Origin: a virus
IMG/VR virus record: IMGVR_UViG_3300050821_003278
Span: 1 to 45,786 of that record
DNA length: 45,786 nt
Reading direction: 5' to 3' (one strand)
The position numbers and the translations under genes were made by a program. The first letter of the stretch is position 1; each line of letters begins with the position of its first letter. Shown piece after piece: positions 1 through 45,786 of the stretch. The notes under the pieces are model-generated. The model saw only the letters and a program-made list of their open reading frames with translations, was not told the DNA's origin and searched no databases.

Positions 1-78
1 GTCGGCGTCGAACTGTGGGACCGGGCGATGGCCTTGGTCGACACATGGTCCGAGGCCGAGAGCGGCGGTGTCGCGTGA
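1..78 (+). CDS. C-terminal end of an unidentified protein (partial)
   Basis: The window opens inside a gene. Frame 1 is open from the first base and stops at the TGA at 76-78, giving a 25-residue tail ending in ESGGVA. The stop overlaps the GTG of the next gene (GTGA, 75-78), the coupling arrangement used throughout this region, and this supports the frame. Too little is present to assign a function. Confidence 0.6.
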   Translation, partial: VGVELWDRAMALVDTWSEAESGGVA

Positions 79-683
79 GCGCCCGCGTGTACCCGCTGGC
101 TGCGGAGCCCGGCGACGGCCGCTTCTACACCGGCCTGGTCGACGACGTCGCCGACGCCATCACCGCCCACGGCTTCCCGGCCCTCGCCGGCGGCGACGAG
201 GACGCCCTCGCCGCGCTGATCCTCGGGTTCCTGTACCGGGCCCCCGGCGCGATCGCGCCTGGCGACCGCGTCACCTGGCACGACGCTTTCACGGGCACCG
301 TCAACACGGACACCGTCAGGGAGATCGTGAACACCGCCCCCGGGTCATTCGCCCAACTGGCCGGGCGTGTCTACCCGGTCGCGTGCTCGAGGCTGACGCC
401 GGCCCCCGACGGCGTGTGCCCGGCGGACGGCGGCGGCCTCGACGCCGACGGCAGGTGCCCGTACTGCGAACACGCCGCGCTCGCCCGGTTCACCCCCGGC
501 GCCCGCGTGTCCTGGACGGCCGACGGCACGGACCTCACAGGCACCGTCGAGGCCGTCGCGTCCGGCGACAAGGGTCCGCTCGCCCGGATCGCCGCCGACC
601 CGCGCCCCACCGGCGTCCACGAGCCGGTCGTCGTCGTCGCGTGCGCCGAGCTGACGGTCATCGGTGACGGCGGTGCGCCGTGA
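75..683 (+). CDS. hypothetical protein with two SH3/KOW-like motifs and a Cys-rich centre
   Basis: A protein of about 202 residues. The GTG at 75 is preferred over the longer frame from 15 because it overlaps the upstream stop (GTGA) and the sequence becomes protein-like only from there. Two segments share the pattern P-G-x-R-V-x-W followed by T-G-T-V, one in the first half and one near the end, suggesting two small beta-barrel (SH3- or KOW-like) domains. Between them lie cysteines spaced like a zinc ribbon, ending in CPYC. No catalytic motif is visible. The stop overlaps the next start by 4 nt. Function unknown; an accessory gene of the element. Confidence 0.65.
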   Translation: MSARVYPLAAEPGDGRFYTGLVDDVADAITAHGFPALAGGDEDALAALILGFLYRAPGAIAPGDRVTWHDAFTGTVNTDTVREIVNTAPGSFAQLAGRVYPVACSRLTPAPDGVCPADGGGLDADGRCPYCEHAALARFTPGARVSWTADGTDLTGTVEAVASGDKGPLARIAADPRPTGVHEPVVVVACAELTVIGDGGAP

Positions 684-1069
684 ACGTCCGCATCCCGCTG
701 ACCGCCGCCTCCCGTGCGGTCTACGCCACCGGCGCCCGCGCTGTCGCCCTGTGGTGGGCGCACTCCGGACCCACCCCGCGCTCGTTCACCGCCGGCACTG
801 TCATGACCGCCGTCACGGTCCTCGCGTTCCCCTACGGGCTCATCCCGGCCGCGCTGTTCTGGCTGGCGCTGCACGCCGCAGCGGACATTGCCGCGGACGT
901 CCACGAGTTCGCCGAGGACGACGGCGTGCGCTGCCGGTTCTGCCCTGCCGGCAACGGCGGCGGACCCGGCGAGCCGGACCTTCCGGACTGTGACGGACCG
1001 CTGGACCCGTTCACCGCCGATGCGGTCGACGCGATCGTCGCGCAGCACCTGATCGGGGCGTCCCGATGA
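680..1069 (+). CDS. small membrane protein with a CxxC motif
   Basis: 129 residues, GTG start in a GTGA overlap with the upstream gene. A hydrophobic stretch at about residues 40-70 could form one hairpin or one to two membrane spans. It is followed by an acidic segment containing CRFC and a C-terminal helix-like tail. A membrane-anchored protein with a partial metal site is plausible, but no family was recognised. The stop at 1067-1069 overlaps the next ATG (ATGA), so it is probably co-translated with it. Confidence 0.6.
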   Translation: MNVRIPLTAASRAVYATGARAVALWWAHSGPTPRSFTAGTVMTAVTVLAFPYGLIPAALFWLALHAAADIAADVHEFAEDDGVRCRFCPAGNGGGPGEPDLPDCDGPLDPFTADAVDAIVAQHLIGASR

Positions 1070-1281
1070 CCGCCCGCGCCTTCAACGTCGGCGACCGCGC
1101 CCGGGTCAACCTCCCCGGGAACCGCGGCCACGGCCACACCGCCGTCGTCACGAACACCATCGGCGACCGGGGGCGCGGCGTTCCCGAGTACAACGTCGAC
1201 TACGACTACCCGAAGCCGGGCCTGGGGTCCGCGATCTGGCTGACCGGCGACCAGCTCGAGCCCGCCGGAGGTGCGCCGTGA
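1066..1281 (+). CDS. small hypothetical protein with a KOW/SH3-like fold signature
   Basis: 71 residues beginning at the ATG in the ATGA overlap at 1066. The opening V-G-D-R-A-R-V, a central VVTNTIGDRG and later hydrophobic-Tyr alternation resemble a small beta-barrel, and the protein is similar in style to the two repeats of the gene at 75-683. No catalytic residues stand out. It ends the first run of overlapping genes; an 81-bp gap with regulatory features follows. Confidence 0.6.
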   Translation: MTARAFNVGDRARVNLPGNRGHGHTAVVTNTIGDRGRGVPEYNVDYDYPKPGLGSAIWLTGDQLEPAGGAP

Positions 1282-1324
1282 CCGCCGCGGGCGCGGCGTG
1301 CTTTCGCGCCGGACGGGGCGCCGA

Positions 1325-1345
1325 TATCCTCAACATCACTGTTGA
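1325..1345 (+). promoter_or_regulatory. -10 box and dyad operator upstream of the HTH-repeat gene
   Basis: In the 81-bp gap before the gene at 1363, TATCCT at 1325-1330 matches an actinobacterial -10 box. A perfect 6-bp dyad, TCAACA-TCAC-TGTTGA, occupies 1330-1345 and touches that box. The following gene encodes a multi-HTH protein, so autoregulation through this dyad is a reasonable inference. No convincing -35 box was found. Confidence 0.4.
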
Positions 1346-1362
1346 CGAGGCTGGGAGGCGAG

Positions 1363-2109
1363 ATGGCGGACGAGTTCCTGACGATCGACGATCTCGCCGG
1401 GCGCATCGGGCGCAGGGTGCAGACGATCTACAAGTACCGGCTCGATTCGAAGCCGGGCGGCAAGTTCGCGGCGCGACCCTTTCCGAAGCCGGACCGCATG
1501 GTCGGCATCAGTCCCGTCTGGAGAGAGTCGCGGCTGCCGGAGATCAAGGCTTGGGTCGCGGAGCGGCGGATCACGGGACGGCCCAGAACGCAGCCACTGG
1601 TGACGCGGAAGACCCCCCGTGCGGACGACATCGCCCGGCACTCCTACACCACCGATCAGCTTGCGCAGATCCTCGGCGTTCTGCCCGCCACGGTGCGCAA
1701 CTGGATGAAGGATTCCCGCAAGGGCCGCTACCGCGACAGACCGTTTCCTGTACCCGATGGGCCCGTCCGGAATCTGAGCCTGTGGCGCAGGGATCGCCTG
1801 CCCGAGATCACGGCATGGGTGGAGTCCCGCGAGGGACGAGGGCGCAAGGGGAAGCCTCGCGGGCCCAGGCTGAAGGACGGCTATCTGTCAGTCCCCGACC
1901 TCGCTACGCATTTTGGCAAGACGTCGCAGTCGATCCACAAGTACCTGAGCGAATCTTGCGCTGGCGGACGATATGCCGATCGCCCCTTCCCCGGGCCGGA
2001 TCAGCGCGCTGGTGGCATGGCTGCCTGGAAGTTGTCGCGGCTTCCGGAAATCGAGGCATGGGTTGCATTGCGCCGCCCGTACAAGCCGCGCTCGCAGGCG
2101 GTGGGCTAG
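1363..2109 (+). CDS. three-repeat helix-turn-helix DNA-binding protein
   Basis: 248 residues from the ATG at 1363, which has GGGAGG just upstream; a TTG at 1342 is a weaker option. The protein holds three copies of one module, at about residues 5-69, 95-156 and 174-238. Each has an excisionase/MerR-type HTH (for example LTIDDLAGRIG, TTDQLAQILGV, LSVPDLATHFG), then a wing with RPFPxPD, then W-x-x-x-R-L-P-E-I-x-A-W. Basic linkers separate the copies. The next gene holds a fourth copy. Codon use is less GC3-biased than in the neighbours, suggesting later acquisition. It probably binds tandem or repeated DNA sites; candidate roles are repressor, excision or replication-control factor. The target is unknown. 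Confidence 0.75.
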   Translation: MADEFLTIDDLAGRIGRRVQTIYKYRLDSKPGGKFAARPFPKPDRMVGISPVWRESRLPEIKAWVAERRITGRPRTQPLVTRKTPRADDIARHSYTTDQLAQILGVLPATVRNWMKDSRKGRYRDRPFPVPDGPVRNLSLWRRDRLPEITAWVESREGRGRKGKPRGPRLKDGYLSVPDLATHFGKTSQSIHKYLSESCAGGRYADRPFPGPDQRAGGMAAWKLSRLPEIEAWVALRRPYKPRSQAVG

Positions 2110-2400
2110 ATGGCACAGGCATACCTGACGACGGCCGACGTCGCCCACGAACTCGGGGTGCGGCCTGCGACCGTCAGTTCCTGGCGCACACGATCCCAGC
2201 CAGGGCAGCCGTATGCCGAGCACCCGTTTCCCGCCCCGGATGTCAAGATTGGCAACGCGTCGGGCTGGCTGCCGGAGCGCCTGCCGGAGATGCGCGCCTG
2301 GATGGCCGCGCGGCCCGGAATGGGCGTCGGTGGCGGTCCGAAGCCCAAGAGTCCAGAGACTCCGCCGAGGAAGCTTGCAGAGACTCCGCAAGGCGAGTAG
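2110..2400 (+). CDS. single-repeat HTH protein, paralogue of the preceding gene
   Basis: 96 residues, with an ATG directly after the TAG of the upstream gene (no gap), so the two are almost certainly translated together. Residues 5-68 match the module repeated three times upstream: LTTADVAHELGV (HTH), then HPFPAPD, then LPERLPEMRAWM. The tail is basic, Pro-rich and probably disordered. It may compete with, or form mixed complexes with, the three-repeat protein. Codon use is again less biased than in the neighbours. Confidence 0.72.
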   Translation: MAQAYLTTADVAHELGVRPATVSSWRTRSQPGQPYAEHPFPAPDVKIGNASGWLPERLPEMRAWMAARPGMGVGGGPKPKSPETPPRKLAETPQGE

Positions 2401-2424
2401 GTTCCGAAGTACAACATAAGAGCA

Positions 2425-2456
2425 GCCCCACCGAGTGTTCGAGCACTCAGTGGGGC
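2425..2456 (+). terminator. strong hairpin after the HTH pair
   Basis: The 13-nt arms GCCCCACCGAGTG and CACTCAGTGGGGC pair with one mismatch around a 6-nt loop. It lies 25 nt after the stop at 2400 and upstream of the antirepressor. There is no T tract, as is common in actinobacteria. It could terminate the HTH operon or act as an operator. Confidence 0.55.
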
Positions 2457-2501
2457 CTGAGCTCCAACCCCCAGCGTCTCAAGGCATCAAGGGTGGAACC
2501 T

Positions 2502-3341
2502 GTGGCCAATCTATCGGCCGTGCATTCTGCACGCCCAGAATCCCCGTCACTTTTCAGTAACGGCGAGTTCGAGATCCAGTTCATCCCGGACGGCTCGGCC
2601 TTCAAGGTCGTCGCGTCCGGACTCGCCAAGGCACTCGGATTCCGGTCCGCAGCCGACGTCGTCGAGAGTCTGCCGGACGTCGACAAGGGGTACGAGCTAG
2701 TCCGTACCCCCGGCGGCGACCAGCACGTCTGGGTCATCAGCGAGCCCGGTTTCTACCGGGCCATGGGTCAGCGCCAGGCCGCGCGGGTCAAGGATCTGGA
2801 GATTCGCGGCCAGGTCGAGCGGTTCCAGTCCTGGGTCTTCGGCGACGTCCTGCCGTCGATCCGCCGGACCGGCTCGTACTCGCCGACCCCCGCGCTCCCG
2901 CAGTCCTACGCCGACGCCCTGCGCGAACTCGCGGACGCCGTCGAGCAGCGAGACAACGCCGTGGCCGAGCTGGAGACCGCGAAGCCGAAGGCCGAAGCCT
3001 TCGACGCCTACCTCGCGGCCGACGACACGGACATGCTCCTGCGCACCGCCGCGAAACTCCTCGACACCACCGAGAAGAAGCTGCGCCGCCACCTCCTGGA
3101 CGCCGGATTCATCTTCTGGACCCGCAGCCACACCGCCTGTGGCCGCGCCCAGTACGAGCCCTACGCCGCACACCAGCAGAACGGCCTGTTCTCGCTGAAG
3201 AAGGTCACCGTCACCCACGAGACCTTCGGCGACTGCAACCACCAGACCGTGTACGTCACCCCCAAGGGCCTCGAAGCCGTCCGCCGCCACATGGCGAAGA
3301 CCGCCGTCCAGCCCGCCAGCGAGTTGGAGGCCACCCGATGA
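2502..3341 (+). CDS. phage antirepressor: BRO-N domain plus KilAC/ANT C-terminal domain
   Basis: About 279 residues. The start is taken at GTG 2502, with GGTGGA 4 nt upstream; GTG 2493 is an in-frame alternative. The frame is open far upstream to 1278, but that part overlaps the HTH genes and is not protein-like. The N-terminal half resembles BRO-N (EIQFIPDG, then AKALGF, then RGQVERFQSWVFGDVLPSIR). The C-terminal part matches the KilAC/ANT DNA-binding domain (LFSLKKV, QTVYVTPKGLEAVRRHM). A short coiled segment joins them. Such proteins antagonise phage repressors or act as DNA-binding regulators of lytic genes. The first 20 or so codons are AT-richer than the rest. It overlaps the next gene by ATGA. 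Confidence 0.85.
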   Translation: MANLSAVHSARPESPSLFSNGEFEIQFIPDGSAFKVVASGLAKALGFRSAADVVESLPDVDKGYELVRTPGGDQHVWVISEPGFYRAMGQRQAARVKDLEIRGQVERFQSWVFGDVLPSIRRTGSYSPTPALPQSYADALRELADAVEQRDNAVAELETAKPKAEAFDAYLAADDTDMLLRTAAKLLDTTEKKLRRHLLDAGFIFWTRSHTACGRAQYEPYAAHQQNGLFSLKKVTVTHETFGDCNHQTVYVTPKGLEAVRRHMAKTAVQPASELEATR

Positions 3342-3517
3342 ACCGCCCGAACCTGATCGCCCGCATCCGCCACGCCATCCGGTACATCCGCACCGGCGAA
3401 CCCCCCAACGGCACCGACCGGTTCCGCCTCGGACTGGAACAAGGCGCCCGCAACGAACGGACCGCGATCCTCGCCGCCGGACTCACCGTCCTCCCCCGGT
3501 CCGGCGGCCCGCTGTGA
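3338..3517 (+). CDS. small basic hypothetical protein
   Basis: 59 residues from the ATG in the ATGA overlap with the antirepressor stop to the TGA that overlaps the next GTG (GTGA at 3514). Both junctions and the GC-rich third positions support a real gene. It is rich in Arg (RIRHAIRYIRTG) and has no Cys or membrane span. It might be a nucleic-acid-binding accessory; no family was recognised. Confidence 0.6.
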   Translation: MNRPNLIARIRHAIRYIRTGEPPNGTDRFRLGLEQGARNERTAILAAGLTVLPRSGGPL

Positions 3518-3993
3518 CCGCCCTGCTGGACGTCCCCGTCCTCGACCACCCGGAGTTCCACTTGGACGCGCCGCCACCCAACCGCGTGACCCGGCGCCTC
3601 CTGCGCGACAACCTCGCACCCCACGCCGCCCGGAAGTTCGCCACCGGGATCCTCGCCGCCTGGAACATCCACGCCGACACCGCCGACACCGCGGAACTAC
3701 TGGTCAGCGAGCTGGTCACGAACGCCGCCAGGCATGCCAACCGCGGCCGGCACATCACCGTCACCATTGAACGCGGCGACAAGACGCTGCGGTTCACCGT
3801 CACCGACACCGGACGGCGCCGCGCGCCGACCGCCCCGATCGACCCGTATGGCGACGGCGACGACAACGGCGGCTGGGGGCTCACGCTCGTCGACGTGCTG
3901 GCGCTGGACCACGGGGTCTACCGGCTCCGCGGCGGCAACGGCAATCAGGTGTGGTTCACGCTCGCGGCGATCCCGGCGGGCGGTGCGTCATGA
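3514..3993 (+). CDS. RsbW-like anti-sigma factor / serine-protein kinase ATPase
   Basis: 159 residues with the GHKL/HATPase_c_2 layout. The N box is ELVTNAARHA at about residues 68-77, the metal-binding Asp lies in VTDTG, and the second glycine box is GGWGLTLVD. The first 35 or so residues are a divergent lead. In Streptomyces, proteins of this type bind sigma factors or phosphorylate anti-anti-sigma factors, and very many are orphans. No sigma factor or STAS partner is adjacent, so the partner may be a host protein. The start is GTG in a GTGA overlap, and the end overlaps the next ATG. Confidence 0.8.
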   Translation: MTALLDVPVLDHPEFHLDAPPPNRVTRRLLRDNLAPHAARKFATGILAAWNIHADTADTAELLVSELVTNAARHANRGRHITVTIERGDKTLRFTVTDTGRRRAPTAPIDPYGDGDDNGGWGLTLVDVLALDHGVYRLRGGNGNQVWFTLAAIPAGGAS

Positions 3994-4172
3994 TCCGTCC
4001 TGCCGCCGTCACCGCCGTCATCCCGGCCCAGCGCACCGGCAGCCCCGACACCAAGGCCGCAGCCGCCCGGTCGGCCCAGGCGTTCGCCGTCACCGTCCAC
4101 GACCCCGGCTGCAACCACGCCGGCGAGGCGTTCCGCACCCACCGCGCGACCGCCACGGGAGGTACCCGATGA
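3990..4172 (+). CDS. small hypothetical protein
   Basis: 60 residues from the ATG at 3990 (ATGA with the upstream stop) to the TGA that overlaps the next ATG at 4169. A longer frame from 3951 exists, but the overlap favours 3990. It is Ala-rich, with a single D-P-G-C-N-H-A-G-E motif. Function unknown. Confidence 0.55.
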   Translation: MIRPAAVTAVIPAQRTGSPDTKAAAARSAQAFAVTVHDPGCNHAGEAFRTHRATATGGTR

Positions 4173-4306
4173 CCGCCCTGGGGATCGCCGTCGGCGCCCT
4201 CGTCTTCGTGTTCCTCGTCGGCGTCCAGGCCGGACCGGTGGAGGCCTGGCGCGGGATCCGCGACTGGGCCCACCCGCGGTGGGTCACCAGACGTCAAGCG
4301 AGGATG

Positions 4307-4326
4307 CCCCGGCCTTCAGGCCGGGG
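4307..4326. repeat. left-end hairpin of TnpB element 1
   Basis: CCCCGGCC (4307-4314) and GGCCGGGG (4319-4326) pair perfectly around the loop TTCA. This is the subterminal imperfect palindrome expected at the left end of IS200/IS605 elements. The TGA stop of the minus-strand RHH gene (4316-4318) lies in the loop. Confidence 0.75.
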
Positions 4327-4471
4327 AGGAATCGCGTCGCCTGCTGCGCGCTTCGAGCGCCTTGTCGATCAGCCACAGCAACTCGGCGTGGATCGAGCGC
4401 CGCTCAGCCTCCGCGAGCGCCTTGACCTGGGCATAGATATTATCTGGGAGTCTCAGGTTCATCTGCTTCAT
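4316..4471 (-). CDS. ribbon-helix-helix (Arc/ParD/CopG-like) protein, divergent from tnpB
   Basis: 51 residues. A longer frame begins at 4627, but the segment from MKQMNLRLP onward is the recognisable protein. MNLRLPDNIYAQVKALA forms the DNA-contacting strand and first helix, and SIHAELLWLIDKALEA the second helix, as in Arc and ParD antitoxins. A -10-like TATTCT (minus strand) ends 6 nt before the ATG and there is no Shine-Dalgarno, so the mRNA is probably leaderless. It shares a 28-bp intergenic region with tnpB and is well placed to repress it. No toxin gene is adjacent. Confidence 0.7.
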   Translation of the reverse strand: MKQMNLRLPDNIYAQVKALAEAERRSIHAELLWLIDKALEARSRRRDSSPA

Positions 4472-4477
4472 GACCCC

Positions 4478-4492
4478 AGAATAGGCTATAAT
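4478..4492. promoter_or_regulatory. back-to-back -10 boxes for the RHH gene and tnpB
   Basis: TATAAT at 4487-4492 lies 7 nt before the GTG of tnpB. On the minus strand TATTCT (plus-strand AGAATA, 4478-4483) lies 6 nt before the RHH ATG. The two boxes are 3 bp apart, so the -35 region of each would fall in the other gene and the promoters should interfere. Spacing fits leaderless transcripts. Confidence 0.6.
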
Positions 4493-4499
4493 CAGGGTC

Positions 4500-5687
4500 G
4501 TGACACGGTTCCGGCTGACGCCCACTGCGACCCAGGAGCAGCTGCTCCTGACGCACTGCGCGCACGCCCGGTACGTGTGGAACCTGGCCGTCGAACAACA
4601 ATCCTGGTGGACGCGTCGGCGCGGCAAAGCGCCGAACTTCGCTCAGCAGTCCCGGCAACTCACGGAAGCTCGCGCGGAGTTCGAATGGCTCCGCGCCGGA
4701 TCGGTGACCGTGCAGCAGCAGGCGCTGCGGGACTTCGACCAGGCGATGCGGAATTTCTTCGGCGGCACCCACCGAAAGCCCACCTGGCGCAAGGCCGGGC
4801 AGCACGAAGGATTCCGGATCGTCGCGGTATCGCCGGAACATGTCCGGCGCCTGTCGCGCAATGTCGGCGAAGTGTTCGTCCCGAAGGTCGGCTGGGTGCG
4901 GTTCCGCTGGTCCCGCCCCGCAGCCAGCGCGAAGTCGTACCGGGTGACGCGGGACCGGTCCGGCCGCTGGCACGTTGCGTTCGCCACCATGCTTCCCGGC
5001 CCCGTTATGGCGCCCGGTACGGGAGAAATGGTTGGGGTGGACCGGGGCGTGGCCGTCTCGACGGCGCTGTCCACCGGGGAATTGCTGCGCTGCCCCGGGC
5101 TTCGCCCGAAGGAGGCCGAACGGCTGCTGCGGTTGCAGCGGCGCCTCGCGAAGGCCAAGCGCGGATCGAACCGGCGCGCTGGCCTGAAGCTCCGAATTGC
5201 CAAAATCAAGGGCGCCCAGTCCGATCGGCGCAAGGACTGGGTCGAGAAGACCAGCACCGACCTGGCGCGCCGTTTCGACGTGATCCGGTTCGAGGACCTG
5301 CGGATCGACGACATGACGAAGTCCGCGAAGGGAACCGTCGAGAAGCCGGGCGTGAACGTCCGGCAGAAGGCCGGACTGAACCGGGGCATCCTGTCGAACG
5401 GCTGGGGCCTGCTGCTTCAGCGGACGATCGACAAGGCCCCGGGCCGTGTCGAGCTGGTGAATCCCGCGTACACGTCTCAGACGTGCAACCGGTGCAAGGC
5501 GGTGGATGCGAAGTCGCGCAAGAGCCAAGCCCACTTCGCATGCACCACTTGCGGACATCGGGACCACGCCGACGTCAACGCGGCCAGGAACATCGCTACG
5601 GCCGCAGGGCATGCGGTCGCTGCGCGGGGAGGCGTCCGGTTGCGGGAGCCTGCGAACCGCGAACCTCAGCTCGCTGCGCTCGCGTAG
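4500..5687 (+). CDS. tnpB: TnpB RNA-guided endonuclease (element 1)
   Basis: 395 residues from the GTG at 4500. The N-terminal wedge region begins MTRFRLTPTATQEQ. The RuvC residues are D181 (VGVDRG), E265 (RFEDL) and D358 (DHADVNAARN). The zinc finger is C329-x2-C332 and C348-x2-C351. All catalytic residues are present, so the protein should be an active RNA-guided nuclease using an omega RNA from the element's right end. In IS605 elements TnpB cuts the donor joint and favours retention of the element. There is no RBS; TATAAT is 7 nt upstream. Not related closely to the TnpB at 12016. Confidence 0.9.
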   Translation: MTRFRLTPTATQEQLLLTHCAHARYVWNLAVEQQSWWTRRRGKAPNFAQQSRQLTEARAEFEWLRAGSVTVQQQALRDFDQAMRNFFGGTHRKPTWRKAGQHEGFRIVAVSPEHVRRLSRNVGEVFVPKVGWVRFRWSRPAASAKSYRVTRDRSGRWHVAFATMLPGPVMAPGTGEMVGVDRGVAVSTALSTGELLRCPGLRPKEAERLLRLQRRLAKAKRGSNRRAGLKLRIAKIKGAQSDRRKDWVEKTSTDLARRFDVIRFEDLRIDDMTKSAKGTVEKPGVNVRQKAGLNRGILSNGWGLLLQRTIDKAPGRVELVNPAYTSQTCNRCKAVDAKSRKSQAHFACTTCGHRDHADVNAARNIATAAGHAVAARGGVRLREPANREPQLAALA

Positions 5688-5728
5688 CAGCCGGAATCCC
5701 CTTCCTTCGGGAAGGGGAGGATGTCAAC
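5560..5728 (+). ncRNA. predicted omega (reRNA) scaffold of TnpB element 1
   Basis: By analogy with characterised TnpB systems, the guide RNA scaffold comes from the tnpB 3' end plus the right end, and its guide is copied from the flank just beyond the element (from 5729). The visible support is the tnpB 3' end running into a 22-nt spacer and a UUCG-capped hairpin ending near GTCAAC. The 5' boundary is a guess. Confidence 0.35.
5698..5717. repeat. right-end hairpin of TnpB element 1
   Basis: CCCCTTCC (5698-5705) and GGAAGGGG (5710-5717) pair perfectly around TTCG, a very stable tetraloop in RNA. It sits 10 nt after the tnpB stop and is followed by the proposed right cleavage site GTCAAC. It could also terminate transcription. 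Confidence 0.75.
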
Positions 5729-5817
5729 TTCCAGTCCCGCCTGATCGACCGGTCCGTCCGACGCGCCACCCGCAAGCAGAACCCGAAGGACGGCGACGAC
5801 ACGGAAGCAGGCCGGCC

Positions 5818-5916
5818 ATGAAGCCCCGCGGCTGCGCCATCTCCGCCGCAGCCATGCCCCTCGGGCTGATCGGCGCCGTCCTCCTCGCCGCCTACCTCAC
5901 CGGAGCCACGCGATGA
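5818..5916 (+). CDS. very small membrane protein
   Basis: 32 residues from the ATG of an ATGA overlap (5818-5821) to a TGA overlapping the next ATG (5913). It has a short basic N-terminus, then one hydrophobic span (LGLIGAVLLAAYL) and a TGATR end. Its position inside a chain of overlapping genes, with GC-rich third positions, supports it. It may have acted with the disrupted membrane gene just upstream. Confidence 0.5.
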   Translation: MKPRGCAISAAAMPLGLIGAVLLAAYLTGATR

Positions 5917-6203
5917 ACCACACCCTCGCCACCCGGCTCGCCGAGATCGGGATCGACCTCACCGCCGAACAGCACGGCGCGATCGCCGCCGACATCCGCG
6001 CAGCCATCGCCGACGGTGCCCTTGACGACTACCTCGGACCGGCCGACACCGACACGGCACCGCAGAGCGGCCGGCACAGGAACGTCGGGTACGTCCCGGA
6101 CACCTGGGACTGTGCCGGCGGATGCGGCAAGCAAGGCAGACACCTCAACCACGCCGACAGCCTCGTGTACTGCGCGGACTGCCTGCCGAAGGAGAACTCG
6201 TGA
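5913..6203 (+). CDS. small protein with a C-terminal zinc-ribbon-like motif
   Basis: 96 residues, ATG in an ATGA overlap. The N-terminal half looks helical (LAEIGIDLTAEQHGAI). The C-terminal half carries Cys at W-D-C-A-G-G-C-G-K and Y-C-A-D-C, a likely zinc-binding pair. The stop overlaps the GTG of the next gene. Function unknown; one of about ten Cys-rich small proteins in the window. Confidence 0.6.
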   Translation: MNHTLATRLAEIGIDLTAEQHGAIAADIRAAIADGALDDYLGPADTDTAPQSGRHRNVGYVPDTWDCAGGCGKQGRHLNHADSLVYCADCLPKENS

Positions 6204-6418
6204 CCACCGGACCGCGCCCGATCACCCTTGCCGACGGCAGCACCGCCTACTCGTCCGGCCTGTTCCACACCGGCGTCATCCGCTACACCGACCGGCGGCG
6301 CACCCGCAAGGCGAAGTCCGCGGGCGAGAACCGGCCGACGACGCCCGAGAGCCACGCCGCCACCATCGCCCGGCTCCGCGACCAGGAACAGCACGACCCC
6401 GCACCTGCCACCCCCTAA
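6200..6418 (+). CDS. small hypothetical protein
   Basis: 72 residues from the GTG at 6200 (GTGA overlap with the upstream stop). A longer frame from 6122 would overlap the upstream gene heavily and is not favoured. The centre is Arg/Lys-rich (RYTDRRRTRKAKSA), followed by a helix-like segment. No family recognised. It ends the second chain of overlapping genes, just before a long hairpin. Confidence 0.5.
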   Translation: MTTGPRPITLADGSTAYSSGLFHTGVIRYTDRRRTRKAKSAGENRPTTPESHAATIARLRDQEQHDPAPATP

Positions 6419-6421
6419 GCC

Positions 6422-6466
6422 CCCGGCCGCCGCGCAGCCAAACCCCCCAGGCGTGCGGCGGCCGGG
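6422..6466. terminator. long GC-rich inverted repeat
   Basis: CCCGGCCGCCGC (6422-6433) pairs perfectly with GCGGCGGCCGGG (6455-6466) across a 21-nt loop. It starts 3 nt after the stop at 6418 and ends 5 nt before the AGGAAGGAG ribosome binding site of the gene at 6489. It may terminate, attenuate or protect mRNA. A hairpin with the same outer arm lies at 6902-6949. Confidence 0.5.
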
Positions 6467-6488
6467 TCCACCAGGAAGGAGAAGCACG

Positions 6489-6878
6489 ATGAAGATCCTG
6501 CGCCGCGACCGCGGCCACGACCTGAAAGGCCCGAACAGCCCCTACCGGACCGAACGCATCGCCTACTGGGCCTGGCAGTGCGCCCGCCACCCCCTGTCCA
6601 TTCCGGCGCACCTGCTGCGACACACGGAAACCTTCCTGCGCCCCGACGGCAGCGACGTCAGCTCACTGTGGATCTACGGAGACCCCGACTCCGGACTGCC
6701 GCTGTACACCGGTGTCGACATCCCGGGCGCCACGATCTACGGCGACAGCACCGCGCTGCGGAATCTGGCCGCCGTGCTGACACTCCGCGCCGACCACTGC
6801 GACCGCGTCGCCGCCATGCACGACAGCGGTCGGCCGGTGACCCACGAGGACTGCATGCCGTCCGGCGCAGAGCACTGA
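6489..6878 (+). CDS. hypothetical protein with its own ribosome binding site
   Basis: 129 residues from the ATG at 6489, with a strong AGGAAGGAG upstream. It opens MKILRRDRGHDL, has W-A-W and SLWIYGD segments, and a D-S-T-A-L-R-N-L-A-A-V-L helix near the C-terminus. No catalytic or metal motif is evident. It sits alone between two long inverted repeats, unlike the overlapping genes around it, so it is probably a separately controlled unit. Confidence 0.6.
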   Translation: MKILRRDRGHDLKGPNSPYRTERIAYWAWQCARHPLSIPAHLLRHTETFLRPDGSDVSSLWIYGDPDSGLPLYTGVDIPGATIYGDSTALRNLAAVLTLRADHCDRVAAMHDSGRPVTHEDCMPSGAEH

Positions 6879-6901
6879 GCGACCCGCAGGACCCCCAGAC
6901 C

Positions 6902-6949
6902 CCCGGCCGTCACATCTGACCAACCCCAAGCGCCAGTGTGACGGCCGGG
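6902..6949. terminator. second long inverted repeat with the same outer arm
   Basis: CCCGGCCGTCACA (6902-6914) pairs perfectly with TGTGACGGCCGGG (6937-6949) across a 22-nt loop. Its outer CCCGGCCG/CGGCCGGG matches the hairpin at 6422-6466, so the gene between them is flanked by related structures. It lies between the stop at 6878 and the RBS at about 6964. Confidence 0.5.
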
Positions 6950-6980
6950 ATCCGAAACGTCGAGAGAGGAGCACCACCTC

Positions 6981-7277
6981 ATGGCCGTCATCGCCGTCTT
7001 CGGACTCCTGCTCGGCACCCTGCTCGCCGCCTTCGGGACCGCCGTCTACGTCACCAGCGCCGCCGGCGAACCCGACTTCGAGACCCTGCGCATCGCCCGC
7101 CTCCTGGCCGCGACCGGACGCCGCGTCGCCGGACCCGCACTCATGCTCTGGTTCGGCACCGGCCACACCGCCAACCCGCCGACCGCGCTCCTGCTTGTGA
7201 CCGCCGCCGTCACCGCCCTGGCCACCTACTCGACCAGGCCCGGTGCTCTGACGCACGCCGGAAGGCCGGTCGCATGA
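6981..7277 (+). CDS. small membrane protein upstream of the transfer-like genes
   Basis: 98 residues from the ATG at 6981, with GAGAGGAG about 10 nt upstream. There are three hydrophobic stretches: an N-terminal span (VIAVFGLLLGTLLAAFGTAV), a middle one (GPALMLWFG) and a C-terminal one (ALLLVTAAVTALA). Small membrane proteins commonly precede the DUF2637 and FtsK genes in actinomycete conjugative elements, where some act as spread proteins. That role is inferred from position only. Confidence 0.55.
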   Translation: MAVIAVFGLLLGTLLAAFGTAVYVTSAAGEPDFETLRIARLLAATGRRVAGPALMLWFGTGHTANPPTALLLVTAAVTALATYSTRPGALTHAGRPVA

Positions 7278-7299
7278 ACGTTCCAGCGAATACGGACTC

Positions 7300-7326
7300 T
7301 TCGACAATCGCGAATCGCGATAAGGT
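7300..7326 (+). promoter_or_regulatory. possible promoter/operator before the DUF2637-like gene
   Basis: The stretch 7278-7405 has weaker third-position bias than its surroundings and may be intergenic. It contains TTCGAC (7300-7305) and TAAGGT (7321-7326) with a 15-nt spacer, and between them TCGCGAATCGCGA, a self-complementary repeat. Spacing is short for a standard promoter, so support is weak. Confidence 0.25.
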
Positions 7327-7405
7327 AGACGAGCGCTTGGGGAAGCGAAACGCGACGGTCGAAGACCGCCGCGCCGCTTTGTTGCACATCGCTGTGAGGA
7401 GCGAC

Positions 7406-8317
7406 GTGAACAACCCCGATGGTAAAGCCAAGAAGCGCGGAAAGCCGAACACCACGACGGCGCCCGTCGCGCCCGTGCCAGAGAAGACCCGCCGCATCGT
7501 TCAGATCGGCGTCACCTTCGCGCTGCTGTGCGCCGCGGCACTGTCCGCGCCGACCCTCTACCTGTTCGCCAGGCTCATCGAGTTCCCGTCCGCGCTCGCA
7601 TGGCTGCTGCCCGCCTGCCTCGACGGGTACGCCGGCACGTCCATCTGGTTCGGGTCCCGCGTGGCCGTCGACCACCCGGCGCACCGCTCGGCCAAACGCA
7701 ACGCCCGCCTCGCCCTGGCCATGACCGTCGGCGCGAACGGCGGCTACCACCTCCTGATCCTCGCCGGCTCGATGCTCCCGCCGTGGGTGCGGATCGTGCT
7801 CCTGGTGGTCGTGTCCAGCCTGCCGCCGTTCATCGTCGACCGCCTGGTCCACCTCAACACGCTCGCCAGCGGGACCGCCGACGGCACCCTCGATGCCGCT
7901 GCCGCCGACACTCAGGCGCCGACGAAGCAGCGCCGCCCCGAAACGCCGACGGCACCCAGGACCGCCGACGTCATCGGCGCCACCGCCAGTGGCACCCCGC
8001 CGACGAAGGTGCCGCCGACGACAGTTGCCGTCGCCGACGAGACCGCCGATGGTACCGACACCGTCATCGACTTCGGTGCCGCCAGTGCCGCCGCACGCCT
8101 CAACATCGCCGACCGGGCCGCCGCCGCGCTGCCCCTGTATCGGCAGTACGTCCGCGCCAACAAGGTCAAGCCGTCGGCGCCACAACTCGCCGAGATCCTC
8201 GAGCGCGAGGGGCACGGAACCCTCGGCGTATCTCGCGCCCGCGACGTCCGCAAGGCCACCGAGGAGCTCTACGACGCCAACCCGAACGACCCCGAAGCGG
8301 CCAGGAAGGCGATCTGA
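7406..8317 (+). CDS. DUF2637-like membrane protein with a C-terminal HTH-like region
   Basis: 303 residues from the GTG at 7406, which has GAGGAG a few bases upstream. The alternative ATG at 7274 (ATGA overlap) would add 44 residues with less biased codons. The N-terminal part has spans around FALLCAAALSAPTLYLFA, AWLLPACLDGYAG and IVLLVVVSSLPPFIV, the pattern of DUF2637 proteins found beside FtsK-type transfer genes in Streptomyces elements. A Thr/Pro/Ala-rich linker follows. The last 70 or so residues (RAAAALPLYRQYV, QLAEILEREG) resemble an HTH used for recognition. The stop overlaps the next ATG by one base (TGATG). Probably a membrane partner of the translocase. Confidence 0.7.
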   Translation: MNNPDGKAKKRGKPNTTTAPVAPVPEKTRRIVQIGVTFALLCAAALSAPTLYLFARLIEFPSALAWLLPACLDGYAGTSIWFGSRVAVDHPAHRSAKRNARLALAMTVGANGGYHLLILAGSMLPPWVRIVLLVVVSSLPPFIVDRLVHLNTLASGTADGTLDAAAADTQAPTKQRRPETPTAPRTADVIGATASGTPPTKVPPTTVAVADETADGTDTVIDFGAASAAARLNIADRAAAALPLYRQYVRANKVKPSAPQLAEILEREGHGTLGVSRARDVRKATEELYDANPNDPEAARKAI

Positions 8318-10506
8318 TGGCCGCCGACACCACACGCCACAGCGCCACCACAGACCTTGATCTCCGACCCGGGTCGGCGGAACTGGTGTCCGACGAAGAC
8401 GATATGCAGTGGACCGACGACGCCCCGCAACTCCTGTCCGGGAACGTCATCCCAGCCCACAGCCCGTTCGCCCATGGGATCCACCCCGCCTATCAGGGCC
8501 TGCCGCTCCACGTCGCCGCACTCATCGACCACCACGAGCTGCCGCGGCCCGACCCGGAGATCATCGCCCTCATCCGGCGCTGGCACCTGTGGCCGGCCAT
8601 CGGGTCCTGCTCGTTCTCAGCGCTCGGCTGGTGGGCGAACCTGGAGCCCAACCACGTCTGGCTGATGCTGCCGTTCCTCGGGCTCGGCGTCCTGGGCCCG
8701 GTCGCCGGCTGGCTCGGGCACCTCGCCCACGGCGACGAAGCCGACCAGCACCTCACCCGCGGGCTGATCGTCGGCGGCGCCATCGGCATGTCCGGGGCCG
8801 CCGCCGTCGGCGCCGGGTTCTCCGGCTTCTCGGCGATGACCACCGCGCTCCTCGCCGCCGTCGGCACCCTCGGCTCGATCCAGTGGCGGCACCACCGCCG
8901 ACAGGCCGACCGCAACTTCATCATCGACTACACCGCCGCTGTCGCGACAGCGCCAATGCCGCCGGCGCCCATTGGCGGCACCGCGGCACCGATGGAGCTG
9001 ACGCAGCACGGGATCATGTCGGACGAGGCGCAGCGGCTGCACCAGGCGTTCGCCGCGATGGGCGTCTCCCCGATCACCGTGGACGTCATCCGCCGCTCCG
9101 GCCCCGACTCCTGGATGACCTTCGTGTACCTGCCCGAGTCCAAGTCGATGTCCCCGAAGACCCTCATCTCCCGGCTCGACGCCCTGCGGAACAACCTGCG
9201 CTGCCGGTCCGTCTCGGTGACGCCGACCGCCATCGGCAACCGGGTGCAGATCGCCGTCCAGGACGGCGCCGCCAGCCCGCTGTCCGAGACGATCCCCTGG
9301 GCCGGCCCGAACACCGACGACATCACCCAGCCGATCATCATCGGCAAGTTCGAGAACGGCGAACCCATCACCTTCAAACTCTCCGGCCGGCACACCATCT
9401 ACGCCGGAATCACCGAAGGCGGGAAATCCGGCGGCGTGAATGTCGCCGCCTGCTCCATCGCCGCGATGCGCAATGCCGTCATGGTCCTCATCGACTTGAA
9501 GCCGGGACAGCTGGAACTCGGCCCTTACGAGTCCGTCGCATACCGTTCGGCGGCGGGAATCGCCGACGCGACGCTTCTCCTGCAAGCCCTGATCGCCGCG
9601 ATGGACGCCCGCGGCGATCAGCTCAAGGCCGAACGCGAGGCCACCGGGCGCCCGGTCCGCGAGTGGGACCCGAACAACCCCAACCACGGCCCGGCCATCA
9701 TGGTGCTGATCGACGAACTCGCCGAGGCGCTGCGCCTGGACCCGAAGGTCTTCGAACTGTGGCTGCGGATCATGCAGGTCGGCCGGGCCCTGGGGATCTG
9801 GATCGTCGGCGCCACCCAGTCGCCGTCGGGCAAAGCCCTGGGCAACACCACCGACGGGTCCGGGCAGTTCACGAACATCGCCTGTTTCCGCACCAAGTCC
9901 GCCACCCAGACCAACGTCATCCTCGGCCCCGGCGCGCACGGCGACGGCTGGCGCGCCGACGAGACGACGCTCCCGGAGAAGGGCATGTTCCTGCCGCGCA
10001 CCCCGGAGTACCCGCAGCCGCACGTGGGCCGCGGCTGCTGGATCGACCCCGACCGGGTGATGGACGTCATCGCCGAATACAGGGACAAGCGGCCGGCGCT
10101 TGACGCCGGGACCGCGGAGGCGATGGAGACGATCCTGGGGGGCCGCTGCGACCCGTCGAACCCGACGCCGCCCGACGGCGGACGGCGCGCCGACGCGGTG
10201 GACGTCGCCAACGGCTACCACGCCGACGTCCGGTACCTGCACGCCGTGCCGGACCTGACGTACCCCGACGGCTCCACGGTCGAGGAGAAGGACCGCCAGG
10301 CGTGGAACCTGTTCATGTCGCTGGGGTCGTTGACGGTGTCGGAACTCCAGGCGCGCCGGCTCGTCGGCCTCACGTCGCCGACATCGGCCATGGCCATCCT
10401 GAGCTGCTTCGAGATCCACGACGGCGCGACACGGTCCCGCGACGAGGACGGACGCACCACACGGTTCACCTACACCCCGAAACAGAAGCAGCGGAAAGAC
10501 GCATGA
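8317..10506 (+). CDS. FtsK/SpoIIIE-TraB-like DNA translocase
   Basis: 729 residues. Hydrophobic segments at about residues 112-137 and 149-187 anchor it in the membrane. The motor domain follows, with Walker A GITEGGKSG (364-372) and Walker B IMVLIDELAE (D466, E467). An RTPEYPQPHVGRG segment precedes the C-terminal region, which may be a DNA-recognition or winged-helix part (ARRLVGLTSPTSAMAILSC). In actinomycete integrative conjugative elements a single FtsK-like protein moves double-stranded DNA between mycelia. Its close link to a DUF2637-like gene supports that role, although some phages also carry FtsK homologues. It overlaps the next gene by ATGA. Confidence 0.85.
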   Translation: MAADTTRHSATTDLDLRPGSAELVSDEDDMQWTDDAPQLLSGNVIPAHSPFAHGIHPAYQGLPLHVAALIDHHELPRPDPEIIALIRRWHLWPAIGSCSFSALGWWANLEPNHVWLMLPFLGLGVLGPVAGWLGHLAHGDEADQHLTRGLIVGGAIGMSGAAAVGAGFSGFSAMTTALLAAVGTLGSIQWRHHRRQADRNFIIDYTAAVATAPMPPAPIGGTAAPMELTQHGIMSDEAQRLHQAFAAMGVSPITVDVIRRSGPDSWMTFVYLPESKSMSPKTLISRLDALRNNLRCRSVSVTPTAIGNRVQIAVQDGAASPLSETIPWAGPNTDDITQPIIIGKFENGEPITFKLSGRHTIYAGITEGGKSGGVNVAACSIAAMRNAVMVLIDLKPGQLELGPYESVAYRSAAGIADATLLLQALIAAMDARGDQLKAEREATGRPVREWDPNNPNHGPAIMVLIDELAEALRLDPKVFELWLRIMQVGRALGIWIVGATQSPSGKALGNTTDGSGQFTNIACFRTKSATQTNVILGPGAHGDGWRADETTLPEKGMFLPRTPEYPQPHVGRGCWIDPDRVMDVIAEYRDKRPALDAGTAEAMETILGGRCDPSNPTPPDGGRRADAVDVANGYHADVRYLHAVPDLTYPDGSTVEEKDRQAWNLFMSLGSLTVSELQARRLVGLTSPTSAMAILSCFEIHDGATRSRDEDGRTTRFTYTPKQKQRKDA

Positions 10507-11240
10507 GCCGGCTGCGGAACCCCAGGAAAGCCGCCAAGCGCGAGATGCGCGCCCTCAAGACGTTCTACTCGCCCGGCCGCCTGCTGTCCCGCGCCGTCTT
10601 CAACGAGCCCACCTTCGGCCACCTCCGTAAGAAGATCGCCGGACCCACGACCGTCGCACGCATCACCCGCAACGCCGAAACCGGGAAGGTCACGTCCAAG
10701 GGCGTCCGCCGCACCGCCGAAGGATGGGCGATGACTCCGAAGAAGAAAAAGGCCGCACCGGAGAGCGGCACCGACAAACGCCGCGACGAACGGGACGCGG
10801 CACGGCAGTCCCGGCGCACCTCGGGCCGCGCGCCCGACATCTCCTCCGGCGACAAATCCCTGGCCCGGGACTTCAAGCAGGGCGCCGGCGGCCGGATGAA
10901 CGGCTCGGCCGCAGGCAAGAACGGCCTGCCGACGGTACGGCAGGCCACCGGGCTGACGCGCCTGGGCTGCCCGTGGTGCCGCTCGTCCGGGATGCGCCCC
11001 CTGTTCATCGGGGCCGGCCAGATCAAGACCGTCATCGCCGTGCAGCCGTGCAACCACCGCTGGTCGTCCCGGGACAACGGGCCCTCGCAGAAGCCGGCAG
11101 GCCCCAGAGACCAGTTCCTGTGCCCGCCGTGCGGGAACACCGGACAGCAGACCGTCACCACGACCCGTCACGCCGACGGTGCGGTTACCCGCGCGAAGAT
11201 TCGGTGCCTGACGTGCCAGGGCTGGATCGTCCACTGGTGA
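10503..11240 (+). CDS. zinc-ribbon protein downstream of the translocase
   Basis: 245 residues from the ATG in the ATGA overlap at 10503. The N-terminal half is very basic (TPKKKKAAPE, DKRRDERDAARQSRR) and probably disordered. The C-terminal half has two likely zinc sites: C-P-W-C with a following C-N-H, and C-P-P-C paired with C-L-T-C. The combination suggests a nucleic-acid-binding protein. Because it is co-transcribed with the FtsK-like gene it may assist DNA transfer; no named family was recognised. Confidence 0.6.
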   Translation: MSRLRNPRKAAKREMRALKTFYSPGRLLSRAVFNEPTFGHLRKKIAGPTTVARITRNAETGKVTSKGVRRTAEGWAMTPKKKKAAPESGTDKRRDERDAARQSRRTSGRAPDISSGDKSLARDFKQGAGGRMNGSAAGKNGLPTVRQATGLTRLGCPWCRSSGMRPLFIGAGQIKTVIAVQPCNHRWSSRDNGPSQKPAGPRDQFLCPPCGNTGQQTVTTTRHADGAVTRAKIRCLTCQGWIVHW

Positions 11241-11362
11241 TGGCCCGACTGCCCAACTTTCCCATTGCCTACCAGGCAGGCAACAGGACATCACTACCGG
11301 CGCCCGCGAACCGCAACCAGCATGGACGGCAGGAGACAAACCCCAGAGAAGGATCACAAGCT

Positions 11363-11749
11363 ATGACCGACATCACCATCACCTCGTTCGGCCACCTCCA
11401 CGGACCCGCGCCCGAAGCCGAGATCACCCTCGACCTGCGCCACCACTTCCGCGACCCGCACGTCAGCCCGGAACTACGCCACCTCACCGCCGACGACGAG
11501 GCGGTCCGCGAAGCAGTACGCACCACACCGGGAATCATGCCGCTCGTGGCCGCCGCCGCAGCGATGGCCCAGGCGTACCTGTCCGGACCGGGCGCGGCAG
11601 ACACGCCGGTGCGGATCGCCGCCGGATGCGCCGGCGGACGGCGCCGTGCCGCGTCCGTGGCGCTGGAGATCCGAGACGCGCTCGCGAAACTCGGAGTCGG
11701 CGCGACCATCGTCGACCGGGATTCGCACCGGGATGTCGTCGAGCGCTGA
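11363..11749 (+). CDS. stand-alone RapZ C-terminal-like domain
   Basis: 128 residues from the ATG at 11363 (upstream AGAAGGA). It parallels the C-terminal domain of RapZ. It begins I-T-S-F-G-H-L-H-G, continues with D-L-R-H-H-F-R-D-P-H and an L-T-A-D-D-E-A-V segment, then G-C-A-G-G-R-R-R-A-A-S-V in place of the RapZ GCTGGxHRSV loop, and ends with D-S-H-R-D-V. The N-terminal P-loop kinase-like half of RapZ is absent. RapZ is an RNA-binding adaptor, and its C-terminal half contacts RNA. What a lone domain does in a mobile element is unknown; RNA binding is inferred. Confidence 0.7.
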   Translation: MTDITITSFGHLHGPAPEAEITLDLRHHFRDPHVSPELRHLTADDEAVREAVRTTPGIMPLVAAAAAMAQAYLSGPGAADTPVRIAAGCAGGRRRAASVALEIRDALAKLGVGATIVDRDSHRDVVER

Positions 11750-11770
11750 CAGGAGGACGTAACGCGCAAG

Positions 11771-11790
11771 CCCCGTCGTTCACGGCGGGG
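11771..11790. repeat. left-end hairpin of TnpB element 2
   Basis: CCCCGTCG (11771-11778) pairs with CGGCGGGG (11783-11790), with one G-T wobble, around the loop TTCA, the same loop as in element 1. The stop codon of the minus-strand Phd-like gene (11780-11782) lies in the loop, again as in element 1. Confidence 0.75.
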
Positions 11791-11974
11791 TTAGCGCATC
11801 ACCTTCGGCGCGCGATTCCTGCCCGGTCCGCCGTTCCTGCCACCACGCATAGGGGACCAGCACGGCCCTGGGCTCACCGTTCTTCTCCACGACCGTGTGT
11901 TGGCCGAGGAAGTGCGCGGCATCGACGCGGCGCCCGAGTTGGTCGCGTAATTCGCGGGTTTGCATTCTCTCCAT
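11780..11974 (-). CDS. Phd/YefM-like antitoxin, divergent from tnpB
   Basis: 64 residues from the ATG at 11974; the ATG at 11965 is an alternative and the frame is open to 12007. The sequence T-R-E-L-R-D-Q-L-G-R-R-V, then V-V-E-K-N-G-E-P-R-A-V-L-V-P, is the Phd/YefM fold signature: an N-terminal DNA-binding and dimer region with the beta-turn N-G-E-P. The C-terminal toxin-binding tail is short and no toxin gene lies nearby. A minus-strand -10-like TACCAT ends 6 nt before 11974, suggesting a leaderless mRNA. Likely role: repressor of the shared promoter region with tnpB. Confidence 0.72.
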   Translation of the reverse strand: MERMQTRELRDQLGRRVDAAHFLGQHTVVEKNGEPRAVLVPYAWWQERRTGQESRAEGDALTPP

Positions 11975-11980
11975 GCGCCA

Positions 11981-12016
11981 ATGGTACAACCGGGTTCGAT
12001 GGTACACTTGGTACCA
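11981..12016. promoter_or_regulatory. overlapping divergent promoters with three TGGTAC-type operator repeats
   Basis: TACACT (12003-12008) lies 7 nt before the tnpB ATG. Minus-strand TACCAT (plus-strand ATGGTA, 11981-11986) lies 6 nt before the Phd-like ATG. Three related motifs overlap both boxes: TGGTACA at 11982-11988 and 12000-12006, and the palindrome TGGTACCA at 12009-12016. YefM-type antitoxins are known to bind TGTACA-core sites, so these are strong operator candidates. Confidence 0.6.
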
Positions 12017-13272
12017 TGCAGCTTCGGTACAACTTCCGCCTCGATCCGACGCCGGGCCAGGTCGCGGACCTGGCCCGCGCGTTCGGGTGCGCGCGGGTCG
12101 TGTTCAACGACGGACTGGCGCTGCGGCGCAAGTTGTATACCGAGGGTCTGCCGTATCTTCCGGACGTCGAGCTTCAGCGTCGCGTTGTCACAGAGGCCAA
12201 GCGGACCGACGAGCGGGCGTGGCTGGCCGAAGTGTCTTCGGTGGTGCTGGTCCAGGCCCTCGGGGACCTGCACGCCGCCTACCGGAACTTCTTCGCCTCG
12301 GCCGCCGGAAAGCGCAAGGGCCCGAAGGTCCGCGAACCCCGGTTCCGGTCCCGGAAGGACAACCGGCAGGCGATCCGGCTCACCCGCAACGGCTTCGGCC
12401 TGCGTGCCAACGGACGCCTGTACCTGGCGAAGATCGGCGAGGTTGCGGTTCGCTGGTCCCGCGAGCTGCCGTCGGACCCGTCCAGCGTGACGGTAGTCAA
12501 GGACGCCTCGGGCCGGTACTTCGCCTCGTTCGTCGTCCAAACCGACCCGGCGGCGGATCTCACCAGGTTCCCGCCGGACCCGGACGCCTACGCGGAGACA
12601 GGCATAGATCTCGGCCTCACCCACTTTGCGGTGCGTGACAACGGCGAGAAGATCGACGCGCCGAAGTTCCTGCGCAAGGCCGAGCGCCGCCTCAAACACC
12701 TCCAGCGATCCCTGGCCCGCAAACAGAAAGGCTCGAACAACCGCACCAAGGCCGTGCTCAAGGTCGCGAAAGCACACGTTGAGGTCGCCGATGCCCGCCG
12801 GGACTTCCACCACAAGCTCTCCACACAGATCATCCGCGAGAACCAAGCGGTGTACGTGGAAGACCTCGCGGTGAACGGCCTGGCCCGGACCAGACTGGCC
12901 AAGAGTGTCCACGACGCCGGCTGGTCCAGTTTCGTGAACATGCTGGAGTACAAGGCCGCCCGGTACGGCCGGACCTTCGCGAAGGTCGACCGGTGGGCGC
13001 CGACTTCGCAGGTGTGTTCTGCGTGCGGCGTGAAGGACGGACCGAAGCCGCTGAACGTCAGGGAGTGGACGTGCGCCGCGTGCGGTGCGGCCCTGGACCG
13101 GGATGTGAACGCGGCGAAGAACATCCTCACCCTTGGAAGGCAAGTCGCGGCGGGACGCGCCGAGACTCAAAACGCCTGTGGAGACCAGGTAAGACCGGGA
13201 CCCGTTCCGGCGCAGGTCCGTGAAGCAGGAACCCGCCGAGGCGATCGGGGAGCACCATGCCCGACGCGGTAG
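12016..13272 (+). CDS. tnpB: TnpB RNA-guided endonuclease (element 2)
   Basis: 418 residues from the ATG at 12016; the frame is open upstream to 11626 but that part overlaps other features. RuvC residues are D198 (TGIDLGLT), E282 (YVEDL) and D363 (LDRDVNAAKN). The zinc finger is C334-x2-C337 and C353-x2-C356. All catalytic residues are intact. The last 45 or so residues are low in structure and overlap the expected omega RNA. There is no RBS, and a -10-like box sits 7 nt upstream. Belongs to a different TnpB lineage from the gene at 4500 (N-terminus MQLRYNFRLDPTPGQ). Confidence 0.9.
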   Translation: MQLRYNFRLDPTPGQVADLARAFGCARVVFNDGLALRRKLYTEGLPYLPDVELQRRVVTEAKRTDERAWLAEVSSVVLVQALGDLHAAYRNFFASAAGKRKGPKVREPRFRSRKDNRQAIRLTRNGFGLRANGRLYLAKIGEVAVRWSRELPSDPSSVTVVKDASGRYFASFVVQTDPAADLTRFPPDPDAYAETGIDLGLTHFAVRDNGEKIDAPKFLRKAERRLKHLQRSLARKQKGSNNRTKAVLKVAKAHVEVADARRDFHHKLSTQIIRENQAVYVEDLAVNGLARTRLAKSVHDAGWSSFVNMLEYKAARYGRTFAKVDRWAPTSQVCSACGVKDGPKPLNVREWTCAACGAALDRDVNAAKNILTLGRQVAAGRAETQNACGDQVRPGPVPAQVREAGTRRGDRGAPCPTR

Positions 13273-13307
13273 GAATCCCCGCCCTGAAGGGCGGGGAGGA
13301 CGTCAAC
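13130..13307 (+). ncRNA. predicted omega (reRNA) scaffold of TnpB element 2
   Basis: Inferred by analogy with known TnpB systems: the tnpB 3' end plus the right-end hairpin would form the scaffold, and the flank from 13308 the guide. The C-terminal codons of tnpB here look constrained for something other than protein. The 5' limit is a guess. Confidence 0.35.
13277..13296. repeat. right-end hairpin of TnpB element 2
   Basis: CCCCGCCC (13277-13284) pairs perfectly with GGGCGGGG (13289-13296) around TGAA, 4 nt after the tnpB stop and just before GGACGTCAAC. The loop TGAA is the complement of the TTCA loop at the left end. Confidence 0.75.
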
Positions 13308-13402
13308 GGGCCGCGTGAACGGCGGTAGCCACACCGCTCCCGCCGCCCGCGCAGTCGGCCGGAACCGCCGACCGGCAACCCCCAACCGAAAGGAACACGA
13401 CC

Positions 13403-13600
13403 ATGAGCCTGTTCAAGAGCCAGGCTGCGAACGTCGCGCACGACAGCATCCGCGACGCCCGGGACAGCACCAGCAGCGGCGACCAGGCGCTGGCACGCGG
13501 CGACCAGGACGGTGCGCAAGCCCACTTCGCGCAGGCGCAGGCGTCCAAGTCCTGGGCGCGGCAGCTGCTCGACGGCGCGCGCCAGGAGCGCGGCCAGTAA
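13403..13600 (+). CDS. small hydrophilic helical protein
   Basis: 65 residues from the ATG at 13403, preceded by GAAAGGAA. It is rich in Ala, Gln, Asp and Ser with heptad-like spacing (RDSTSSGDQALARGDQDGA), suggesting a short helical hairpin. No Cys, membrane span or catalytic motif. A strong hairpin follows 20 nt after the stop, so this is probably a one-gene unit. No family recognised. Confidence 0.6.
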   Translation: MSLFKSQAANVAHDSIRDARDSTSSGDQALARGDQDGAQAHFAQAQASKSWARQLLDGARQERGQ

Positions 13601-13620
13601 GCGTCAGCGCCCAATGGCGC

Positions 13621-13655
13621 GCGGGGCCCGGATCTCTGAACGATCCGGGCCCCGC
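13621..13655 (+). terminator. perfect 14-bp stem-loop terminator
   Basis: GCGGGGCCCGGATC (13621-13634) pairs perfectly with GATCCGGGCCCCGC (13642-13655) around a 7-nt loop. It lies between the stop at 13600 and the start at 13691. No T tract follows. Confidence 0.7.
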
Positions 13656-13690
13656 TGCACGGTAGCCTCAAACAACGAAAGGACTACGCA

Positions 13691-13981
13691 ATGGGCACCC
13701 AGGAACACGGGCTCACCGTCACGGAAGTACCGCGGCCGGCCGCCAGGGCCGCGCCGGTGGTCGAGCCCTGCTTCGCCGCCGACCCGCCCGTCCGCCCCGG
13801 CGCCGGAAGGCCGCGCACGGGCGCCCCGCGGAACCCGGACGGCGCCCCGATCTCGGCCGTCGCCGACGTCCGGCGCGTCCCCCTCAGTCGGATCGCCACG
13901 GACGACGACAGCCTGCGCCGCGTCATCCCGGACGCCGGAACCGCACGGGTCCCCGTCGCCGCGTTCAACGCATCCCTGTGA
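13691..13981 (+). CDS. FxSxx-COOH-like peptide precursor, copy A
   Basis: 96 residues from the ATG at 13691 (upstream GAAAGGA). It is paralogous to the next gene. Both share H-G-L-T-V near the start, then P-R-P-A-A, then D-(V/L)-R-x-x-P-L-x-x-I-A with L-R-R following, and an A-A-F near the end. This copy ends F-N-A-S-L, one change from the F-x-S-x-x end of the family. It has a longer Pro/Arg/Gly-rich middle. Known FxSxx-COOH proteins are substrates of radical SAM enzymes that form cyclophane crosslinks, but no radical SAM gene is in this window. The family call is by eye. Confidence 0.5.
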   Translation: MGTQEHGLTVTEVPRPAARAAPVVEPCFAADPPVRPGAGRPRTGAPRNPDGAPISAVADVRRVPLSRIATDDDSLRRVIPDAGTARVPVAAFNASL

Positions 13982-14007
13982 AACCGGCAACACGAAAGAC
14001 GGCGCAC

Positions 14008-14235
14008 ATGACCGACGAAGGACACGGCCTCACCGTTGCGGACCTCCCGCGTCCGGCCGCGACCGGCGCCCCCGCCGTCACCGAACCCCACCCGGGCGAA
14101 CTTCCGGCCTCGAACCTCTCGGACCTGCGCGACACCCCGCTGGCCGAGATCGCAGCCGCCGAGACGCTGCGGCGCATCGCACCCCGCCACGGCGCCCTGC
14201 CGCTCGCCGTGGCGGCATTCCAGTCGTACATCTGA
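14008..14235 (+). CDS. FxSxx-COOH-like peptide precursor, copy B
   Basis: 75 residues from the ATG at 14008. A GTG at 13978, overlapping the upstream stop, is possible, but alignment with copy A supports 14008. The C-terminus is F-Q-S-Y-I, an exact F-x-S-x-x end. It is preceded by SDLRDTPLAEIAAAETLRRI, which matches the helical leader of such precursors as I recall them. The tandem arrangement suggests duplication. A modifying enzyme would have to come from outside the window, possibly from the host. Confidence 0.55.
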   Translation: MTDEGHGLTVADLPRPAATGAPAVTEPHPGELPASNLSDLRDTPLAEIAAAETLRRIAPRHGALPLAVAAFQSYI

Positions 14236-14243
14236 GAGGTATC

Positions 14244-14492
14244 GTGACCGTTTCCGAGCTGATCGCCGAACTCCGGGGATGCGAACCGGACGCCGTGATC
14301 GTCGGCACCACCGACGCCGGCGCAGGCCTACTCGACACCATCCGCACCGGCTGGTACGCCCCCGAACTCGTCGTCGACGGCAGCAACGACTTCTGGGCGG
14401 ATGGAGCGCACTGCACCAGCTGGGACGACGGCGTCTACCACCCCCGCCCCAAGGACCAGCGCGCCGTCCACCTCTCGCCATCGGAAGACTGA
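14244..14492 (+). CDS. small hypothetical protein
   Basis: 82 residues from the GTG at 14244, with GAGAGG upstream. It opens VSELIAELRGCEPDAVIVG, and has a GTTDAG turn and W-Y, W-A-D-G and W-D-D-G segments near the end, so it is probably a small alpha/beta protein. Placed right after the FxSxx-like pair and possibly in the same operon. No family recognised. Confidence 0.55.
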   Translation: MTVSELIAELRGCEPDAVIVGTTDAGAGLLDTIRTGWYAPELVVDGSNDFWADGAHCTSWDDGVYHPRPKDQRAVHLSPSED

Positions 14493-14497
14493 CGGCC

Positions 14498-14878
14498 GTG
14501 GCCCGCGACTTCCCCCTCGCCGACATCCTCAGCATCACCACCGGCCGGCTCCTGTCCCACGACCACATCGCAGGCGTCTACCGCATCCTCAACCACATGA
14601 CCGGCGACGACCTGTTCACCCACCAACTCGGGCGCGCCGCGGAAGCCTGCCGGCCAGCGCTCATCGCGCGGCACCCGCAACTCGCCAACGTCACACCCGC
14701 CGAAGACCTCGACGCACCCGACCTGCTCGCGTGGCTCACCGTCCAGGAAGGCATCCACGGCGACACGCTGCCCGTCACCCCGATTGCCGGATGGCACCAC
14801 ATCGATCCGATCGAGGAGATCTGCGGCATCGCCGGACCCGAGAAGGTCATCGTGGTTGCACTGCCCGACGCGAACTGA
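14498..14878 (+). CDS. hypothetical protein, DUF7736-like
   Basis: 126 residues from the GTG at 14498. The N-terminal part F-P-L-A-D-I-L-S-I-T-T-G, then VYRILNHMTGDDLFTHQL and R-H-P-Q-L-A, resembles a domain widespread in phages and plasmids (DUF7736 as I recall it; low certainty). The C-terminal part contains PIAGWHHIDPIEEI. No catalytic motif is obvious. A terminator-like hairpin follows at 14941. Confidence 0.55.
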   Translation: MARDFPLADILSITTGRLLSHDHIAGVYRILNHMTGDDLFTHQLGRAAEACRPALIARHPQLANVTPAEDLDAPDLLAWLTVQEGIHGDTLPVTPIAGWHHIDPIEEICGIAGPEKVIVVALPDAN

Positions 14879-14940
14879 CACCGGCCCCCGCACCTGCGAC
14901 ACTCGAAGAAGCACCTCCGCCGGATCCACGCTCCGGCCAA

Positions 14941-14973
14941 GACCCACCACCGATCCCCCCACGGTGGTGGGTC
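14941..14973 (+). terminator. 11-bp stem-loop terminator
   Basis: GACCCACCACC (14941-14951) pairs perfectly with GGTGGTGGGTC (14963-14973) across an 11-nt loop and is followed by TTCCC. It lies between the stop at 14878 and the start at 15004, ending the unit that holds the FxSxx-like genes. Confidence 0.65.
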
Positions 14974-15003
14974 TTCCCACGCACAGCGCAAGGAACCAAG
15001 CAC

Positions 15004-15165
15004 ATGACGACGGTCCACGTACTGCCGACCGGCGAACCACCCGAAGACCACACCCTCGGCAACTGCGCCTGCCAGCCGAGGCACAAACAGATCCCGCGCA
15101 GGGACGGCACCGTTGAGGTCGTTCACCTGCATCGCGGCGCCGATGACGACGATCCGGCGAAATGA
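15004..15165 (+). CDS. very small protein with a CxC motif
   Basis: 53 residues from the ATG at 15004, with AAGGA about 10 nt upstream. It contains N-C-A-C-Q-P-R-H, a possible partial metal site, then a basic stretch and an acidic GADDDDPAK tail. It stands alone between two hairpins (14941-14973 and 15205-15235). No family recognised. Confidence 0.5.
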   Translation: MTTVHVLPTGEPPEDHTLGNCACQPRHKQIPRRDGTVEVVHLHRGADDDDPAK

Positions 15166-15204
15166 TCGCGTCGCGCGTACCCTCAGCAACAACGTGACAT
15201 GGAA

Positions 15205-15235
15205 AGCGCCGCCCGCTCGGACCACGGACGGCGCT
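15205..15235 (+). terminator. short stem-loop after the 53-residue gene
   Basis: AGCGCCG (15205-15211) pairs with CGGCGCT (15229-15235) across a 17-nt loop. It lies in the 128-nt gap between 15165 and 15294. I see nothing else in this gap apart from GGGAG before the next start. Confidence 0.4.
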
Positions 15236-15293
15236 GAACAACCCATCACCCTCAACCACTCCCAGACTACCGCGATCATCACGGGAGCATGCG

Positions 15294-16271
15294 TTGCAGG
15301 TCACCAGCGACACCCCCGATAGCACCACCTGCGCCGACACCATTTGGTGCCCAGGTCGCTGTAATTCGGCCTGGCGTGCCGCCGAACGCCGCTACCAGGC
15401 CACCGGCGTCGACCACGACATCGAACCCCGCGAGGGCCAGCCCGTCTGGTGCCCGCCGTGCACCACAGCCATCCGCAGCGCGATCGCCGACTGGCCCGAC
15501 GGCACCAACGGTCCTGGGCTGACCACCCGGCTCCGCGAGGAGGTCGAATCCGGCGTCAGCGCCGGCATGAACGAGTACGTGTCCGGGAGCAAGAACCGGC
15601 CCGTCCATGACCACGAGAAGGCCTCGTTCCTGTTGGACGAGTTCGCCGAATGGATCGGCCAGTGGGAAGCCACCATCCGTGCCGAACGCCACCTAGCCGC
15701 ACGCAAACCGACGGCCAACCCGCACACCGTCATCGCCAACGCCTGCGGGTTCCTGCTGGCGAACCTCGACTGGCATCTCGGCGGCCGGATCGCCGGGTGG
15801 CGGTACGACACCCCCGCCGAGCAGATCATCGAAGACTTCGGCCTCGAACTGCTGTCGCTCCACCGCCTCGCCCAGGAGATCACCGGCACCCAGGACCCTG
15901 AGCCCGTGCGTGTCGACGGCGTCCCGTGCCCCGTCTGCGATTACAAGGCCCTCGAGCACGAGGTCGAGTCCGAGTCCGGTCGCCAGCAGCGGGTCACCCG
16001 GTTCCGGTACGGCGACGGCGAAGTCCTCAACCACTTGCGCCCGCGGCCGGACAAGCTCACCCACACGTCGATCGCACCCATGCAGGGCGCCGTCACCGGG
16101 TACATCCGCTGCCGCAAATGCCGCCCGACGTTCCGCATGGCCCCGGACGAGTACCGCAACTGGACGAAGATGCTCGCGGCCTCGGCGCAGGTCCGGAGCC
16201 TCGCGACCCCCGAGAAGCTCGCCGAGATCTTCGGCAACACGGTCCCGGCCCAGTACAGGGCACTGCGTTGA
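15294..16271 (+). CDS. Cys-rich phage protein with zinc-ribbon motifs
   Basis: 325 residues from the TTG at 15294, supported by GGGAG 7-8 nt upstream. The N-terminal region has C-A-D, W-C-P-G-R-C and W-C-P-P-C (about residues 13-56). The C-terminal region has C-P-V-C-D-Y and C-R-K-C (about residues 213-280). The middle is helical (TVIANACGFLLANLDWHLGG). Two metal sites flanking a helical core suggest nucleic-acid or protein recognition. Its stop overlaps the TTG of a small HTH gene (TTGA). I have a sense of having seen this pair in actinophages, but cannot name the family. Confidence 0.65.
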   Translation: MQVTSDTPDSTTCADTIWCPGRCNSAWRAAERRYQATGVDHDIEPREGQPVWCPPCTTAIRSAIADWPDGTNGPGLTTRLREEVESGVSAGMNEYVSGSKNRPVHDHEKASFLLDEFAEWIGQWEATIRAERHLAARKPTANPHTVIANACGFLLANLDWHLGGRIAGWRYDTPAEQIIEDFGLELLSLHRLAQEITGTQDPEPVRVDGVPCPVCDYKALEHEVESESGRQQRVTRFRYGDGEVLNHLRPRPDKLTHTSIAPMQGAVTGYIRCRKCRPTFRMAPDEYRNWTKMLAASAQVRSLATPEKLAEIFGNTVPAQYRALR

Positions 16272-16519
16272 CCGGCGACGGGATCGACCCGACCAGCCCC
16301 TTGTTCAGGCCCATCAGCATCGCCGACGCCATGGCCGCCACCGGCAAGTCCAAGCGCACCATCGACCGCTGGATCCGCGAAGGCCACCTGCGCAAGGTCC
16401 GACTCGACGACGAAGTGGTGCTCATCGAGGACGATGTTCTCGGCTACGAGAAGCGCATGTCGGACAACCTCAACGCGTCCCGGACCGTCAGCCCGGGACC
16501 GCCGCAGCCGGCGACTTGA
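16268..16519 (+). CDS. excisionase-type HTH DNA-binding protein
   Basis: 83 residues from the TTG in the TTGA overlap at 16268. Residues 17-60 form a MerR/HTH_17-type domain: I-S-I-A-D-A-M-A-A-T-G-K-S-K-R-T-I-D-R-W followed by I-R-E-G-H-L-R-K-V. The tail is Pro/Ser-rich. Such proteins act as excisionases or small regulators; with no integrase in view the role stays open. Translationally coupled to the Cys-rich gene upstream. Confidence 0.7.
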   Translation: MTGDGIDPTSPLFRPISIADAMAATGKSKRTIDRWIREGHLRKVRLDDEVVLIEDDVLGYEKRMSDNLNASRTVSPGPPQPAT

Positions 16520-16634
16520 CTTCGACCTGCGCTTGGCTCAAGAATCTGACACTAGGTGCAGAGTCGCCGATGAGGATCGCCGCGTGACACGCGGAAGTGG
16601 TGTCGAACTTCGAACCTCCGACGCCCGCCTTGAG

Positions 16635-16657
16635 AGCCCCGCCACGCGCGGGGCTTT
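16635..16657 (+). terminator. stem-loop with a short T run
   Basis: AGCCCCGC (16635-16642) pairs perfectly with GCGGGGCT (16648-16655) around a 5-nt loop and runs into TTT and a later CTTT. It sits in the 224-nt gap 16520-16743 after the HTH gene. The rest of the gap shows no convincing gene or tRNA. Confidence 0.7.
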
Positions 16658-16743
16658 CGGCTTTCCCCGACCGGCGCGCGATGCGCTAATGAAACGTCCG
16701 CCCCGATCGCAGGGCGGCTACTCCGCGATGGAGTGATGGCGAG

Positions 16744-17067
16744 ATGCCACGAGAAAAGATCAACCAAGCGCCCGAGTTCATCCCGTGCACCCACGACGGC
16801 GACTGCCCACCGATCCACGGCGAGGCATGGCCCGAGCCCGAAGTCCACGTCAGCTGGACGCGCGGCAGCGACCACGGGGTCGGGTTCGTCCAGGTGTCGC
16901 TGGACTGCCCGCATGCCTACGTCGAGAGCTTCGCCCGGGACCTCGAAGCCGACAGCGACGCCCCGACGGTGTCGGTGTTCTCCCCGTCGCTGGACCGCAG
17001 CGCCGTCAACCGCATGATCCAGACGCTGCGCCGGGCCCGAGACCAGGCCTACGGCCGCGACGAGTAG
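16744..17067 (+). CDS. hypothetical protein
   Basis: 107 residues from the ATG at 16744 in a GATGGCGAG context; the RBS is weak. The N-terminal part contains C-T-H-D-G-D-C-P-P-I-H-G, a possible metal-binding loop, followed by beta-like stretches (GVGFVQVSL, TVSVFSPS) and a final helix (AVNRMIQTLRRARDQAYG). It looks like a small alpha/beta domain. It begins the gene run that leads to the packaging genes. No family recognised. Confidence 0.6.
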   Translation: MPREKINQAPEFIPCTHDGDCPPIHGEAWPEPEVHVSWTRGSDHGVGFVQVSLDCPHAYVESFARDLEADSDAPTVSVFSPSLDRSAVNRMIQTLRRARDQAYGRDE

Positions 17068-17122
17068 CACGACAAGCCTCGGCGGTGGTCTGGCCGCCAC
17101 CGTCGAGACCACAGGAGGCACG

Positions 17123-17293
17123 ATGTTCGCCATCATCGCCGCGATCATCTACGGGGTCGGATTTTTGATCGCCGGGTCCGCCACTCACGTCAACGGCTGG
17201 TTCGCTCCGATACCGCTGCTTCTCCTCGGCTCGTTCTGCCTCGCGCTGCATCTTGCGGGCGTCGGCACCGGGTGGACCGTTCGGCGTCCCTGA
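17123..17293 (+). CDS. small two-span membrane protein
   Basis: 56 residues from the ATG at 17123, with AGGAGG 5 nt upstream, the best ribosome binding site in this area. Two hydrophobic segments (FAIIAAIIYGVGFLIAG and PIPLLLLGSFCLALHLAGV) are separated by a short loop; the tail is TVRRP. The size and two spans would fit a holin or small accessory protein, but no endolysin is adjacent and the call is left open. Confidence 0.6.
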   Translation: MFAIIAAIIYGVGFLIAGSATHVNGWFAPIPLLLLGSFCLALHLAGVGTGWTVRRP

Positions 17294-17295
17294 CC

Positions 17296-17616
17296 ATGGC
17301 CGATCTCGTCACCGACCCGGACGACCCGCGCCTGACCCGCGGCATCGACGACGGGCCCGTCCCGCAGGCCGAGGCGTACCTCGTGCTCTCCGAGTCCGAA
17401 CGCGCCAAAGGCTTCGTGCGCCCCGTCCGCCGCTCCTACATCCACAGCGGCGCGACTCCGCCGTGCGGCGCGGTCACCACGATGTCGCAGGCGTTGGCCG
17501 AGACCTGGGCGCGGGACGTCGGTTTTTATGGAGCCACCTACTGCGTGAGCTGCCGAATGCACCGGCCAGTGTCGGAGTTCACCTGGGATGGCGACGGCAG
17601 CCGGGTCGGATCATGA
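17296..17616 (+). CDS. conserved phage protein with a CxxC motif
   Basis: 106 residues from the ATG at 17296; a GTG at 17272 is possible. Features: GFVRPVRRSYIH, then C-G-A-V-T-T-M-S-Q-A-L-A-E-T-W-A-R-D, then FYGATYCVSCRMHRPVSEF and a RVGS end. I recall this pattern as a recurrent small phage protein of unknown role. The cysteines may form one zinc site. The stop overlaps the next ATG (ATGA). Confidence 0.65.
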   Translation: MADLVTDPDDPRLTRGIDDGPVPQAEAYLVLSESERAKGFVRPVRRSYIHSGATPPCGAVTTMSQALAETWARDVGFYGATYCVSCRMHRPVSEFTWDGDGSRVGS

Positions 17617-17903
17617 GCCGCGAGGACGCACGCGGCGACTACGGCCAGCCGCCAACGGACTGGTGCGACTGGTGGTCCGGCGTCACCCGCCTCACCGACG
17701 ACCTGTACTACGGGTGGCCCGAAGGCGAGACCAAGCCGTGGTTCTGGCACTGGTGTACCGCCCGCAACATGTGGGACGGCGCAGGGACCGGCGGCCACGA
17801 CCTCATCAAGCGCGAACCGTTGCACCTGGAGCCGTCGCTGCACTGGCCGGGTTGTTGTGGACTCCATGGGTGGGTGCGCCAAGGGACCTGGTGCCCGTGC
17901 TGA
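17613..17903 (+). CDS. small Cys/Trp-rich protein, possibly DUF6527-like
   Basis: 96 residues, ATG in an ATGA overlap. It has many Trp (WCDWWSG, WFWHW) and ends with LHWPGCCGLHGWVRQGTWCP, a cluster of Cys and Trp that resembles the end of DUF6527-type phage proteins (low certainty). Possibly a metal-stabilised small domain. Confidence 0.55.
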   Translation: MSREDARGDYGQPPTDWCDWWSGVTRLTDDLYYGWPEGETKPWFWHWCTARNMWDGAGTGGHDLIKREPLHLEPSLHWPGCCGLHGWVRQGTWCPC

Positions 17904-18037
17904 CCCCGCCCGCCCGGTAGTGCATTCACCAGGCCCTTCGCTGGCTTGCACACCTTGACCCGCCCCGGTTCGCGGCACTCCTTGCGGTCCTGCCGCTGGC
18001 GTTCCTGCTCGCCCTGGAGATCGCCGCCACGCTGGCC

Positions 18038-18331
18038 ATGTGGATCGTCTGGCCCGTCTGGCGGCTCGCCCAATGGGCTCTCAACCGTCGTCCGCCGCGA
18101 ACAGGCCCCGACGCCCCGACACGTCCGGCGGCCGGCCGCGACCACTGGTCACCGCGGCACACGCGGCGGACGGCCCAACACCGGAAGGCGGCCGTGGACG
18201 ACTTCTGCATGTGCGGCCACCGCGCCGCCGAGCACCTGAACTCCACCCAGCGGTGCCGCGCCCACGACGAAGACGACGACCCGTGCGGTTGCACCGTCTT
18301 CGAGGACCAGCCAGAGAACGAAGAGGACTGA
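18038..18331 (+). CDS. small Cys-rich protein, possibly membrane-anchored; start uncertain
   Basis: 97 residues from the ATG at 18038. The same frame is open back to a TAG at 17918 and encodes a clear hydrophobic span (FAALLAVLPLAFLLALEIA), yet no ATG, GTG or TTG occurs upstream of 18038, only an ATT at 17924. A second candidate start, GTG 18194, has GGAAGG 5 nt upstream and would give a 45-residue protein with C-M-C-G-H...C...C-G-C spacing, a recurrent actinobacterial Cys motif. So either the gene lost its start, uses ATT, or two units have merged. The end overlaps the next ATG by one base. Confidence 0.5.
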   Translation: MWIVWPVWRLAQWALNRRPPRTGPDAPTRPAAGRDHWSPRHTRRTAQHRKAAVDDFCMCGHRAAEHLNSTQRCRAHDEDDDPCGCTVFEDQPENEED

Positions 18332-18834
18332 TGGGCGCCAACCGCATCGCAGCCCTCGGAGCCGCCGCACTCGTCGGCGCACGCAACGGCTGGAACCGCA
18401 ACCAGATCCTCACCGAGGCCAACTTCTTCAAAGCCTGGCTCGACCTCACCGGCCCCGTCGCCGACTTCACGATCACAGCAGACCAGCCAACAAACCGAGG
18501 AGACTTCCCCGTGTCGCTCACTTTCCCGGACACCCAGCAGGACACCCTCCGCATCACCGCCCCCGTCGACGCCGAGGGCGTCGCCGTCACCGACACGTTC
18601 GCCTGGACCGTCGACAACGGCGCGGTCCTCGTCCTCACCCCGGCCGCCGACACCATGTCCTGCCTGATCGTCCCCGGGACCGCGCAGGGCGCGGCCACCG
18701 TGACCGCGACCGCATCCGACGGCGTCGCCCGGACCTTCGCCGTGGACGTCACGACCGGACCCGTGGCGAACTTCAGCATCGCCGCCGACACCCCCGTCGA
18801 CCGGCCGGCCCCGGCCGCCGCACCGACCGCATGA
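18331..18834 (+). CDS. Ig-like (BIG2-type) domain protein
   Basis: 167 residues from the ATG at 18331. After a short helical lead the protein is mostly beta strands with Thr/Val/Ala/Asp repeats (VTDTFAWTVDNGAVLVLTP, ATVTATASDGVARTFAVDV), the look of bacterial Ig-like or cadherin-like domains common on phage particles. Two phrases recur (GPVADFTITAD and GPVANFSIAAD). It might decorate the virion, although it lies upstream of the packaging genes. The tail is Pro/Ala-rich. Confidence 0.6.
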   Translation: MGANRIAALGAAALVGARNGWNRNQILTEANFFKAWLDLTGPVADFTITADQPTNRGDFPVSLTFPDTQQDTLRITAPVDAEGVAVTDTFAWTVDNGAVLVLTPAADTMSCLIVPGTAQGAATVTATASDGVARTFAVDVTTGPVANFSIAADTPVDRPAPAAAPTA

Positions 18835-19070
18835 GCGTCGGCGACTACAAGTCGTTGATCGAGGAGATGCGGGTCGAGTTCGACAAACTGGAGGCCGGTA
18901 TCAGTACTCGGCTTCACGCCCTCCTCGACAGGCTCACCGGCCACGTCCCCGCGATCGAAGCCGAAGCGAAGGCCGACGCCGAGCACGTCGCGGGCGACAT
19001 CGCAGCCGACGTCACCGCGGCCGTCGAAACCCCGGCACCCACCGCGACTCCTGCGGAAACGAAGCCGTGA
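18831..19070 (+). CDS. short coiled-coil protein
   Basis: 79 residues, ATG in an ATGA overlap. Residues 5-60 form an amphipathic helix (KSLIEEMRVEFDKLEAGIST, then ALLDRLTGHV), followed by an acidic Ala-rich part and a Pro/Thr tail. Likely oligomeric. The partner is probably the Ig-like protein encoded just upstream, by position only. Confidence 0.55.
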   Translation: MSVGDYKSLIEEMRVEFDKLEAGISTRLHALLDRLTGHVPAIEAEAKADAEHVAGDIAADVTAAVETPAPTATPAETKP

Positions 19071-19333
19071 CTGTGTCGGGCCGTGCCGCCGCAGAGCATC
19101 CCGAACTCAACGACCTGGCGCCCATCCGCTACGGCATAGTCACGCACGCCGTCCGGACCACCGGTGTCGGCGGACGCGCATGGGTCAGCGCAGGACCGGG
19201 ACGGCCCGACCTCGGCGACGTCGACCCCGAAGCCGGCACCTACCGGACTGTCGTCGGCGGCATGACCGAGGACGAACGGCGCGAAGCGGGGCTGCGGCGC
19301 AACGGCACGCTACGGCGGAAGGCCACCACGTGA
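19067..19333 (+). CDS. hypothetical protein
   Basis: 88 residues from the GTG at 19067 (GTGA overlap). It contains PIRYGIVTHAVRTTGVGGRA, possibly beta, then GRPDLGDVDPEAGTYRTVVG and a basic C-terminus. No family recognised. Coupled to both neighbours by 4-nt overlaps. Confidence 0.5.
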   Translation: MTVSGRAAAEHPELNDLAPIRYGIVTHAVRTTGVGGRAWVSAGPGRPDLGDVDPEAGTYRTVVGGMTEDERREAGLRRNGTLRRKATT

Positions 19334-19905
19334 CCGGTGAACTCCACCCGGCGGTCGTAGACCTGCTGAGGTACTTCGAATACGGCCACCTGCCGCCACA
19401 CCTGCAGGCCATCTCCCGGCCGTTCCACAACCTCGCGCACGACATGGCCGAACGACTGACCGGCCCCCAGGTCCGCGACGGCCTGTTCGACCTCCTCCGC
19501 TCGAAGGACTGCATGGTCCGGGCGGCACTTCCCGGCGCCGAAGCTGAGCCCGGACCCGAACGCCGCGACCTGGGCGCCGACGTGTTCGCCGCCCCAGCGC
19601 CCCCGCCCAACGGCATCGCCGACCGCGCACTGGCATGGCTGCGCGAACAACCCGACGGCGCCGACCACGCCATCGACACCGAGCCGCTCAGCATCGAGCA
19701 GGACGCCAACGGCAACATCCGCCTCATCGACGTCCCGGACGCGTTCGCCATCGACGTCGCACTCCTGCGGCACTCGGGCCTGCGGGGCATCAGCTTCGAA
19801 GACGGGATCCTGTCCGTCGATACCAGCGACACCGGGTGGACCCGCTACCGGACGCTGTACGCCACCGACCACGGGTTCAGCATCGTCTGCCGGCGCGAGG
19901 ACTGA
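19330..19905 (+). CDS. conserved actinophage-type hypothetical protein
   Basis: 191 residues from the GTG at 19330 (GTGA overlap). The first 70 residues (LRYFEYGHLPPHLQAISRPF, then LAHDMAERL, then LLRSKDCMVRAA) match a helical domain I recall from many actinophage proteins that sit near the packaging genes. The C-terminal half is a separate alpha/beta segment with DVPDAFAIDVALLRH. No active site is visible. Confidence 0.6.
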   Translation: MTGELHPAVVDLLRYFEYGHLPPHLQAISRPFHNLAHDMAERLTGPQVRDGLFDLLRSKDCMVRAALPGAEAEPGPERRDLGADVFAAPAPPPNGIADRALAWLREQPDGADHAIDTEPLSIEQDANGNIRLIDVPDAFAIDVALLRHSGLRGISFEDGILSVDTSDTGWTRYRTLYATDHGFSIVCRRED

Positions 19906-19924
19906 CCGAACCGGGATGTGAACC

Positions 19925-20452
19925 GTGAGCGAAACCATCCTCCGCAAGCGGCGCCCGGTACCGCCGGTCGGCAGCTACTTCGTCGTTCGAATCCACGGCT
20001 TCGTGCCCTGGGTCATCCGCGCGGCCACCCACACGTGGGCCGACCACGCCGGCATCGTCATCGACGACCACGGCGGCATCATCGAAGCCGAACCCGGCGG
20101 CGTCCGCAAAGCCCACATCGGCCAATACACCGGCTGCCGCATGGCCGTCAACCTCGGCGAGACCATGACCGACCAGCAGCGGGCCGTCGTCGCCGACGAA
20201 GCCCAACGGCTCATCGGCGTCGCCTACAACGACATGGACATCGCCGACCTCGGGCTCGAAGCCCTCGGGTGGCACTGGCGGCTCCTCGCCAAACTGGCCG
20301 CCGGAGACCACGAACTCATCTGCTCGGCGCTCGTCGCGACCGTCGGCGGCAAAGCAGGGATCGACTGGATGTGCGGCAAGACCGCGGCCAGCGAAGTCAC
20401 GCCCGCCGACCTCGCCAAACGGCCCGGCATGCAGCCGTGGCCTCCCGGCTGA
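19925..20452 (+). CDS. permuted NlpC/P60-like (YiiX/YebB-type) cysteine hydrolase
   Basis: 175 residues from the GTG at 19925. The likely catalytic His is in T-W-A-D-H-A-G-I-V-I (about residue 41) and the Cys in E-L-I-C-S-A-L-V-A (about residue 138). This His-before-Cys order is the circularly permuted papain-like arrangement of YiiX/YebB proteins. There is no signal peptide. Enzymes of this type cleave amide bonds in peptidoglycan, lipids or proteins. Position just before TerS is unusual for a lysin, so the substrate is open. Confidence 0.7.
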   Translation: MSETILRKRRPVPPVGSYFVVRIHGFVPWVIRAATHTWADHAGIVIDDHGGIIEAEPGGVRKAHIGQYTGCRMAVNLGETMTDQQRAVVADEAQRLIGVAYNDMDIADLGLEALGWHWRLLAKLAAGDHELICSALVATVGGKAGIDWMCGKTAASEVTPADLAKRPGMQPWPPG

Positions 20453-20471
20453 GACGCAATGGGGTGAGACG

Positions 20472-20969
20472 GTGAGCGCTCCATACAGCAAGCCGATCAC
20501 CGACGCGGCCCTGGCCGAACAGGACGCCAAAGTCATCGCCCTTAAGCGGGCCGACCTCTCGTTTGCCGAGATCGCCGCCCGGCTTGGCATCTCCAAGGCC
20601 TCCGCCCACCGTGCGTTCCACAGGGCGCTACAGCGCATTGTCGAACCCGAAGTCCTCGCCTACCGCGCCGAACAACTCGCCCGCATCGCCCTCGAGCGCG
20701 AAGAAGCCATGGACATCATGGGTGGCCGGCACATTGTCGTCTCCAACGGCCACATCGTCAGCGAGATCATCGGCCGAAACGACGAAGGCGACCCGATCTA
20801 CGGCGACCCGCTGACCGACCCGGGTCCCACGCTCGCCGCCATCGACCGGCTGATCAAACTCGACGACCAGGAAGCCAAACTCCTCGGCATGTACGCCGAG
20901 ACTAGGGTGAACTTGTCCGGCGGAGTCCGGTACGAGGTCGTCGGCATCGACGCCTCGGACCTGTCGTGA
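20472..20969 (+). CDS. terminase small subunit-like HTH protein
   Basis: 165 residues from the GTG at 20472 (GGGGTGAGAC upstream). An N-terminal HTH (ADLSFAEIAARLGISKASAH) is followed by a long helical region (YRAEQLARIALEREEAMDIM) and a C-terminal segment that may contact the large subunit. It lies immediately upstream of the large terminase, the expected place for TerS, which recognises the packaging start. It ends one base before the next ATG. Confidence 0.75.
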   Translation: MSAPYSKPITDAALAEQDAKVIALKRADLSFAEIAARLGISKASAHRAFHRALQRIVEPEVLAYRAEQLARIALEREEAMDIMGGRHIVVSNGHIVSEIIGRNDEGDPIYGDPLTDPGPTLAAIDRLIKLDDQEAKLLGMYAETRVNLSGGVRYEVVGIDASDLS

Positions 20970-20970
20970 G

Positions 20971-22311
20971 ATGAGCGCGACCGCGCTCGAGACGGTCGTT
21001 CGGTACGAGCCGCGCGGTGCCGCGCTGGCCATGTTCAAGAACCGGTCGGCCGAGTTGGCACTGGCCGGCCCGGCTGGAACCGGGAAGTCGCTGGCGTGCC
21101 TGTTCCGGCTGCACCTGACGGCGCTGAACAACCCGGGCGCCCGGTTCCTGATCGTCCGCAAGACCGCGGTGAGTCTGGGCTCGACGACGCTGGTGACGTT
21201 CGAGAACAAGGTCATCAAGGCCGCGATGGCCGCAGGGATCGTTCGCTGGTATGGCGGCAGCCCGCGCGAGGCGCCCTGCTACAAGTACTCCGACGGGTCG
21301 GTCATCGTCGTCGGTGGCATGGACAAGCCCGAGAAGATCATGTCTTCCGAGTACGACATGATTTTCGCGGACGAGGCCACCGAACTTACCGTCGACGACT
21401 GGGAAGCCATGGGCACCCGGCTCCGACACGGCGTTCTCCCCTGGCAGCAGCAACTCGCGGCCTGTAACCCGGCCCACCCCACCCACTGGATCAAACAGCG
21501 GGCTGACCAGCAGGGCCTGGTCATGCTTCACTCCCGGCACCGCGACAACCTCGCCTATGTCAACGCCGACGGCAGCTACACGCCGGCCGGGCAGGCCTAC
21601 ATGGCCAAGCTCGACGCCCTCACCGGCATCCGACGGATGCGGCTGTACGAGGGGCGCTGGGCTGCGGCTGAAGGCTTGGTATACGAAGGCTGGGATCCCG
21701 CCGTCCACCTCGTCGACCGCCTGCCGAAGGGCTCGGAGCCGTGGCGCCGGATATGGGGAATCGACTTCGGTTATAGCAACCCCTTTGTATTACAGTGCTG
21801 GGCGGAGGACCCGGACGGGCGCCTGTGGCTGTACCGGGAGATGTACTTCACCAAACGACTCGTCGAAGACCACGCCAAACAGATCAAGAGCATCGTCTGC
21901 TTGCCCAATGGCGCGTGGCGCGAGCCGAAACCGCGGGCGATCGTCGCCGACCATGACGCCGAGGACCGGGCCACCTTCGAGCGGCACTTCGGCATGAGCA
22001 CCAAGCCGGCGCACAAGTCAGTGTCCGACGGCATCCAGGCCATGCAGGCCCGACTGAAGGTGCAGCCCGACGGCAAGCCGCGGATGTTCGTGGTGCGCGA
22101 CTCGCTGGTCGAGATCGACCCGGCTCTCGCGGAGGCGAAGAAGCCGACGTGCTTCGCCGAGGAGATCGTCGGCTACGTGTGGCCGTCCGGTGCCAAAGCG
22201 GACAAGCGGGAAGCCCCCGTCAAGGAGGACGACCACTCGATGGACACCGGACGCTATGTTGTCGCCGACCGCGACCTCGGCGCGCGACCAGGAATCAGGA
22301 TCATGAGATGA
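20971..22311 (+). CDS. terL: terminase large subunit
   Basis: 446 residues. The ATPase has Walker A GPAGTGKS (33-40) and Walker B MIFADEA (D134, E135). The RNase H-like nuclease has acidic residues at D265 (IDFGYSN), D327/D329 (VADHDA) and D425 (DHSMDTGRY). This is the full two-domain DNA packaging motor and nuclease of tailed phages. The stop overlaps the next ATG (ATGA). Confidence 0.93.
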   Translation: MSATALETVVRYEPRGAALAMFKNRSAELALAGPAGTGKSLACLFRLHLTALNNPGARFLIVRKTAVSLGSTTLVTFENKVIKAAMAAGIVRWYGGSPREAPCYKYSDGSVIVVGGMDKPEKIMSSEYDMIFADEATELTVDDWEAMGTRLRHGVLPWQQQLAACNPAHPTHWIKQRADQQGLVMLHSRHRDNLAYVNADGSYTPAGQAYMAKLDALTGIRRMRLYEGRWAAAEGLVYEGWDPAVHLVDRLPKGSEPWRRIWGIDFGYSNPFVLQCWAEDPDGRLWLYREMYFTKRLVEDHAKQIKSIVCLPNGAWREPKPRAIVADHDAEDRATFERHFGMSTKPAHKSVSDGIQAMQARLKVQPDGKPRMFVVRDSLVEIDPALAEAKKPTCFAEEIVGYVWPSGAKADKREAPVKEDDHSMDTGRYVVADRDLGARPGIRIMR

Positions 22312-22568
22312 CGACCGCGACCATCGGTGCCCACCGCCCGGCCGAGTCCCGCTGGACCCCGGCGCGCCGCGAACTGACCCGCTGGCGGGCGAAGACCGCA
22401 AACGCAACGCGGGCTGCCGCGGCCCGCGCCATGGACTTCCGCCGCGCCGTCCTGACCGTTACCGGCTTCGGGTTCGTCGACGCATCCGCCTACCAGGTCA
22501 CCGTCGGCGTCGGGCTCCTGGTCACCGGTGCGTCCGTGCTCGTCCTGGAGTGGCTCACCTCCGAGTAG
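22308..22568 (+). CDS. small membrane protein between terminase and portal
   Basis: 86 residues from the ATG in an ATGA overlap. The first 50 residues are basic and helical (WTPARRELTRWRAKTANATR) and the C-terminal 30 form a hydrophobic span (YQVTVGVGLLVTGASVLVLEW). The DNA just upstream is also GC-rich, so the overlap is the main guide to the start. Function unknown; found between TerL and portal, where small membrane proteins recur in actinophages. Confidence 0.55.
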   Translation: MTTATIGAHRPAESRWTPARRELTRWRAKTANATRAAAARAMDFRRAVLTVTGFGFVDASAYQVTVGVGLLVTGASVLVLEWLTSE

Positions 22569-22616
22569 ACCGCCAGAACCGACCGCCACACCGCCGACCT
22601 CAGCCGGGGGTGAACG

Positions 22617-24875
22617 GTGCGCTCCCTGATCGGCTCCATCAGCGCCCTGGCCACCGGCAAGAACACCGGCGCCCCGCCCGTTCCGTATGCCGCACCCGGC
22701 CGGTACATCATCCCCGCGCTGTCCGGCAGGCAAGACAACGAAATCTACATGCGGACCTTCGGGGTCTCGGGCACGGTCTTCCAGATCGTGTCCCTGCTCG
22801 CTGGCGCCGTCGCGGCCCCCGAATGGCGGCTCTACCGCAAGCCCAAGGCCGACGGACGCGTCCGTTACACCACCGGCGACCGCGGATCCGACCAGCGCAC
22901 CGAAGTCCTCCAGCACCAGGCCCTCAACGTCTGGAACAGGCCCAACGCGTTCACGATGGGCTCAGGGTTCCGCGAGGCCGGCCAGCAGCACATGGAGCTC
23001 ACCGGCGAGCAGTGGTGGGTCGTCACCCGCGACGCCCGCGCCACGTTCCCCACCGGTTTGTGGCTGGTACGCCCGGACCGGATGGAGCCGGTCCCGGACG
23101 CCGAGACGTACATCAAGGGCTACGTGTACACCGGGCCGTCCGGCGAGAAGGTGCCGCTACTGCCGGACGAGGTCATCCTCACCAAGTACCCGAACCCGAT
23201 GGACCCGTACCGGGGCTTGGGCCCCGTGCAGTCGGTCTTGGTTAACGTCGACGCCATGCGGTACGGCTCGGAGTGGAACCGGAATTTCTTCATTAACGGG
23301 GCCGCTCCGGGCGGGATCATCACGGTCCCGAACAACATGGACGACGTTGAGTTCGACCAGCTGACGTCCCGTTGGCGGGAAGCCCACCAGGGCGTGTCCC
23401 GGGCGCACCGCGTCGCGGTCCTCGAGGGCGGCGCCACCTGGACGCCGACGCAGATGTCCGTCAAGGACATGGACTTCTCGAACCTGCTGAACGTTTCGCG
23501 GGACATCCTGCGCGAGGCGTGGGGCATCCACAAGTCGATGCTCGGCAGCAGCGACGACGTGAACCGCGCGAACGCGCAGACAGCCGAGGAAGTGTTCGGG
23601 CGCTGGAAGATCATCACGCGTCTGGACCGGATCCGCGACACCCTCAACAACTGGTACCTGCCGCTTTTCGGGTCGACCGGCGACGGCGTCGAATTCGATT
23701 ACGTCAACCCGCTGCCCGACGACCGGGAGGCCGACAACGCCGAGCTCCTGGCCAAGTCCACCGCCGCCGCGGCGCTCATCACCGCCGGGTTCGACCCTGC
23801 CGACGTCTGCGAGGTCGTCGGGCTGCCCGACATGGCCATGGCCGCCATCGCGCCGCCCGCGAAGGCCACCCCGGGCCTCGGCGAACTCCAGCAGGCAGGG
23901 GAGTCCGACGGCGAGCCCGCCGAGGACGACAACCCGTTCGAGAACCGCGCCCTGCGCCAGGCGATCACGATGCGCGCGCTGACGAACGTCGTCGAGCCCA
24001 TCCACGACCCGTCCTCCGTGGACCTAAGCCAGATGGACGCCCAGCACCAGCAGGCCACCGACGCCCTCGCCGCCGACTACGCGTCACAGATCACCCCCGA
24101 CCAGCAGCAGCAGCTGGTCCAGCAGATCAAAGAGATTGTCGCCAGCGGTGCGATCGCAGGTCTCGGGTCGATGGTCGTGAGCTACGAAGCCGCGAAGGCC
24201 CTGATCCTCGCGGCCATGGTGGCGTTCGGGTCCGTCGCAGCCAGGCAGGCCGTGAAGGAAGCCGAGAAGCAGGGTGCCAAGGGCGTCACAGCCGTAGCGC
24301 CCGCCTCGTCGCAGCTGGACGCGCTGGCCGAGTCCACGGCGTCGCTGATGGCCAGCGAGATCGCAACCTCCGCCGGACGGGAAGCCACTCGGATCGCGGG
24401 CGGAGTGACGACGCCGGATCCACAGGCTGTTGCCGACCACGTCGAAGTGTTCCTGCAGGGGCTGTCGCCGGGCACCGCCAAGACCCATCTCGCAGGCGCG
24501 CTGGCCGCCGCTCAAAACCAGGCGCGGCACGGGACCTTCATCAACGGGCCGCGGTGCGAACTTTTGGCCAGTGAGGTGAGGGACAACAGCTCATGTGATC
24601 CCTGCCTTGACATTGACGGCCATTCCTTCGGCTACTCCGACGATCCCGACTCTGTCGCCGAAGCCTCCGCCGCGTATCCGACGTCCGGCTACATCAACTG
24701 CGAAGGCGGCGAGCGCTGCCGCGGCGCGCTTATCGCACGCTACGAAGCGACCACGGAGCCGGAGAACAAGGCCGACTCCATGCTGACGATGCTGCGGCGA
24801 ATCGCGGACCTCATCGAGCCGGGCGTCTCGCACGCCAACGGACACGAACATCACGAACGCGAGGTGGCTGTCTGA
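22617..24875 (+). CDS. portal protein fused to a MuF-like head-morphogenesis domain
   Basis: 752 residues from the GTG at 22617. Residues about 40-400 are an HK97-type portal (NEIYMRTFGVSGTVFQIVSL, then ILTKYPNPMDPYRGLGPVQS, then NFFINGAAPGGI). A linker rich in Gln and Ala follows. The last 200 or so residues resemble the MuF domain, ending with the Cys cluster C-D-P-C-L-D-I-D-G and C-E-G-G-E-R-C-R-G. The portal forms the DNA entry ring and MuF proteins are minor head proteins. Fusion of the two occurs in several actinophages. The stop shares one base with the next ATG (TGATG). Confidence 0.9.
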   Translation: MRSLIGSISALATGKNTGAPPVPYAAPGRYIIPALSGRQDNEIYMRTFGVSGTVFQIVSLLAGAVAAPEWRLYRKPKADGRVRYTTGDRGSDQRTEVLQHQALNVWNRPNAFTMGSGFREAGQQHMELTGEQWWVVTRDARATFPTGLWLVRPDRMEPVPDAETYIKGYVYTGPSGEKVPLLPDEVILTKYPNPMDPYRGLGPVQSVLVNVDAMRYGSEWNRNFFINGAAPGGIITVPNNMDDVEFDQLTSRWREAHQGVSRAHRVAVLEGGATWTPTQMSVKDMDFSNLLNVSRDILREAWGIHKSMLGSSDDVNRANAQTAEEVFGRWKIITRLDRIRDTLNNWYLPLFGSTGDGVEFDYVNPLPDDREADNAELLAKSTAAAALITAGFDPADVCEVVGLPDMAMAAIAPPAKATPGLGELQQAGESDGEPAEDDNPFENRALRQAITMRALTNVVEPIHDPSSVDLSQMDAQHQQATDALAADYASQITPDQQQQLVQQIKEIVASGAIAGLGSMVVSYEAAKALILAAMVAFGSVAARQAVKEAEKQGAKGVTAVAPASSQLDALAESTASLMASEIATSAGREATRIAGGVTTPDPQAVADHVEVFLQGLSPGTAKTHLAGALAAAQNQARHGTFINGPRCELLASEVRDNSSCDPCLDIDGHSFGYSDDPDSVAEASAAYPTSGYINCEGGERCRGALIARYEATTEPENKADSMLTMLRRIADLIEPGVSHANGHEHHEREVAV

Positions 24876-26353
24876 TGGACTTGTCGCGGCTGAAGACGAC
24901 GCGCACCATCGCGAACCTGAAGGCCGGCCGCAACGACTGGTACCGGATCGTCAAGAACCAGGCCGGTTCCGACGGACCGCGAACCTCCGTCATGGTCTAC
25001 GACGAGATCGGATTCTGGGGCGTCACCGCACAGGACTTCATCAACGACCTGAAGCAGGTGTCCGGACCGATCGATCTACACCTGAACAGCCCTGGTGGCG
25101 AGGTGTTCGACGGGATCGCGATCTACCAGTACCTGTCCGGCCGTGGCGATGTCACGACCTATATCGACTCCCTGGCCGCCTCGATCGCCTCGGTGATCGC
25201 GATGGCAGGGACCGAGATCGTCATGGGGCGCAATGCCTCTGTCATGATCCACGACGGCTTCGGCTTGTGTGTCGGCAACGCGGCCGACATGCGCGAGCAG
25301 GCTGACCTCCTCGACCGTGTCAGCGCCAACATCGCCAGCATCTACGCCGATCGCACCGGCAAGCCCGTTGACGGCTGGCGTGCCGCGATGCTCGCCGAGA
25401 CCTGGTATATCGGCCAGGAGGCCGTGGACGCGGGGCTCGCCGACCGGCTGGCGGTGAACGGTACGGCGCCCGCGAACCCGGACACGGTCGTCCCCTGCGC
25501 GGACCCCGACGAAGAGTGGCAGCCGATGCCGGGGATGGCCGCGCACTTCGACCTGTCGCTGTTCCGCAACGTCCCGGACCGGCTGGCGAACATGCGGAAC
25601 ACCGTCGAACCTGCCGCTCCCGAACCTGCGCTGCCACCCCCAGCACCTGAACCCGCTACACCCGAGACCGAAGCCCCGGCCGAAACCGACCGGGGCTTCG
25701 CCGTTCCCGAGGCCGAAATCCAGGGCGAACCGGGACCCGAACTCGAAGTCCTGCCGCAGGGCCAGACCGTCGTGCCGACGCCGGCCAACACCGACGAAGG
25801 GACCGGGATGGACGCCACGCGTGTCGCAGAGGAACTGCTCGCACTCATGCGCGAGGGGTTCAAGAAGGAGTACGGCAGGGCGCCGACACCGCTCGGCATG
25901 GACACGATGCCGCTGCTCAACAAGGCCATCCCGATCCACCACACGCCGACCGTGGACACCCCGTGGGACGGCCCCGCCGCAGTCGCAGCGATGCCGGCCG
26001 AGTACGCGGACCTGCACTACTGCCACGCCTGGCAGTCCGCCGACGCCGACTCCTCCAGCCACACCCCGGGCGATGACGACGAGGACGACAAGAAGAGCGC
26101 CTTCAAGTTCCCGCACCACGCCAAGAAGGACGGCCCGGCGAACCTGCCGGCCTGCCGCAACGGCCTGGCGCGCCTCGACGGCGCCGACATCCCCGACGCC
26201 GACAAGCCCGGCGTCAAAGCGCACCTGCAGGCACACCTCGACGACGCCAAGTCCGACGACGATTCCGGCGACTCCAAGAACCACACCCACACCGACATCG
26301 GCTTCACGTGGGACCCGAGCATGACCGCAGCCTTGAAGGAGGCACTGAAGTGA
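24875..26353 (+). CDS. ClpP-type head maturation protease with a scaffold-like C-terminal half
   Basis: 492 residues. The first 200 form a ClpP/S14-type protease: the substrate strand PIDLHLNSPGGEV, Ser103 in SLAASIASV and His126 in VMIHDGF. I could not assign the third catalytic residue. Then comes a Pro/Glu/Ala-rich linker, a helix (ATRVAEELLALMREGF) and a His/Asp-rich segment (CHAWQSADADSSS, PACRNGLARLDGADIPD) of the kind found in protease-scaffold fusions. It would cleave scaffold and capsid during head assembly. Overlaps the capsid start by 4 nt (GTGA). Confidence 0.85.
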   Translation: MDLSRLKTTRTIANLKAGRNDWYRIVKNQAGSDGPRTSVMVYDEIGFWGVTAQDFINDLKQVSGPIDLHLNSPGGEVFDGIAIYQYLSGRGDVTTYIDSLAASIASVIAMAGTEIVMGRNASVMIHDGFGLCVGNAADMREQADLLDRVSANIASIYADRTGKPVDGWRAAMLAETWYIGQEAVDAGLADRLAVNGTAPANPDTVVPCADPDEEWQPMPGMAAHFDLSLFRNVPDRLANMRNTVEPAAPEPALPPPAPEPATPETEAPAETDRGFAVPEAEIQGEPGPELEVLPQGQTVVPTPANTDEGTGMDATRVAEELLALMREGFKKEYGRAPTPLGMDTMPLLNKAIPIHHTPTVDTPWDGPAAVAAMPAEYADLHYCHAWQSADADSSSHTPGDDDEDDKKSAFKFPHHAKKDGPANLPACRNGLARLDGADIPDADKPGVKAHLQAHLDDAKSDDDSGDSKNHTHTDIGFTWDPSMTAALKEALK

Positions 26354-27756
26354 CCCTCACCGCTATCCCGACGGCTCCGGCTGAGCTCGAAGAGTGGATG
26401 AACGACGGCGAGCGAATGACCAACGTCCTCAAGGACGGTCAGTTCAAGGAGTTCATCACGAACTTCCAGAACAGCGTCGCCAAGAAGGACCCGGAGATCA
26501 CCGCCCAGATCGCCGAGCAGGTGCAGCTGGGCTTCGCGGAGTTCATGAAGGCCAACGCGATCGAGAAGGAGGACCGGCCGCCGGTGAGCTTCGCGCCCGG
26601 CCCGACGGCGCGCCCACAGATCCACATCGAGGGCGGCTCCGGCCGGCGCACCAGCGCCTACAAGGCGCTCAACGGCGAGTACGCGGCCGGACGGCGCCTC
26701 GACGGGATGTTCAAGAACTCCGCCGAGTACTTCCGCGCCACCCACTTCGACGAGATGCGGGTGTCCCGGTCGACGGAGCTGAGCGCGAAGCGCGCCAAGG
26801 TCACCGAGATCATGAACAGCTTCGGGTCGGAAGTTCCGGCTGACGGTGGCTTCCTGATCCCGGAGACGCTGCGCTCCGACCTGCTGCAGGTGGCGCTGGA
26901 GGAGGCGGTCGTCCGGCCGCGGGCGCAGGTCATCCCGATGGAAACCCTGCGGGTTCCGATCCCGATGATCGACTCCACCAGCAACGTCAGCTCCGTGTTC
27001 GGCGGGATCATCTGCTACTGGACCGAGGAGGCCGCTGCTCTCGTCGAGTCGCAGGCGTCGTTCGGCCGCGTCGTCCTGGACGCCAAGAAGCTGACGGGTT
27101 ACGCCGAGATTCCCAACGAACTCCTGGCCGACGCCCCGGCGTTCACCTCGTTCTTCGACGACGTCTTCCCCCGCGCGTTGGCCTGGTACGAGGACATCGG
27201 GTTCATGAACGGCACCGGCGCCGGCGAGCCCCAGGGCTTCGTCAACTGCTCGGCCAGCGTCCAGGTCCCTGCGGTCGCGAGCCAGCCGACGGGGACGATT
27301 GTGTGGGAGAACATCGTCGCGATGTACGCCCGCATGCTCCCGACGGCGCTGCAGAACGCGGTGTGGATCGCGAGCATCGACACGTTCCCGCAGCTCGCCA
27401 CGATGGCGCTGTCGGTGGGCACGGGCGGCTCCGCGGTGTGGCTGGGCAACCTCCAGCAGCCGGGCTCGGCGGTACCGCCGGTGTCGATCCTCGGCCGCCC
27501 GGTGATCTTCACGGAGAAGACGCCGGCGCTCGGGACCACGGGTGACATCAGCTTCGTGGACCTGTCGTACTACCTCATCGGCGACCGGCAGATGATGCAG
27601 TCCACGAGCTCGCCGCACTTCAAGTTCGCGAGCGACAAGACCGTCTTCCGGATCATCGAGCGAGTGGACGGACAGCCCTGGCTAAAGAGCCCGATCACAC
27701 CCCATAACAACTCAAGTGCGACACTTTCGCCGTTTGTCCAATTGGCGTCGCGCTAA
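26350..27756 (+). CDS. HK97-type major capsid protein
   Basis: 468 residues from the GTG at 26350 (GTGA overlap); 26308 opens the frame but lies within the protease. A helical delta region (residues 1-130) precedes the capsid core: S-E-V-P-A-D-G-G-F-L-I-P-E, then VIPMETLRVPIPMI, then EIPNELLADAP, then DIGFMNGTGAGEPQGF. These are characteristic HK97-fold landmarks. The last 25 or so codons (from about 27683) use many rare codons (CTA, ACA, TCA, AGT, CTT, TTT, TTG), unlike the rest, right next to the HNH gene. Confidence 0.93.
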   Translation: MTLTAIPTAPAELEEWMNDGERMTNVLKDGQFKEFITNFQNSVAKKDPEITAQIAEQVQLGFAEFMKANAIEKEDRPPVSFAPGPTARPQIHIEGGSGRRTSAYKALNGEYAAGRRLDGMFKNSAEYFRATHFDEMRVSRSTELSAKRAKVTEIMNSFGSEVPADGGFLIPETLRSDLLQVALEEAVVRPRAQVIPMETLRVPIPMIDSTSNVSSVFGGIICYWTEEAAALVESQASFGRVVLDAKKLTGYAEIPNELLADAPAFTSFFDDVFPRALAWYEDIGFMNGTGAGEPQGFVNCSASVQVPAVASQPTGTIVWENIVAMYARMLPTALQNAVWIASIDTFPQLATMALSVGTGGSAVWLGNLQQPGSAVPPVSILGRPVIFTEKTPALGTTGDISFVDLSYYLIGDRQMMQSTSSPHFKFASDKTVFRIIERVDGQPWLKSPITPHNNSSATLSPFVQLASR

Positions 27757-27771
27757 AGCTGTTATGCCCTG

Positions 27772-27777
27772 TAAGCT
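27772..27777 (+). promoter_or_regulatory. -10-like box of the HNH gene
   Basis: TAAGCT at 27772-27777 lies 6 nt before the ATG at 27784, the spacing of leaderless actinobacterial genes and the same arrangement as the two TnpB elements. AGGGG abuts the ATG too closely to serve as an ordinary ribosome binding site. No clear -35 box. Confidence 0.45.
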
Positions 27778-27783
27778 AGGGGC

Positions 27784-28380
27784 ATGCCAGGAAGACGAAA
27801 GTGCGAGCCCGGCTGCGACTGCAAGAAACACAGCCGGAAACTGAACCTAACACCTGAGGAGCGGAAACAGCGTCACCGCGATCAGAGCCGGGAGGGAATG
27901 CAGCGTCACCGCGATCGAAACCCCGGCCCAGGACGAAGAACCTTGTCCGATGAGGAACGACTGGCCGCGCAGGAACGCAAAAAGCGGCTCAACAGGGAAC
28001 GCGTGGCACTACTTCGGGCCACTAACCCGGAATACGCAGAACGGCAACGCGCTAGAGACCGCACTCACGGCCGCCGGTACCAGTTCAAAAGCAAATTCGG
28101 TATCACACTGGACGACTGGGACCTCATGCTCCGACGGCAGTCGGGGCGTTGCTACCTCTGCGAAAATCCACTTCAGGGTGGTCGCACCGACATACACATC
28201 GACCACGACCACGCGTGCTGTCCCGGCAGAAGGTCTTGCGGGAACTGCATCCGCGGACTCGCCTGCCAGAAGTGCAACCAGGGGGTCGGGCAGTTCGGCG
28301 ACGACCCCGATCTCATGCGGCGCGTGGCGTACAACCTAGAGATGGCCAACGCCAGCCTCCGGGCCAACCAGGCAACATAG
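27784..28380 (+). CDS. HNH endonuclease of the recombination endonuclease VII type
   Basis: 198 residues. A basic N-terminal region with C-E-P-G-C-D-C-K-K-H and a repeated RHRD motif leads to the C-terminal nuclease: C-Y-L-C, then H-I-D-H-D-H (catalytic HxDHDH type), then C-G-N-C-I-R-G-L-A-C-Q-K-C-N and Q-F-G-D-D. This is the His-Me finger endonuclease VII fold with structural zinc Cys pairs. It interrupts an otherwise tight head operon, has its own promoter-like box and two terminators, and its codons are less GC3-biased. It is most likely a free-standing homing endonuclease rather than a Holliday resolvase. Confidence 0.85.
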   Translation: MPGRRKCEPGCDCKKHSRKLNLTPEERKQRHRDQSREGMQRHRDRNPGPGRRTLSDEERLAAQERKKRLNRERVALLRATNPEYAERQRARDRTHGRRYQFKSKFGITLDDWDLMLRRQSGRCYLCENPLQGGRTDIHIDHDHACCPGRRSCGNCIRGLACQKCNQGVGQFGDDPDLMRRVAYNLEMANASLRANQAT

Positions 28381-28404
28381 CAGCACCCCGTACCCGACAT
28401 CGAG

Positions 28405-28428
28405 GGCCCCTCATGGGTAGGGGCCTTT
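28405..28428 (+). terminator. terminator 1 after the HNH gene
   Basis: GGCCCCT (28405-28411) pairs perfectly with AGGGGCC (28419-28425) around a 7-nt loop, followed by TTT. It starts 24 nt after the HNH stop. Confidence 0.7.
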
Positions 28429-28490
28429 CGCGTCCCCGGAGCCTGCAGCACTGACGCAACCGAATACTGCGGCGCACCGCGCCACCCCGA

Positions 28491-28519
28491 AGACCCCCTC
28501 GAATCCGAGCGGGGTCTTT
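28491..28519 (+). terminator. terminator 2 after the HNH gene
   Basis: AGACCCC-CTCG (28491-28501) pairs with CGAG-C-GGGGTCT (28506-28517) with a slight bulge and an AATC loop, followed by TTTC. Two terminators in tandem fill the 258-nt gap 28381-28638. I see no gene in that gap. Confidence 0.7.
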
Positions 28520-28638
28520 CCGCTTTTCCGCAACACCCCACGCAGCACCCGTAGGCGGCCGGCCTTCACATCCCGTCCGCCGAAACAGCAACCTGGCAGT
28601 AGCGCCCCAGGCCAAGGAACCAGCTGGAAAGGCACGTC

Positions 28639-29055
28639 ATGGCCATGGAAGCACTAGGCCGGGTCTGCAACGTCATCCCGATCGCGGCGGGGGCTGGATT
28701 CAGCCTCAAGCAGGCGACCGGTGTGCTGTTCGTCTGCACCGGCAACGACACGTTCACGATCACCGTCGCGAGCACGTTCGCCGGGTCGTATGCGACGCCC
28801 GGCAACATCATCACCCACGTCTACACCAACACCTCGACGAGCGGCACGGCGACGTGGGTGGAGGTGTCGCAGGCTGCGTCGAACGCGGTCACGATCAGCT
28901 CCGGGACGGTGGCGTTCGAGGTGTTCGGCATCCAACTGCCGGACCCGAAGGCCTACGTCAAGGTCTCCGCTGGCGGCTCCGGGCTGGTGACGGCGATCCT
29001 GCACGACCTGACCGCGCAGCGCGACCCGACGAACCTCGCGATCCTGGGGGCCTGA
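28639..29055 (+). CDS. structural protein, possibly capsid decoration
   Basis: 138 residues from the ATG at 28639 with GGAAAGG upstream. It is almost entirely beta-prone with many Thr, Ser, Val and Gly (TFTITVASTFAGSY, NIITHVYTNTSTSG) and no charge clusters, as in capsid decoration or neck proteins. It follows the major capsid gene once the HNH insert is ignored, the usual place for a decoration protein. No family named. Confidence 0.6.
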   Translation: MAMEALGRVCNVIPIAAGAGFSLKQATGVLFVCTGNDTFTITVASTFAGSYATPGNIITHVYTNTSTSGTATWVEVSQAASNAVTISSGTVAFEVFGIQLPDPKAYVKVSAGGSGLVTAILHDLTAQRDPTNLAILGA

Positions 29056-29058
29056 GCC

Positions 29059-29526
29059 GTGACCACCATCATCGCGAACAGCGCGGTCCGGCTCATCTCC
29101 GAGGGCATCCTGGTGTCGCGGGCGACCGCAGCGCTACCCGCGACGGCCCTGGGGAACATCTTCACGATCACCGGCGGCCGGATCCTGGTCGTCGGCCTCA
29201 TCGGCGAGGTCACCACCGCGGTGCAGAACCAGGCGTGCACGATCTCCATCGGTACCGCCCCGACGGTGGGTACCGGTTCGGCGACGGCGCTGGGCACCAC
29301 GTCGAGCATCATCGCCGCACCGATCGGGACGCATTTCAGCAGCAACCCGGGCGGCGCGACGGTCACCGACCTGACGACGCAGGCCGGCGTGCTGGTCCCG
29401 GCCGCGGGGTTCCTCGTGGACGCCGGCAGCATCACGATCACGACGTCGGCGACGAACACCGGCAGCGTGAAGTGGGACCTGATCTTCGTGCCGTGGGACA
29501 ACGGCGCCTCGGTCGCGGCTGCCTGA
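29059..29526 (+). CDS. structural beta-rich protein
   Basis: 155 residues from the GTG at 29059, 3 nt after the previous stop. Composition resembles the upstream gene: Thr/Ala/Gly/Ile-rich strands (RILVVGLIGEVTTAVQNQAC, ISIGTAPTVGTG) and an end with W-D-L-I-F-V-P-W. It looks like a virion surface or decoration protein. No family recognised. Confidence 0.6.
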   Translation: MTTIIANSAVRLISEGILVSRATAALPATALGNIFTITGGRILVVGLIGEVTTAVQNQACTISIGTAPTVGTGSATALGTTSSIIAAPIGTHFSSNPGGATVTDLTTQAGVLVPAAGFLVDAGSITITTSATNTGSVKWDLIFVPWDNGASVAAA

Positions 29527-29527
29527 T

Positions 29528-29986
29528 ATGGCCTGGATGCAATGCCGCGGCTGCTCCGCCAAATACGCGGTGGGGCTGCTGCGGTGCCCGCAGTGCCAGG
29601 CGGTGTCCGAACTGTACGCGGCGCCGGAGGAAGTCATCGAAGCCGAGAAGGAAGCGGAGGCGAACGTGCCGAAGATCAGCGTGGAGGGCGGCCCGTCGAG
29701 CGCGCTCGGCGAGCCCGTCGAGGACGAGACGGCGGCAGTCGAGGACGAGACGGCGGCAGTCGAGGAGTCGGCGCCGGATGCGGCACCCGTCGTCGAGCAG
29801 CCGCCGCCCGTCGTCGAGGAGTCCGCTCCCGCCAAGGAGCCGGCGCCGGTCAAGCCTGAAGCCAAGGCGCCCGCAGTCGAGACCAAGCCTGAGGCGCCGG
29901 CCGTCAAGGCCTCACCTGAGTCCGACGCTTCGGCGCCCAAGGCCGCCAAGAAGGCCGCCAAGGCTGCCCCGGTCGCGAAGGCGTAA
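29528..29986 (+). CDS. zinc-ribbon protein with an Ala/Pro/Glu/Lys-rich tail
   Basis: 152 residues from the ATG at 29528, right after the previous stop. Residues 1-25 form a zinc ribbon, C-R-G-C and C-P-Q-C. The remaining 120 residues are low complexity: a doubled VEDETAA, VVEQPPPVVEE, and lysine/alanine ending AAKKAAKAAPVAKA. The tail is surely disordered. Zinc-ribbon proteins at this place recur in actinophage head operons; a structural or assembly role is inferred. Confidence 0.6.
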   Translation: MAWMQCRGCSAKYAVGLLRCPQCQAVSELYAAPEEVIEAEKEAEANVPKISVEGGPSSALGEPVEDETAAVEDETAAVEESAPDAAPVVEQPPPVVEESAPAKEPAPVKPEAKAPAVETKPEAPAVKASPESDASAPKAAKKAAKAAPVAKA

Positions 29987-30016
29987 CCCGCAAGCCCGGG
30001 GCTACGCCGCAAGGAG

Positions 30017-30223
30017 GTGGTCCCGGTCTCCTGGTTCCAATACCTCGACATCATCAGGCAGGCGCGGGTCGAGCGCGAGTACTGGGCGTCGAACCCGCCG
30101 CTCGCCTGCCCGCTCTGCGGGCAGCCGCTGATCCCGGGGCCGCAGTCGGCGGAAGTGACCCTCTTCTGCCCGGTCGAAGGCTGGGCATACCCCCGCGATT
30201 GGGTCAGGCCGGAGATTCTGTAG
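30017..30223 (+). CDS. small zinc-ribbon protein
   Basis: 68 residues from the GTG at 30017. The Shine-Dalgarno AAGGAG directly abuts that GTG, an unusually short spacing, but no other normal start follows closely. It contains A-C-P-L-C-G-Q-P-L and a later F-C-P, a partial zinc ribbon, and an aromatic C-terminus. Sits between the acidic-tail protein and the connector. Confidence 0.5.
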   Translation: MVPVSWFQYLDIIRQARVEREYWASNPPLACPLCGQPLIPGPQSAEVTLFCPVEGWAYPRDWVRPEIL

Positions 30224-30265
30224 CGAATCCCTTCACCACCTGTACGACGAGAGGGGTGGTGGTGA

Positions 30266-31336
30266 GTGGCCGTCACGGAACCGGCATACATAACCCGAGA
30301 GGCCGTCGCCAAAGCTCTCGACGTCAAGATGACCGCCCGGTCCAACGACGACATCGACCGCGCCATCCAGTCCGCGTCCCGCAAGATCGAGGGCCAGCTG
30401 CACCGCAGGTTCTACCCGCTGGACGCCACACATTTCTGGCCGTGGCCGAACTACCAGTACCGGTTCCCGTGGACGCTCGACTTCGACAAGTGGGAACTCG
30501 CGGCGATCCCCACTGCGCCCAACGCCGTCCAGACCGGCGGCCAGACGATCCCGCTGGCGAACATCTTTTTTGAGCCCGTCAACGAAGGCCCCCCGTACAC
30601 CTACCTCGAGCTGAACCGGGCTAGCAGCAGCAGCTTCGGCGTCGGCACCACACCCCAGCGGAACATCTCCGTCACCGGAACATTCGGCTACAGCACGGCC
30701 ACAGCGCCAGCCGGGGCTCTGGTTTCTGCGGTCATCGACACCACGGGAACGTCGATCGCCGTCACCAACGGTGCCGCAGCAGGAGTCGGGGACGTCCTGC
30801 TCATCGACGGCGAGCGCATGCTGCTGACCGAAAAGGCCACCGCCACCACCTGGCAGACGCAGCAAGGGTCCGGCTGCTCCACCAACTCCGGTAACGACGT
30901 CACCCTGGCCGTCACGTTGGGCGCCACCATCTACGCCGGCGAGACCCTGCAACTCGACAGCGAACGCATGCTCGCCGTCGATGTCACCGGCAACAACGTC
31001 ACCGTCAAACGCGGCTGGGACGGCACCGTCCCGGCCGCCCACTCCGGAGCGACGGTCTACGCCCTGCGGTCCTGGACGGTAACCCGCGGCACCCTGGGCA
31101 CTGCAGCGGCCACACACAACAGCGCCGTGCCGGTCGTCAAGTTCACCCCGCCGTCGCTGATCGTCCAGTACGCGCTCGCCGAGGCCGAGAACGACCTGCT
31201 GCAAGGGCTGTCCGGGTACGCCCGCACAGTCGGGTCCGCGGACAACGCCCGGCCCGTCTCCGGCCAGGCGCTCGCTGACATCCGCGCCCAGGCCTACGCC
31301 CAGTACGGACGCAAGGGCAGGAAGCGCACGGTATGA
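30266..31336 (+). CDS. head-tail connector (gp6-like) with an inserted beta domain
   Basis: 356 residues from the GTG at 30266. The N-terminal (about 1-150) and C-terminal (about 280-356) parts match a gp6/HK97 connector: ITREAVAKALDV, AIQSASRKIEGQLHRRFYP, then ALAEAENDLLQG. Between them, about 155-280, is a beta-rich insertion with two internal repeats (DVLLIDGERML, then LQLDSERMLAVDV) and a V-K-R-G-W-D-G-T turn. The connector ring would join portal and tail. The insertion is longer than usual. Confidence 0.75.
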   Translation: MAVTEPAYITREAVAKALDVKMTARSNDDIDRAIQSASRKIEGQLHRRFYPLDATHFWPWPNYQYRFPWTLDFDKWELAAIPTAPNAVQTGGQTIPLANIFFEPVNEGPPYTYLELNRASSSSFGVGTTPQRNISVTGTFGYSTATAPAGALVSAVIDTTGTSIAVTNGAAAGVGDVLLIDGERMLLTEKATATTWQTQQGSGCSTNSGNDVTLAVTLGATIYAGETLQLDSERMLAVDVTGNNVTVKRGWDGTVPAAHSGATVYALRSWTVTRGTLGTAAATHNSAVPVVKFTPPSLIVQYALAEAENDLLQGLSGYARTVGSADNARPVSGQALADIRAQAYAQYGRKGRKRTV

Positions 31337-31734
31337 GCGAGGACATCGAGGTCAAGTTCTCGGGCGCACTGTTCGACGGGCGCGCAGAAGAGGCGATGCG
31401 CAAACTCGCCGAGGACTGCCAGGACAAGGTCGCGAAAGCCGCAGAAGACACCTGGCAGGACAACATGGATGCCGCATTCCGGCATCCCACCCCCAAATAT
31501 CAGCTGTTCGTGAACATCGCCCACCGGGACAAGGATCTGGTCGTCAATGACGGCTGGCCGGAATCCGGACTGAAATACGGGCTCTGGCTCGAAGGCGTCG
31601 GCTCCCGCAACGCGCCGGTCACCGTGTTCCCCGGCTACTTCTCACTCAAGCGTGCCGGCGAGACGGTCCGGCGAGACCTTGACGCGATCACGCAGCCGAT
31701 CGTCGACAAGTACGTCCGCGAGGCCAACGGATGA
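31333..31734 (+). CDS. tail completion / minor head protein (HK97 gp10-like)
   Basis: 133 residues, ATG in an ATGA overlap. A helical N-terminal half (AEEAMRKLAEDCQDKVAKAA) is followed by a mixed C-terminal half with a G-L-K-Y-G-L-W-L-E motif and FPGYFSLKRAG. Position between connector and tail terminator supports a neck or tail-completion role. Assignment by order and shape. Confidence 0.65.
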   Translation: MSEDIEVKFSGALFDGRAEEAMRKLAEDCQDKVAKAAEDTWQDNMDAAFRHPTPKYQLFVNIAHRDKDLVVNDGWPESGLKYGLWLEGVGSRNAPVTVFPGYFSLKRAGETVRRDLDAITQPIVDKYVREANG

Positions 31735-32195
31735 CGGGGCTCAACTCGCCGGCCGTCATCCAGTCCGCGATCGACCACCTCCTCGCCACCGGGCTGTTCG
31801 AGTCCGTCCAGGGGCACGAGGCGGTGTCGTCGCCCGGCAACGGCCTGACGGCGGACGTGTGGTTCGACGCCATCAAGCCGGTACCGGCGCAGTCAGGGCT
31901 CGCCGAGTCCTCTGCGGTGCTGACGCTGTGGGCTCGGATGTATCTGAACGCCGACGCACTGCCCATCGACAATATCGAACAGACGATGGCGTCCGCGACC
32001 GACACCATGATGATCGCCTACAGCGGCGGGTTCACGTTCGGCGGCCTGGTCGAAGCCGTTGACCTGCTCGGAGGGCTGACCGGAATCGTCCTGTCCGCAC
32101 AGGGCGGCTACGTCGACATCGGCGGCGTTCGCTACCGGTGCGTCACCATCACCATCCCGTGCCTGATCGCCGACGTCTGGCCGCAGGCCGCATGA
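31731..32195 (+). CDS. tail terminator-like protein
   Basis: 154 residues, ATG in an ATGA overlap. It opens with an N-terminal helix (AVIQSAIDHLLATGLF), has alternating hydrophobic strands and ends with VDIGGVRYRCVTITIPCLI, the sort of fold seen in phage tail terminators (gpU-like). The place in the gene order fits. Stop overlaps the next ATG. Confidence 0.65.
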   Translation: MTGLNSPAVIQSAIDHLLATGLFESVQGHEAVSSPGNGLTADVWFDAIKPVPAQSGLAESSAVLTLWARMYLNADALPIDNIEQTMASATDTMMIAYSGGFTFGGLVEAVDLLGGLTGIVLSAQGGYVDIGGVRYRCVTITIPCLIADVWPQAA

Positions 32196-32446
32196 CCGGG
32201 AAAGGGGTGACCGTGGCCGACGAACAGGCGACCGTGCTACCGGTGCTACCGGCGATCACCCGCGTCGAACTCGTGCGCGTGCAGCCCGGCGACGTCCTGG
32301 TCTGCACCGTCCCCCGCTACCTGGACGACGCGGAGTTCGCTGCGCTCCGCGACAACATGCGCGAAGGGTTCCCCGGCATCCACATCGCCGTCATCGAGGG
32401 TGACGCAACGCTCGCGGTCGTCCGCAAGGAAGAGGTGAGCGAGTAG
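32192..32446 (+). CDS. small protein of the tail operon
   Basis: 84 residues, ATG in an ATGA overlap. The middle (VRVQPGDVLVCTVPRYL, then RDNMREGFPG, then HIAVIEGDATLAVV) is a small alpha/beta segment I recall from actinophage neck or tail operons without a known function. It ends in a one-base overlap (TAGTG) with the tail tube gene. Confidence 0.6.
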   Translation: MTGKGVTVADEQATVLPVLPAITRVELVRVQPGDVLVCTVPRYLDDAEFAALRDNMREGFPGIHIAVIEGDATLAVVRKEEVSE

Positions 32447-33192
32447 TGAGCAAGAGTTCGGGCCTCGGCGCCGCGTTTTACGTAGGCGGCTACGACATCT
32501 CCGGCGACACCGGCTCCCTGTCGAAAATCTCCGGATCCGTCGCGGTCCTCGACGTCACCGGCATCAACAAGCTGGCGTTCGAGCGCATCGGCGGCCTGCG
32601 CGACGGCCAGATCACCTACACCACGTTCTTCAACCCGACCCTCGGCCAGGAACACACGGTCCTGTCGGCACTCCCGACCGCCGACCAGCACTGCATGTAC
32701 CTGCACCGCACAGCGCTCGGCACGCAGGGCGCGTGCATGGTCGCCAAGCAGCTCGAGTACAACCCGACTCGCGCGACCGGCGGCATGCTCACCTTCGCGA
32801 TCACTGCCGACGCGAACGGCTATGGCCTTGAATGGGGCAACTCGTTGACGGCCGGGCTGCGCACCGACACGGCGGCCACCAACGGCACGTCCGTCGACGG
32901 CCTGGCGTCGACCGCGTTCGGGCTACAGGCCTACCTGCAGGTGACCGCGTTCACCGGCACCGACGTCACCGTGACGATCCAGGACTCCGCCGACAACGCC
33001 TCGTTCGCGAACGTCACCGGCGGCTCGTTCGCCGCGACCACTGCGGCGCACACCGCGCAGCGCATCGCCACCTCGAACGCCGCCACCGTCCGCCGCTACC
33101 TGCGGGCCGTCACCACCACGTCCGGCGGGTTCACGTCGGCGACGTTCGCCGTGGTCGTGACCCGTAATCCGATCGCGAATCAGGCCTTCTAG
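32446..33192 (+). CDS. major tail tube protein, copy 1, with a C-terminal Ig-like domain
   Basis: 248 residues from the GTG at 32446. Residues 1-125 are the tube part: D-V-T-G-I-N-K-L-A-F-E-R, then FFNPTLGQEH, then P-T-R-A-T-G-G-M-L-T-F. Residues about 130-248 are beta-rich and read like an Ig or carbohydrate-binding domain (TGTDVTVTIQDSADNASF). It shares a tube signature with the gene at 33743. Probably forms the flexible tail tube, with the extra domain on the outside. Confidence 0.8.
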   Translation: MSKSSGLGAAFYVGGYDISGDTGSLSKISGSVAVLDVTGINKLAFERIGGLRDGQITYTTFFNPTLGQEHTVLSALPTADQHCMYLHRTALGTQGACMVAKQLEYNPTRATGGMLTFAITADANGYGLEWGNSLTAGLRTDTAATNGTSVDGLASTAFGLQAYLQVTAFTGTDVTVTIQDSADNASFANVTGGSFAATTAAHTAQRIATSNAATVRRYLRAVTTTSGGFTSATFAVVVTRNPIANQAF

Positions 33193-33660
33193 ATGACGTA
33201 TACGGTCCAGACCGAGCAGGGCATGCGGATCGTCCCGCAAGCGCCCCCGGCGGTCTTCCAGACGTATCAGATCGCCGCGCCGGTGCAGTCGCACTGGCGG
33301 GACGCCACCTGCGACGAAGTCGACTGTCCCAACCGGATCAACGGCTGGCGCACCAAGGTGAACGAGGCCACCGACCTCGGTCAGGCGCAGGCGTACTACA
33401 TCCGGCACGACCGCACCCGGCGGCACGTCGAGGAGCGCATGCCCGACGGCCTGACCGTGTTCACGTTCGGGCCGGGCCAGATGTGTTTCGAGCCGCACAA
33501 GACCCGGCTGGACCGTCCCGAGCTGTTCATCGTGCGCGGCGGGGACTGGCGGGGCAATCCGACCGGTCGGGAGCCGTTGCTGCACGCGAACGCCGACGAC
33601 TGGACCGACGATTTCGCGAACAACCAGGACAAGGTCGCTCAAGCCGTCGAGCGCGGCTGA
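33193..33660 (+). CDS. conserved tail-region protein
   Basis: 155 residues from the ATG directly after the tail tube TAG. It contains D-A-T-C-D-E-V-D-C-P-N, then YYIRHDRTRRHVEERM and F-T-F-G-P-G-Q-M-C-F. Three Cys near the N-terminus and one near the middle may form a metal or disulphide site. Phage proteins of this type occur between the two tube-like genes; the role is unknown. Confidence 0.65.
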   Translation: MTYTVQTEQGMRIVPQAPPAVFQTYQIAAPVQSHWRDATCDEVDCPNRINGWRTKVNEATDLGQAQAYYIRHDRTRRHVEERMPDGLTVFTFGPGQMCFEPHKTRLDRPELFIVRGGDWRGNPTGREPLLHANADDWTDDFANNQDKVAQAVERG

Positions 33661-33742
33661 CTAGCCGCCATCCTCCCGTCTCCATCCACTGCGCCACCCG
33701 CCTTCGTGGGTGGCGTTTCGCATTCCAGAGAGGGTGTCCGCT

Positions 33743-34150
33743 TTGGCCAAAACGTCCGGATTAGGCTGGACCACGGCATCTATCGATGATGCCTCGAATG
33801 CCCAGCAGGCAATTCGCAACGACTTCACTAACCTGCAATTCGCCACGCCTCGGGCAGTTCAGGACATCACGGGCATCGACAAGTCCGCGTTCGAGCGGCT
33901 GCTGCTGCTCGCGGACTTCTCGGCGACGTTCGCCGGCGTGTTCAACCCCGCGGCGAACATGTCCCACGACGTGTTCAAGACGATCTCCTCGACGTCGGTA
34001 ACACGACTGGTGACGCTCGTGGTGTCCGGCAAGACGATGGCACCGAACTGCCTGCTGACGGACTACGCGCTGACGCGCGCGACCGGCGGCGCGTTCACCT
34101 ACTCCGTGCCTGCGGTTTTGGCCGATGGCACCGTCCCCACCTGGAGCTGA
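33743..34150 (+). CDS. tail tube-like protein, copy 2
   Basis: 135 residues from the TTG at 33743, with GAGAGGG about 9 nt upstream; a GTG at 33734 and an ATG at 33710 are in frame but poorly spaced. It shares with copy 1 the D-I-T-G-I-D-K-S-A-F-E-R motif, then V-F-N-P, then L-T-R-A-T-G-G-A-F-T-Y, but lacks the Ig-like extension. It may form the main tube while copy 1 provides decorated subunits, or the reverse. Confidence 0.75.
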   Translation: MAKTSGLGWTTASIDDASNAQQAIRNDFTNLQFATPRAVQDITGIDKSAFERLLLLADFSATFAGVFNPAANMSHDVFKTISSTSVTRLVTLVVSGKTMAPNCLLTDYALTRATGGAFTYSVPAVLADGTVPTWS

Positions 34151-34156
34151 GCTATT

Positions 34157-34591
34157 ATGGGCTTTACTCCACGCTCCACGATCTACACCCTTCTCTTCGA
34201 AGGCACCGACTACGAGGGCCTCGAAGTGCGGATGCGCGCCACGAAACTCGGCGCCCTGTTCGACGCCGGAGACCTGCTCGCCATCGGCGACCGCGTCGGG
34301 ATCGACGTCGCACCGACCGCAGCCGAGATGGGCCAGATCACCTCGCAGTTCGAAGACCTCGCCGACCACCTCGTCTCATGGAACATCGAGGACGAGGACG
34401 GCCGCCCGGTCCCGGCGAACCTCGAAGGAATGAAGACCCAGGAACTGCCGCTGATCGTCCGGATCGTCAAGGCCTGGCAGCAGGCCATGGGGGACGTCGC
34501 GCCCCCTTTGCCGAACAGCTCGAGCAGTGGGCGGCCACCGGATGCGTTGTACATGCCGATGGAAGCGTTGGCGGGAAGCCTCGCCAGCTAG
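34157..34591 (+). CDS. tail assembly chaperone, short form (G-like)
   Basis: 144 residues from the ATG at 34157. It contains STIYTLLFEGTDYEGLEVRM, a central G-D-R-V-G-I-D-V and the end ALAGSLAS. It is the zero-frame product of a two-frame chaperone gene. The slippery site at 34504-34510 lies about 27 codons before its stop. G-type proteins help the tape measure and tube assemble. Confidence 0.75.
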   Translation: MGFTPRSTIYTLLFEGTDYEGLEVRMRATKLGALFDAGDLLAIGDRVGIDVAPTAAEMGQITSQFEDLADHLVSWNIEDEDGRPVPANLEGMKTQELPLIVRIVKAWQQAMGDVAPPLPNSSSSGRPPDALYMPMEALAGSLAS

Positions 34592-34740
34592 AACAGGCCG
34601 AGCTGATCTGCGGCATGCTGGAGCGCTTCGGCGGCTACACGCTCCAGACCCTGATGGATGAGGACCCGCTGCTACTGCAACTGGTGAAGATCGAGGCGTT
34701 GGGAAAACCTCCAGAACCGCCCCCCGCGCCACCGATGTGA
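34157..34740 (+). CDS. tail assembly chaperone, frameshifted form (GT-like)
   Basis: Reads 34157-34510 in the first frame, slips back one base, then reads from 34510 (GCC) to the TGA at 34740, giving about 194 residues. The added part has W-A-A-T-G, then AELICGMLERFGGYTLQTLM and a Pro-rich end KPPEPPPAPPM. This is the two-product arrangement of lambda G and GT: the long form binds the tape measure. Seen: open -1 frame, slippery heptamer, position before the tape measure. Inferred: frameshifting occurs. Confidence 0.7.
34504..34510 (+). promoter_or_regulatory. -1 programmed frameshift slippery heptamer
   Basis: CCCTTTG is in the zero frame as C-CCT-TTG and follows the X-XXY-YYZ rule, so both tRNAs can re-pair one base back. 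The downstream -1 frame is open to 34740 and protein-like. I did not confirm a stimulatory structure. Confidence 0.7.
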
Positions 34741-34773
34741 CCCGACCGCCCCTCTCGCACGGTGGGGAGCGGT

Positions 34774-37700
34774 GTGGCCAACGAGATCGAAATCACCGTC
34801 AGGGTCAAAGACGAGGCTTCCGCCCAGGTTGCCGCGATCGCCGACAAGGTCCGTGCTGCCGCTCAGGGCGGTTCATCGGGCGCCACGTCGGCCGGTTCGG
34901 TCCAGCGGTTCGGGAGCGAGCCCGGCGCGGGTTCCGCCGGCAGCGAAAAGGTCCGCATCCCTGTCGAGGTCGATGCCGCCGGACTGAAGGGCGAGGTCAA
35001 GGCGGCCGGTAGTACCGCCGAGGCCGAAGGCACCGCCGTTGGCGAGAAGATCAGCGAGAATCTGACGTCCGGATTCACCCGCGACTCCCAGGGCAGGCTC
35101 CGCGATGCCTTCGGCCGATTCGCCTCCGAAGCCCAGAAGGGCGCCTCGGATGCCGGAGCCGGCATAGACGACTTCGAGGCGCAGTTCCGCACGGCCATGA
35201 ATGAGGCCGACAAGGTTAGTACCGCGGCCGGCCAGTCGATCACCAAGTCGTTCGGCGACATCGAGTCGGCGTCAAGGACCCTGCGGTCCGTCGGCAGCGG
35301 GCTTGACGACCTGGACAAGATGGCCAGCAAGGCTGGTGACGGCGCGGCGAACAGCGGCGCCAACTTCTCGTTCCTGTATTCGAAGGCCGGGCTGCTTACC
35401 CAGGCGGCGCTGATGCTGGGGCCTGCGCTTGCGGCGATCCCCGCGGTCATGGGCGCGGTGGCCGTAGGCGGCGCAACAGTCGCGTTGGGCCTGGGCGGCG
35501 TCATCAAGGCTCTACAGGACTACGGCGCGCAGTCGGCGGCGACCGGCCAGTCCTCCGCGCAACTCGCCGCCACGGCGTTCTCGAACTCAGTCGCGATCCG
35601 CAACGCCGAGCAGGCGATCACGGACGCCAAGCGGCAGGCTGCAATCCAGCAGCAGAACAGCGCGGACTCGGTGGCCGCCGCACAGCAGCACCTGGCTCAG
35701 GCGCAGCAGTCCGAGCAGGTCGCCACGGAGGCCCTGAACCAGGCGTGGCGCGACGCCACGAACATCCTCACCGACTTGAACAACACGGCTGCGGACGCGC
35801 TGAACGGCGTCGCGGACGCCACGCTGGCATTGCAGGCCGCCGAGCAGAACGCCGCCGTGGTCACGGGGTCATCGTCGTACACGCTGCTCCAGAAGGCCCA
35901 GGCCGCGCAGGCGGTCATCGACGCACAGCAGGGGTTGAAGGACGCCACTCAGCGCTCGACGGAGGCGCAGCAGGCGGCGGACGACGCGAACGCGAAGGGT
36001 GTCGCGGGTTCGACGGCGGTGGTGGCGGCCCAGCGGTCCCAGGCGCAGGCGGCGCAGGGCGTGACGGACGCGCAGCATGCACTGGTGGTGGCGCAGCGCA
36101 ACGCCGCGGAGCAGCAGCAGGCGTCGGCCGAGCAGATCTCCAAGGCGGTCCAGAACCTTTCGGACACCTATAGGCAGCAACAGTTGGCCGCCGCAGCTGC
36201 GGCGGCGTCCGGCTCGACGGCCGCGAACTTGTTCGCGAAGGACATGGCGAAGCTGACCCAGCCCGGCCGGGACTTCGTCAACCAGTTGATCGACATGAAG
36301 ACCGGCGCGAAGGAGCTCGCAGACACCGCGCAGACCTCCATGCTGCCCGGTCTGACGATCATGCTGAAGGACAGCGCACCGATGCTGCCGGTGTTCAACG
36401 GGGCTATCCAGACCATGGGTGGCGTGATCGGCAATCTGGCGATCCAGTTCGGGAAGCTGATGGAGTCCCCGGCGTTCCGCGGGCAGATGACGACGGTCCT
36501 CAAGGAGGGCGCCGGCTTCGCGCAGCAGTTCGGCAATGGGCTGATCGGCATGTTCGCCGGGGTCACGGCTGCCGCCGCGAAAGCGGGCCCGATCGTCCAG
36601 GGGCTTGGCCTCGGCTTCCAGACTCTGATGGGCAGTGGCATTCCGGCGCTGTTCTCAGGGCTCGCCGTGAACGCGTCCGGTGCCGGGCAGACCTTGTCCG
36701 GGGTCCTGGGGATCGTCTCAAACCTCCTCGGGCCGATCGGCGCGCTAGCGGGTTCCCTGTCTGGGGCTTTGGGCCCCGCGTTCCAGGTGCTGGCGTCGCC
36801 TGCGGTCGCCGCGGCGTTCCAGGCGATAGCCAATCTGCTTGCTGCGGTGTTCCAGATCCTCGGCCCACTGGTGACGCTGCTCGCGAACGGCCTGGTTGGC
36901 GTCCTCGTGGTGGTCACGCCACTGCTCCAGAGTCTGACGAAATTCCTTACCGACAACCACACCGCGATGACGTTCCTGGCGGGCGGCATCCTCCTTGTCG
37001 TCGCCGCGGTCAGGATCTGGAACACCGTGCAGAAAATTCTTGATGCAGAGTTGGTCCTGAACCCGATTGGCCTGTTGATCACCGCGATCGCCGCCCTGGT
37101 CATCGGACTGATCTACTGCTGGGAGCATTTCAAGGGATTCCGCGACTTCGTCCACCAGATGATCACAGACCTGCACAACTGGTTCTTCGACCTCTGGCAC
37201 TTCCTGGACCAGGTCTGGCATGCGATCCCGGATGCGGCAAAGGCCGCGTGGGACAAGGTCAGCAACTTCATCACCGGCGCTGTCACCGGCGCGTACACCA
37301 CCGTCACCGGCGTCTTCGGGAAGATCATCGACTTCGTCACGGGCCTGGGCGGCAAGCTGCTCACGGCCGGCGCGCACATGTGGGACTGGGTCGCCTCGGG
37401 CGTATCGAACATCGCAGGCTCCGTGGCCAACGGATTCCACAGCTTCATCAATGAGCTGATCCAGGGCATCAACTGGGCGATCGGCTACGTCAACAGCGCC
37501 ACCACCACGATCTCGGACGCCTGGACCTGGATTCCCGGAGCCGGCGGCAGCGCGATCCCCGCGATCCCGACCATCCCGCAATGGCACGCGTTCGGCGGCG
37601 TCGTCGGCGGCCTATCGGCGATCATCGGCGACGCCGGGATCGAGGCCACGAAGCTGCCCAACGGCTCGATCGTGATGCCGCACGCCAACACCGCCTCCAT

Positions 37701-37839
37701 GATCGCGGCCGGCGCGAGTGCCCAGCCCCCCGCGCCTCGCGCGGCCGAGGTCGTGTTCTCCGGCACCACCGACAGCGCTTTCGCAACCGCGTTCATGCGC
37801 CTGGTGCGCACCGGCCAGATCCAACTCATCCCCAAGTAG
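34774..37839 (+). CDS. tape measure protein
   Basis: 1,021 residues from the GTG at 34774, with GGGGAG 4 nt upstream; a GTG at 34762 adds four residues. A coiled-coil and Gln/Ala-rich central part (about residues 275-490) and two hydrophobic patches (about 207-246 and 730-785) are typical. The C-terminus is beta/helical and ends LVRTGQIQLIPK. It sets tail length. At the usual rough value of 0.15 nm per residue the tail would be about 150 nm, an estimate only. Confidence 0.9.
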   Translation: MANEIEITVRVKDEASAQVAAIADKVRAAAQGGSSGATSAGSVQRFGSEPGAGSAGSEKVRIPVEVDAAGLKGEVKAAGSTAEAEGTAVGEKISENLTSGFTRDSQGRLRDAFGRFASEAQKGASDAGAGIDDFEAQFRTAMNEADKVSTAAGQSITKSFGDIESASRTLRSVGSGLDDLDKMASKAGDGAANSGANFSFLYSKAGLLTQAALMLGPALAAIPAVMGAVAVGGATVALGLGGVIKALQDYGAQSAATGQSSAQLAATAFSNSVAIRNAEQAITDAKRQAAIQQQNSADSVAAAQQHLAQAQQSEQVATEALNQAWRDATNILTDLNNTAADALNGVADATLALQAAEQNAAVVTGSSSYTLLQKAQAAQAVIDAQQGLKDATQRSTEAQQAADDANAKGVAGSTAVVAAQRSQAQAAQGVTDAQHALVVAQRNAAEQQQASAEQISKAVQNLSDTYRQQQLAAAAAAASGSTAANLFAKDMAKLTQPGRDFVNQLIDMKTGAKELADTAQTSMLPGLTIMLKDSAPMLPVFNGAIQTMGGVIGNLAIQFGKLMESPAFRGQMTTVLKEGAGFAQQFGNGLIGMFAGVTAAAAKAGPIVQGLGLGFQTLMGSGIPALFSGLAVNASGAGQTLSGVLGIVSNLLGPIGALAGSLSGALGPAFQVLASPAVAAAFQAIANLLAAVFQILGPLVTLLANGLVGVLVVVTPLLQSLTKFLTDNHTAMTFLAGGILLVVAAVRIWNTVQKILDAELVLNPIGLLITAIAALVIGLIYCWEHFKGFRDFVHQMITDLHNWFFDLWHFLDQVWHAIPDAAKAAWDKVSNFITGAVTGAYTTVTGVFGKIIDFVTGLGGKLLTAGAHMWDWVASGVSNIAGSVANGFHSFINELIQGINWAIGYVNSATTTISDAWTWIPGAGGSAIPAIPTIPQWHAFGGVVGGLSAIIGDAGIEATKLPNGSIVMPHANTASMIAAGASAQPPAPRAAEVVFSGTTDSAFATAFMRLVRTGQIQLIPK

Positions 37840-37847
37840 GGAGCCCG

Positions 37848-38357
37848 ATGTCGTACAAGGTCTTCAACGCGCCGGCCCTGACGACGACCGCGATGGCGCC
37901 CGTCACCACCGGCACGGCGCTGAAGACGATGCTTCAGGTCGCCCCGCCCTCGACGATGCAGCTGGCCGTTATCGCCTGGGGCTACACCCTGGCGGCAGTT
38001 CCCGGATCCACCGGCGGCCAGTTCGAACTGCTGGAGACCGACACCGCAGCCACGGTTGTGGCCCTAACCGAGGGCGGCATATACCGCTCGGACCCGAACG
38101 CCGCGGTGTCGGGCCTGACGTTCGGCACGGCGGCCACCGGGTTCACCGCGAGCGCCGAGGGCGCGATCGGGGCGGCGCGGTTCTTCGACGACGACCTGAT
38201 ATCACCGACCGCCGGCTCGCAGCCGCTGAACTGGGACTACCAGTTCCTGCCCGACGAGAGGCCGGTCGTGGGGTCCGGGAAGTTCCTGCGGCTACGGGCC
38301 AACTTCGCTGGCGCCGTGAACGCACTGTGCTGGGTCTCCTTCGTCCGCGTCGGCTGA
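37848..38357 (+). CDS. minor tail protein after the tape measure
   Basis: 169 residues from the ATG at 37848 (GGGAG upstream). It contains NAPALTTTAMAPVTTGTALK, then AVIAWGYTLAAVPG, then RLRANFAGAVNALCWVSFVR. Strand-rich with few charges. The place directly after the tape measure is where distal tail proteins lie, but the length is small for a Dit protein. A structural role is inferred. Confidence 0.6.
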   Translation: MSYKVFNAPALTTTAMAPVTTGTALKTMLQVAPPSTMQLAVIAWGYTLAAVPGSTGGQFELLETDTAATVVALTEGGIYRSDPNAAVSGLTFGTAATGFTASAEGAIGAARFFDDDLISPTAGSQPLNWDYQFLPDERPVVGSGKFLRLRANFAGAVNALCWVSFVRVG

Positions 38358-38382
38358 CCCGCAGCGCGGGAGGTGATAGCCG

Positions 38383-40644
38383 ATGGCTGCCGTCGCCGCA
38401 CAGGTCGCCGCGTGGGGGCGGACGTTCCCGGCGTGGCGGCTGACCCAGACCCGGGCAGGCGGACTGCCCGGGACGCCGATCCTCACCCAGCAGTTCGCGG
38501 ACCTGCACCTGGTGGTCGAGATCGCCTGGGGAAGTTCCCCGACGACGGACCCCGCGACGTGGGTGTGGTCGGACGTCACCGCCGACGTGCAGCAGGCCAA
38601 CGCGGTGGCGGTCACGGTCGGCAGGGCCGACGAGGCGTCCACGACGCAGCCCGCGTCCTGCGCGTTCACCCTGTTGAACACCTCCGGGGACTACAGCAAG
38701 GGCCCGCAGTCCAGGCACCACCCATACGTGCGGCGTGACACCCCGGTGCGGGTTCGGGTGTCGCTGAACGGCGTGTGGTACAACCGATTCGTCGGGTACG
38801 CGGTCGGGTTCAAGCCGACGTGGGACGTGACCGGGAAGTTCGCGGTGGCGTCCGTGACGGCGGCCGGTTCGCTGCGCCGCCTGGCGCAGGGCACCGACCC
38901 GCTGTTCTCGCCTATGCGCCGGTTCGTGCTGGCGCAGCCGTCGTTGCTGGCGTACTGGCCGTGCGAGGACGGGTCGCAGGCGACCAGTTTCGCCTCGGCC
39001 ATCACCGGGCAGCCCGCCATGACGACGACGAGTCTGACTCCGAGCCCGGCGGCGTTCTCCGGCTTCCTGGCGTCTGCGCCGATCCCCGCGCTGACGAACG
39101 AGATCTGGACGGCCGCGGTGAACGCGCCGGCCTTCCCGGGGCAGGTCAACTTCTTCATCCATGTGCCCGGCGGGACGATCGCCAACGGCTCGCGGGTCAT
39201 GTCCGTCAACCTGTCGGGGACGCTGACCCGGATCGACGTCGTGTACGGCACCGCGTTCGGCGGGAGCTTCACGCTGTACGCATACTCCGGGCCGACGGCC
39301 GTGGCGAACACGGCGGGCACGCCGCTGACCGGCAATCCGAACATCGACAACGGACTGCTGCTGCTGTCGGTGGAGTGGTACACGAGCGGCGGCAACCTCA
39401 CCGTGGGCCTCGCGGGGGTGGACTGCGCGTCGGGGCTACTGCTCGGCGTGTCGCCCGCATTCGCAACGGGGTATACGGTCGTCGGGGTGTCCTCGGTCGT
39501 CGTCGACCCGGACCTGGCGATCCCCGGCGTGGCCGTCGGGCAGCTCTACGTCCAGTCCGTAGCGTCGGGCGCCAACCTGATGCCCGGGTCGGCGGCGAAC
39601 GCCTTCACCGCGTTTGTCGGGCCTTTCCCGGAACCGGCGACGGACCGGCTGACGCGGATGTGCGCCGAACAGGGCGAGTCGATCTCGATCGTGGGGTCGG
39701 CCGTGGCAGACGCCTCCACGATGGGCCCGCAGCCGATCGACGCGTTCATGAACATCCTGCGGGAGTGCGAGACCCGCGACCTCGGCGTCCTCTACGACGG
39801 ATTCGATGTCGGCCTGTCCTACCTGTGGCGAGAGGGCCGGGAGAACCAGCCGGTGTCGCTGGTGCTCGACGCCTCGAACGGGGACGTCGCACCACCCGTG
39901 GAACCATACGACGACGACCAGCGGACCCTGAACGAATTCGCCGCCTCCCGAACCAACGGCGGCACCGCCACCTACGAGGACACGACCAGTACCCTGGATG
40001 TGCCCGCGATCGGGTCCTACTCCTCCTCTGCGACGATCAACAGCCGGGACGACACGTCGCTGATGGACTACGCCGGCTGGCAGGTACACCTCGGCACCGT
40101 CGACGACTACCGGTACCCGACGGTGAACTTCCGCTTCGAAGAGGCCTCCAACGTCCTCGCCGGCTGGCTGGCCTGTGCGATCGGCGCCCGCATGGACCTA
40201 GTCAACCTGTCCGACGTGCGCGTGCAACAGGACCCGAAGAACATCTCCCTCCTACTGGAGGGCTGGTCGGAGACCATCAACAAGTTCTCCTGGACGGCGA
40301 CCGCGAACTGCTCCCCCTGCGACGTATGGCGGGTCGGCGTCCTAGCCAAGGACACCGGGGACGCCGGCGAGTTCCTGATGCACCTGGAATCCGACGGCTC
40401 GACCGTCGTCGGCTACACCGCAGCCGGGGAGGCATCGCTCACGGTGGCCACGCCGTCCGGACCCTTGTGGACGACCGCGTCCGACGACTTCCCGTTCGAC
40501 CTGAACGTCGCCGACGTCCACGTCACCGTAACCGCGATCTCCGGCGGCAGTTCGCCGCAGACGTTCACGGTGAACCCGACGCCGTTCCCGATCGCAGACG
40601 GAAGCCAGGTGAGCATATGGCGCCCGTCGGTGCTGGCGATGTGA
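38383..40644 (+). CDS. large minor tail protein (tail hub / distal tail-like)
   Basis: 753 residues from the ATG at 38383 with GGGAGG upstream. The first 170 residues resemble a distal tail or hub domain (VEIAWGSSPTTDPATWVWSD, RVSLNGVWYNRFVGYAVGFK). A LamG/concanavalin-like region follows (LLAYWPCEDGSQATSF and strands to about residue 400). The C-terminal 350 residues include ESISIVGSAVADAS and GWQVHLGTVDDYRYPTVNF, as in hub or baseplate proteins. Likely the central adhesion device. Domain limits are approximate. Confidence 0.7.
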   Translation: MAAVAAQVAAWGRTFPAWRLTQTRAGGLPGTPILTQQFADLHLVVEIAWGSSPTTDPATWVWSDVTADVQQANAVAVTVGRADEASTTQPASCAFTLLNTSGDYSKGPQSRHHPYVRRDTPVRVRVSLNGVWYNRFVGYAVGFKPTWDVTGKFAVASVTAAGSLRRLAQGTDPLFSPMRRFVLAQPSLLAYWPCEDGSQATSFASAITGQPAMTTTSLTPSPAAFSGFLASAPIPALTNEIWTAAVNAPAFPGQVNFFIHVPGGTIANGSRVMSVNLSGTLTRIDVVYGTAFGGSFTLYAYSGPTAVANTAGTPLTGNPNIDNGLLLLSVEWYTSGGNLTVGLAGVDCASGLLLGVSPAFATGYTVVGVSSVVVDPDLAIPGVAVGQLYVQSVASGANLMPGSAANAFTAFVGPFPEPATDRLTRMCAEQGESISIVGSAVADASTMGPQPIDAFMNILRECETRDLGVLYDGFDVGLSYLWREGRENQPVSLVLDASNGDVAPPVEPYDDDQRTLNEFAASRTNGGTATYEDTTSTLDVPAIGSYSSSATINSRDDTSLMDYAGWQVHLGTVDDYRYPTVNFRFEEASNVLAGWLACAIGARMDLVNLSDVRVQQDPKNISLLLEGWSETINKFSWTATANCSPCDVWRVGVLAKDTGDAGEFLMHLESDGSTVVGYTAAGEASLTVATPSGPLWTTASDDFPFDLNVADVHVTVTAISGGSSPQTFTVNPTPFPIADGSQVSIWRPSVLAM

Positions 40645-40657
40645 CAGGGCCGGTCCC

Positions 40658-41203
40658 GTGACCGCCCGCGCCGTCCCCGTACTGCCGTTCTTCCTGGCCG
40701 GACTGAAGGCGCGCGCTTCGTACTTCGTTTCCCTCGAGTCGTATATGCAGTTCTGGGCCAACCCGCCGATGTTCTCGATGTACCAGTCGATCACGCAGTC
40801 GGTGGCCTCCAGCACCAACGCCCAGATCACCATGGACACCCTGGACTACGACAGCGACAGCGGCCGGGCGTCGGTCACCCCGTGGTCCTACACCATCCCG
40901 CCCGGCATGGGCGGACGCTGGTACTTCGGTGCCATGATCTCCTGGGCCGGCAACGCCACCGGCGTGCGGATCTCCCAGATCTACAAGAACGGCGCCCTGA
41001 TCAACGGCGCGCAGGAAGCGGTCCAGGCCGCACCGGCAACCAACGCCACCAACTGTTTCATCGGCAGGACCGTCGCGGTGAGCGCCGGCGACGCCATCTC
41101 CGCATACGGGTGGCAGCAGTCCGGCGGCGCGCTGAACACGAACGTCGCCAACAGCTTCCCGTCATTCTTCGAGGGGCGCCTCGTCTCGCTGGGCAACCCA
41201 TAA
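40658..41203 (+). CDS. minor tail protein with a C1q-like jelly-roll
   Basis: 181 residues from the GTG at 40658. From about residue 55 the sequence T-M-D-T-L-D-Y-D-S, then YTIPPGMGGRWYFGAMISW, then VRISQIYKNGALI resembles the C1q/TNF-like jelly roll found in phage fibre heads. The N-terminal part is hydrophobic (VLPFFLAGLKARASYFV) and may be a helix. Possibly a receptor-binding or fibre protein. Confidence 0.6.
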   Translation: MTARAVPVLPFFLAGLKARASYFVSLESYMQFWANPPMFSMYQSITQSVASSTNAQITMDTLDYDSDSGRASVTPWSYTIPPGMGGRWYFGAMISWAGNATGVRISQIYKNGALINGAQEAVQAAPATNATNCFIGRTVAVSAGDAISAYGWQQSGGALNTNVANSFPSFFEGRLVSLGNP

Positions 41204-41217
41204 CGAAAGGGCGCGTT

Positions 41218-41505
41218 ATGCGAAACGATGTGCACGGCTGCCACCGCTGCGGTGGAACACCGGCGTTCCAATGGACGCGGCTGGCGACCGACGAAGAGGC
41301 AACAAGTCAGCGGGCTGAGATTGCCGTTCTACAGGACCGTCCCCTGTCGGACGAGGAAATCGTGTTGAAGTACGGGCCGTTGCGTATCGCGGTCTATGGC
41401 TGCGCCGAGCACGACCTGGGCGATATCAATCTGCGCACGCTGGTGCATGCGGCACGGTGCCAGGGCCACGGCTCCTGCGCGTGCGACAGCGACACGGCAC
41501 GTTGA
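41218..41505 (+). CDS. small Cys-rich protein in the tail region
   Basis: 95 residues from the ATG at 41218 (GAAAGGG upstream). It has C-H-R-C-G-G near the start, Y-G-C-A-E-H in the middle and C-Q-G-H-G-S-C-A-C near the end, spacing that suggests one or two zinc sites. Stop overlaps a TTG that may start the next gene (TTGA). Function unknown; regulatory or structural. Confidence 0.6.
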   Translation: MRNDVHGCHRCGGTPAFQWTRLATDEEATSQRAEIAVLQDRPLSDEEIVLKYGPLRIAVYGCAEHDLGDINLRTLVHAARCQGHGSCACDSDTAR

Positions 41506-41543
41506 CTGCCAACTCGATCGTTGCCTCGCGGCACGGTGCCGCC

Positions 41544-41981
41544 ATGACCCTGTGGCTGCGACCGGCAGTCTTCGGCGCAGCCGACGGCCTGACGTGCGCC
41601 CTCGGCGCGATCCTGTCGCTCGCCGGGCATTCCGAACTAGTTCTGCGCACCGCGGTGGCGTTGGCTGCGGCCGAGTGCGTGGGCATGGCGGCCGGCGAGT
41701 GGCTGTCGGAGTCCGGCAGCGGGTTCCGGGCGTCCGCGGTGATCGGTCTGGCGACCGGCGTAGGCGGTGCGCTGCCCGCGCTGCCGTATGCGTGGCTCGC
41801 AGGGTCGGCTGCAGTGTGGTCGTCGGTGGCCGTGTTCGTGGCGTGCGCCGGGTTGATCACGTGGGCGCGTTCCGGGCAGCGCGGCTGGCGTCGGGCCGCG
41901 GCCGAGACCTACGGGGTGCTAGCGGTCGTGGCCGTAGCCGTGGCGCTTTCCCAACTGGCACTGCCGTCCGGCAGCCACTGA
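41544..41981 (+). CDS. VIT1/CCC1-family-like membrane protein
   Basis: 145 residues from the ATG at 41544; the TTG at 41502, overlapping the upstream stop (TTGA), would add 14. The N-terminal part V-F-G-A-A-D-G-L-T, then L-G-A-I-L-S-L-A-G, then G-M-A-A-G-E-W-L-S-E-S matches the first helices of VIT1/CCC1 iron and manganese transporters, including the MxxGExxS motif. About four to five spans fit (further ones at GLATGVGGALPALPYAW, AVFVACAGLITW and GVLAVVAVAVALSQLAL). The cytosolic metal-binding insertion of plant VIT1 is missing. The family moves Fe2+ or Mn2+ across membranes; whether this phage copy transports is unknown. Confidence 0.7.
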   Translation: MTLWLRPAVFGAADGLTCALGAILSLAGHSELVLRTAVALAAAECVGMAAGEWLSESGSGFRASAVIGLATGVGGALPALPYAWLAGSAAVWSSVAVFVACAGLITWARSGQRGWRRAAAETYGVLAVVAVAVALSQLALPSGSH

Positions 41982-42040
41982 CCTTCCGTACCGCGGCGCC
42001 GCCCCGAGCATGCCCCTTCGCGATCCCGTAGGAGGCTGGC

Positions 42041-45000
42041 ATGCCACTCCCGTCCGGCGTAGGCACATGCGCGGTCACCGGCACCTACCTGGACGCCGAA
42101 GGCAACGCGGTCGCCGGGTCGGTCGTGTTCTACCTGAGCGTGCCGCTCATCGACGCCACCGACCATGTGATCGTGACGCCGGGACCGTATACGGCAACGC
42201 TGGTATCCGGGGCGTTCTCGCTGCGGCTGCCGTTCACCGACAACGCCGACGTGCAGCCGGCCGGGTTCTCCTACCAGGTGTTCGAACAGGTCCCCGGCGG
42301 TCGCAGCTTCTACATCCAGCTGCCGTCGGCGCTGGGATCGACGGTGGACCTCTCGACACTGGCGGCTTCAGCAGTACCGTCACAGCCGATATGGGGCGCC
42401 CTGTACGGGCAGCTTGCCGCGGCAAACACCTGGGCTGCGGCGAACGTGTTCGCGAGCAACGTCACAGTCGCCGGCACGCTGACTCTCGGCCACGACCCGA
42501 CGCTGGCCGCGCAGGCCGCCACCAAGAACTACGTGGACACCCATGGCGGAGCCGGCAGCGGCCTGATCGCTGCGAACAACCTGTCCGACGTCGCCAGCGC
42601 ATCGACGTCTCGCACCAACCTGGGCCTGGGTGGCGCGGCGACCCTCAGCGTCGGCACCGCCTCGGGGACGGTGGCCGCCGGAGACGACAGCCGCATCGCC
42701 GGCGCCGCACAGAAGTCGGCGAACCTGGCCGACCTCGCGAGCGCATCCACGGCACGCGGCAGCCTTGGCCTCGGCGGCGCCGCCGTGCTGTCCGTCGGTA
42801 CCACCAGCGGCACGGTCGCGGCCGGGAACGACTCCCGGATCACCGGGGCAATTCAGCCCGCGAACGCCGCCACCACCATCGTCACAGAGACCGGCTACGG
42901 CCAGTCGTCCGCGGTCGGCGTCGACACCACCTACGCCCGCGAGGATCACACCCACGGATCGCCGTCGCTGACCGGCGCCGCACCGTCCGCCACCGAGGGC
43001 ATCGGGCAAGCCGCAGCCCTCGGCGTCGCGACGACCCCGGCCCGCGCCGACCATGTTCACCCGCTCGCCGCCGCAGGGAGCCCGCACGCCTCGGCGGTCG
43101 GTGACGCGCAGGCGACGGGTTCGGCCACCACGTTCGCGACTTCCGACCACGTCCATGCCCGCGAGGCGTTCGCCGCTCCGGCATCGGCGACCAGCTACGG
43201 CCTGCCGGCAGTCACCGGCACCGCGGCGACGCTCGCGCACTCCGACCACACCCACGGCACGCCGGCCCTGACCACGAGCCCCCCGGCGACCACGATGGCG
43301 ATCGGCACCGCCGCCGCCCTCGGCACTGCGGTGCTGCCCGCGCTGGCCGACCACGTCCACCCGATGGCGGCGGCGGCCACGCCGACGGCTTCGGCGGTCG
43401 GTGACGCTGCCGCCGTTGGTGCCGCGACGACGTTCGCTTCGTCTAGCCATGTCCACGGCCGTGAGGCTTTCGGTACGGTCAGCGCGCTCGCCGCGTTCGG
43501 CACCAGCTCGGCCAACGGCACGGCGACGACCGTCAGTCACTCCGACCACCAGCACGGCGCGCCGGCGCTACCCTCCGCGACGACATCGACCGCCGGCATC
43601 ATCGGGCTTGACGGAACCGCCGGCGATATCGCAGCGCTCGGAATCCAGGCTGCGGGTGCGGTCGGGAAAGCGGCCGACGCCGGCCACGTCCACCCGACCA
43701 CGGGGCTCGTCACGTCCTTGAACGGCAGTTCTGGTGCGGTGACGGCGCTCAACGCGCTGATCCCCACCGGGGTGAAAACGTCGGCGTATACCGCAGCCCC
43801 CGGCGACCTCGTGCCGGTCAACACCACCTCCGGGACGGTCGCGATCGCGCTGCCGCCGGCTCCGGCGGACCGGACTGTCGTCGCGGTCAAGCACGTCATC
43901 CAGGGCGGCGCGAACACGGTCACCGTGAACTGCGGCGGGTCGGACGTGTTCAACAAGGCCGGCGGCGGCACCAGCGCGACTCTCGCACTGCCCAGCCAGG
44001 CGATCTTCGTGCAGTATGCCGCCGCATCCGGGATCTGGTACGTCCTGTCCGACGACCTGCCGCTGCCCCAGCTGGACCTGCGGTATGCACAGTTGTCGAA
44101 CAACCTGTCCGACCTGACGTCGGCGAGCACGGCGCGCACGAATCTAGGCCTCGGTACGGCGGCCGTCGAGGCCGTGAACACAACCGCCGGAACGATCACG
44201 GCATTGGGCGTGCAGGCCGCAGGGGCCTCTGGTCAGGTGGCCGACGCCGGGCATGTCCATCCGACGACCGGCGTGGTGCTCACCTCCGCAGCGGCGACCA
44301 CCGTGCAGGCCGGGACCAGCTACGGCACCGCATCCGCCGTCGGCACCGACCTGACGTTCGCTCGCGAGGATCACCAGCACGGCACCGTCGCTCTCACCTC
44401 GTCAGCACCGGCAACCACCGAAGGCATCGGACAAGCCGCCGCCGTCGGCACTGCCACCACACCGGCGCGCGCAGACCACGTCCACCCGCTGGCCGCCTCG
44501 GCCACCGCCGGCGCCAGCGCCGTCGCGGACACCGCCTCGGCAGGCTCGGCCACGACGTTCGCAGCCTCCGACCACCGGCACAGCCGAGAAGCGTTCGGGT
44601 CGGTGACGGCCAACACCGTCTGGGGTGCGGCATCGGCGAACGGCTCGGCCACCACAGTCGCCCGCTCCGACCACACCCATGGACTGCCGGACGCCTACAC
44701 CTACGACACCCCGGCGCAGCGCGGCCTGTCCGAGTGGAACTTCCCGATCGCCGGGGCGTACCTGGGGACGCAGACCCTGGTGTCCGGCACCATCTACGGG
44801 GTCAGCCTCATCGCGCAGACCAACAACACCGTGAGCAACATTTGCGTCTCGGTGCAGACGCAGGCCGTGTCGCCGACTACCGGCCAGAACCTGATGGCCC
44901 TGTACTCGGTCTCCGGGACCACCTGGACGCAGATCGGCATCACCGGCGACCTGGGCGTGTGGGGGTCCGGCCAGTTCAACCCATTCGCCATGGGCGGCTC

Positions 45001-45253
45001 GGTGACGCTGGTCCGCGGCAACCCCTACGTGGTGCTGATCCTTTCGGTGGCCGGGACCGCCGTGAAACTCAACGGCAACCAGTCCCCGACGCAGACGTGG
45101 TTCAACACCGGCTGCGGCATCACCGGCAGCCCGTGGCGGCGAATCTTCACCGGCGGAACCACGCAGACCGCGCTCCCGTCGCCATCGTTCTCGGCGACCG
45201 GCACGACCATGTCCACCACCGCGACCTTGAACCCCTGGGTCGCGCTCAGCTAG
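42041..45253 (+). CDS. long tail fibre with thirteen HxH motifs
   Basis: 1,070 residues from the ATG at 42041 (AGGAGG upstream). Residues 1-110 form a beta-sandwich (TGTYLDAEGNAVAGSVVFYL) likely to attach to the tail. Then come phage-fibre repeats (NNLSDVASASTSRTNLGLGG). From residue 300 to 880 thirteen HxH motifs occur, mostly as D-H-x-H (for example ARADHVHPL and SDHTHG). The last 190 residues are a beta-rich head (TLVSGTIYGVSLIAQTNNTV, YVVLILSVAGTAVKLNG). Fibres with HxH motifs, such as T4 gp37, bind iron along the trimer axis; metal binding here is inferred. Confidence 0.85.
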   Translation: MPLPSGVGTCAVTGTYLDAEGNAVAGSVVFYLSVPLIDATDHVIVTPGPYTATLVSGAFSLRLPFTDNADVQPAGFSYQVFEQVPGGRSFYIQLPSALGSTVDLSTLAASAVPSQPIWGALYGQLAAANTWAAANVFASNVTVAGTLTLGHDPTLAAQAATKNYVDTHGGAGSGLIAANNLSDVASASTSRTNLGLGGAATLSVGTASGTVAAGDDSRIAGAAQKSANLADLASASTARGSLGLGGAAVLSVGTTSGTVAAGNDSRITGAIQPANAATTIVTETGYGQSSAVGVDTTYAREDHTHGSPSLTGAAPSATEGIGQAAALGVATTPARADHVHPLAAAGSPHASAVGDAQATGSATTFATSDHVHAREAFAAPASATSYGLPAVTGTAATLAHSDHTHGTPALTTSPPATTMAIGTAAALGTAVLPALADHVHPMAAAATPTASAVGDAAAVGAATTFASSSHVHGREAFGTVSALAAFGTSSANGTATTVSHSDHQHGAPALPSATTSTAGIIGLDGTAGDIAALGIQAAGAVGKAADAGHVHPTTGLVTSLNGSSGAVTALNALIPTGVKTSAYTAAPGDLVPVNTTSGTVAIALPPAPADRTVVAVKHVIQGGANTVTVNCGGSDVFNKAGGGTSATLALPSQAIFVQYAAASGIWYVLSDDLPLPQLDLRYAQLSNNLSDLTSASTARTNLGLGTAAVEAVNTTAGTITALGVQAAGASGQVADAGHVHPTTGVVLTSAAATTVQAGTSYGTASAVGTDLTFAREDHQHGTVALTSSAPATTEGIGQAAAVGTATTPARADHVHPLAASATAGASAVADTASAGSATTFAASDHRHSREAFGSVTANTVWGAASANGSATTVARSDHTHGLPDAYTYDTPAQRGLSEWNFPIAGAYLGTQTLVSGTIYGVSLIAQTNNTVSNICVSVQTQAVSPTTGQNLMALYSVSGTTWTQIGITGDLGVWGSGQFNPFAMGGSVTLVRGNPYVVLILSVAGTAVKLNGNQSPTQTWFNTGCGITGSPWRRIFTGGTTQTALPSPSFSATGTTMSTTATLNPWVALS
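42926..44690 (+). repeat. repeated HxH fibre modules
   Basis: Within the fibre gene, an approximately 80-codon module occurs three times (about 42926-43170, 43234-43473 and 44355-44598). Its order is D-H-x-H-G, then EGIGQAAALG or a variant, then A-D-H-V-H-P, then SATTFATS and S-(D/S)-H-x-H-x-R-E-A-F. Further single HxH copies lie between and after. Copies differ at many third positions, so they are not recent identical duplications. Confidence 0.7.
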
Positions 45254-45265
45254 GAGAGACCACCT

Positions 45266-45532
45266 ATGGCTGCCATCGGAGACCGCGTCCTGTTCAACGA
45301 GGGTGTCGCCAATGACGCCTGGGCTGTCGGCGTCATCGTCATGACCGACACCGACCCCACGGCCGACGAGGTCGCCGGGCTCAATGACGAGTGGGGCGGC
45401 TATCCGCTCCAGCCGGCGACAGGGCACGTCTTCGTCAGCTATTCGTCTCTGCTCGGATCCGGGACGCCACAGCCGGCAAGCGCCTACGCCACCGAAGGCA
45501 CCGGTCGCGGCCAGTATCAGGCCCTGGCCTAA
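45266..45532 (+). CDS. small protein downstream of the fibre
   Basis: 88 residues from the ATG at 45266 (AGGAGAG upstream). It opens MAAIGDRVLFNEGVANDAWA, has VIVMTDTDPTADEVAGLNDE and ends GTGRGQYQALA. It might be a small beta domain, a fibre chaperone or a fibre component. No family recognised. Confidence 0.6.
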   Translation: MAAIGDRVLFNEGVANDAWAVGVIVMTDTDPTADEVAGLNDEWGGYPLQPATGHVFVSYSSLLGSGTPQPASAYATEGTGRGQYQALA

Positions 45533-45629
45533 CCGGCTATGTCATTACTCGACCTCGCCGTTCTCGACCGGCACAAGGCCAGCGGCTTCCCGCTTTAAAT
45601 GTATCAGCGCGACGAGAGGAGTGAGGGCT

Positions 45630-45786
45630 TTGGCCGACGTTGCCGCGCACCTCCAAGCTGAAACGCATCGCTACGCCGTGCACTTCCCAGCCCATCCGGC
45701 TAGGACCGACGACCCGCACTACAGGGACTTCAACCATCTGCACACCCTGTGGAAAGCTGACCCCGAGAAGTGGCGGTGCGCGATCG
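45630..45786 (+). CDS. N-terminal part of a probable HNH-family phage protein (partial)
   Basis: Starts at the TTG at 45630, with AGAGGAG 8 nt upstream; a GTG at 45621 is in frame but overlaps that site. It runs off the window after about 52 codons. The sequence A-D-V-A-A-H-L, then YAVHFPAHPARTDDPHYRDF and W-R-C-A-I matches the opening of an actinophage HNH protein as I recall it, in which the nuclease motif follows later. The diagnostic part lies beyond the window. Confidence 0.5.
   Translation, partial: MADVAAHLQAETHRYAVHFPAHPARTDDPHYRDFNHLHTLWKADPEKWRCAI

What the first reader, a model, noticed from the sequence alone, without database searches (positions are those of the whole stretch)
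41544..45253. VIT-like metal transporter homologue beside an HxH-rich fibre
A membrane protein with the VIT1/CCC1 signature (VFGAADGL, GMAAGEWLSES) sits in the tail operon just upstream of a fibre with thirteen HxH motifs, the type that holds iron in T4 gp37. Co-location suggests the phage may manage iron or manganese for fibre assembly, or change host metal traffic during infection. I do not recall a described phage VIT-fibre pair.
Basis: partly seen in the sequence, partly recalled or inferred. Interest (0 to 1): 0.7.

Follow-up and report, generated by a model that had tools for sequence, protein, structure and literature searches.

The report
Stripped-down iron-transporter homologue in phages
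A phage, probably of a soil actinobacterium, carries a real but shortened relative of vacuolar iron transporters; related phages carry the same gene elsewhere in the genome, and 66 viral contigs with similar histidine-rich tail fibres lack it, so its place beside such a fibre is most likely coincidence.

Summary
Window 41544-41981 encodes a 145-aa membrane protein above Pfam's VIT1 cut-off, with a confident model that superposes on the plant iron transporter EgVIT1 (Z 17.7, 2.2 A, 144 residues). The next gene is a 1070-aa fibre with 13 HxH motifs (shuffles average about 1). The protein is a mini-VIT: all five membrane helices and the metal residues Asp43 and Met80 are kept, but the cytoplasmic metal-binding domain (about 72 residues) is missing and Glu72 is lost, as in plant VTL proteins. 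Nine further viral contigs carry relatives; dN/dS is 0.03-0.29 in the best-sampled group, so the protein is maintained. The proposed VIT-fibre pair is not supported. In syntenic relatives the gene lies about 10 kb upstream, between two head-tail genes that directly overlap in the window. None of the nine shows an HxH-array fibre beside it, and none of 66 contigs with such fibres encodes a VIT. Best reading: a movable late 'moron' gene that probably works like a VTL-type Fe2+/Mn2+ exporter in the host membrane. Transport is inferred, not shown. I found no earlier report of a phage VIT and no close cellular homologue.

The parts
41544..41981 (+). mini-VIT: 145-aa, five-helix VIT/CCC1-family membrane protein without the metal-binding domain (alternative start TTG 41502)
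   Evidence: Pfam PF01988 45 bits, above cut-off; model pLDDT 84, EgVIT1 Z 17.7, rmsd 2.2; conserved viral family
41583..41585 (+). codon of Asp14, equivalent of EgVIT1 Asp43 (TM1 metal ligand)
   Evidence: invariant in the viral family and in two full-length bacterial VITs
41685..41687 (+). codon of Met48, equivalent of EgVIT1 Met80 (TM2 metal ligand)
   Evidence: invariant in the viral family and in two full-length bacterial VITs
41218..41505 (+). upstream neighbour, 95-aa Cys/His-rich small protein, no family match
   Evidence: ORF reading; no Pfam or PHROGs hit
42041..45253 (+). tail fibre, 1070 aa, 13 HxH motifs
   Evidence: PHROGs tail fibre E 8e-14; HxH count and shuffles
42947..43693 (+). 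first HxH array of the fibre (8 motifs, residues 303-551)
44252..44680 (+). second HxH array of the fibre (5 motifs, residues 738-880)
40658..41203 (+). virion structural protein, tail module
   Evidence: PHROGs 13989 E 1.6e-13
30266..31734 (+). two head-tail genes (30266-31336 and 31333-31734) that overlap by 4 bases here; syntenic relatives carry the mini-VIT between their homologues
   Evidence: blastp synteny, clearest in L005 and L006; PHROGs head-tail adaptor

Best explanation
The gene encodes a minimal VIT/CCC1-fold membrane protein carried as a movable cargo ('moron') gene in the late structural region of a group of phages that probably infect actinobacteria. Most likely it inserts in the host membrane with the N-terminus inside and works like the plant VTL transporters that lack the metal-binding domain: a dimer with a cavity that binds divalent metal through Asp14 and Met48 and passes Fe2+ or Mn2+ out of the cytoplasm, perhaps in exchange for protons. 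That would lower free iron during late infection, limiting oxidative damage or iron-dependent host functions. Shown: VIT fold and family, domain deletion, kept ligands, purifying selection among relatives, varying genomic position, no linkage to HxH fibres. Inferred: transport, substrate, direction, and benefit to the phage. The neighbouring HxH fibre is an ordinary tail fibre, independent of it.
For: PF01988 above cut-off. The model fits EgVIT1 over 144 residues at 2.2 A, Z 17.7 against 8.1 for the best unrelated chain. Asp43 and Met80 equivalents are invariant in the viral family and in bacterial VITs; both are essential in EgVIT1 (PMC10794610). Loss of the metal-binding domain and of Glu72 matches plant VTLs, which still rescue yeast ccc1 and load vacuoles with iron (PMC4215979; PMC10794610). 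Positive charges sit on the predicted inner loops: 6 K/R inside, 0 outside. dN/dS 0.03-0.29 among the complete copies L003-L006. Synteny shows different insertion sites. No linkage to HxH fibres in either direction.
Against: No transport was measured. Glu72, proposed proton carrier of EgVIT1, is Leu40; a Glu one helical turn on (Glu44) might replace it but is Ser in L009. The R6-E52 pair (salt bridge in VTLs) is missing in L007 and L011. In Rhodococcus phage WC1 infection the host VIT gene is repressed and iron import induced (PMC10986025), the opposite of adding an exporter. Such a small protein could have lost transport.
Confidence: 0.5

Rival explanations
1. Functional VIT-fibre pair: the transporter supplies or adjusts iron or manganese for the HxH fibre.
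For: The genes are adjacent in this window; HxH motifs bind iron in T4 gp37, as cited in PMC11705849.
Against: No HxH-array fibre seen beside the VIT in nine relatives; no VIT in 66 HxH-fibre contigs; the gene lies at a head-tail site in syntenic relatives; known VITs export metal from the cytoplasm, where the fibre folds.
Confidence: 0.05
2. The VIT fold has been co-opted as a holin-like or other membrane-perturbing late protein, or for superinfection exclusion, without specific metal transport.
For: Small late membrane protein; in relatives it sits near other small membrane proteins, a potassium-channel-like one in L003 and a DUF1003-like one in L010; the metal-binding domain is gone.
Against: The metal ligands Asp and Met are exactly the residues kept; no recognised lysis gene is next to it in the window, and neighbours in L010 and L011 gave no lysis family hit.
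Confidence: 0.25
3. Metal importer, or exporter of another ion, that helps the phage in a different way from iron lowering.
For: Direction and substrate cannot be read from the sequence; phage WC1 infection raises host iron import (PMC10986025).
Against: The VIT/VTL members described in the papers read move metal out of the cytoplasm.
Confidence: 0.15
4. Decaying, non-functional capture from a host VIT.
For: Large internal deletion; the copy in L010 is split by a frameshift.
Against: Low dN/dS and intact frames in the other copies; the same deletion is shared by divergent members; no close cellular homologue.
Confidence: 0.05

Closest known systems
EgVIT1 (Eucalyptus VIT1, PDB 6iu3/6iu4), VIT/CCC1 family PF01988
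   Same: Five-helix fold, Asp43 and Met80 ligands, same predicted topology
   Different: Window protein lacks the H1-H3 metal-binding domain and Glu72; 24% identity
Plant VTL (vacuolar iron transporter-like) proteins, e.g. MtVTL8, AtVTL1
   Same: No metal-binding domain, Glu72 lost, Asp and Met kept, Arg/Glu pair of TM1-TM2 present in the window protein
   Different: Even shorter TM2-TM3 loop (no cytoplasmic helix); in a phage; clade membership not tested
Bacterial full-length VIT1/CCC1 proteins (e.g. Deinococcus psychrotolerans plasmid, L100)
   Same: 26-29% identity for the two compared, invariant Asp, Met and two Pro
   Different: They keep the metal-binding domain and the TM2 Glu
VIT1 genes of giant viruses (tree listed in PMC7162819)
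   Same: VIT carried by a virus
   Different: Eukaryotic hosts; no sequence comparison was made here beyond weak fold matches to viral proteins
T4 gp37 and Alteromonas phage R22Y gp12 HxH fibres
   Same: Several HxH motifs in a tail fibre
   Different: Spacing 32-35 residues here against about 22 for four of the R22Y motifs; metal not shown; no link to VIT

Membership tests
VIT/CCC1 family (PF01988) | Score above the curated Pfam cut-off | tested here: met
   45 bits against 28.1; 6 of 9 relatives also above it
VIT/CCC1 family (PF01988) | Five-helix VIT fold | tested here: met
   Predicted model, EgVIT1 Z 17.7, rmsd 2.2, 144 aligned
VIT/CCC1 family (PF01988) | Asp43 and Met80 metal ligands | tested here: met
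   Asp14 and Met48
VIT/CCC1 family (PF01988) | Metal transport | not testable with these tools
   needs an assay
VIT1 subfamily with metal-binding domain | Cytoplasmic metal-binding domain H1-H3 | tested here: not met
   about 72 residues absent
VIT1 subfamily with metal-binding domain | Glu72 in TM2 | tested here: not met
   Leu40 at that place
VTL subfamily | No metal-binding domain, Glu72 lost, Asp and Met kept | tested here: met
VTL subfamily | TM1 Arg and TM2 Glu pair (R51-E100 of MtVTL8) | tested here: met
   R6 and E52 in the window protein; absent in L007 and L011
VTL subfamily | Single cytoplasmic helix between TM2 and TM3 | tested here: not met
   5-residue loop in the model
VTL subfamily | Placement in the VTL clade | not tested
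   no VTL sequences in hand
HxH iron-binding fibre (T4 gp37 type) | Repeated HxH motifs beyond chance | tested here: met
   13 against 0.96 expected
HxH iron-binding fibre (T4 gp37 type) | Bound iron in a trimer | not testable with these tools
   needs metal analysis or a structure

The most novel reading that the evidence does not exclude
Phages carry a minimal, five-helix iron/manganese exporter without any metal-binding domain, a mobile late gene by which the phage actively changes host metal content during infection, and the smallest working version of the VIT fold.
Probability: 0.35. Interest if true: 0.6.

Novelty: new variant of a known kind. Interest (0 to 1): 0.38.

Why it matters
If it transports metal, it would add metal efflux to the ways phages change their hosts and give a minimal model for how VTL-type transporters work without the metal-binding domain and the TM2 glutamate, an open point in the plant work. 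The negative result also matters: the adjacency of a 'metal transporter' and a 'metal fibre' in one genome looks coincidental when searched both ways.

Tried and rejected
VIT-fibre linkage: rejected by two-way search. Close relatives in 50,697 phage records: none by tblastn with three mini-VITs, a 57-residue EgVIT1 fragment or a full bacterial VIT. Close relatives in 84,980 bacterial/archaeal genomes and in plasmids: none of the mini type; these scans depend on exact seed patterns or tblastn, so distant cellular VTL-like proteins are not excluded. Foldseek alone listed no PDB VIT1 chain in its first 50 rows; the second look by VIA-align did. An apparent HxH-rich ORF in L009 (8 motifs) has most of them in a basic tail that reads like a frame-shifted stretch, not a fibre array. 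A lysis-cassette reading of L010 and L011 found no family support. The HxH array alone found nothing in annotated phages by tblastn, perhaps because of the low-complexity filter. Papers: no phage VIT found. Redundancy among the 66 fibre contigs was not removed, so the effective number is lower.

Full report
What is there. The open frame 41544-41981 gives 145 residues; the fibre at 42041-45253 gives 1070. The VIT stop and the fibre start are 59 bases apart, with an AGGAGG-type ribosome site before the fibre. No tRNA lies in the window. The window is a virus record of 45,786 bases. Its nearest annotated tail relatives are Streptomyces phages, so an actinobacterial host is likely but inferred.

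The membrane protein is a VIT. Pfam PF01988 scores 45 bits (cut-off 28.1). The match has two parts, profile 1-57 and 132-208, which leaves out the metal-binding domain. Aligned with two full-length bacterial VITs, the viral proteins lack about 72 residues between helix 2 and helix 3. A profile of eight viral members finds EgVIT1 in the PDB by sequence (E 0.0016). The predicted structure (mean pLDDT 84) has five membrane helices and superposes on EgVIT1 over 144 residues at 2.2 A, Z 17.7, while the next, unrelated chain has 8.1. A predicted model can lean on known folds, so this supports the sequence evidence but does not replace it.

Residues. By the EgVIT1 alignment, Asp43 is Asp14, Met80 is Met48, Glu72 is Leu40, Arg35 is Arg6 and Gly84 is Glu52. 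The MtVTL8 study reports that Asp43, Met80 and Glu72 are essential in EgVIT1, that VTLs lack the metal-binding domain and Glu72, and that VTLs have a TM1 Arg/TM2 Glu pair (PMC10794610). The window protein therefore has the VTL pattern, with a shorter loop than VTLs. Asp14 and Met48 are invariant across the viral family and the bacterial proteins. Positive charges lie on the predicted cytoplasmic loops (6 against 0).

The family. Nine other viral contigs carry relatives at 41-55% identity over the matched segment. Among the four complete, closely related copies (L003-L006) dN/dS is 0.03-0.29, so the protein is maintained. The L010 copy is broken by a frameshift. No relative was found in annotated phages, plasmids or one genome each of 84,980 prokaryote species with the seeds used; a full bacterial VIT found nothing in the phage records either. 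No paper on a phage VIT was found. Giant viruses are recorded with VIT1 (PMC7162819).

Linkage to the fibre. The fibre's 13 HxH motifs are real and far above chance. Yet among the nine VIT contigs, searching with the fibre finds only one with a similar fibre, G008/L010, whose matches end about 32 kb before the VIT and whose best part holds one HxH. Several of these contigs are short, so their own fibres may lie outside; but where the VIT neighbourhood is seen it is not a fibre. Conversely a scan for the HxH array gave 66 viral contigs, 55 of them with three or more DHxH motifs in one frame; none encodes a VIT, although the same Pfam search rings in the window and in all nine relatives. Many contigs are fragments, but 16 are over 40 kb. 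Four annotated actinophages with related tail proteins also lack VIT.

Gene order. L003-L006 are syntenic with the window over capsid, head-tail genes and tape measure, and L007 and L008 over the head-tail genes. There the mini-VIT lies between the homologues of window 30266-31336 and 31333-31734 (both flanks seen in L005 and L006), genes that overlap by four bases in the window. So related phages carry the same gene at different sites in the late region, as expected of cargo. In L003-L006 the next gene downstream overlaps the VIT stop and encodes a His/Cys-rich membrane protein; in L003 a potassium-channel-like membrane protein follows. Upstream lies a DUF6527 protein in L003 and L009. None of these is next to the VIT in the window.

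Function. By analogy with VTLs, which restore iron tolerance in yeast ccc1 and raise vacuolar iron (PMC4215979), the most likely activity is export of Fe2+ or Mn2+ from the cytoplasm. This is inference. The absence of Glu72 leaves proton coupling open; Glu44, one helical turn on, is a candidate replacement but is not universal. Against an exporter role, infection by Rhodococcus phage WC1 represses the host VIT and raises iron import (PMC10986025).

Verdict. Observation confirmed, VIT identity confirmed, pair with the fibre not supported, host metal effect possible. The interest lies in a conserved, minimal VIT in phages.

Noticed in passing
window 4500-5687 and 11626-13272: Two IS605-type OrfB/TnpB genes (Cas12f1-like TNB domain) in one phage contig.
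   Followed up: no
window 10724-11749: Protein with a RapZ C-terminal domain (E 1.5e-19), overlapping the second TnpB reading frame.
   Followed up: no
window 7528-10506: FtsK/SpoIIIE-type ATPase in the non-structural half.
   Followed up: no
window 1278-3341: Antirepressor-like protein with KilAC and a weak Bro-N match.
   Followed up: no
L003 6777-7346: Small phage membrane protein above Pfam's cut-off for the Ion_trans_2 channel family, near the mini-VIT in this group.
   Followed up: partly
L003 5238-5798, L009 7412-7978: DUF6527 protein directly upstream of the mini-VIT in two divergent phages; not so in the window.
   Followed up: partly
L004 2-838 and 3481-4767: Two separate genes both match the window's major head protein.
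   Followed up: no
L010 8000-8428: Mini-VIT copy on a 202-kb contig is split by a frameshift, either sequencing error or decay.
   Followed up: partly
window 19925-20452: Gene matches a PHROG labelled enoyl-CoA hydratase-like (E 2.4e-12), a label that looks doubtful for its sequence.
   Followed up: no
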